Source: Desulfuromonadales bacterium
GTDB taxonomy: Bacteria; Desulfobacterota; Desulfuromonadia; Desulfuromonadales; JACZKF01
Reading direction: 5' to 3'
DNA length: 32,006 nucleotides
NCBI GenBank assembly: GCA_029289095.1
Contig: JARFUG010000034.1
Coordinates: forward strand, 1 to 32,006
Below, one piece after another: positions 1 through 32,006 of the stretch. The position numbers and the translations under genes were made by a program. Position 1 is the first letter of the stretch. Each line of letters starts with the position of its first letter. The notes beneath the pieces were generated by a model. The model saw only the letters and a program-made list of their open reading frames with translations. It did not search any database and was not told the origin of the DNA.

Positions 1-441
1 CCGCTCGTACATGAACTGCAGATAGTTGTCGTTCGCCCAGATGTCGGTGTACTGGATCTGCTCGCCGAGGGCGTAGCTCTCCCCTTCGATCTTTGCCGTC
101 GCCGCGCCGCCGCGCAGTTGCACCTTGCGCACATAGTCGGCGCCGGAGTCGAAAGGCGGGTCGATGTAGATGAGTTTGACCTTGCCGCGAAAACCGTTGG
201 CCAGCAGGTGCGCCAGCACCTCCTTGTTGTCGCCGTGAAAGAGAAGACCGCCGTGAGGGTAGGAGGCGGGCCAGTCCTTCCATGTCTCCGGGCTGGCAAC
301 GGCGGTGGTTTCCACCGGCGCGAAGGTTTCGATATGCTGGGCCGGAAAGGCCGTCACGTGTCGCAGCGGGCGCTTTCCGACCCAGGTCAGCATCGGGCGC
401 CCTTTGGCGGCGGTGATCTTGATTTCTCGCTTCTCGCTCAT
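1..441 (-). CDS. mod: Type III-like DNA methyltransferase (Mod), N-terminal part
   Basis: This is the first 147 codons of a site-specific DNA methyltransferase; the rest lies beyond the window's left edge. The segment GLLFHGDNKEVLAHLL followed by LIYIDPPFDSGADYVRK contains the DPPF catalytic motif IV of amino-methyltransferases (N6-adenine or N4-cytosine). The order, with DPPF near the N-terminus, fits the beta-class layout of type III Mod subunits, whose AdoMet-binding motif lies further on and is not visible here. The ATG at 441 overlaps the stop of the upstream res gene in an ATGA (438-441), so the two are probably translationally coupled. Mod subunits give sequence recognition and protect host DNA. 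The family call is firm; the type III label rests on the partner gene, and the target sequence cannot be read from this. Confidence 0.85.
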   Translation of the reverse strand, partial: MSEKREIKITAAKGRPMLTWVGKRPLRHVTAFPAQHIETFAPVETTAVASPETWKDWPASYPHGGLLFHGDNKEVLAHLLANGFRGKVKLIYIDPPFDSGADYVRKVQLRGGAATAKIEGESYALGEQIQYTDIWANDNYLQFMYER

Positions 442-3128
442 CCATTCCCCACTATGACAAATGCCTTGGCCTTCGCCACCTCGTCAGCAGGCAGGGCCGT
501 GTCGGCGAAAATGATCTGATATTTGAGACGGTCGGGATTCAGGGTTGTCCAACGGGAGAGAGCCATGGCCTTTCGCCCCTCCTTGCTGACCGCCTTTCCG
601 GCCGCCAACTCCTCTTTCACCACCGGCTCCCACTGGCTGTTCTTGATCTCGACAATGAGGCATTTCCCCGGCTGTTTTCCCTTTTCTTTCAATCGAATGA
701 GGAAATCAGGAAAGTAGTTGCGCCAGTGTCCCCTTTCGTCCCGGTACTCAACAAAGAAATCGGTCTTGCCGGTATCGGTGATTCCGCCGGTAAAGTAGAT
801 GTCCTCCACTTCGGCCGGGTTCAGGTCGATATGGGGGAGCAAATGGTCGAGGAAGAAGCTCTTCTCCGGATTGGAGTCGAAGTTGTAGGGATCGTAGTGG
901 TAGCCGAAGGGCGTGTCTTTGGTCGGGGCCTCCCCCACCGGCGCGATCAGGTGCGCGCTCACTTTGGGGATGCGGATTTCGGCCGTGTAGATGACCTCGC
1001 CATTCTCGTCAATCTCTGGCGTAAAGCCCTCGGGCTTCACCAGAGCCAGCGCCTTTTCGACCTTGGTTTCCTTCACTTCGTACCGGGAGGTTTGCCGCTC
1101 GATCTGGGCGGCGAGATCGGTCAGATGGGCAATAGGGACTTCGCCCGTTTCTCCGTAGAGGCGTTTCAGCTCGCCATGGAGTCGCCACAGATCCAGCCGA
1201 TACCATTCTGCCAGCTTCACCGCCGCCGTATGGATGTCCTCGGTATCCGCAACGGCGTCGATGGTCAGACTCTCTCCGATTTGCTGCAGAACTCCAGCGG
1301 TGGCCTGCCGGCGGGACATGGCGAAGCGCTGGAGGGTGACGGCATCGCCTCCGGCGGTTGTCGGCCGATCCAGTTGCAGGGGCGATTCGTGGATCGTCCC
1401 TATGCGGGTCACGGTCCTGAGCGTCTGTTCGATGATCAGGGGCGGAATGTTCGCCTTGCGCACAACCAGTTTGACCGTAATAGATTCGCTGCCGGCATGG
1501 TTGAGGTCTTCGAGTGTTTCGCCGTAGGTTTCCTGCAACTGTTTGTCGAGTACCGCCCGGTTGTCCATGGAGAGATAGATCCGGGCCTTGGCGTTGTTGC
1601 CGGTGACTTCCCGCAGGCAGCGGGTGGCGGTCTGCAGGACGAAGTTGTTGGAGTTCTTCAGTTTGCGGGCCAGGGCGCAGGCGAAGAGGCTAGGGCAGTT
1701 CCACCCCTCGGTTCCCTTGTTGACCAACAGGATGACGCGGTGTGGGCTCTTGGGGTCGTTGAGGCGGTTGAAGGCGTCGATTTCCTCCTTCGTCGAGTGG
1801 GAGGTGTTTTTCAGGACGATCGCCGGAGACTGTCCGGTTTCAGCCAGGGCCGCCTCGATGTACGGGCGCAGTTCTTCCAGATCGTCGGTCTGGGGGAAAT
1901 AGATGGCGAGCTTTGCCGGTGCGCCGTTGGGGAGGGCGACGTCGGAGTACTCTCCGAAGAAGTCTCTTACGACCTCGGCAATGAACTTGTCGGCGTTGTC
2001 GGCGGTGAAGCTGTAGGCGTGGATGTTTCCCGACACGTCCTTGAGAATCCGGTCCTTGATTCCCTCGGAGAGTCCGTACCAGGTGACGACATCCTTCAGC
2101 GGCTGTCGCTCGTAATAGGGCGTCCCCGTGGTGTTGACAACGCAGACCAGGTTGGGGCTGTTGTGATGCAGATAGTCCACCGTCCGGCGGACCTTCTTCA
2201 GCTCCTTCCCCATCGCCTGGCCGTAGGTGTGGTGGGCCTCGTCTGAGAAAACCGCCAAATGGGGGAGGCTGGCGATGGTCTGCAGGCGAAGATTCGCCTC
2301 CTCGGTCAATTGCTTCTCTTTCTCCAGCAACTGCAATTGCGTCCAGCCGGCGCCGGCGCGGACTGTCGGCTTCTGAATCCGGATCTTCTCGGTATTGGTC
2401 ACCACGATGTTGAAGGAAGATCTGCGGATGACCGGAATGTCCTTGGCGCCGTCGGGGGTGAAGGTGAGCTTGACGGTGGCGGCGAAACCTTTGTAGAAGC
2501 GTGGCGGCAGGATTTTGTCGTACGGCACCTCGGCCAGTTCGCGCAAAGATTCGATGATCGTTTTGCCGGGGGCGAAGACGAGGGCGTTTTCAACGAAGGC
2601 GTCCTGCAGGTCGTCGTCGCTGGCCGGGTATTCCATGGCCATGGCGAATTCGGTGGCGATAATGGCCCCGATCAGGATCGTCTTTCCGGCCCCCATGGCG
2701 AGAGCAAGGATGTAGCTGGGGTATTCGAGGGTCAGGGTCTCTCGGAGGGATTCGAGCTTGAACGCCTTGACGAACTGATCGTCGTCGGCGATCCGCTCGA
2801 GCAGCGGGTCGATCTCGTAGTCGGCTTCCTCGAAGGCTTTCTCCGGGATGCCCAGAGCTTTTCTCAGATCGGCCTTCTTGGGAAAACTGTTTTTGTAGAG
2901 ATCAAGTATGTGGGGCGTCCCGGCGACCAGGCGCAGATACCAGTACGCTTCGAGCGCTCGGAATTGGGGAGGACGGAGGAACCGGAGGTTCCCGACCTCA
3001 TCGGCGAACTGATGCTGCAAAATTTCACTGATGGCCGGAAAGCGCTCGCAGAAATAGCCGTTTTCGCGCCACTGCCGGGTTTGCTCTCTAAGTATTTCAT
3101 ACAGATGGGCCACGGCAATTCCTTGCAT
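438..3128 (-). CDS. res: Type III-like restriction endonuclease, helicase-nuclease subunit (Res)
   Basis: An 896-residue superfamily 2 helicase-nuclease. The first third carries Walker A in LALAMGAGKTILIGAI and the DEAH box in FSDEAHHTYG; the second RecA domain has LVNKGTEGWNCPSLFACALAR, resembling motif VI regions of Res subunits. Near the C-terminus NYFPDFLIRLK is followed by CLIVEIKN, a PD-(D/E)xK nuclease pattern. This is the architecture of type III restriction Res, which translocates or diffuses along DNA with Mod and cuts it. The start is uncertain: ATG at 3128 is used here, while an in-frame TTG at 3146 would add six residues; neither has a clear ribosome-binding site. It is the first gene of a two-gene unit with mod, the reverse of the usual mod-res order. 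A related helicase-nuclease defence type is possible. Confidence 0.85.
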   Translation of the reverse strand: MQGIAVAHLYEILREQTRQWRENGYFCERFPAISEILQHQFADEVGNLRFLRPPQFRALEAYWYLRLVAGTPHILDLYKNSFPKKADLRKALGIPEKAFEEADYEIDPLLERIADDDQFVKAFKLESLRETLTLEYPSYILALAMGAGKTILIGAIIATEFAMAMEYPASDDDLQDAFVENALVFAPGKTIIESLRELAEVPYDKILPPRFYKGFAATVKLTFTPDGAKDIPVIRRSSFNIVVTNTEKIRIQKPTVRAGAGWTQLQLLEKEKQLTEEANLRLQTIASLPHLAVFSDEAHHTYGQAMGKELKKVRRTVDYLHHNSPNLVCVVNTTGTPYYERQPLKDVVTWYGLSEGIKDRILKDVSGNIHAYSFTADNADKFIAEVVRDFFGEYSDVALPNGAPAKLAIYFPQTDDLEELRPYIEAALAETGQSPAIVLKNTSHSTKEEIDAFNRLNDPKSPHRVILLVNKGTEGWNCPSLFACALARKLKNSNNFVLQTATRCLREVTGNNAKARIYLSMDNRAVLDKQLQETYGETLEDLNHAGSESITVKLVVRKANIPPLIIEQTLRTVTRIGTIHESPLQLDRPTTAGGDAVTLQRFAMSRRQATAGVLQQIGESLTIDAVADTEDIHTAAVKLAEWYRLDLWRLHGELKRLYGETGEVPIAHLTDLAAQIERQTSRYEVKETKVEKALALVKPEGFTPEIDENGEVIYTAEIRIPKVSAHLIAPVGEAPTKDTPFGYHYDPYNFDSNPEKSFFLDHLLPHIDLNPAEVEDIYFTGGITDTGKTDFFVEYRDERGHWRNYFPDFLIRLKEKGKQPGKCLIVEIKNSQWEPVVKEELAAGKAVSKEGRKAMALSRWTTLNPDRLKYQIIFADTALPADEVAKAKAFVIVGNG

Positions 3129-3208
3129 TAAAGGGGAGCGGGCCAAGGATAAACCAGCAGGAGTTCTTTGTAAATTGAAGATTTCCCGCCCTCATCTTCA
3201 CGAGATGT

Positions 3209-3238
3209 TTGACATTGACTGTACTTGACACGTACATT
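3209..3238 (+). promoter_or_regulatory. TTGAC-rich promoter region with dyad before the sigma-54 regulator
   Basis: Three TTGAC hexamer-like copies start at 3209, 3215 and 3225. A dyad TGTAC-N7-GTACA occupies 3220-3236. TTGACA at 3209 and TACATT at 3233 are 18 bp apart, a plausible sigma-70-type pair. If used, transcription would start at or very close to the ATG at 3245. The dyad overlapping the -10 could be an operator, for instance for autoregulation; that is inference. Confidence 0.4.
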
Positions 3239-3244
3239 CAGTGC

Positions 3245-4723
3245 ATGAAGCGTCCCTTGAACCCCGTCGAACGCGAATTTTTCAGCATGGTGGCCCGGGC
3301 CGCCTTTCTCAACCCTTTCGGCGTCGAGCGCCTCGAGCTCGATCGGCGCATCGCCGGTCTTGCGGAGAGCGTCGACGGGAAGGAGGCGGTCGACCGGTCC
3401 GTGGGCCGGGTCCTTGCCGAGGTGGAGAGACTGGAGCGGGAGGGGAGGGCCGACCTGCGTCTTTTTTCGGGGGAGGAACGGAGGGTCCTGCACACGACGC
3501 TCCTTTTCGATGTGTTCCACCGTTTCGCCGATCACTTCGACCGGCTGATCGTGGAGCAGGGCGTCGCCGGAGATCGCCCCTGCGCCGTCCCTTTTGCCGC
3601 CGACGCTCTGGGGCTCCTCTCCCGTCGCGGGTTCGACCCGAAAGAGAGTGAGCGTTATTTCGCCTTCTTCTTTCAGTTGCGCCGCGCCTTCTTTTTCATC
3701 GATCGGGGGCTCGCCGGCCGCTGCCCTTCGATGAAAGAGCTCAAGCGACGCCTGTGGAACAACGTCTTTACCTCCGATGTCCGTTGGTACGAGCGTTTCC
3801 TGTGGAGCCGCATGGAGGACTTCTCCACCCTCCTTCTCGGGGAGACGGGGACCGGAAAGGGGGCTGCGGCTGCCGCCGTCGGCCGCTCCGGCTTCATCCC
3901 CTTCGATGGGGAAAAAGGGCGCTTCGCCGAGAGCTTCGCTCGCAATTTCATCGCCCTCAATCTCTCCCAGTACCCCGAGACCCTTATCGAATCGGAGCTC
4001 TTCGGGCACCGCAAGGGGGCCTTCACTGGAGCCGTCGCCGATTACCAGGGCATCTTCGATCGCTGTCCCCCCCACGGCGCGATCTTCCTCGACGAGATCG
4101 GAGACGTCTCGGTCCCTGTTCAGGTGAAGCTGCTGCAGGTTCTGCAGGAGCGCGTCTTTTCGCCGGTGGGAAGCCATGAGCGCCGGCGCTTCCGGGGTCG
4201 GATCATCGCCGCCACCAATCGCCCTCTCGATGAAATGAGGCGCAGGGGGGAGTTCCGCGACGATTTCTTCTATCGTCTCTGCTCCGACGTCATTGTTCTG
4301 CCTCCTCTGCGCGAGAGGCTCGGGGAAGATCCCGGTGAACTCGAACTCCTGCTCGAACACGCGGTGCAGCGCACGACGGGGGGATCGGCGTCCGAGCTCG
4401 TGAAGGAGATCGTCCTCGTCCTGCGTAAAGAGCCCGGGGCGCACTACCGGTGGCCCGGCAATGTCAGGGAGTTGGAGCAGGCGGTGCGGCGCATCCTCCT
4501 CACTGGGCGCTACCGCGGCGAAGAGGGCGTCGCCGATGCGAATCCGGCCGCACGGATGGCCGAAACGATTTCGCAGGGGCGCTTCGATGCCCAGGGGCTC
4601 CTCTCGGCCTATTGCGCTCTGCTCCACCGACGTTACGGGACGTACGAGGAGGTGGCGAGAATCACCGGCCTCGATCGGCGCACGGTGAAGAAGTACGTGC
4701 TGGCCGGCCGGGATGATTCCTGA
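3245..4723 (+). CDS. Sigma-54-dependent transcriptional activator with unrecognised N-terminal domain
   Basis: A 492-residue bacterial enhancer-binding protein. The AAA+ domain has Walker A GETGTGKG (199-206), the sigma-54 contact loop GAFTGA (258-263), Walker B GAIFLDEIGD with D283-E284, sensor I IIAATNR, an FRDDFFYRL arginine-finger region and RWPGNVREL. The C-terminus (YEEVARITGLDRRTVKKYV) is a Fis-like helix-turn-helix. The roughly 190-residue N-terminal part is neither a receiver, PAS nor GAF domain that I can recognise; it has FFSMVARAAFLNPFG near its start and many Arg and Phe residues. Such proteins remodel RNA polymerase-sigma-54 at enhancers; the N-terminus presumably senses the signal. 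ATG 3245 begins the natural MKRPLNPVE but has no Shine-Dalgarno, so translation may be leaderless or start upstream at TTG 3209. It is divergent from the restriction pair. The target is unknown. Confidence 0.88.
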   Translation: MKRPLNPVEREFFSMVARAAFLNPFGVERLELDRRIAGLAESVDGKEAVDRSVGRVLAEVERLEREGRADLRLFSGEERRVLHTTLLFDVFHRFADHFDRLIVEQGVAGDRPCAVPFAADALGLLSRRGFDPKESERYFAFFFQLRRAFFFIDRGLAGRCPSMKELKRRLWNNVFTSDVRWYERFLWSRMEDFSTLLLGETGTGKGAAAAAVGRSGFIPFDGEKGRFAESFARNFIALNLSQYPETLIESELFGHRKGAFTGAVADYQGIFDRCPPHGAIFLDEIGDVSVPVQVKLLQVLQERVFSPVGSHERRRFRGRIIAATNRPLDEMRRRGEFRDDFFYRLCSDVIVLPPLRERLGEDPGELELLLEHAVQRTTGGSASELVKEIVLVLRKEPGAHYRWPGNVRELEQAVRRILLTGRYRGEEGVADANPAARMAETISQGRFDAQGLLSAYCALLHRRYGTYEEVARITGLDRRTVKKYVLAGRDDS

Positions 4724-4741
4724 AGAATCATCGGAATCCGT

Positions 4742-4785
4742 GAGGAGTTGGGGGTTGGGAGTGAGGAGGAAAAGCGTAAGGCGTG
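4742..4785 (+). repeat. Degenerate heptamer repeat tract
   Basis: The tract reads as imperfect 7-bp units of the type AGTTGGG, GGTTGGG, AGTGAGG and then GCGTAAG, between the sigma-54 regulator and the DUF4870 gene. It shares GGAGTGAGG (4758-4766) and a GCGTAA motif with the tract at 13764-13833. Confidence 0.5.
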
Positions 4786-4897
4786 TTTCAGTGCTGCTCA
4801 CGGATTCAGGGGATCAGATTCGGCGCTCTCCGGCGACTCCTTGTGTTATCCTTTCATCCTACGGGGCGCCAGGACCCGATTCCAGGGAAGTGAACCG

Positions 4898-5302
4898 ATG
4901 ACCGATCGCAGCCCGCATGTCGAAGTCCTCCCTCCCGCAGGGGAGAGGGGCGGCAAGAGTTTCCCTCCGGAGAGCGAGCGCAATTGGGCGATGCTCTGTC
5001 ACCTGAGCGCCTTCGCCGGATACCTCCTCCCCTTCGGCCACCTGCTCGGTCCACTTCTCGTCTGGCTCCTCAAGGGAGAGGGGCTCCCCCTGGTGAACGA
5101 CCAGGGAAAGGAGGCCCTCAATTTCCAGCTCAGCATGACGATCTACTACATCGTCGCCGGCATCCTTATCTTCGCCGTCATCGGCATCCCCATGCTGGTC
5201 GTACTCGTCCTCTTCCACCTCGTCATGATCATCGTCGCCTCCGTGAGGGCAAAAGGGGGGGAGCGGTACCGCTACCCTTTCACGATCCGGCTGATTCGTT
5301 GA
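4898..5302 (+). CDS. DUF4870 small membrane protein
   Basis: A 134-residue protein matching the DUF4870 pattern: a polar N-terminus (about 35 residues), then NWAMLCHLSAFAGYLLPFG leading into a hydrophobic stretch, LLKGEGLPLVNDQGKEALNFQLS, and a long hydrophobic region (IYYIVAGILIFAVIGIPMLV onward) that would form two membrane segments. The family is widespread, with no defined biochemical function, and is expected in the inner membrane. ATG 4898 was chosen because GGGAAG lies seven bases upstream and because residues upstream of it come from repeat-like sequence that does not resemble the family. It stands alone between the sigma-54 regulator and a convergent SulP operon. Confidence 0.85.
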   Translation: MTDRSPHVEVLPPAGERGGKSFPPESERNWAMLCHLSAFAGYLLPFGHLLGPLLVWLLKGEGLPLVNDQGKEALNFQLSMTIYYIVAGILIFAVIGIPMLVVLVLFHLVMIIVASVRAKGGERYRYPFTIRLIR

Positions 5303-5496
5303 TGGAATAGGGTATTTCCAGGACAGCAGGGGGCTTTTCTTGCCGGTCGTAGCATCCCGCGATCCTTGGGACCCTTTCCGCCCATTCAGGCTTTTTCTAG
5401 GGCTCCTCTCTATTTCGGATGCGGAATGTGATTGCCATGGCATATCCGATTGCCGGCAAACTCAAATTTCCTTGATCCACTTGAAACAGGGGAAAA

Positions 5497-5844
5497 TTAC
5501 ACTTCGATGCTTGAGCGGACCTTTATGTCTTCCAGTTCCTCAGGGGAAATAAGTACGGAGAGAATCTCTTCGATTGTGTGATTGCTTTCCAACGGGTGCC
5601 GTAACGGATATTGAAGGTTAATGATGTAGGTGTTGCAGCGACCCTGCTTTTCTCGAGTCAGGGCTCCGCACTCTTCAAGATCTTTTATAATCAACTGGAC
5701 GGCCCGTTCGGTTATCCCGACGCGGTACGAAATTTCTCGAAGAGTGAGGCTGGCGTCCCTTGCAATACAGATCAGAACATGGGCGTGATTGTCGAAAAAA
5801 GTCCAGCTCTTTGCACCAGATTCAGATCTTTTAACATTTTTCAT
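5497..5844 (-). CDS. Small winged-helix transcriptional regulator
   Basis: A 115-residue protein with a winged helix-turn-helix in its first half: FDNHAHVLICIARDASLTLREISYRVGITERAVQLIIKDLE, followed by a wing-like GALTREKQGRCNTYIIN. The spacing resembles MarR/ArsR/AsnC-type DNA-binding domains, but no sensor domain and no metal-binding cysteine pair is seen (there are only three Cys). The C-terminal 40 residues (IEEILSVLISPEELEDIKV) may dimerise. It lies 48 bp downstream of the SulP-type transporter on the same strand and is probably co-transcribed, so it may control that transporter. Codon use is AT-richer than in the flanking genes, like the transporter. The class is clear; ligand and targets are not. 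Confidence 0.75.
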   Translation of the reverse strand: MKNVKRSESGAKSWTFFDNHAHVLICIARDASLTLREISYRVGITERAVQLIIKDLEECGALTREKQGRCNTYIINLQYPLRHPLESNHTIEEILSVLISPEELEDIKVRSSIEV

Positions 5845-5892
5845 GAAATCCTCTGCTGCCTAAACATTGTCTCAAAACATGAGCATGGCACT

Positions 5893-7248
5893 TTACTCAA
5901 TGGGCTGACCTGTTTCCGTAAACTTGTCAAAATATTTTTTGATGATGTCTGTCGTAGGCAACTTGTCAACGTAGGAATAGATAACATAATTTACGAACCC
6001 ATGAACAGCTACCGCGATCAGCAAGCCTTCAAAAATGCCAAGTTTATAGACGAGAAGTCCGCATAATATGGCCAGCATAAAAGGGTATTGCCCAAGATGG
6101 GCAACATGGAGCAGGCCAAGAATCATTTTCCATCCGGTAAAAATCATCACGGCCGCCAATGCGAACTTTGGCAGGTATTCGAGATAGTGCGAATAGACAA
6201 CGAAAAAGGTGACGACAAAACCGACGATGAGCACCGAAAATTTTGTATAGGCCCCAGCAAGGGTGTTGGTCGTGCTCTTGGCAAGTCCGTCGAGATTGGT
6301 CATGCCGCCGAAAAAACTGGCGCCAAGATTTGCGATCCAGATTGCCAAGAGGCTGTTATTGCTATCGCATTTGCGCTTTAGCGGGTCCTGTTTTTCAATG
6401 GCGGCATTGCTCATAACCTGCTCTGTGACGTCGATTGAGGCGAGCATGAGGGCAAAACCGAATGCATACAGCCAAATAAGCGCTCCTTCAAATGCCGGAA
6501 TCGGCAGAGCGAGTGAAAGACCTACATCTTCAACTGAGATCATCGGAACATCTACAAGCATGGCAAAAATAACGCCAGCGAGAATCAGTGTGAAGTAAGG
6601 GATGGCAGGTTTGGTTTTCTTGAATTTGATAAAGAGGACAACGAACAGGGCAAAGGCGATCAGTGAGACAAGTCCCATACCGATTCTGGGCATATTCCAG
6701 AAGGTGTCCGTTGCCGCCAGTTCCTCAGGAATTTCATAGGTAAAGGAAAGGAATTTGACGGCGATCTTTAGGCCGATGCCGGCCAGCAGACCCTCAACCA
6801 GATAGGTCGGTACGGCCTTCAGGAGATATCTTTGCCAATTGAATTTCCAGATCACGGCCTGCATGGTGGCGGTGAGAAAGATCAGAAAGGGCATGTTCTC
6901 CAGGCCGAAAGTGGCAACCCCCAGGGCCAGGACAGGTGCAAGTCCGGCGGCGATTCCCGGAGTGCCAACGTAATTGCCCGGCCGAAACCAGGCCGCGATC
7001 CAGCAGACAAAACAGGCGAAGGCGACGGTAGCCAATCCTACCTTGATCGGGTAATCGGACATCATGGCAATGCCGATGGAGAGCGGGATCGCCATGACGC
7101 CGGTGATGATGCCGGCCTGCACGTCGCGAGCAAGGTATTTTGCCTGAAAGGCGGCGGAATCCGTGGGAGCCAAAGCTTGCCCACCTACGGTATCAATCGC
7201 AGATTCCGCTGCTGAGTCCGAGCTGCCGTTCGTCTCACTTTTCTTCAT
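5893..7248 (-). CDS. SulP-family anion permease lacking a STAS domain
   Basis: A 451-residue multi-pass membrane protein. After about 40 polar residues comes YLARDVQAGIITGVMAIPLSIGIAM, the characteristic first helix of SulP transporters; later GNYVGTPGIAAGLAPVLALG and LGASFFGGMTNLDGLAKSTTNTLAGAYTKFS match the substrate-site and second-repeat signatures of the family. About 10-12 hydrophobic segments are visible. SulP proteins move sulfate, bicarbonate or related anions across the inner membrane. The C-terminus ends soon after the last helix (DKLPTTDIIKKYFDKF), so the cytoplasmic STAS regulatory domain common in the family is missing. Start ATG 7248 is preceded by GAAAGGATT. The gene has its own promoter and leader and is followed by a winged-helix regulator. 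The substrate cannot be told from sequence. Confidence 0.85.
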   Translation of the reverse strand: MKKSETNGSSDSAAESAIDTVGGQALAPTDSAAFQAKYLARDVQAGIITGVMAIPLSIGIAMMSDYPIKVGLATVAFACFVCWIAAWFRPGNYVGTPGIAAGLAPVLALGVATFGLENMPFLIFLTATMQAVIWKFNWQRYLLKAVPTYLVEGLLAGIGLKIAVKFLSFTYEIPEELAATDTFWNMPRIGMGLVSLIAFALFVVLFIKFKKTKPAIPYFTLILAGVIFAMLVDVPMISVEDVGLSLALPIPAFEGALIWLYAFGFALMLASIDVTEQVMSNAAIEKQDPLKRKCDSNNSLLAIWIANLGASFFGGMTNLDGLAKSTTNTLAGAYTKFSVLIVGFVVTFFVVYSHYLEYLPKFALAAVMIFTGWKMILGLLHVAHLGQYPFMLAILCGLLVYKLGIFEGLLIAVAVHGFVNYVIYSYVDKLPTTDIIKKYFDKFTETGQPIE

Positions 7249-7277
7249 TGAGGCTTAATCCTTTCTTATCCATGATG

Positions 7278-7333
7278 CATGTCGCTGCGTAAGTATTCGT
7301 TTGTGAAATATTTTTATCCAGAATGACGACATG
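7278..7333 (-). promoter_or_regulatory. Inverted repeat in the SulP mRNA leader
   Basis: The leader of the transporter mRNA (about 150 nt) contains CATGTCG and CGACATG arms at 7327-7333 and 7278-7284, able to form a 7-bp long-range stem. A GC-rich core (7334-7385) sits just upstream in otherwise AT-rich DNA. A cis-regulatory RNA is possible, but no known riboswitch is recognised. Confidence 0.3.
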
Positions 7334-7391
7334 TCCCATCTTGCGTCCTGGGGCTGGCGTGCGTTTTGCCGTAGAGGTGAACGGGTAAAGC

Positions 7392-7407
7392 ACGAAAATA
7401 ATTTCGT
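7392..7407 (-). promoter_or_regulatory. Operator-like dyad at the SulP transcription start
   Basis: ACGAAA-N4-TTTCGT is a perfect 6-4-6 dyad lying directly downstream of the predicted -10 box, over the expected start site. It is a natural candidate for binding by the winged-helix regulator encoded downstream; this is inference from position. Confidence 0.4.
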
Positions 7408-7436
7408 AAAATATAATGCCAGAAAATATCTGTCAA
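7408..7436 (-). promoter_or_regulatory. Sigma-70-type promoter for the SulP operon
   Basis: On the minus strand, TTGACA (7436-7431) is followed after 17 bp by TATTTT (7413-7408) in a strongly AT-rich stretch. Transcription would start near 7401, giving a leader of about 150 nt before the ATG at 7248. The surrounding 7380-7560 is very AT-rich and holds no convincing gene. Confidence 0.6.
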
Positions 7437-7636
7437 TTAAATTTTGATAAAATTTCAAATAACCAAATGTGTATTTGTGCAATAAAAACACGAAGTTGCA
7501 TATCTTTTGCGATGTAATCAAATAGGAAACGTTTTTATTTAAACTAAAAAAAGGCCCTCGCGTTTCGATCTGGTCGCCTGACTGCGCCGAATGCCTGGTG
7601 CTTCCGGCGCCTTCTTCACCAATTCTTTTTATTCAC

Positions 7637-7680
7637 AGGCGCGCCCCCTTCGAGAGGCGAATGGGGGCGCCTTCGCTTTT
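7637..7680 (+). terminator. Strong hairpin upstream of purK
   Basis: AGGCG and CCCCCTTCG pair with CGAA-T-GGGGG and CGCCT around the loop AGAGG (7637-7672), with a small bulge. A short, interrupted T run follows (to 7680). It could be a terminator or attenuator on the way to purK, or the end of a small RNA. The remainder of 7560-7825 holds only a second small hairpin, CCGGCA-GCG-TGCCGG at 7787-7801, right before the purK ribosome-binding site. No purine riboswitch pattern is seen. Confidence 0.4.
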
Positions 7681-7825
7681 CCGGCCTCTGAACGCCATTG
7701 CTTCCGCGCCTTCAACATGGTAAAAGCTGGAGTTTCAGTTTCGCGGCGCACGCTGAGCGCCGATTCGCTGCATCGATCCATTTCATCCGGCAGCGTGCCG
7801 GTTGTTTGAGTCAGGATTTTTGACA

Positions 7826-9004
7826 ATGGCAGACAATGAGTTGAGCAAACGGGACTTCGGCTGTCCGATCATGCGTTTCGGCATCGTCGGCGGCGGACAG
7901 TTGGCCAAGATGATGGCGATGGAAGGGAGCAAGCTGGGGTTTTCCATCGCGGTGCTCGATCCGGCGCCCGATTCGCCGGCGGGTCGGATCGCCGATCGCC
8001 AGGTCGTCGGCGGTTATTACGACGGCGAGAAGTTGAAGGAGCTGGTCGCCGGCTGTGAAGTGACGACCTACGATATCGAGCACATCGATGTGGTCGAGCT
8101 GAAGAAACTCGAGGCCGCGGGCAGCGTCATCCATCCCTCTCCGGGAATCCTGGAGGTCATTCAGGACAAGCTCCAGCAAAAGGAGGTCCTGGTTGCTGCG
8201 GGACTTCCGGTCCCTCCTTTCCGGCGGATGGACACCCCCGACGCGCAGCTCATGCGCGACTTCGGCTTCCCTCTTGTGCAGAAAGCGAGACGCGGCGGGT
8301 ACGACGGCAGGGGAGTCTTCGTCTTGCGGGGAGAAGAGCAGATCGCAGAGGCGTTTCAGGGCGAATCGATGGTGGAGAGCCTTGTCGAGATCGAGAAGGA
8401 GCTCGCCGTGATGGTGGCCTGTGGCGCCGACGGGGAGGTGCGCTCGTATCCTGTCGTCGAGATGGTCTTCGACAGCGAATCGAATCTTCTCGATCTGCTC
8501 ATTGTCCCGGCTCGTATCTGCGAGGAACTGGCCGAGAGGGCTCGCGATCTGGCCGAGCGGACCGCAAAGGCTTTCACGGGGCTGCGCGGGGTTCTCGGCG
8601 TGGAGATGTTTCTCACCCGCTCGGGGGAGATTCTCATCAACGAAGTCGCCCCCCGCCCGCACAACTCAGGGCACTACACCATCGAAGCGTGCGTGACGAG
8701 TCAGTACGAGCAGCATCTGCGGGGGGTCGGCGGTCTTCCGCTCGGCTCGACCGAGCTTCTCGTTCCGGCGGTCATGGTCAATCTTCTCGGGGCGCCCGAA
8801 GCTTTCGGCGAACCACGCGTTCTCGGTCTCGAAGAGGCGATGGCCATCGAGGGGGCGACGATCCACATCTACGGCAAGGAGGAGGTGCGCCCCAAGCGCA
8901 AGATGGGGCACGCCGTCATCGTCGATCACGACATCGACCGGGCCCTCGAGAAGGCGCGTCGACTCAAGGACGTTTTAAAGATTTCCGGGAGGAGAAAGGG
9001 ATGA
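7826..9004 (+). CDS. purK: N5-carboxyaminoimidazole ribonucleotide synthase
   Basis: A 392-residue ATP-grasp enzyme of purine synthesis. It uses ATP and bicarbonate to turn aminoimidazole ribonucleotide (AIR) into N5-CAIR, the substrate of PurE, in the cytoplasm. The N-terminal [16 protein letters not shown] is the PurK signature; the ATP-grasp core follows with [21 protein letters not shown], the glycine-rich [10 protein letters not shown] loop, and the metal/substrate region [19 protein letters not shown]. Length is normal for PurK plus about 15 extra residues if ATG 7826 is used, which has AGGA ten bases upstream; ATG 7871 would give the usual start. The stop overlaps purE's start as ATGA (9001-9004), so purK and purE form a coupled pair. 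The DNA is GC-rich again after the AT-rich SulP region. Confidence 0.96.
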
Positions 9005-9501
9005 AGAAGGCATCTGTCGGCATCATCATGGGAAGCGATTCGGACCTGCCGGTCATGGAAAAAGCAGCCGAAGCGCTCACGGAACTGGGAGTCCCCTACG
9101 AGATGACGATCGTTTCGGCGCATCGCACCCCCGGGCGCATGTTCGATTATGCCCGCAGTGCCGAGGAGCGCGGCATCGAGGTGATCATCGCCGGAGCGGG
9201 CGGCGCGGCGCACCTGCCTGGCATGGTGGCGGCTCTTACGCCGCTGCCCGTCGTCGGCGTCCCCGTCAACGCAACGACTCTCCAGGGGCTCGACGCTCTT
9301 CTGTCCATCGTCCAGATGCCGGGAGGTGTTCCGGTGGCCACCGTCGCCATCAACAACGCCTTCAACGCCGGCATGCTCGCCGCCCGGATCCTGGGGGTCA
9401 AAGATCCGCAGGTCCGCCAGGCTGTGGCCCGCTACATGGAAGTCCAGAACGATAAGGTCCTGAAAAAGGCGTCCCTCATGGAGCGGGGCGCCGAAGAGTG
9501 A
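9001..9501 (+). CDS. purE: N5-carboxyaminoimidazole ribonucleotide mutase
   Basis: A 166-residue class I PurE, which moves the carboxyl group of N5-CAIR to carbon 4 to form CAIR in de novo purine synthesis. The diagnostic motifs are intact: GSDSD at 11-15, SAHRTP with the catalytic His at 41, [12 protein letters not shown] in the middle, and [15 protein letters not shown] near the end. Length equals that of typical octameric bacterial PurE. Its ATG lies within the purK stop (ATGA), with GGGAGGAGAAAGG just upstream as ribosome-binding site. PurK plus PurE together replace the single-step class II route, so this organism uses the ATP-dependent bacterial path. Confidence 0.97.
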
Positions 9502-9542
9502 CTTGAAATTCATTGCCTCGCGCTGAAGATTAATGATAAATT

Positions 9543-9561
9543 CCCCTCCTCTGGAGAGGGG
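9543..9561 (+). repeat. Short palindrome between purE and ilvE
   Basis: CCCCTC and GAGGGG arms flank a seven-base centre. There is no T run, so a terminator is unlikely; the form resembles the dispersed small palindromes common in GC-rich genomes. Function unknown. Confidence 0.35.
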
Positions 9562-9595
9562 CGTCCCCTCGTTCAATCTTGGAGGAACTTCCGAC

Positions 9596-10654
9596 ATGGA
9601 CCTGCAAGTCTTGCCCCTGGTCGAGAAAAAGGCGCCGATCGCCGACGAATCGAAACTCGTTTTCGGCAAGCAGTTCACCGACAGAATGTTCGTGATGGAG
9701 TATGATGCCGACCGCGGATGGCACTCGGCCCGCATCGCTCCATACGGCCCCTTCATTCTCGATCCCGCCGCCCTCGTCTTTCACTACGCCCAGGAGATCT
9801 TCGAGGGGCTCAAGGCCTTCCGGCGCCAGGACGGCTCCATCGCCCTTTTCCGCCCCCGCGACAACTTCGAGCGCTTCAACCGCAGCGCCCGCCGGATGTG
9901 CATGCCCGAGGTGAACGTCGATTTTATGCTGCGCGCTCTCAAGGAACTGATCCGGCTTGAAGCCGACTGGGTGCCGCGCAGCGAAGGAACGAGCCTCTAT
10001 ATCCGCCCGACCATGATCGCCACCGAGCCGGTTCTCGGCGTCAAGCCCTCCGAGAGATACCTGTGCTACATCATCCTTTCCCCTGTCGGCGCCTACTACA
10101 AGGGGGGGCTGAACCCGGTGAAGATCTGGATCTCCGATGAGTACGCCCGCGTCTCCCCCGGCGGAACCGGGGAAGCCAAGACCGGCGGGAACTATGCGGC
10201 CAGCCTCTATGCGTCCACGCAGGCGGCGAGCCGGGGGTACGATCAGGTCCTGTGGCTCGATGCCGTCCACCGCAAGTACGTCGAGGAGGTCGGAAGCATG
10301 AACATCTGCTTCCTCTACGACGGCAAGGTCGTCACGTCCCCACTTAAAGGGACGATCCTCGACGGCATCACCCGGCGCTCCATCCTCACGCTGGTGAGCG
10401 AGGAAGGAATCGAAATCGAGGAGCGCGCCCTCAGCGTCGACGAGATCCTCGACGGAGTCGAGAGCGGTCGTCTGAGCGAGGCTTTCGGAACCGGAACCGC
10501 CGCAGTGGTATCGCCCGTGGGGCAGTTCACCTGCGGCAGCCGCACCGTCAAGCTCGCAGGGGCGGGAGAGCTCACGCTCAAACTTTACAACCGGCTCACC
10601 GGCATCCAATACGGGAAACTCCCCGATCCGCACGGCTGGGTCGAGACGATCTGA
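9596..10654 (+). CDS. ilvE: Branched-chain amino acid aminotransferase
   Basis: A 352-residue fold-type IV PLP enzyme that exchanges amino groups between glutamate and the keto acids of leucine, isoleucine and valine. Visible family features are QEIFEGLKAFRRQDGSIALFRP, then SLYIRPTMIATEP, then GGTGEAKTGGNYAASL with the PLP-binding lysine at 195, then YVEEVGSMNICF (the place of the EVGTMNIFF-type signature of long-form BCATs), and GTGTAAVVSPVG near the end. The length and motif spelling fit the 350-residue branch rather than the roughly 310-residue E. coli type. ATG 9596 has a strong GGAGGAAC seven bases upstream. It follows purE by 94 bp and ends in a strong terminator, so it may be read with purKE or from its own promoter. 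It is not within an ilv operon. Confidence 0.94.
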   Translation: MDLQVLPLVEKKAPIADESKLVFGKQFTDRMFVMEYDADRGWHSARIAPYGPFILDPAALVFHYAQEIFEGLKAFRRQDGSIALFRPRDNFERFNRSARRMCMPEVNVDFMLRALKELIRLEADWVPRSEGTSLYIRPTMIATEPVLGVKPSERYLCYIILSPVGAYYKGGLNPVKIWISDEYARVSPGGTGEAKTGGNYAASLYASTQAASRGYDQVLWLDAVHRKYVEEVGSMNICFLYDGKVVTSPLKGTILDGITRRSILTLVSEEGIEIEERALSVDEILDGVESGRLSEAFGTGTAAVVSPVGQFTCGSRTVKLAGAGELTLKLYNRLTGIQYGKLPDPHGWVETI

Positions 10655-10690
10655 ACCCGGTACGATCGCCCAAGTACGACCGTCTTTTGT

Positions 10691-10737
10691 GCGGGCAGTG
10701 CTGCTGAAATTTCATGCAGCTCTGCCCGCTTTTTTTG
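10691..10737 (+). terminator. Rho-independent terminator after ilvE
   Basis: GCGGGCAG and GCTGC pair with GCAGC and CTGCCCGC (10691-10729), separated by one T-T mismatch, and the hairpin tip is itself self-complementary (TGAAATTTCA). Seven T residues follow directly. This is a textbook intrinsic terminator. Confidence 0.92.
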
Positions 10738-10769
10738 TTCACCTTGTCGGCTCTCTGCGTCCGCCCGAT

Positions 10770-10790
10770 GAGAGTAATCCGAATACTCTC
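10770..10790 (+). promoter_or_regulatory. Dyad upstream of the glutamate synthase promoter
   Basis: GAGAGTA-N7-TACTCTC is a perfect 7-7-7 inverted repeat about 150 bp upstream of the sigma-54-type promoter, a usual distance for an enhancer-binding-protein site. Regulator unknown. Confidence 0.4.
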
Positions 10791-10880
10791 GTAGTGTTGG
10801 GACAGAGTACTGTCGGCGTCCGTTCGGAAGCGTTGCTTGCCTTGTGGGGCTGGCATCATCGAGTCTCAGATTTTATAAGT

Positions 10881-10918
10881 GTCCTTTTTTAAAGGACTAA
10901 AAATATCATATCTATGAT
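10881..10918 (+). promoter_or_regulatory. Two adjacent dyads just upstream of the sigma-54 promoter
   Basis: GTCCTTT-TTT-AAAGGAC (10881-10897) is followed by ATCATA-TC-TATGAT (10905-10918). Both are perfect inverted repeats within 60 bp of the -24 element. They may be activator or repressor sites; the first could also act as a hairpin if transcribed. Together with the dyad at 10770 they make this non-coding stretch (10738-10940) look regulatory. No gene is seen in it. Confidence 0.4.
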
Positions 10919-10940
10919 CTGTCGCGCCGTGGATGCCTTT

Positions 10941-10956
10941 TGGCCCTAGGTTTGCA
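10941..10956 (+). promoter_or_regulatory. Sigma-54 (-24/-12) promoter of the glutamate synthase operon
   Basis: TGGCCCTAGGTTTGCA matches the sigma-54 consensus TGGCACG-N4-TTGCW with the invariant GG and GC at the correct 10-bp separation and only two departures in the -24 block. Transcription would begin near 10967, about 55 nt before the first glt ATG. Sigma-54 control of ammonia assimilation genes is well known, so the site makes biological sense. Confidence 0.7.
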
Positions 10957-11021
10957 TATAAAGGTTCGTCTGTCGCAGGAAAGTGAGACTGAGTACTACT
11001 TCAAACGGAGGTGAACCGGCC

Positions 11022-12128
11022 ATGTGTCGTATCGGCGCCATCAAGAGCCTCAACTACATTCACCCGAGCCAGGCCCTGCTTCTGATGCAGTCGCAGCAGA
11101 AGGGACACGACAATTCGGGATTCGCCATGGTGATGCAGGACCTGGGAGGGATTTTCGAGGGGTACAAGCATCTGCCCACCCTTTCGCTCGCATGCACCGA
11201 CGAAGGGTTGAAGCTGGCAGAGGACATGCTCCACGCCGCCGGCTTTCAGCGTGTGCTTCAGTGGGTTCCGGAGACCAATCCACAGCCCGGGCTCGACATC
11301 ATCGCCATGCCCAACTACGTCTTCGAGACCTTCGACTACCCGAAGCACTACAAGAAGGCGACGGACCAGGAGAAGGAGGATCTCCTTCTCGATATGCGCC
11401 TGAAGCTGCGGACCGCTCTTGAGGAGGACGAGATGGGCTTCGTCTACTCCTTCTGGCCCGACGTAGTGACCCTCAAGGAGATCGGCGACCCGCGCGATAT
11501 CGGCACCTATTTCAATCTCTGGGAACCGGACACCAAATTCACGGCCCGCGTGATCACCGCCCAGTGCCGGCAGAACACCAATTACGACATCGTGCGCTAC
11601 GCCGCCCATCCGTTCTTTTTGCAGGGGTATACCGCCCTGGCCAACGGCGAGAACACCTTCTACCAGAAAAACAAGGAGATGCAGCGCAAGCTGCACCGCG
11701 GCTACATCGGCTTCGAGTCCGACTCGCAGTGTTTTCTCTATACCCTTCATTACGTCCACCGGCAGCTCAAGTGGCCCTTGTCCTACTATAAGCACGTGGT
11801 GACGCCTCTGCCCTTCGAGACGATCGAGAAACGCGACGACGCGCAGCAGCTCCTGGCCATCCGCCAGTCCCTGTCGCACCTGGAGATCAACGGTCCCAAC
11901 ACCATCATCGGGGTCCTTCCCGACGGAACGCTTTTTACCTGCTGCGATGCGAAGAAGCTGCGCCCCATCGTGGTGGGGCGCTCCGCCGACACCGTCGCCT
12001 TCTCTTCGGAGGTGTGCGGGATCAACGAGATTCTCCCCGACCGGGACTGGGAGACGGACATCTATCCCCATGAGCGTGAAATCGTCGTCATCGGCAACGA
12101 TCTGGAGGTGCAGCGATGGAAACAATGA
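11022..12128 (+). CDS. Glutamate synthase, class II glutamine amidotransferase subunit
   Basis: A 368-residue protein that corresponds to the N-terminal glutaminase domain of glutamate synthase as a separate chain. It starts MCRIGAIKSLNY; Cys2 becomes the N-terminal nucleophile after Met removal, and QQKGHDNSGFAMVMQDLGG matches the Ntn-amidotransferase core that frees ammonia from glutamine. The C-terminal part has IGVLPDGTLFTCCDAKKLRPIVVG and VAFSSEVCGINEILP, the usual end of this domain. ATG 11022 has a perfect GGAGGTGA eight bases upstream. The gene is first in a three-gene operon driven by a sigma-54-type promoter, and its end overlaps the next gene by 13 bp. Split glutamate synthases of this kind are known in archaea and some anaerobic bacteria. 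Confidence 0.88.
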   Translation: MCRIGAIKSLNYIHPSQALLLMQSQQKGHDNSGFAMVMQDLGGIFEGYKHLPTLSLACTDEGLKLAEDMLHAAGFQRVLQWVPETNPQPGLDIIAMPNYVFETFDYPKHYKKATDQEKEDLLLDMRLKLRTALEEDEMGFVYSFWPDVVTLKEIGDPRDIGTYFNLWEPDTKFTARVITAQCRQNTNYDIVRYAAHPFFLQGYTALANGENTFYQKNKEMQRKLHRGYIGFESDSQCFLYTLHYVHRQLKWPLSYYKHVVTPLPFETIEKRDDAQQLLAIRQSLSHLEINGPNTIIGVLPDGTLFTCCDAKKLRPIVVGRSADTVAFSSEVCGINEILPDRDWETDIYPHEREIVVIGNDLEVQRWKQ

Positions 12129-13759
12129 AGATACATGACGTAACGCCCAACGATCTTCCCTGGAAGATCCGCTACGACGCAAGTCGCTGTACGCTATGCG
12201 GTTCGTGTACGGCGGCCTGTTCTTTCAGGGCCATCGCACCAAAAGTCGAGCGCCGGCGCATGGTCTTCTCCGAAGGGGACTTTCCGGAGCCGAAGCAGCG
12301 GTTTTCCGCCGTTCCGGTGATTCGCCAGGTCAACTCGGTGACGAACTACTGCCGCGGATGCGGCATCTGCGAAAAGGTCTGTCCCAACGACGCCATCGCC
12401 CCGGTGCGAAATGTCGACACGCGGCATCCTCTTGTCGTGCGCTGTCTGGCGGGTGACTCGATCAAGCGCGGCGGGCGCAAGAACCTCGAGGCGACGGTGC
12501 GCACTCTCGACAAGCTGAGGGTGGGCCGTATCTCCCAGATGACCGACCCGAGCCTCGACGCCCAGCGCCACACCTTCGACCTGCTTTCCCCCTTCGGCCG
12601 CATTCTTCCTGCGGGAAAACTGCCGCTGAAAGTCAACGCTGAGGGGAAACTCGTTCCGGATGGGCAGGCCCCCCCGGTGAGGTGGATCTATCCGGTCATC
12701 ATCGGCGATATGTCGATCGGCGCCCTTTCCTGGCGCATGTGGGAGGGGGTCGCCATGGCGACCGCCTATCTCAACGAGGAGTGCGGACTGCCGGTGCGCA
12801 TGTGTTCCGGTGAAGGTGGCGTCCCGGTGCGCCTTCTCAAGAGCCGTTTTTTGAAGTACATGATCCTTCAGATCGCCTCGGGCCACTTCGGCTGGAACCG
12901 TATCGTCAAGGCGATGCCGCACATGGTCGAAGACCCTGCCGGAGTTCTCATAAAGATCGGCCAGGGCGCCAAGCCCGGCGACGGGGGACTTCTCATGGCG
13001 CAGAAAGTGGCCGAACACATCCAGGCGATCCGTGGGGTCCCCAAGGCGGACCTCCTGTCGCCCCCGAATCACCAGGGGCTCTACTCCATCGAAGAGAGCG
13101 TGCAGAAAATGTTCCTCTCTTTCAATGCCGCTTTCAAGTTCCGCGTCCCGGTGGCGATCAAGGTTGCGGCCTCCTCGACCAGCGTGTCGGTTTTCAACAA
13201 TCTGGTGCGTGACCCCTACAACATCGTCGGCGGCTTCTTCGTCGACGGCATCGATGGCGGCACCGGCGCCGCCCACGAGGTCAGCCTTGACCACACGGGA
13301 CACCCGATCGTCAGCAAATTGCGTGACTGCTACCTGGCCGCGGTGGCGCAAGGGCGCCAGGGGCAGATTCCCCTTTGGGCCGGTGGCGGGCTGGGGCGCA
13401 CCGGAGATTTGGCGGCCGACGCCTTCAAGATGATCTGCCTGGGGGCCAGCGGCGTTTTCACCGGACGTCTGATTCTGCAGATGGCCGGCTGCGTCGGAAA
13501 CGACATGGGGCGCTGCAACGCATGCAATACCGGCCTTTGCCCGGCCGGCATCACCACCCAGGAGCCGGCCCTTGCGCATCGCCTCGATCCGGAGAAGGTG
13601 GCGCAGAACATCGTCAACTACTTTCTTGCGATGGATCAGGAGTTCAAGAAGCTCATGGCTCCCATCGGCAACAGCGCACTGCCCGTGGGACGCTCCGACG
13701 CCCTCGTCTCCACCGATCGGGGCGTGGCGGAGAGGCTGCAGATACAGTATGTATGCTAA
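12116..13759 (+). CDS. Glutamate synthase, ferredoxin-FMN synthase subunit
   Basis: A 547-residue protein with the glutamate-forming centre. The N-terminal 100 residues hold two [4Fe-4S] ferredoxin motifs (C25, C28, C31, C35 and C79, C82, C85, C89). The rest is the FMN-binding TIM-barrel of GltB: VIIGDMSIGALSWRMWEGVAMA, VLIKIGQGAKPGDGG, FFVDGIDGGTGAAHE and IPLWAGGGLGRTGDLAADA are family landmarks, and RCNACNTGLCPAGITTQ supplies the 3Fe-4S-type cysteines. It converts 2-oxoglutarate and ammonia to glutamate using electrons from the partner chain. ATG 12116 sits five bases after GGAGGTG; a second ATG at 12125 forms an ATGA with the previous stop. The fused N-terminal ferredoxin is typical of archaeal-type glutamate synthases. 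Confidence 0.92.
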   Translation: METMKIHDVTPNDLPWKIRYDASRCTLCGSCTAACSFRAIAPKVERRRMVFSEGDFPEPKQRFSAVPVIRQVNSVTNYCRGCGICEKVCPNDAIAPVRNVDTRHPLVVRCLAGDSIKRGGRKNLEATVRTLDKLRVGRISQMTDPSLDAQRHTFDLLSPFGRILPAGKLPLKVNAEGKLVPDGQAPPVRWIYPVIIGDMSIGALSWRMWEGVAMATAYLNEECGLPVRMCSGEGGVPVRLLKSRFLKYMILQIASGHFGWNRIVKAMPHMVEDPAGVLIKIGQGAKPGDGGLLMAQKVAEHIQAIRGVPKADLLSPPNHQGLYSIEESVQKMFLSFNAAFKFRVPVAIKVAASSTSVSVFNNLVRDPYNIVGGFFVDGIDGGTGAAHEVSLDHTGHPIVSKLRDCYLAAVAQGRQGQIPLWAGGGLGRTGDLAADAFKMICLGASGVFTGRLILQMAGCVGNDMGRCNACNTGLCPAGITTQEPALAHRLDPEKVAQNIVNYFLAMDQEFKKLMAPIGNSALPVGRSDALVSTDRGVAERLQIQYVC

Positions 13760-13763
13760 GGTC

Positions 13764-13833
13764 GTGAGGATTAAGGAGTAAGGAGTGAGGCGTAAAAGCC
13801 TTTTCTCCTCACTCCTCACCCTTCACTCCTCAC
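13764..13833 (+). repeat. Heptamer repeat tract able to form a hairpin inside the glt operon
   Basis: Left arm units such as ATTAAGG, AGTAAGG, AGTGAGG are mirrored by CTCCTCA, CTCCTCA and CCCTTCA units on the right. GGAGTGAGG (13782-13790) pairs exactly with CCTCACTCC (13807-13815). The tract fills nearly the whole spacer between the second and third glutamate synthase genes and ends just before the AGGAG ribosome-binding site. It shares GGAGTGAGG and a GCGTAA motif with 4742-4785. Confidence 0.6.
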
Positions 13834-13845
13834 AGGAGTTTTTCT

Positions 13846-16161
13846 ATGCCCGCGAATATCATCGGTTTTGACGAAAACAAGAAGCGGATTTCGACGCAGC
13901 AACTGCTGCAGCAGATCTATGCGGCGCTGGAGAACGGGGAGACCGAGTTCGAGGTCTTCTCCTCCGGCCATCACGACATCGGCGGCCCGCTGTGGACCGG
14001 CGACGGCAAACCGCTGCGCTTTCGGGTGAAGAACCCGGGGCAGCGGGTCGGCTCCTTCGGCCTCGACGGCACGGAGATCGTCGTTGAGGGCTCGGCTCCC
14101 GCCGACGCCGGATGGCTCAATGCCGGCGCCACGCTCACCATCCTCGGCGACGGCGGCGACACCACCGCGCACTGCGCCGCCAGCGGCAAGATCTATGTCG
14201 CCGGGCGCGTCGGCGCCCGCTCGGGGTCGCTGATGAAGCGCGACCCCGCTTATGATCCTCCCGAATTGTGGGTTCTCAAGAACACCGGCTCCTTCTCCTT
14301 CGAGTTCATGGGGGGAGGGATCGCGGTTGTGTGCGGAATCGGCTGCGAAACGCAGGAGTCGGTCCTCGGCGATCGCTCCTGCGTCGGGATGGTCGGTGGG
14401 ACGATCTACGTGCGCGGCCCCGTGCAGGGGCTCTCCGAAGAGGTCTGGCTCCTCGATCTCGATGAGGCCGACCGGGAGTTTCTCGCGTCGGGTCTCCCTG
14501 TCTTTCTCGAAAAGATCGGTCGCACCCATCTGCTCGGGCAACTCATCGATCCAGGGCAATGGAAGAAGATCGTCGCCAAGACCTACGAGGAGCGAAAAGG
14601 GCATCACCGCATCACCATGCGGGAGTTCCGCCTCGGCAAGTGGGTCGCCGGCGGCATCTTCGGCGAACTGGTGAACGACGACTATGGGCATGTGGCCGGA
14701 CTCGTCAACGCCGGAGCGGACCGTCTCAAGATCCCCCGCTGGATCGACAAGCGCTATGCCGCCCCTTGCGAATCGTCGTGTCCCAGCGCCATCCCGACCC
14801 AGGACCGTATCAAGCTCCTGCGGCAGGGAAAGGTGAGAGAGGCGCTCGAGCTTGTCCTTCAATATTCCCCCTTTCCGGGCTCGGTCTGCGGCGAGGTCTG
14901 TCCCAACCTCTGCATGGACGCCTGCACCCGACAGTACATCGACAAGCCGGTGGGAATGAAGGAACTCGGACGGCTTTCCACCGATATCGCGGCTCCCCCC
15001 GCACTCCCCCCCAGCGGAAAGCGCGTTGCGGTCATCGGCGGAGGACCGGGTGGGCTCTCCGCGGCCTGGCAGCTTCGTCTGATGGGTCACGAAGTCGTCG
15101 TCTATGAGGCCGACGTCGAGGTCGGCGGCAAGCTGCGCCAGGTTATTCCGGGGGAACGCCTGCCGCAAAACGTTCTCTCCGCCGAGATTGATCGCATCAG
15201 GTCCCTCGGCGTGACGATCCGCACCGGCGTCCATGTCGATGCATCCCTCTTCGGGACGATCCGCAACGAAAGCGACGCCGTCGTCATCGCCAGCGGCGCC
15301 CACAATCCCGTCGTCATCCCTTTCCCGGGGCACGAGCGGCTCGTCAAGGGACTCGACTTCCTCAAGGAGGTCAATGCCGGCAAGCGGCCGTCCGTCGGAG
15401 AGAAGGTGGTGGTGATCGGGGCCGGCAACGCCGCCATGGACGTCTGTCTCGGCGCCTACGCCATGGGAGCGAAGAAAGTCACGGCCATCGACATTCAGCG
15501 CCCCGCGGCGTTCAAGCACGAGATCGACCACGTCAAAGCCCTTGGCGGCGAGATCCTCTGGCCCGTCTTTACGCACAAGGTCGATGAAAAGGGGCTGCAC
15601 ACCAAGGACGGGCGCCTTCTGGAGGCCGATACCGTCATCATCGCCATCGGCGAGCGTCCCGATCTTTCCTATGTCCCCCGGGAGTGGCTCACCGACCGCG
15701 GGATGATCGACGTCGAGGAGACGCGACAGGTCGTCCGCGCTCAGGATATCTTCGCCATCGGCGACGCCGTGGCGCCGGGTCTTCTCACCCACGCCATCGG
15801 CGCAGGGCGGGAGGTCGCCGAGAACATCGACGTCTTCCTCGCCGGCGGCGCTCCGGTAGCGAAGAAAAAGCCCCAGGTCATTCCCCAGAGCTGCCTCTCC
15901 AAGGAGCTCTTCCGCCCGCAGAACCGGGGGCGCTTCTGCGTCACGGATGCCAAGGGGGAATCGAACCGCTGCATCTCCTGCGGCACCTGCCGCGACTGCT
16001 CCATGTGTCTCGAAGCGTGCCCGGAGGGGGCGATCCGCCGCGTGGACAAGGAAAACGGCGGCTACGAGTATGTCTCCGAAGATCACCTCTGCATCGGATG
16101 CGGCATCTGCGCCGGCATCTGCCCCTGCGGGATCTGGGCGATGGAGCTGAATGTGGGGTAA
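13846..16161 (+). CDS. Glutamate synthase GXGXG domain fused to GltD-like oxidoreductase and ferredoxin
   Basis: A 771-residue three-part fusion. Residues 1 to about 250 form the GltB C-terminal beta-helix with its glycine repeats (DTTAHCAASGKIYVAGRVGARSG, FMGGGIAVVCG). Residues about 300-660 form a GltD-type module: cysteine-rich CESSCPSAIPTQDRI and CGEVCPNLCMDACTR, then two dinucleotide folds, VAVIGGGPGGLSAAWQL (FAD) and VVVIGAGNAAMDVCL (NAD(P)H), and DIFAIGDAVAPGLLTHAIGAGR. The C-terminal 80 residues are a ferredoxin with CISCGTCRDCSMC and CIGCGICAGICPCGIW. The protein would pass electrons from NAD(P)H, or ferredoxin, to the FMN subunit. AGGAG lies seven bases before ATG 13846. It ends the operon, followed by a strong terminator. 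The missing separate gltA/gltD genes are explained by the fusion. Confidence 0.9.
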   Translation: MPANIIGFDENKKRISTQQLLQQIYAALENGETEFEVFSSGHHDIGGPLWTGDGKPLRFRVKNPGQRVGSFGLDGTEIVVEGSAPADAGWLNAGATLTILGDGGDTTAHCAASGKIYVAGRVGARSGSLMKRDPAYDPPELWVLKNTGSFSFEFMGGGIAVVCGIGCETQESVLGDRSCVGMVGGTIYVRGPVQGLSEEVWLLDLDEADREFLASGLPVFLEKIGRTHLLGQLIDPGQWKKIVAKTYEERKGHHRITMREFRLGKWVAGGIFGELVNDDYGHVAGLVNAGADRLKIPRWIDKRYAAPCESSCPSAIPTQDRIKLLRQGKVREALELVLQYSPFPGSVCGEVCPNLCMDACTRQYIDKPVGMKELGRLSTDIAAPPALPPSGKRVAVIGGGPGGLSAAWQLRLMGHEVVVYEADVEVGGKLRQVIPGERLPQNVLSAEIDRIRSLGVTIRTGVHVDASLFGTIRNESDAVVIASGAHNPVVIPFPGHERLVKGLDFLKEVNAGKRPSVGEKVVVIGAGNAAMDVCLGAYAMGAKKVTAIDIQRPAAFKHEIDHVKALGGEILWPVFTHKVDEKGLHTKDGRLLEADTVIIAIGERPDLSYVPREWLTDRGMIDVEETRQVVRAQDIFAIGDAVAPGLLTHAIGAGREVAENIDVFLAGGAPVAKKKPQVIPQSCLSKELFRPQNRGRFCVTDAKGESNRCISCGTCRDCSMCLEACPEGAIRRVDKENGGYEYVSEDHLCIGCGICAGICPCGIWAMELNVG

Positions 16162-16176
16162 ACGATTATGAAGAAC

Positions 16177-16210
16177 AAAGGGCGGGGCCGCATGGGTCCC
16201 GCCCTTTTTT
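16177..16210 (+). terminator. Rho-independent terminator of the glutamate synthase operon
   Basis: AAAGGGCGGG (16177-16186) pairs perfectly with CCCGCCCTTT (16198-16207) around an 11-base loop, running straight into a T run ending at 16210. Confidence 0.92.
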
Positions 16211-16220
16211 AATCCTTTCG

Positions 16221-16249
16221 TTGACAATTCTCCCCTCGCGTTCTATGGT
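16221..16249 (+). promoter_or_regulatory. Sigma-70-type promoter for the 16382 gene
   Basis: TTGACA (16221) and TATGGT (16244) are separated by exactly 17 bp, right after the glt terminator. The start site would lie near 16256, about 125 nt before the next ATG. Confidence 0.55.
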
Positions 16250-16381
16250 CGAAGCGTTCAGGACCGGGGCGGGGGGCGATCGATTCCGAATGATTTGAGG
16301 ATGAGCCGTTTTCGTCAGCAGGGGCTGGTGGGAGCGGCTTTCGTCTTTTCAGTGCCGGTTATCACATCATAGGAGGGTGTC

Positions 16382-16819
16382 ATGAAGGTAGCGCAGACGA
16401 CGTTTTACGCCAAGGGGACGGGGGTGGAGATCGCTCCGTTCGAAAAACGCAGCGAGGGGAGGCCGACGGAGGGACGCATTGCCCTGCGGTTTTTCAAAAT
16501 GGAAGGCGGGGCGACGGCCATCCGTTTTATCGCGGAAACGGCCGAGGCGTTCGATCTGTTCCTCAAGATCGGCCGCGTTTACCGGGAAGGAGGTCGGGAG
16601 TCGCTGATTCACCGCTTCGAGGGGAGCGAGGGGGAGGTCAAGACGCGGCTCACCGTCGAGCGCTACGGCGATGATAATCGCCCCGGCTTCGCTCTTTCCG
16701 TGCAGCGCGGGGAGGAAAAGATCAACGTCCCGGTAAGCGCCGAGCGTTTCCTCTACGCGGCCGAATTCCTGCGTCATCTCTCCCTGGCGCAGGCCTGGGT
16801 CGAGGAGACGCACGCGTAG
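16382..16819 (+). CDS. Hypothetical protein of 145 residues
   Basis: I do not recognise this family. The protein is soluble, charged and mixed in composition: beta-like stretches (GRIALRFFKMEGGATAIRFIAETAEAFDLFLKIG, then EVKTRLTVERYGDD and FALSVQRGEEKINVPV) followed by a C-terminal helix SAERFLYAAEFLRHLSLAQAWVEE. There is no signal peptide, membrane segment or cysteine. The codon use, a strong AGGAGGG just ahead of ATG 16382, its own promoter and a hairpin after the stop all support a real, single-gene transcript. The shape could suit a small nucleic-acid- or partner-binding domain, but nothing in the sequence shows it. Confidence 0.7.
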   Translation: MKVAQTTFYAKGTGVEIAPFEKRSEGRPTEGRIALRFFKMEGGATAIRFIAETAEAFDLFLKIGRVYREGGRESLIHRFEGSEGEVKTRLTVERYGDDNRPGFALSVQRGEEKINVPVSAERFLYAAEFLRHLSLAQAWVEETHA

Positions 16820-16846
16820 GATCGATCAGGCTGAAGTGGAGCGATT

Positions 16847-16888
16847 CACGAAGGGCGGCGCCGAAAGGTTCCGCCCTTCGTGTTCTGT
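16847..16888 (+). terminator. Perfect 12-bp hairpin after the hypothetical gene
   Basis: CACGAAGGGCGG (16847-16858) pairs fully with CCGCCCTTCGTG (16871-16882). The T tail is weak (TTCTGTT), so termination may be partial. The rest of the spacer to 16949 holds nothing else recognised. Confidence 0.6.
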
Positions 16889-16961
16889 TGCATCCACCTT
16901 CATTGTTCCGCCACGTCTGAGTGATAAAATCTCCTGAAACGAAATTTCCAGGAGGATGCCC

Positions 16962-17927
16962 ATGAAAGCAATTCGCGTGCACGCTCCGGGCGGACCGGAA
17001 GTGATGAAGCTCGAGGAGATCGCCGAACTCGCTCCGGGGCGGGAGGAAGTGGTGGTGCGGGTGAAGGCGGCAGGAGTCAACCCCGTGGATACCTACATCC
17101 GGGCTGGGATCTATCCGATGCAGCTTTCCTACCCCTACACGCCGGGGCTCGACGCCGCGGGCGTGATCGAGGCGGTGGGAGAGGGGGTCGGACACCGCAA
17201 GACAGGAGAGCGGGTCTATGTGGCCGGGTCTCTGAGCGGCACGTATGCCGAGCAGGTTCTGTGCCGCGAGTCCCAGGTCCATCCTCTTCCTGAGAACGTC
17301 TCCTTCGCCCAGGGGGCGGCTCTCGGCGTCCCCTACGGCACGGCCTGGCACGCTCTCTTCCAAAAGGCGCAGGTACGCCCCGGTGAGTTCCTTCTCGTCC
17401 ACGGCGCCAGCGGAGGGGTCGGCATCGCCGCGGTGCAGATCGCCCGCGCCGCGGGCGTACACATCATCGGGACGGCCGGAAGTGAAAAGGGGAGAGCGCT
17501 CGTCGCCTACGAGGGGGCGCACCATGTCCTCGACCACAGTGCTCCGGGGTATCTTGATCAGATCCCTGCGCTGACGTGCGAGCATGGCATCGACGTCGTC
17601 CTGGAGATGCTGGCCGACAAAAACCTTGCCAGAGATCTCAAGATCCTCTCACTGAACGGCCGTGTAGTGGTGATCGGATGCCGGGGTTCGATCGAGATTG
17701 AACCGCGCGAGCTCATGCGCCGCAGCGCAGCGATTCTCGGGATGCTCCTCTTCAATGTCTCGCCGCAGGAGAAGCGCTCGATGCATGCCGCCATCGTCGC
17801 GGGGCTGGAAAACGGGACCCTGCGGCCGGTGGTCGGAAAAGAGCATCCCCTGGCCGAAGCGGGCGCCGCTCACGAGGCGGTCCTTGCGCCGGGGGCTTAC
17901 GGCAAGATCGTTCTGGTTCCGGACTGA
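16962..17927 (+). CDS. Zinc-free quinone oxidoreductase (zeta-crystallin/QOR type)
   Basis: A 321-residue member of the medium-chain dehydrogenase family. It starts MKAIRVHAPGGPEVMKLEE, a hallmark of QOR-type enzymes, followed by AAGVNPVDTYIRAGIYP, YPYTPGLDAAGVIEAVG and the NADPH-binding VHGASGGVGIAAVQIARAAG. The cysteine ligands of catalytic and structural zinc are absent, as expected for QOR. Such enzymes use NADPH to reduce quinones or alpha,beta-unsaturated carbonyls in the cytoplasm. ATG 16962 was preferred over ATG 16956 because AGGAGG (16950-16955) touches the latter but sits six bases from the former. The gene appears monocistronic and ends in a symmetric terminator shared with the convergent gene. 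Confidence 0.9.
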   Translation: MKAIRVHAPGGPEVMKLEEIAELAPGREEVVVRVKAAGVNPVDTYIRAGIYPMQLSYPYTPGLDAAGVIEAVGEGVGHRKTGERVYVAGSLSGTYAEQVLCRESQVHPLPENVSFAQGAALGVPYGTAWHALFQKAQVRPGEFLLVHGASGGVGIAAVQIARAAGVHIIGTAGSEKGRALVAYEGAHHVLDHSAPGYLDQIPALTCEHGIDVVLEMLADKNLARDLKILSLNGRVVVIGCRGSIEIEPRELMRRSAAILGMLLFNVSPQEKRSMHAAIVAGLENGTLRPVVGKEHPLAEAGAAHEAVLAPGAYGKIVLVPD

Positions 17928-17930
17928 GAA

Positions 17931-17963
17931 AAAACAAAGGCCGCATTGCGCGGCCTTTGTTTT
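17931..17963. terminator. Bidirectional intrinsic terminator between convergent genes
   Basis: AAAACAAAGGCCGC (17931-17944) and GCGGCCTTTGTTTT (17950-17963) are perfect 14-bp arms around a five-base loop. The A run on one side and T run on the other let it end both the oxidoreductase and the convergent membrane-protein transcripts. Confidence 0.9.
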
Positions 17964-17968
17964 CCAGA

Positions 17969-18349
17969 TCAGGAGACGAGAGCGGCGATCAGGAGAAGAA
18001 AAGCCAGGATCGCCACCGAGCCGTGAATGAGAATCAGGGCGTTCGGAAGACTGCGTCCACCCAGATGATAGGAAAAGAGCACGACACCCCCCAATGCCGC
18101 GATGACGAAAAGAGCCGACGAAGCGATAAGAAGATTGCCGATCACCCCGACGGCGAAGACGTGCCACAGAAGAAGGATCAAGCCGATGAGCGCCATGGCG
18201 CCATGTCCAAGTGCGAGAGGAATCGGGATTGCGCTTCCTGAAAACTTCAGATATGCCATGGTGAGGCCGCCGGCAGCGGCGAGCCCGAAGAAGACGGCTG
18301 AGACGGTCAGCACGGAAAACCACCTCCTTTCCCCACGATTTTTGGCCAT
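17969..18349 (-). CDS. Four-helix membrane protein of unknown function
   Basis: A 126-residue inner-membrane protein with four hydrophobic segments: FSVLTVSAVFFGLAAAGGLT, LGHGAMALIGLILLLWHVFAV, VIGNLLIASSALFVIAALGGV and LILIHGSVAILAFLLLIAALV. Histidines fall in or next to several helices (GHGAM, LWHVF, SYHLGG, LIHGS). That pattern recalls small haem-b membrane anchors or cytochrome b561-like proteins, but the match is only by eye. Start ATG 18349 follows GGAGGTGTATA on the minus strand, a strong ribosome-binding site. It is convergent to the quinone oxidoreductase and divergent from the substrate-binding protein gene. No family can be named with confidence. Confidence 0.75.
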   Translation of the reverse strand: MAKNRGERRWFSVLTVSAVFFGLAAAGGLTMAYLKFSGSAIPIPLALGHGAMALIGLILLLWHVFAVGVIGNLLIASSALFVIAALGGVVLFSYHLGGRSLPNALILIHGSVAILAFLLLIAALVS

Positions 18350-18372
18350 TATACACCTCCTTTCCCTTCCTT

Positions 18373-18398
18373 CAGGACCCTGACGGCCAGCGGTCCTG
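18373..18398. promoter_or_regulatory. Inverted repeat in the divergent spacer
   Basis: CAGGACC (18373-18379) and GGTCCTG (18392-18398) are perfect 7-bp arms around 12 bases, in the 171-bp spacer between the divergent membrane-protein gene and the five-gene operon. It is a possible operator for either side. Confidence 0.35.
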
Positions 18399-18520
18399 AT
18401 TCCCTTATCTGCCGTTGTCTCCAGCTTTTTTTTCCAGTCGACGGGGAAATGATTGACGGAAAAATCGCGATGTGAGAATTTGAGCCTGTCTCAATTAACC
18501 CTGAATGAACTCTCCAGAAT

Positions 18521-19528
18521 ATGACCGGGTTCCTGCGACTTGCGCCGTTTTCGGGAAAGCTCCGCCTGCCGTTTATTTCCAGGAGCGGTTCCCGACTCCG
18601 ACGCCTCCGACATGCATTCTGCATTTTATTCATCTTCGTTTTCTCCCTTGTCGGCCTCAGCCACGGGTGGGCGGAAAGCAGGGTGGCCGTTCTCTACCCA
18701 AACGTTCAAGAGCCCTATCTTTCGATTTTCCAGAATATTCTCAATGGAGTTCAGAGTGAGCTGGGCCGGGCGAGGGTGCGTCCGGTGGCGGTTTCCGAGA
18801 ATATCGAGCCGGATGCCCTGAGGAGTCTGCTTCGCGAGGAGCGGATCGATGTCGTCATCGCCCTTGGCAGGCAGGGTTTTCTGGCGGCACAACGTGCCGG
18901 CGAGCCGTTGCCTTTGCCGGTCGTGGTCGGGGCTCTTCCGATCGTGCCCGGCGGCTTTTCCGGGATCAGTCTCTCGCCGGACCCGGATCTGCTCTTCAGG
19001 CAGCTTGGCGAACTGGCGCCTTCGGTCAAACGAGTCCACGTCGTCTACAGCGAGGGGAACGACTGGTTGATTCAGCGAGCCCAAACTTCCGCCCGATCCC
19101 GCGGGCTCCAACTCTCCGCCTACCGGGTCGGTGACCTGCGCGAAGCGGTTCGCCAATATCGCGACCTGACCCAGGGAAACCTTGGGCGCTCCGAGGCGAT
19201 CTGGTTGCCGCTGGATACCGTCACGTCCGATGACGACGTCATCCTTCCGATGTTGTTGAGAGCCGCTTGGGACAACAAGTTCGTCCTCTTTTCAAGTAAA
19301 CCCTCGCACGCCCAGCGGGGCGCTCTTTTTTCGATGTATCCGAATCACTTCGCGCTGGGTCGCAATCTTGGAGCGATGGCCTCCAGTTTCGGCAATCCCC
19401 ATGCCGAGCTGGCCGTTCCCCTTTCGGATCTTCATGTGGCCGTGAACGTGCGGACGGCAGCCCACCTGGGGTTGCGGTTTACCCCGCGGCAGCAGGAAAG
19501 ATTCGATCTGGTCTTTCCATCACGTTGA
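18521..19528 (+). CDS. Orphan ABC-type periplasmic substrate-binding protein
   Basis: A 335-residue protein of the uncharacterised ABC-transporter substrate-binding group (ABC_sub_bind, PF04392-like). An Arg-rich N-terminus leads into a hydrophobic core (FCILFIFVFSLVGLSHGWA), a likely signal peptide cleaved after WAES or nearby. The mature part alternates strands and helices: RVAVLYPNVQEPYLSIFQNILNGV, IDVVIALGRQGFLAAQ, VKRVHVVYSEGNDWLIQRA and NKFVLFSSKPSHAQRGALFSMYPN, which is the two-lobe periplasmic fold with a YPN end typical of the group. No permease or ATPase is nearby. Ten bases after its stop comes a histidine kinase with a periplasmic domain, so it may present a ligand to the kinase instead of to a transporter. 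The start has no strong ribosome-binding site. Confidence 0.75.
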   Translation: MTGFLRLAPFSGKLRLPFISRSGSRLRRLRHAFCILFIFVFSLVGLSHGWAESRVAVLYPNVQEPYLSIFQNILNGVQSELGRARVRPVAVSENIEPDALRSLLREERIDVVIALGRQGFLAAQRAGEPLPLPVVVGALPIVPGGFSGISLSPDPDLLFRQLGELAPSVKRVHVVYSEGNDWLIQRAQTSARSRGLQLSAYRVGDLREAVRQYRDLTQGNLGRSEAIWLPLDTVTSDDDVILPMLLRAAWDNKFVLFSSKPSHAQRGALFSMYPNHFALGRNLGAMASSFGNPHAELAVPLSDLHVAVNVRTAAHLGLRFTPRQQERFDLVFPSR

Positions 19529-19537
19529 GGCGGCACA

Positions 19538-21253
19538 ATGGAATCCTCACCAGGATCGACATTGAAATCGACGATGAGTTTCCGGGCGCGTCTGCTTGCC
19601 ATCGTGACGGTGGGTATTCTCTGTCTTGCGCTGACCGCCGCACTGACCACCGCATGGATGGCGGGCAAGCAGGCCAGAGCCCAGATGGTCGCGCAGGCCC
19701 TGCAGATCACCGGTAGTCTGGCCGACCAGAGTGTTCTTGCCCTGTTGTACGGGAGCCAGGAGAATGCCGAAAAGCCTTTGCAGACCATCCTGAGTTTTCC
19801 CGGGGTCGATCTTGCCGGCATATTCGATTCGGACGCCCGGCCCCTCCTCGTTCTCGGGGGAGGAAGGGAGGGCAGAGCCGCCGTGCCTGGGGAGGCCTAT
19901 TCCTCAAAAGGTCCTTTGCTGGTGCGCGAAACGACTCTGGACTGGTACTTCTGGGCGCCGGTCTTCTCCGGCTCACCCGCCCAGCGCGACCCGGCCGCGG
20001 AGTTGTTCGAACTGGAGCCCGCCCGGCAGGAACTTCTCGGCCATGTCCATGTCGTGATGAACAAAACGGCCCTGCGCGACATCCAGCTCAACATTCTCTA
20101 CAACAATCTCTGGATCGGCCTGGCGTTTGCCCTGGTGCTCGTGGTCATCCTGAATTTCGGCATATCGCGTCTGACCCGCCCCCTTTACCAGCTTTCAGAA
20201 ATAATGAAGAAAGCTGAGCGCGGGGAAACGCACGTCCATGCCGATCTCGAGGGCCCCCGGGAGATCACTCATATGGCAGGGGTCTTCAACCGGATGATGG
20301 AGAGCATCGAAGAGCGGGACCGGGGTCTGAGACGCCACCGGGCGCTTCTGCAATCCGAGGTGGCGATACGCACTCAGGAGCTCGTCCAGGCGCGCGATGC
20401 CGCCCTGACGGCCAACCGGCTCAAGTCCGAGTTTCTCGCAAATATGAGTCACGAACTGCGCACTCCGCTTCAGGCGATCATCGGCTACTCCGATGTGATC
20501 AAGGAGGAGTTGGAGGCAGAGGGGATGGCCGAGAACGCGCGCGACCTCGGGAGAGTCATCTATAACGCCAAGCGCCTTCTTTCGCTCATAAACAACATTC
20601 TCGGCCTGGCCAAAATTGAAGCCGGGCGAATGGAGCTACGTCTGCAATCCGTAGATCTGCGCGAACTGATCAGGGAGTCATTCGATACGGTCGGACCGAT
20701 CCTGCGCGCGAACAACAACACTTTCGATTTTGTACTGCTGGGAGAGCACACCCTCGAGATCGACAGGGAAAAGCTGCTGCAGACACTTCTGAATCTGCTG
20801 AGCAATGCTGGGAAATTTACCCGTGACGGCACGATTGTTCTCGAACTCCTCCATGAGAGTCATCTGCTTACCGTCAAAGTCAGCGATAACGGCATCGGTC
20901 TGACGAACGAGCAGCAGCAAATCATCTTCGAAGCTTTTCGGCAGGTCGATGGAAGCGCGACGCGAAAGTTCGAGGGGACCGGACTCGGACTGGCGATCAC
21001 GAAGCGATTCTGCGAGTTGATGGGGGGCAGCATCGGAGTCGAGAGCGAAGCCGGTCGCGGTTCGACCTTCACCGTGCGCATTCCCTTGCCGGTTTCAGCG
21101 GCGCTCGATGATCCGAGCGCCTCGCTTGAGAAATCGGCGCCCCAGCGTACGATCACCCCACCGGAACTCGATGACGCCGAAGCGCATGGACCGCAGTTTT
21201 CGAAGGTTTGGTTGATCGATACAAATGATGTTCTTATCAAGGAGGAGACATGA
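19538..21253 (+). CDS. Membrane-bound sensor histidine kinase
   Basis: A 571-residue kinase: transmembrane helix around 20-42, a periplasmic sensor of about 145 residues (its SLADQSVLALLYGSQENAEKPL stretch resembles CHASE8-type domains), a second helix near 190-212, HAMP (ISRLTRPLYQLSEIMKKAERGE), a coiled coil, then HisKA with NMSHELRTP (phospho-His at 305), N box LLNLLSNAGKF, G1 VSDNGIGL and G2 FEGTGLGLAITK. All catalytic motifs are intact. No receiver domain is attached and no response regulator lies in the operon. The stop overlaps the TonB-receptor start as ATGA (21250-21253). Its upstream neighbour is an orphan substrate-binding protein, a possible ligand donor. The closest receiver-bearing protein is the cyclic-di-GMP enzyme at 26846-29365, a candidate partner only by proximity. 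Confidence 0.92.
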   Translation: MESSPGSTLKSTMSFRARLLAIVTVGILCLALTAALTTAWMAGKQARAQMVAQALQITGSLADQSVLALLYGSQENAEKPLQTILSFPGVDLAGIFDSDARPLLVLGGGREGRAAVPGEAYSSKGPLLVRETTLDWYFWAPVFSGSPAQRDPAAELFELEPARQELLGHVHVVMNKTALRDIQLNILYNNLWIGLAFALVLVVILNFGISRLTRPLYQLSEIMKKAERGETHVHADLEGPREITHMAGVFNRMMESIEERDRGLRRHRALLQSEVAIRTQELVQARDAALTANRLKSEFLANMSHELRTPLQAIIGYSDVIKEELEAEGMAENARDLGRVIYNAKRLLSLINNILGLAKIEAGRMELRLQSVDLRELIRESFDTVGPILRANNNTFDFVLLGEHTLEIDREKLLQTLLNLLSNAGKFTRDGTIVLELLHESHLLTVKVSDNGIGLTNEQQQIIFEAFRQVDGSATRKFEGTGLGLAITKRFCELMGGSIGVESEAGRGSTFTVRIPLPVSAALDDPSASLEKSAPQRTITPPELDDAEAHGPQFSKVWLIDTNDVLIKEET

Positions 21254-23406
21254 AGGGCGCCCGGCTGCTGTGGCTCTATCTGGCGGCTGCCCTGGTTTTT
21301 ACAGGGGGGGCAGGGGCAGAGGATTTTGATGCGGACCCATGGGGAAGCCGGGATTTGGCGGATCTCTATGGCGATGCACAGTTTGTCAGCATCGCCACCG
21401 GCAGCAGAAAGCCGATTTACAAGGCGCCGGCGGTGGCGACGGTTATCACCGCCGAGGAGATCAAGGCGATGGGAGCGAGGGACTTGAACGAGGTGCTCGA
21501 GACGGTTCCCGGGCTGCATGTGTCGCTGTCGCCCCTGAGCAGGCTGGACTCGGTCTATTCCATCCGGGGGATTCACACGGGGTTCAATCCGCATGTGCTT
21601 CTTCTCAGAAATGGCGTCCCATTTCCGTACGTCTTTTCAGGAGGCCGGCCGAATCTTTTTCGTCTGCCGGTCGCCTCCATTGCGCGAATCGAAGTCATCC
21701 GCGGCCCCGGATCCGCTGTATATGGCGCCGACGCTTTTGCCGGAGTCATCAATGTCATTACCAAGGAATCGGACGATATCCGAGGAACCGAAGCGGGGGG
21801 CCGAGTCGGCTCCTTCGACACCCATGACCTGTGGTTGCTGCATGGAGGGAGCTGGGGTCCATGGGATATCGCCTTCTCTCTGGAATGGCAGGAAAGCGCC
21901 GGAGATAGAAGTCGGCGAATCGATGCGGACTTCCAATCGTTCCTGGATGGCACGATGGGAACGACGGCTTCCCGGGCCCCTGGCCCACTGAGCACCCGCT
22001 ATGAAGTCCTCGATTCACATTTGGAAATCAGGCGCGGCGATCTGAGACTTCGTAACTGGTATTGGCGGTTGAGCGACGCCGGGCAGGGGACCGGGGGCGC
22101 CCAGGCGCTCGATCCCGAAGGCCGCGAAAACGTGGAGCAGTATCTTGTTGACCTGGCCTACGCCACAACTCTTCGTCCCAGTTGGGATCTGAATGCCGTC
22201 GCCAGCTATCTGTATCGCGACACCCGCAGCCGCTTTGTCCTCCTGCCACCCGGGACGAGAGCGCCCATCGGCCCTGACGGCAATATCGATTTCGATTCGC
22301 CTGCCGAAGTCCTTTTCCCGGACGGACTCCTCGGCAACCCGGGCGCCCGCGAACATCAGACCGGCATGGATCTGGTTTTCCTCTATACCGGCCATCGGAA
22401 CAATCGCCTGCGCCTTGGGGCGGGCATCAGATATTTCACCTTTCGGCCTAGCGAGTCCAAAAATTTCGGCCCCGGAGTGATCGACGGAAGCGTTTCGCCG
22501 ATCGACGGCGCCCTCACGGACCTTTCGGGAACGCCGTTTATTTTCAGCCCTGACAGATCACGCACCCTTTACTATCTGCTCGTGCAGGACGAATGGCAGA
22601 TATTGCCCGACTGGGAACTGACCGCCGGTATACGCTACGATCATTACTCCGATTTCGGCGAGACCATCAATCCCCGGCTGGCGCTCGTCTGGGCCACTCG
22701 CTACAACCTGACGACAAAACTTCTCTATGGGCGGGCTTTCCGGGCGCCCTCCTTTTCAGAGCTCTTTGCTGTCAATAATCCGGTTGTCCTCGGCAATCCC
22801 GATCTGAAGCCGGAGACGATCGACACCCTCGAACTGGCCTTCGATTACAGGCCGACCTTCAACCTCCAGACTGTCGTGAGTTTTTTCGTCTACGAGGCGG
22901 ATAATCTGATTGAATTCGTCGGCGGAGCCACGAGGACGGCTCAAAATGCCCGTGATCAACAGGGCTATGGATTCGAGGTCGAAGCAGACTGGAAGGTGCG
23001 AGCTGATCTGCGACTGCTGGGCAATTATTCTTTCCAAAGGTCCAGAGACAAGGCGACCAAAGAACGTATCCCCGAGGCTCCTGGGCAGCAAGCCTATCTT
23101 CGGGCCGAATGGCAGTTTCACCCCGGATTCTTCCTGACTCCCCAAGTCCTGTGGGTAGGGGACAGGAGGCGCAGTCCCGTGGACCCGCGCGCACAGATCG
23201 ATGACTACACCATGGTGCACCTGACACTGCGGGCCACAAACCTTGCCGCGAATTGGGAGTTTGCCTTGTCCGGGCGCAACATCTTCAATGTGGATGCGCG
23301 GGAGCCGAGCAGCGGCCCGGAGGCGCCGGTTTTGCCGATCAGTATCCCCGGCGATTACCCCCTGGAGGGACGCAGTCTCCTGGGGGAAGTCAGATACAGC
23401 TTCTGA
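21250..23406 (+). CDS. TonB-dependent outer-membrane receptor
   Basis: A 718-residue receptor. A signal peptide (LLWLYLAAALVFTGGAGAE) is followed by a TonB-box-like QFVSIATGSRK, the plug domain (APAVATVITAEEIKAMGARDLNEVLETVPGLHV, YSIRGI, IARIEVIRGPGSAVYGADAFAGVINVITK) and a beta-barrel with alternating aromatic strands, including TAGIRYDHYSDFGETINPRLALVW, LLYGRAFRAPSFSELF and NPDLKPETIDTLELAFDY. The last residue is Phe (RYSF), the sorting signal for the outer-membrane assembly machinery. It imports a ligand with energy from TonB-ExbBD; none of those genes is in the window. The ligand is unknown: the pattern fits the siderophore/vitamin B12/organic-compound class in general. It overlaps the kinase gene and is followed after 8 bp by citrate-synthase-like genes. 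Confidence 0.95.
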   Translation: MKGARLLWLYLAAALVFTGGAGAEDFDADPWGSRDLADLYGDAQFVSIATGSRKPIYKAPAVATVITAEEIKAMGARDLNEVLETVPGLHVSLSPLSRLDSVYSIRGIHTGFNPHVLLLRNGVPFPYVFSGGRPNLFRLPVASIARIEVIRGPGSAVYGADAFAGVINVITKESDDIRGTEAGGRVGSFDTHDLWLLHGGSWGPWDIAFSLEWQESAGDRSRRIDADFQSFLDGTMGTTASRAPGPLSTRYEVLDSHLEIRRGDLRLRNWYWRLSDAGQGTGGAQALDPEGRENVEQYLVDLAYATTLRPSWDLNAVASYLYRDTRSRFVLLPPGTRAPIGPDGNIDFDSPAEVLFPDGLLGNPGAREHQTGMDLVFLYTGHRNNRLRLGAGIRYFTFRPSESKNFGPGVIDGSVSPIDGALTDLSGTPFIFSPDRSRTLYYLLVQDEWQILPDWELTAGIRYDHYSDFGETINPRLALVWATRYNLTTKLLYGRAFRAPSFSELFAVNNPVVLGNPDLKPETIDTLELAFDYRPTFNLQTVVSFFVYEADNLIEFVGGATRTAQNARDQQGYGFEVEADWKVRADLRLLGNYSFQRSRDKATKERIPEAPGQQAYLRAEWQFHPGFFLTPQVLWVGDRRRSPVDPRAQIDDYTMVHLTLRATNLAANWEFALSGRNIFNVDAREPSSGPEAPVLPISIPGDYPLEGRSLLGEVRYSF

Positions 23407-23414
23407 GAGGAACA

Positions 23415-24221
23415 ATGAAAAGGCGAGTGGAAAGACGTAGCGAAGCGTTTGCCCTGCGGACGGTCACCCGCATCTGGGAGGAGCAGGCATCGGAGGAAAA
23501 TCCATACCTCGCGGATTCATGCCGCTGTTACGGGTATGATCTGCTCGACCTCATGGAGAAACGGACGTTGGTGGAAGTCTTGTTTCTGCTCCTTCGCGGC
23601 GAATTGCCCAGTGCACAGGAAGCACGGCTTCTTGAAAGCCTGATGATCGCCCTGATCAATCCGGGGCCCCGCCATCCCGCGACGCGCGCCGCCATGATCG
23701 CCGGAGTAGGCAAAACCGATCCCGCGCATATTCTCCCGATCTCTTTGGGTATTCTCGGAGGATCCCACCTTGGCGCCGACAGCATCGAAGGAGCGATTCG
23801 TTTTCTGAGAAAGCATATGAAAAGTGATCCGGGATCGGTGGCCTGCCAGGTCATGGAAACCAATCAGCGCCCAAAAGAAGGGGACTGGCATCCGGTTCCG
23901 GGTTTCGGCAGCAGATTCGGCAGCATCGATTCGTATTCACGTGAGATCGCCGATCGTCTGCTTTCTCTGGTCGATTCAGCCAAGGCGCTTTCCTGGGGGA
24001 ATGCTTTTGCCGATGAACTGAGAATATACCAATTGGGATGGCTCCCGACAGGAATCGCCGCTGCCGTTTTTTCGGACCTCGGTTTCCATCCCAGGGCAGG
24101 TGCAGGACTTTTTCAGTTAATCAGTGCGCCGGGGCTTCTGGCGCACGGTTTGGAACAGGCCAACAAGCCGCTGACCTCCCTGCCGTTCCCTTCGGACGAG
24201 GAGTACATTCTTGAAAAATAA
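23415..24221 (+). CDS. Citrate-synthase-fold protein 1, partly degenerate active site
   Basis: A 268-residue homologue of citrate synthase and citryl-CoA lyase, shorter than the usual 370-430. The recognisable stretch is GYDLLDLMEKRTLVEVLFLLLRGELPSAQEA near the start, then NPGPRHPATRAAMIAGVGKTDPAH and LGILGGSHLGADSIEGA. By eye, His118 in GGSHLGAD lines up with the first catalytic His (GPLHGGAN type), while GFGSRFG has Ser166 in place of the second His (GFGHR), and the Asp of the NVDFYSG motif is replaced in the LGWLPTG segment. Canonical citrate synthesis is thus unlikely from this chain alone. It may pair with the next gene as a heteromer. ATG 23415 follows GAGAGGAA; the end overlaps gene 2 by 11 bp. 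Function unassigned. Confidence 0.7.
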   Translation: MKRRVERRSEAFALRTVTRIWEEQASEENPYLADSCRCYGYDLLDLMEKRTLVEVLFLLLRGELPSAQEARLLESLMIALINPGPRHPATRAAMIAGVGKTDPAHILPISLGILGGSHLGADSIEGAIRFLRKHMKSDPGSVACQVMETNQRPKEGDWHPVPGFGSRFGSIDSYSREIADRLLSLVDSAKALSWGNAFADELRIYQLGWLPTGIAAAVFSDLGFHPRAGAGLFQLISAPGLLAHGLEQANKPLTSLPFPSDEEYILEK

Positions 24222-25053
24222 AAAAGAAACAGACGTTTTCCAGCTTTGGGACGAGCACCGCGGGAAGATTCGCAGTCGCAAAGGGGGATGGCTGATCGGA
24301 AAGGGAGTCTTATGCCACGGCTATGACATGATGGAGGACCTTGTCGGCAAATATTCCTATTTCCAGGTTCTGATTCTGAATGCCACCGGAAGAATGGTGG
24401 AGAAGCGCGTGGCCGACTGGTTTGAGGCAATCTATATTTGTCTCAGTTGGCCCGATCCCCGGATCTGGTGCAACCGGGTCGGCGCATTGGGCGGCACAAT
24501 GCGATCTTCCCCGGTAGCGGCGACAGTGGCAGGTATCCTGGCGGGTGATTCCAAGGCCTATGGACAAAAACCCCTCGTCGAGGGGCTCAATTTTATTCAA
24601 AGTGCCTTGGCTGAAAAGAAAAAGGGGCTCTCAACCAGGGATATCGTCGCAGCCGAATGCAGCCGACATGGAGGCAAGCCTCAGATCATGGGATATGCGC
24701 GCCCGATCGCCAAGGGCGACGAGCGTATTGTGGCAATGGAGAAGGTTGCCGGCGATCTCGGTTTCCCTGTGGGAGAGCATTTGGAGCTTGCCTATGAGAT
24801 TGAACGGGTTCTTGCTGAAGAGTTCGATGAAAGCATGAACATCAACGGCTACATGTCCGCGTTTCTTTCCGATCAGGGATTTACGCCGCAGGAGGTCTAC
24901 AGGATCTGTGCAATTCTGGTGGCAAGCGGGGTCACGGCTTGCTACATCGATGCTTTCGAGCGGCCGCCAGAGACTTTCCTCCCCTTGCGTTGCGAAGACA
25001 TGGAGTACCAGGGGCCCCCGCCCCGTGAAGTGCCTCCGCGAGAAAAGAGCTAG
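24211..25053 (+). CDS. Citrate-synthase-fold protein 2, catalytic residues absent
   Basis: A 280-residue second homologue, starting at TTG 24211 inside the end of protein 1, with no better start downstream. Family-like parts are GYDMMEDLVGKYSYFQVLILNATGR, then NRVGALGGTMRSSPVAATVAGIL, MGYARPIAKGDERIVAMEKVA and SMNINGYMSAFLSDQGFTPQEVYRICAILVASG. By eye the first His position falls in AGDSKAYG (no His), the second in GYARP with Arg164, and the catalytic Asp position in NINGYMSA with Asn or Gly. All three canonical residues are therefore missing. A structural or regulatory partner of protein 1, or a lyase/ligase with a new mechanism, would fit. The Pro-rich tail (GPPPREVPPREKS) is probably flexible. 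It ends 12 bp from the convergent TPP-enzyme gene. Confidence 0.65.
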   Translation: MKNKKETDVFQLWDEHRGKIRSRKGGWLIGKGVLCHGYDMMEDLVGKYSYFQVLILNATGRMVEKRVADWFEAIYICLSWPDPRIWCNRVGALGGTMRSSPVAATVAGILAGDSKAYGQKPLVEGLNFIQSALAEKKKGLSTRDIVAAECSRHGGKPQIMGYARPIAKGDERIVAMEKVAGDLGFPVGEHLELAYEIERVLAEEFDESMNINGYMSAFLSDQGFTPQEVYRICAILVASGVTACYIDAFERPPETFLPLRCEDMEYQGPPPREVPPREKS

Positions 25054-25065
25054 AGCTTTTCGGTC

Positions 25066-26829
25066 CTACCGTCCCAGAGTCTTCATCCGCGCCCCCATGG
25101 GCGGCACCTCTTCCGGATCGATGTGAATGTTGAGGAGCGTCGGTCCGGGGCGCCGGCAGATCTCGGCGAAATCGAGCTTCTCCAAGTCCTGAAACGTCCG
25201 AACGGTCTCTCCCCTGGCCCCCATCGCCCGGGCCATTAGAGAGAAGTCGACGGGGGGCAGATCGTGGGCGACGGGCTCTCCTCCTCCCAGACGTTGCCCG
25301 TGCTTGACCATGCCGAGCGCCTGGTCGTTGAGCACAACGAAGATCACCGGCAGCTTCTCCACAACCGCCACTGTAATCTCCTGACTCCCCATCAGAAAAC
25401 TGCCGTCTCCGGTCAGGCATACGACCGGTTTGCCGGGGCATCCCATGGCCGTGCCGACGGCGGCGCCGATCCCCCAGGCCATCGATCCGAACCCCATCCC
25501 GACCCGGTAGAGTCCGCTGCTTCGCGCAAAGAGGTAATGCGTCGCCCAGGCCCAACTGTTGCCGGCGTCGACGATGAAGCGCGTGGTCTCCGGGAAACGT
25601 TTGGCCAACTCTCCCATCAGGCGCTGCGGCTTTATGGGGAGCGCATCGGTGAGGAGCTTTTCCGGGTGGTTCAGGGTGATCTGCGCAGGTGTATTTGCAG
25701 GCGATCTTCCTGCCCTGCCCGGCCATTCGACAAGACCGTTTGGCGGCCGCGGCTGCCTCGTGCGGTCGAGCAGATTGCGGAAGATAGCGCTCATTCTCCC
25801 ACAGACGTGAAGCCGTCCCCACGGAGAGCCGGTGAAGTGCACCGGTGATTCGTCAATATGGATCAGCCTGCGCCGTAGCGCGACATCGCTTTCCCCTGCG
25901 TTGAACGCCAGATCGCCCAGACGGACGCCTGCGGCGATGATCAGATCGATGCGCTCGTCCTTGAGGACCGCCCCGGCACTGGCATGGCCGGCGAACCCGA
26001 CAACTCCCATGTATTGAGGATGATAGGGGTTGATCCACCTCTTTCCGGAGGGACAACTGACGATCGGCGCGCCGACCCGTTCGGCGAATTCAATCACCTC
26101 GCGAATCCCCTCTCCGCAACCTGACCCGATGATCAGGGCGATGCGGCCGGCTTTCTCGATCTCTCCATGCAGACGTTCCAGGGCCTGCAGGTCCGTCAGG
26201 AACTGGTTTTCGAGAAAAGCGCTGAGAGGAGGAGGCGCCGGCGCGTCCTCTCTGGCGTGCAGGCGGCGGGGTTCGCACAGGATATCCATCGGAATGCTGA
26301 GATGGGCCGGGCCGCACGGCGGCCCCTGGGTCGCCAGGATGGCGGCGGCGAGCTTTCTCTCGAGCTGCTCGCGGTGCGAAACGAGGCTGCTGTAACGGGT
26401 GCACGAATGAAACATCGCCACGGTGTTGACGGCGGTGCAGGAGGATTCCTGCAGCACCCTCTTGCCGAAGGTGTGCAGAGCCGTCTGGGCGGTGATCACG
26501 AGCAGGGGGATGTGGTCGGCGAATGCGGAGGCGACACCCGTGATCAGGTTGGTGGCGCCGGGGCCGGTGGTGGAACAGCAGACGCCGAGTTTTCCGGTCT
26601 CTCGGGCGTATCCGTCGGCCATGAAGGCCGCACCCGCTTCGTGGCGTGCCAGAATGGGCCGGAGCCCGCCCCGGCGGGCACTGCGGGCCATGGCATCGTA
26701 GAGCGGTTCGATGGAGCCGCCGGGTACGCCGAAAATGAATTCCACCCCCATCCGCTCGAGATGCTCAATGAGCAGATCCCCCAGCTCGGGGCGTTTGGCT
26801 TCCCCCTCCACTCTTTGAGCTTTGTCCAT
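25066..26829 (-). CDS. Acetolactate-synthase-like thiamine diphosphate enzyme
   Basis: A 587-residue enzyme of the ThDP family related to the acetolactate synthase large subunit. The N-terminal domain has GVEFIFGVPGGSIEPLYDAM and LARHEAGAAFMADGYARETG, with the catalytic Glu in HEAG, then TTGPGATNLITGVASAFAD. The middle domain has a nucleotide-like fold and the C-terminal ThDP/Mg site is GDGSFLMGSQEITVAVVEKLPVIFVVLND. The usual reaction is decarboxylation of pyruvate or a related 2-oxo acid and transfer of the C2 unit. Length fits IlvB, but no small regulatory subunit gene is nearby, so a catabolic or specialised role is equally possible. ATG 26829 has AGGAG eight bases upstream; the longer GTG start is less likely. 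It starts 16 bp after the cyclic-di-GMP gene, so the two are probably one transcript. Confidence 0.85.
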   Translation of the reverse strand: MDKAQRVEGEAKRPELGDLLIEHLERMGVEFIFGVPGGSIEPLYDAMARSARRGGLRPILARHEAGAAFMADGYARETGKLGVCCSTTGPGATNLITGVASAFADHIPLLVITAQTALHTFGKRVLQESSCTAVNTVAMFHSCTRYSSLVSHREQLERKLAAAILATQGPPCGPAHLSIPMDILCEPRRLHAREDAPAPPPLSAFLENQFLTDLQALERLHGEIEKAGRIALIIGSGCGEGIREVIEFAERVGAPIVSCPSGKRWINPYHPQYMGVVGFAGHASAGAVLKDERIDLIIAAGVRLGDLAFNAGESDVALRRRLIHIDESPVHFTGSPWGRLHVCGRMSAIFRNLLDRTRQPRPPNGLVEWPGRAGRSPANTPAQITLNHPEKLLTDALPIKPQRLMGELAKRFPETTRFIVDAGNSWAWATHYLFARSSGLYRVGMGFGSMAWGIGAAVGTAMGCPGKPVVCLTGDGSFLMGSQEITVAVVEKLPVIFVVLNDQALGMVKHGQRLGGGEPVAHDLPPVDFSLMARAMGARGETVRTFQDLEKLDFAEICRRPGPTLLNIHIDPEEVPPMGARMKTLGR

Positions 26830-26845
26830 GCAAAGAGCTCCTGAA

Positions 26846-29365
26846 TTATTTGAAAATGCCCGCTTCGATTTCACCCGTCCTGACAGCAGAAGGAAACAAC
26901 TCCTCGATGGGCAGAGGACGGCCTATTTGATAACCTTGGGCAAAGTCGATCCCCATGTCCCTGACCAGCCCCAACACTTTTTCATTTTCGACGAATTCTG
27001 CGACCGTCAGTTTTCCCAAGGCTCTTGCGACCTCGGCCATGGAGCGCACCAGGGCCTGGTCGACGGGATTGCGGTCGAGCTGGACGATGAAGCTGCCGTC
27101 GATTTTGATGAATCGGGCAGGAAATTCCTTCAGGTACCCGAAGGTGCTGAATCCGGTGCCGAAGTCGTCGACGGCAAAATCGCAGCCGAGTTCGTTGAGC
27201 TGCCGGACCATCTGCTGCGTCGCGCCGATATTGGACATGCCGGCGCTTTCGGTGAGCTCGAAAATGATACGCTGAGGTTCAACTCCGGAATTCCCGAGTT
27301 GCTCCTCGATCAGCGGGACGAGCGCTGCATCCCGAAACGCCTGCGCCGAAAGGTTGATGGCGGCTCTCTTCAGTTCGGGGTACTGCTTGAGCAGGGCTAT
27401 CGTTTTCTTGATGACCCAATGGTCCAGAGAGGGCATTTCGCCGGCGCTCTCCAGCGCGGAGATGAACTCCCCAGGGTAGATGATCCCTCGCTCGGGCAGA
27501 TGCATGCGCACCAGCGCTTCGTAATGGCCGATTTCACCTGTGTCGACATGTATGATCGGCTGAAAATGGAGCAGCAGCCGCTCTTCGTCCATGGCCTGTC
27601 GAAGGCGTCTGATCCAGTCGACGCTGATGCGCAGGTCGTCGCTTTCCCGGTCTTCGGGATCGTATTGATGGATTCGGTTTCGTCCTCTGCGCTTGGCAAC
27701 ATACAGAGCGATGTCGGCCTGTTTCAGGTATTCCTCGGGGCTGGCGGCCTGACCCGTGATCTGGCTGATGCCGATGCTGCAGCAGAGATTGACCTGCTGA
27801 CCACCGACATGGCTTTGGAAATTCTGGATAAGTCTGCAGATCTCTTCGGCGACTTTTCTGTCCTGTCCCGGCTCTGTGTTGACGAGCAGAACGGCGAATT
27901 CGTCACCCCCGATTCGGCAGAGAATGTCCGATTGGCGGAGCCTGGAAGCCAGAAGAGCCGCAATCTGGCGAAGCACGGCATCGCCGTAAGGATGGCCGAA
28001 CGAGTCGTTCACCACCTTGAAATGGTCGAGGTCAATGTAGAGAAGGGAATGTCTTCCCTTACCCCGGGCGCTGATTGCGGCCATTTGCCGAAGGGCTCCG
28101 TCGAAGTAATGCCGATTGTAGAGTCCTGTCATGTTGTCGTGCAGGGCCAGAAACTCGAGCTGGGTCTGCGCCTTTTTGCGCTCGGTGATATTGTCCAGGC
28201 ACCCGAAGATAGTCAGTTCCTCATCTGAGATGAGAGCATCGAGCTGACATTCGATCCACAGGTTCTGCTCCTGTTTGTTGTTCAGGCGGATTTCGAAACG
28301 ACATTCGTGCACCGCCTCGGAGATCAAGGCGTCCAGGCGGCTCTCCCATACGTGGCGCCCACCGTCTCCGTCGAGGGGGATAAAGGAGGCGAGTGTTCTG
28401 TCCAGAGACTCGAGCTGAGAGAATCCGGTGAGTCGACTCCAGGCCCGGTTTACGAACCGGATGCGCCCTTGTCTGTCGAGTTCCAGGACGACCGTGCTCA
28501 ACGTGTCCAGAATGCGCTGATGGCTTTCCGATATCTTACGGAATGCGTCCGTGCTTTGCTGGAGCGACTGCAGCCGGCTGGCGAATTGGGCATTGCTCAC
28601 CATGTAGTCTTCACGACGCACAGCGAGTTCGCACACCCTCCGCAACTGCTCGATTCGAAATGGCTTGGAGACAAAATCGGCGGCCCCCTTCAACATGAGG
28701 TCCTCGGCGACGTCCACCGTGCAACGGGCGGTCATGATGACAACAGGCTGATCGGGGTTCAGTTGGAGGATTTCATGCAGGATCTCGGGGCCGGACAGGG
28801 TGGGGAGCATCACGTCGAGCAGCACCAGTTCATGCCGCAGTTTCTTCCATTTCTCAAGCCCTTCCAGACCGTCAGACGCGACGTCGACTTCGAAACGCTG
28901 GCGAAGGACCCGGCTGGCCACAAGAGCCGTATCGGCATCGTCTTCAATGATCAGAACACGCGGGTTGCGAAACGCCTCGGCGGCAGAGCCGATGCAGTTG
29001 CGGATCGCCTCGGGGAGGTGATGACGGTCCTCGAGGGGCAGGAGCCTGTTGATGCCGAACTCCCGGGCGGTCGTCTCTGCGATGCGTTCGCACCAGATCT
29101 TCGCCACGGCGATGATCGGAATCTCCTTCTTGCATCTGAAGACTCCGGATCGAACGAGGCGAGCCAGGCGCCAGCCATCGAGGCCGGCTATTTCGATATC
29201 GGTGATGATCAGGTCGATGGACCTGGAGCGCAGGGCCTGAAAAGCGGAAAGGGCGCTGGATGCCTCTGAGATCGAGACGAAGCCGGCATCCGACAACGTC
29301 TTCTGCAAAAGAGCGCGTGTATTCGAGTGGCTGTTGACAAGAAGAATGTGAATGTCGCTCGACAT
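26846..29365 (-). CDS. REC-REC-PAS-GGDEF-EAL cyclic-di-GMP protein
   Basis: An 839-residue multidomain regulator. REC1 (5-120) lacks the acidic pair (VNSHSN instead of DD) and the conserved Lys, though D56 remains, so it is probably not phosphorylated normally. REC2 (135-240) is intact: EDD at 141-143, phospho-acceptor D184, K234. A PAS domain (about 280-400) follows, with FVNRAWSRLTGFS. The diguanylate cyclase domain has GGDEF (486-490) and an RxxD inhibitory site (477-480) five residues before it. The EAL domain keeps EAL (616-618), NLSAQ, FELTES, DDFGTG, KIDG and AEFVEN, so phosphodiesterase activity is expected too. It can thus make and break cyclic di-GMP, switched by phosphorylation and PAS ligand. 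ATG 29365 with AAGGAG upstream is the natural start. Confidence 0.95.
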   Translation of the reverse strand: MSSDIHILLVNSHSNTRALLQKTLSDAGFVSISEASSALSAFQALRSRSIDLIITDIEIAGLDGWRLARLVRSGVFRCKKEIPIIAVAKIWCERIAETTAREFGINRLLPLEDRHHLPEAIRNCIGSAAEAFRNPRVLIIEDDADTALVASRVLRQRFEVDVASDGLEGLEKWKKLRHELVLLDVMLPTLSGPEILHEILQLNPDQPVVIMTARCTVDVAEDLMLKGAADFVSKPFRIEQLRRVCELAVRREDYMVSNAQFASRLQSLQQSTDAFRKISESHQRILDTLSTVVLELDRQGRIRFVNRAWSRLTGFSQLESLDRTLASFIPLDGDGGRHVWESRLDALISEAVHECRFEIRLNNKQEQNLWIECQLDALISDEELTIFGCLDNITERKKAQTQLEFLALHDNMTGLYNRHYFDGALRQMAAISARGKGRHSLLYIDLDHFKVVNDSFGHPYGDAVLRQIAALLASRLRQSDILCRIGGDEFAVLLVNTEPGQDRKVAEEICRLIQNFQSHVGGQQVNLCCSIGISQITGQAASPEEYLKQADIALYVAKRRGRNRIHQYDPEDRESDDLRISVDWIRRLRQAMDEERLLLHFQPIIHVDTGEIGHYEALVRMHLPERGIIYPGEFISALESAGEMPSLDHWVIKKTIALLKQYPELKRAAINLSAQAFRDAALVPLIEEQLGNSGVEPQRIIFELTESAGMSNIGATQQMVRQLNELGCDFAVDDFGTGFSTFGYLKEFPARFIKIDGSFIVQLDRNPVDQALVRSMAEVARALGKLTVAEFVENEKVLGLVRDMGIDFAQGYQIGRPLPIEELFPSAVRTGEIEAGIFK

Positions 29366-29723
29366 GAACGAGCACTCCTTTGCAGGTATCTGATTGAAAT
29401 CGTTATGATTCGACCTGTGAATGTCGGCCGGAAATTGTGGCGTAAATCGGGATTTTCGCTTCTGTTTTCGCCCCTTGCGCCCTGCAGCCTTCGCAAACTT
29501 AATATCCTTAATGATCTCTGTCAAGGTTTACCAGTGAGCACCCGGCCGAGCGTAAATCCGCACGGCTCGAAACCGGACGGTAGGATAGTGATTTCACTGT
29601 GGTAGACTAGACACGGTTCTTATCACCTTTTTTGCTGGCTCTCATTTCGATCCCGAGAACGAGAGGGGGCATCGTGGAGGTGAAAAAATCCCGATTTGCT
29701 GATATTGACCAAAGGGGAAAAAA
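29366..29723. other. Divergent intergenic region, 358 bp
   Basis: This stretch between the divergent cyclic-di-GMP gene and the DUF2760 gene encodes nothing convincing. It must hold both promoters. One dyad, AGTGA-TT-TCACT, lies at 29587-29598. No clear -35/-10 pair or terminator was identified. Confidence 0.5.
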
Positions 29724-30341
29724 ATGAACGTGATTCTTCTGCCGGTGGCCTTGGTGCTGGCTATTCTTCTGCTTGTGGGGACGGTTCCGCCGGGGCTCGT
29801 TGTTCCGGCGGGGACGATGCTGGCGGCTCTGCTCGCCATCGCGACAGTCGTGGAGATCGCGCGCCTGGTGCGTGCTCGACCGCCGAAGGGCCCTGCCGCC
29901 GCGCCGGCCAGCGCTCCGAAAGATGAACCCCCTGCAGTGGCCGCTCCGGCGCCGACGGGAGAGGCCGACGTGGTGCAGTTTCTCGGCAGGCTGCAGGAGA
30001 AGGGCCGCCTGGTCGACTTCGCCATGGAGGACATCGCCGCTTACAGCGACGAGCAGGTCGGCTCCGTTGCGCGGGTGGTGCATCAGGGGTGCCGCGAGGT
30101 GCTGAAGTCCTCCTTCGACATCCGCCCCGTGCATGGCGGCGCCGAAGGGGAGGAAGTCGCCCTGGCGCAGGACTACGATGCGCGCAGCTACCGCGTCGTG
30201 GGGAAGGTCCCCGAGCGCCCTCCGTTCCGGGGGACGGTGCGTCACCGCGGGTGGAGGACGACACGCGTTTCCCTCCCCACAGTCACCGCGGAAGGGGCGG
30301 CGCGGGAGATTATCGCGCCGGCCGAGGTCGAGATCGAGTAG
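29724..30341 (+). CDS. DUF2760 protein, N-terminal membrane anchor
   Basis: A 205-residue protein. Two hydrophobic segments at the start (NVILLPVALVLAILLLVGT and VPAGTMLAALLAIATVVEIARLV) form a membrane hairpin, then an Ala/Pro-rich linker of about 30 residues, then a soluble domain matching DUF2760: VVQFLGRLQEKGRLVDFAMEDIAAYSDEQVGSVARVVHQGCREVL, and PERPPFRGTVRHRGWRTTRVSLP. The family has no known activity, but its genes usually sit next to an Hsp70-family gene, as here, so a role with that chaperone at the membrane is likely. ATG 29724 follows AAGGGG. The stop codon overlaps the left arm of a long palindrome that separates it from the Hsp70 gene. Confidence 0.88.
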   Translation: MNVILLPVALVLAILLLVGTVPPGLVVPAGTMLAALLAIATVVEIARLVRARPPKGPAAAPASAPKDEPPAVAAPAPTGEADVVQFLGRLQEKGRLVDFAMEDIAAYSDEQVGSVARVVHQGCREVLKSSFDIRPVHGGAEGEEVALAQDYDARSYRVVGKVPERPPFRGTVRHRGWRTTRVSLPTVTAEGAAREIIAPAEVEIE

Positions 30342-30463
30342 GGGCGAATGAAAAACGCCCGTCTGCTGCGTTCCCCTCGCCCGTGCTCGCTGCGGCGTAC
30401 TGATGTACGCCTCACTCTCTCGGGCTTCGGGCGCCTTGCATCCGGGCATTTTTGATTCGCCCC
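30341..30463. repeat. Long imperfect palindromic element
   Basis: A 123-bp inverted structure occupies almost the whole spacer between the DUF2760 and Hsp70 genes. The 21-bp outer arms (30341-30361 and 30443-30463) match at 19 positions; the centre is a perfect hairpin GGCGTAC-TGAT-GTACGCC. Between them are weaker complementary segments (GCCCG, TGC). The form is that of dispersed REP/MITE-like palindromes rather than a simple terminator. It would fold as RNA in either direction and may end or process the DUF2760 message. Confidence 0.75.
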
Positions 30464-30489
30464 TGACACTGATGCGAAGGAAAGAGAAC

Positions 30490-32006
30490 ATGGAGAAACG
30501 CTACGCCGTCGGCATCGATCTGGGGACGACGAATTCGGCCCTTGCATTCGCTCCGGCGGAATCGAACGAGATGCCCGAGATCGTGCAGGTCCCCCAGTTC
30601 GCCTCTTTCCAGAGCGTCGGGCGCGAAGCGGTCTTCCCCTCGGCCCTCTACCTCCCCCACGAGCAGGAGGCGCAGGGAGCCTCGGCGCGTCTTCCCTGGG
30701 AAGAGGAGCTCTTCTCCGGGATCGCCGGCCGCTTCGCCCGGGAGCACGGCGCCCTTTCTCCCGACCGCCTGGTGAGCTCTGCCAAGTCGTGGCTTGGCCA
30801 CCCCCACATCGATCCGCGCCGAAGCATCCTACCCTGGGCCTCGGAGCTTGAGGAGCGAAAGATCTCCCCATTCGAGGCGTCCCGGCGCTATCTCCTTCAT
30901 CTGCGCCGAGCATTGGCGCATCACCTTAAGGAGCTTGGAGAGGGAGAGGGGATCGAGGGGTGCGAGGCGGTTCTGACGGTGCCGGCCTCCTTCGACGAGG
31001 TGGCCCGCGAGCTCACCTACGAGGCGGCCCAGGCGGCCGGGTGGATGGAAGTAAGCCTGCTTGAGGAGCAGCAGGCCGCCTTCTACCACTGGCTCGCCTT
31101 TGCGGGGGAGGGGTGGCGCGAGTCGGTGCGTCCGGGAGACGTCGTCCTCGTCTGCGACGTCGGGGGAGGGACGGCGGACTTCAGCCTGGTGGCGGTGGGG
31201 GAGGAAGGGGGGAACCTGGTGCTGGAGCGCATCAGCGTCGGGGATCACATCCTTCTGGGGGGGGACAACATGGACCTCGCCCTGGCCTACACCCTGCGGG
31301 CCGGACTCGAAGCCGGGGGGCAGAAGCTCGATGCACGCCAGTTCCTCTTTCTTCTGCACGCGTGCCGGGCGGGCAAGGAGCGCCTCTTCGAGAGCTCCGA
31401 CCTGGACGAGATCCCGATTTCCGTCCCGAGCCGCGGTGCTGGTCTCTTCGCCGGGACCATCTCGGCGCAGCTTCGCCGGGAGATGCTGCAGAGCGTCCTT
31501 CTCGACGGCTTTCTGCCCCCAACCTCCGTTGCCGAGCATCCGGCCCGCGGCCCCGCCGGGGGGCTGCGGGAGCTGGGGCTCCCCTACGAGGCCGACCCGG
31601 CCCTCAGCCGTCACCTCGCCTTCTTTCTCGCCCGCAGCGCGCAGAACGTGCGCTCCAGCGGATCGCTCGGCGCTCTCGTGGGAGATCGGGAGCGTCAGTC
31701 GCAAGGGGTCTCCTTCATCACCCCCACGGCGGTCCTCTTCAACGGCGGCTTCTTCAAGGCCGATGCGGTGCGGCGGCGCATTCTCGATGTGCTCAGAGAG
31801 TGGAGCGGCGATGAGGTGCGCGAACTCGCCGGAGCCCATTTCGACCTGGCGGTCGCCAAGGGGGCGGCAGTCTACGCCCGCAGGCGTCTCACGGGAGAGG
31901 GAATCCGCATCCGCGCCGGCACCGCGCGCTCGTACTACATCGGGCTGGAGAGCACCATGCCCGCCGTCCCCGGCTTCACCCCGCCGGTGCGCGGGGTGTG
32001 CGTCGT
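30490..32006 (+). CDS. Hsp70-family chaperone, N-terminal part
   Basis: The first 505 residues of a DnaK-like protein; the gene continues past the window. The ATPase signatures are present: phosphate-1 loop VGIDLGTTNSALAF near the start and phosphate-2 loop VVLVCDVGGGTADFSLVAVG around 220, plus EAVLTVPASFDEVARELTYEAAQAAGW. It differs from DnaK in several inserts (LVSSAKSWLGHPHIDPRRS replaces the usual SVKR-type segment; SILPWASEL follows) and belongs to the stand-alone Hsp70 group found beside DUF2760 genes and not with grpE/dnaJ. Client and cochaperone are unknown; ATP-driven binding of protein segments is the general activity. ATG 30490 has AAGGAAAGAG upstream. It lies 26 bp after the long palindrome. 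Confidence 0.9.
   Translation, partial: MEKRYAVGIDLGTTNSALAFAPAESNEMPEIVQVPQFASFQSVGREAVFPSALYLPHEQEAQGASARLPWEEELFSGIAGRFAREHGALSPDRLVSSAKSWLGHPHIDPRRSILPWASELEERKISPFEASRRYLLHLRRALAHHLKELGEGEGIEGCEAVLTVPASFDEVARELTYEAAQAAGWMEVSLLEEQQAAFYHWLAFAGEGWRESVRPGDVVLVCDVGGGTADFSLVAVGEEGGNLVLERISVGDHILLGGDNMDLALAYTLRAGLEAGGQKLDARQFLFLLHACRAGKERLFESSDLDEIPISVPSRGAGLFAGTISAQLRREMLQSVLLDGFLPPTSVAEHPARGPAGGLRELGLPYEADPALSRHLAFFLARSAQNVRSSGSLGALVGDRERQSQGVSFITPTAVLFNGGFFKADAVRRRILDVLREWSGDEVRELAGAHFDLAVAKGAAVYARRRLTGEGIRIRAGTARSYYIGLESTMPAVPGFTPPVRGVCV

Follow-up and report, generated by a model that had tools for sequence, protein, structure and literature searches.

Paired citryl-CoA lyase-fold proteins that lack the catalytic triad are co-inherited with a ThDP-dependent enzyme and a TonB receptor module

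Introduction

The citrate synthase fold belongs to a textbook enzyme family. What, then, is the function of two proteins of this fold that are encoded side by side and have lost most of the canonical catalytic residues? The question is raised by a gene pair in a 32,006-nucleotide stretch of DNA from a Desulfuromonadales bacterium (contig JARFUG010000034.1), referred to here as the window. A sequence-only reading of the locus had left two options for the pair, a heteromeric enzyme with a new reaction or a sensor of CoA or organic acids derived from the fold. The two proteins are designated P1 and P2 here.

Results

P1 and P2 resemble citryl-CoA lyase

As had been read from the DNA, the two genes are adjacent and overlap, by 11 bp. 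P1 occupies positions 23415..24221 of the + strand (268 aa, ATG start) and P2 positions 24211..25053 of the same strand (280 aa, TTG start). The two proteins share 22% identity. Both match NCBIfam models of citryl-CoA lyase (CCL; 2.4e-23 for P1, 5.6e-16 for P2) at scores far below the curated cut-offs (82.6 bits versus 261 for P1, 58.6 versus 212 for P2), and both also match the PDB entry 6hxp at the sequence level. In Pfam, P1 narrowly exceeds the cut-off of 27 for the model PF00285, with 28.6 bits, and P2 gave no match.

Single-chain models were built with AlphaFold2 from alignments of 79 P1 and 82 P2 sequences and reached pLDDT values of 93.7 (P1) and 90.7 (P2). The best PDB match of both models was 6hxp, with Z scores of 22.9 and 21.9, respectively (VIA-align). 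The lyase module of ATP-citrate lyase (ACLY) scored Z about 20-22, citrate synthases lower, at Z about 14-17. Modeled alone, each chain is thus predicted to have the overall fold of the CCL core module, and we refer to P1 and P2 as putative CCL-fold subunits.

The catalytic triad is lost in both families

The sequence-only reading had assigned to P1 only the first catalytic His (H118), with Ser166 at the position of the second and no Asp, and to P2 none of the three residues. Profile-profile alignment (hhalign) to intact CCLs, a sequence-level mapping, agrees on both counts. The His/His/Asp sites are occupied by H118/S166/T212 in P1 and by A116/R164/N212 in P2, where the region of the first His contains a gap whose placement is uncertain by one residue. 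R164 was placed beside the second His in a first MAFFT alignment and on the His column by hhalign, a one-residue gap ambiguity. Y117 of P2 was considered as a direct replacement of the first His and dropped, MAFFT and hhalign both putting A116 at this site and Y117 next to it. CCLs encoded in the genomes of relatives retain the motifs VHGG, GFGHRF and NIDG, indicating that the alignment frame is sound.

Neither the catalytic Asp nor an ordinary catalytic triad was found in any of the aligned homologues (79 P1, 82 P2). H118 is no constant of the P1 family, its column holding His in 52 of 79 sequences and otherwise Tyr, Phe or Arg, and the S166 column holds Ser in just 50 of 79. Invariant residues among the 79 P1 homologues are R86, Q234, P65, G84, L107, P108 and P239. 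The conserved non-canonical residues that a functional pair had been expected to show are present in P2: Y117, R164-P165, G169-D170-x-R172, N210 and D221 are invariant in 82/82 sequences, and the segment from S79 to N88 is mostly so. The Arg of the CCL segment GRVPG, which we take, by analogy with citrate synthase, to be the substrate arginine, is replaced by Ser in P1 and by Val in P2. Judged from these alignments, loss of the triad is a family trait of P1 and P2.

Could the pair retain ordinary citrate synthase or CCL activity with odd residues? The shared fold and the NCBIfam CCL matches would allow it. However, the Asp is missing from every aligned P1 and P2, the GRVPG Arg is replaced in both window proteins, and intact CCLs are encoded separately in relatives, beside TctABC-like transport genes. 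The host genome encodes a full-length canonical citrate synthase elsewhere, hence P1-P2 does not serve as the ordinary citrate synthase of the cell. Retention of the ordinary activity is scarcely credible.

P1 and P2 are inherited as a pair under purifying selection

A scan of 85,000 species' genomes returned 120 relatives of P2. The best 80 of these 120 were taken, so that diversity is under-sampled, and together with five loci from the window's own and related genomes they gave a set of 85. The co-occurrence of the pair is strict in this set: 83 of the 85 loci have P1 immediately before P2 in the same orientation, and in the remaining two (L044 and L060) the contig ends there. The hosts span several phyla and include Desulfuromonadales, Gallionellaceae, Thiotrichaceae, Cellvibrionaceae, Colwelliaceae, Desulfobulbaceae (with a cable bacterium), Magnetococcales and a Nitrospirae MAG. 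Malonomonas rubra and Cellvibrio mixtus are culturable species with the cassette. In the tree, gammaproteobacterial P2 sequences are nested among those of Desulfuromonadales and a Nitrospirae MAG groups with a Myxococcota MAG, a placement that suggests horizontal transfer. One scan for viral carriage turned up no relative, and a search of plasmids gave only distant CCL-like matches of 22-27% identity.

For close pairs of sequences, dN/dS (omega) lies between 0.05 and 0.13, for P1 and P2 alike. Selection on both proteins is purifying. A chance or misread ORF was rejected in view of the 85 loci and this selection, and pseudogene status in view of the omega values.

A second, distant pair (type II) occurs in another order of the same class, where five loci were examined in full (L138-L142) and a sixth was added (L157). 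Type II proteins score 95-156 bits against P1 and P2, compared with more than 190 bits within type I. They are likewise devoid of the catalytic triad, and the layout of their loci matches that of type I, with P1-P2, a ThDP enzyme, a TonB receptor, a kinase, a regulator and, as a rule, a periplasmic binding protein. In L139 and L157 the pair is also adjoined by a gene for a short-chain dehydrogenase (SDR). In the tree, the two types join chain by chain, P1 to P1 and P2 to P2, which would place the pairing before their split. Both the pairing and the triad loss are probably ancestral, on a tree whose long branches make rooting unsafe.

The pair is embedded in a receptor and signaling cassette

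Five genes stand in line on the + strand of the window. They encode a periplasmic binding protein (ABC_sub_bind; 18521..19528; Pfam PF04392, 3.2e-06, with a signal-like N-terminus in the translation), a membrane histidine kinase with Pfam HAMP-HisKA-HATPase domains (19538..21253), a TonB-dependent receptor (Pfam Plug and TonB_dep_Rec_b-barrel; 21250..23406), P1 and P2. In this operon-like row, neighboring genes overlap by up to 11 bp or are spaced by up to 9 bp; the kinase gene overlaps the receptor gene by 4 bp, and the receptor gene ends 8 bp before P1. Convergent to P2, the - strand carries the gene of a ThDP-dependent carboligase of the acetolactate synthase / ScyA / BbmA-CsmA superfamily (25066..26874) and, directly upstream of it, that of a response regulator with Pfam REC-REC-PAS-GGDEF-EAL domains (26846..29524). 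No permease or ATPase gene was found next to the binding protein gene in the window. Antisense ORFs opposite the real genes of the window had no Pfam match and were set aside. At 12116-16161 the window also encodes a glutamate-synthase-like split module, an Fe-S and Glu_synthase protein followed by a GXGXG / pyridine nucleotide oxidoreductase / ferredoxin protein. The long antisense ORFs opposite this module (e.g. 13816-16227, - strand) have no Pfam match either and are probably spurious.

The neighborhood is conserved. Of the 51 loci in which the pair is flanked by 6.5 kb or more on either side, 44 have a ThDP gene nearby and 47 a TonB receptor gene (it is absent nearby in the other 4). The regulator is nearby in 37 of them, the kinase in 32. 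Some loci have YfiR-like or other periplasmic proteins in place of the ABC_sub_bind protein, and the periplasmic sensing part seems exchangeable. A YfiR/HmsC-like protein is encoded near the pair in six loci (e.g. L035 5096-5719), and phosphonate-binding-like proteins in others.

The enzymatic company of the pair

The product of the ThDP gene contains TPP N, M and C domains (Pfam), and its translation shows the segment RHEAGAAF, with the Glu in RHE, and the cofactor motif GDGSF...VVLND. Its closest PDB relatives are BbmA (4e-86) and CsmA (6e-76), to which NCBIfam adds relatives of ScyA. With 307 bits versus a cut-off of 538, the enzyme remains under the equivalog level of biosynthetic acetolactate synthase (TIGR00118). 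Free-standing ThDP enzymes 46-49% identical to that of the cassette are encoded in genomes that lack the pair (L145 8610-10349, L146 2863-4569 and L147 8872-10590) and carry a variant motif, PGxPLGPLFDAL, near the N-terminus.

In 19 loci, P2 has an SDR gene in its neighborhood. In a Cellvibrio MAG, P2 and the SDR form a single reading frame of 530 aa (L079 7983-9572), either a fusion or the result of a lost stop codon. Genes for O-methyltransferases and sulfotransferases recur beside pairs, in 3-4 loci each.

The ThDP enzyme is co-inherited with the pair

Co-inheritance was analyzed in a survey of 146 genomes of the class, of which 12 have a type I P2 and 134 do not. A ThDP ortholog (E<1e-200) is present in 11 of the 12 and in 0 of the 134. 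In the twelfth genome (G137) the locus lies on a contig of 4.7 kb, and tblastn on the same sequence (L029) shows the end of a ThDP gene running off its edge. Type II pairs occur in six genomes, and the type II ThDP enzyme is found in these six only; six further genomes that have just the receptor do not carry it. The genomes share ancestry, so that Fisher statistics overstate the significance of this co-occurrence; the pattern is repeated in types I and II. Where the ThDP gene is not adjacent to the pair, it was located elsewhere in 10 of 11 genomes, the Cellvibrio copy adjoining the regulator; in one pair-bearing genome, G160, no ThDP gene was found. In three gammaproteobacterial MAGs, decayed ThDP remnants lie directly before P1 (L035 6241-7122, L040 6942-7161 and L056 6317-7161), and an intact, more diverged ThDP copy is encoded elsewhere, unlinked.

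These data bear on a non-enzymatic role, in which P1-P2 would be a CoA/organic-acid sensor or a scaffold, for instance an allosteric partner of the ThDP enzyme. Loss of the triad in both chains and the variable pocket of P1 would suit such a role, and the citrate synthase homology domain of human ACLY has been proposed to act allosterically (PMC10115795). However, the invariant polar set of P2 (Y117, R164, D170, R172 and N210) argues against it, the P2-SDR frame and the ThDP linkage point to a pathway, and in the three genomes with a decayed remnant by the pair the sole intact ThDP enzyme found is an unlinked one. We consider a purely non-enzymatic pair very unlikely. Since the cassette has its own binding protein, histidine kinase and c-di-GMP regulator, a sensor is not favored as the sole role of the pair. 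Of the two options first offered, the heteromeric enzyme with a new reaction is favored, on the grounds of the ThDP co-occurrence, the frequent SDR beside P2, in one locus as a single P2-SDR reading frame, and the invariant polar set of P2.

Enzymes and receptor are separable

Every pair-bearing genome of the class has the receptor (type I 12/12, type II 6/6), and several genomes have the receptor only. TonB receptors of at least 55% identity were found in 13 of the 146 genomes, namely the 12 with type I P2 and G052. A lone TonB receptor 55% identical to that of the cassette is encoded at L150 8688-10772, with no pair, kinase or binding protein alongside. In two genomes of one genus, G042 and G057, the loci align at 80-87% on both flanks, and 3.5 kb with exactly P2, P1 and the ThDP gene is missing from G042, which has kept the receptor, binding protein, kinase and regulator. 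The interval (L140 9371-12894 versus L151 8519-8639) provides a natural enzyme-free control. Receptor and kinase without the enzymes also occur in G066, G107 and G124 (loci L152, L154 and L156).

A pair that in the surveyed class is never without the receptor, and a receptor that is sometimes without the pair, are expected if the enzymes make something that the receptor half takes up. Receptor-only genomes are also compatible with an island of catabolic genes placed next to a sensory module of general use. In such a cassette the TonB receptor would import a scarce organic compound, P1-P2, as a retro-Claisen-like or thioester-handling lyase, would degrade it together with the ThDP enzyme and the SDR, and the kinase and c-di-GMP regulator would steer the cell toward the compound. 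TonB receptors, ThDP lyases and SDRs are common catabolic parts, CCL itself is a cleaving enzyme, and the separability of enzymes and receptor is compatible with import. Against breakdown stand the cassette's lack of a conserved inner-membrane transporter, with a binding protein that has neither permease nor ATPase in the window, and its regulator, a c-di-GMP protein and no transcription factor. The tailoring-type O-methyltransferase and sulfotransferase genes beside some pairs also speak against it, though in few loci. We regard a catabolic cassette as unlikely.

Discussion

We propose that P1 and P2 are obligate subunits of one heteromer derived from citryl-CoA lyase, and that this two-subunit enzyme and the ThDP enzyme make a small metabolite that is taken up and sensed by the receptor module. 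For this combined reading, in which heteromer, catalysis, direction, product and signaling are all inferred, we see the chances as evenly balanced. Both chains would have given up the classical His/His/Asp chemistry. The working pocket would be that of P2, which has acquired a new set of invariant residues and has kept the D-x-R motif, by which proteins of this fold position the carboxylate of the keto acid. P1 would be the required partner, retaining the PGFG loop that holds CoA in the superfamily. The variability of the P1 pocket residues is a point against the model, as are the four well-flanked loci with no TonB gene nearby, the ThDP-negative genome G160 and the loci in which other periplasmic proteins replace the ABC_sub_bind protein. 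The remodeled pocket of P2 may act on a keto-acid or thioester substrate, and the ThDP enzyme may make or use the same intermediate. The pair, the ThDP carboligase and frequently an SDR would then build, or less likely degrade, a small specialized metabolite through C-C bond chemistry that acts on a keto acid and possibly draws on a CoA thioester.

As to direction, three features lead us to prefer the building of a metabolite to its breakdown: the cassette lacks a conserved inner-membrane importer, its output is c-di-GMP and not transcription, and there are lineages with the receptor only. The product would leave the cell and be captured by the TonB receptor of the cassette. In the periplasm it would be read by the binding protein together with the histidine kinase, and the signal would pass to the REC-GGDEF-EAL regulator and change c-di-GMP. 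A bolder version, offered tentatively, is that the cassette represents a new class of small-molecule signaling, in which a triad-less two-subunit enzyme and a ThDP enzyme produce a diffusible molecule that is perceived through TonB receptor, binding protein, kinase and c-di-GMP, and receptor-only relatives are listeners.

In the open-access literature we found no published account of the cassette or of paired CCLs, and searches on BbmA and CsmA gave none either. An ancient, obligately paired and triad-less branch under strong constraint would represent a chemistry or function of the fold absent from the literature we found. Since this branch travels with a ThDP carboligase and a relay from receptor to c-di-GMP, a widespread metabolite may be directly findable. 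The cassette is spread over several phyla, with iron cyclers, magnetotactic cocci, cable bacteria and degraders of polysaccharides among its hosts, and the receptor-only lineages offer natural controls.

Among known systems, the CCL of Hydrogenobacter (6hxp; NCBIfam PRK06224 group) is similar in length (about 270 aa) and in fold over nearly the whole chain (Z 22-23), and P2 has kept its C-terminal YxGxPxR segment. In contrast to CCL, which has both His and the Asp, P1 and P2 have both lost the Asp and the second His, and P2 the first His as well; moreover, two diverged copies are here always encoded together, in a cassette without any other citrate-cleaving component. The CSH module of ATP-citrate lyase shares the fold, but P1 and P2 are two separate small genes with no CoA-ligase part.

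A citrate synthase homologue adjoining a TonB receptor gene is also known from the bolagladins, where BolR supplies what is proposed as the start unit of a product that binds iron (PMC7756342). As a citrate synthase homologue, BolR was assayed on oxaloacetate and acetyl-CoA; it functions alongside an NRPS, and the receptor gene is also present in 52% of genomes without the cluster (PMC7756342). No second subunit, ThDP enzyme or c-di-GMP module is described in the parts of that account available to us (PMC7756342). With this precedent, pair and ThDP enzyme might make a citrate-like chelator whose metal complex is imported by the TonB receptor. The family models that fit the receptor best are those of heme, siderophore and B12 receptors, several of the hosts cycle iron (Gallionellaceae, Geoalkalibacter, Magnetococcales), and a TonB receptor beside biosynthetic genes, as in siderophore systems, is present here if the neighbors are indeed biosynthetic. 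Yet the cassette has no conserved NRPS, NIS synthetase or inner-membrane transporter for siderophores, and P1 and P2 are without the residues for a citrate-type condensation, which makes a metallophore distinctly unlikely.

For the linked ThDP enzyme of the proposed pathway, the nearest PDB and NCBIfam relatives are ScyA, BbmA and CsmA. ScyA joins two aromatic keto acids in scytonemin synthesis; the linked enzyme, however, lies well under the NCBIfam ScyA cut-offs. Finally, the proposed combination of a small dedicated synthase with a kinase and a c-di-GMP regulator resembles the DSF system, in which the RpfF synthase is linked to the RpfC histidine kinase and the RpfG c-di-GMP regulator. The likeness is one of layout only: the DSF system uses other enzyme folds, whereas the P1/P2 cassette includes a TonB receptor and a periplasmic binding protein.
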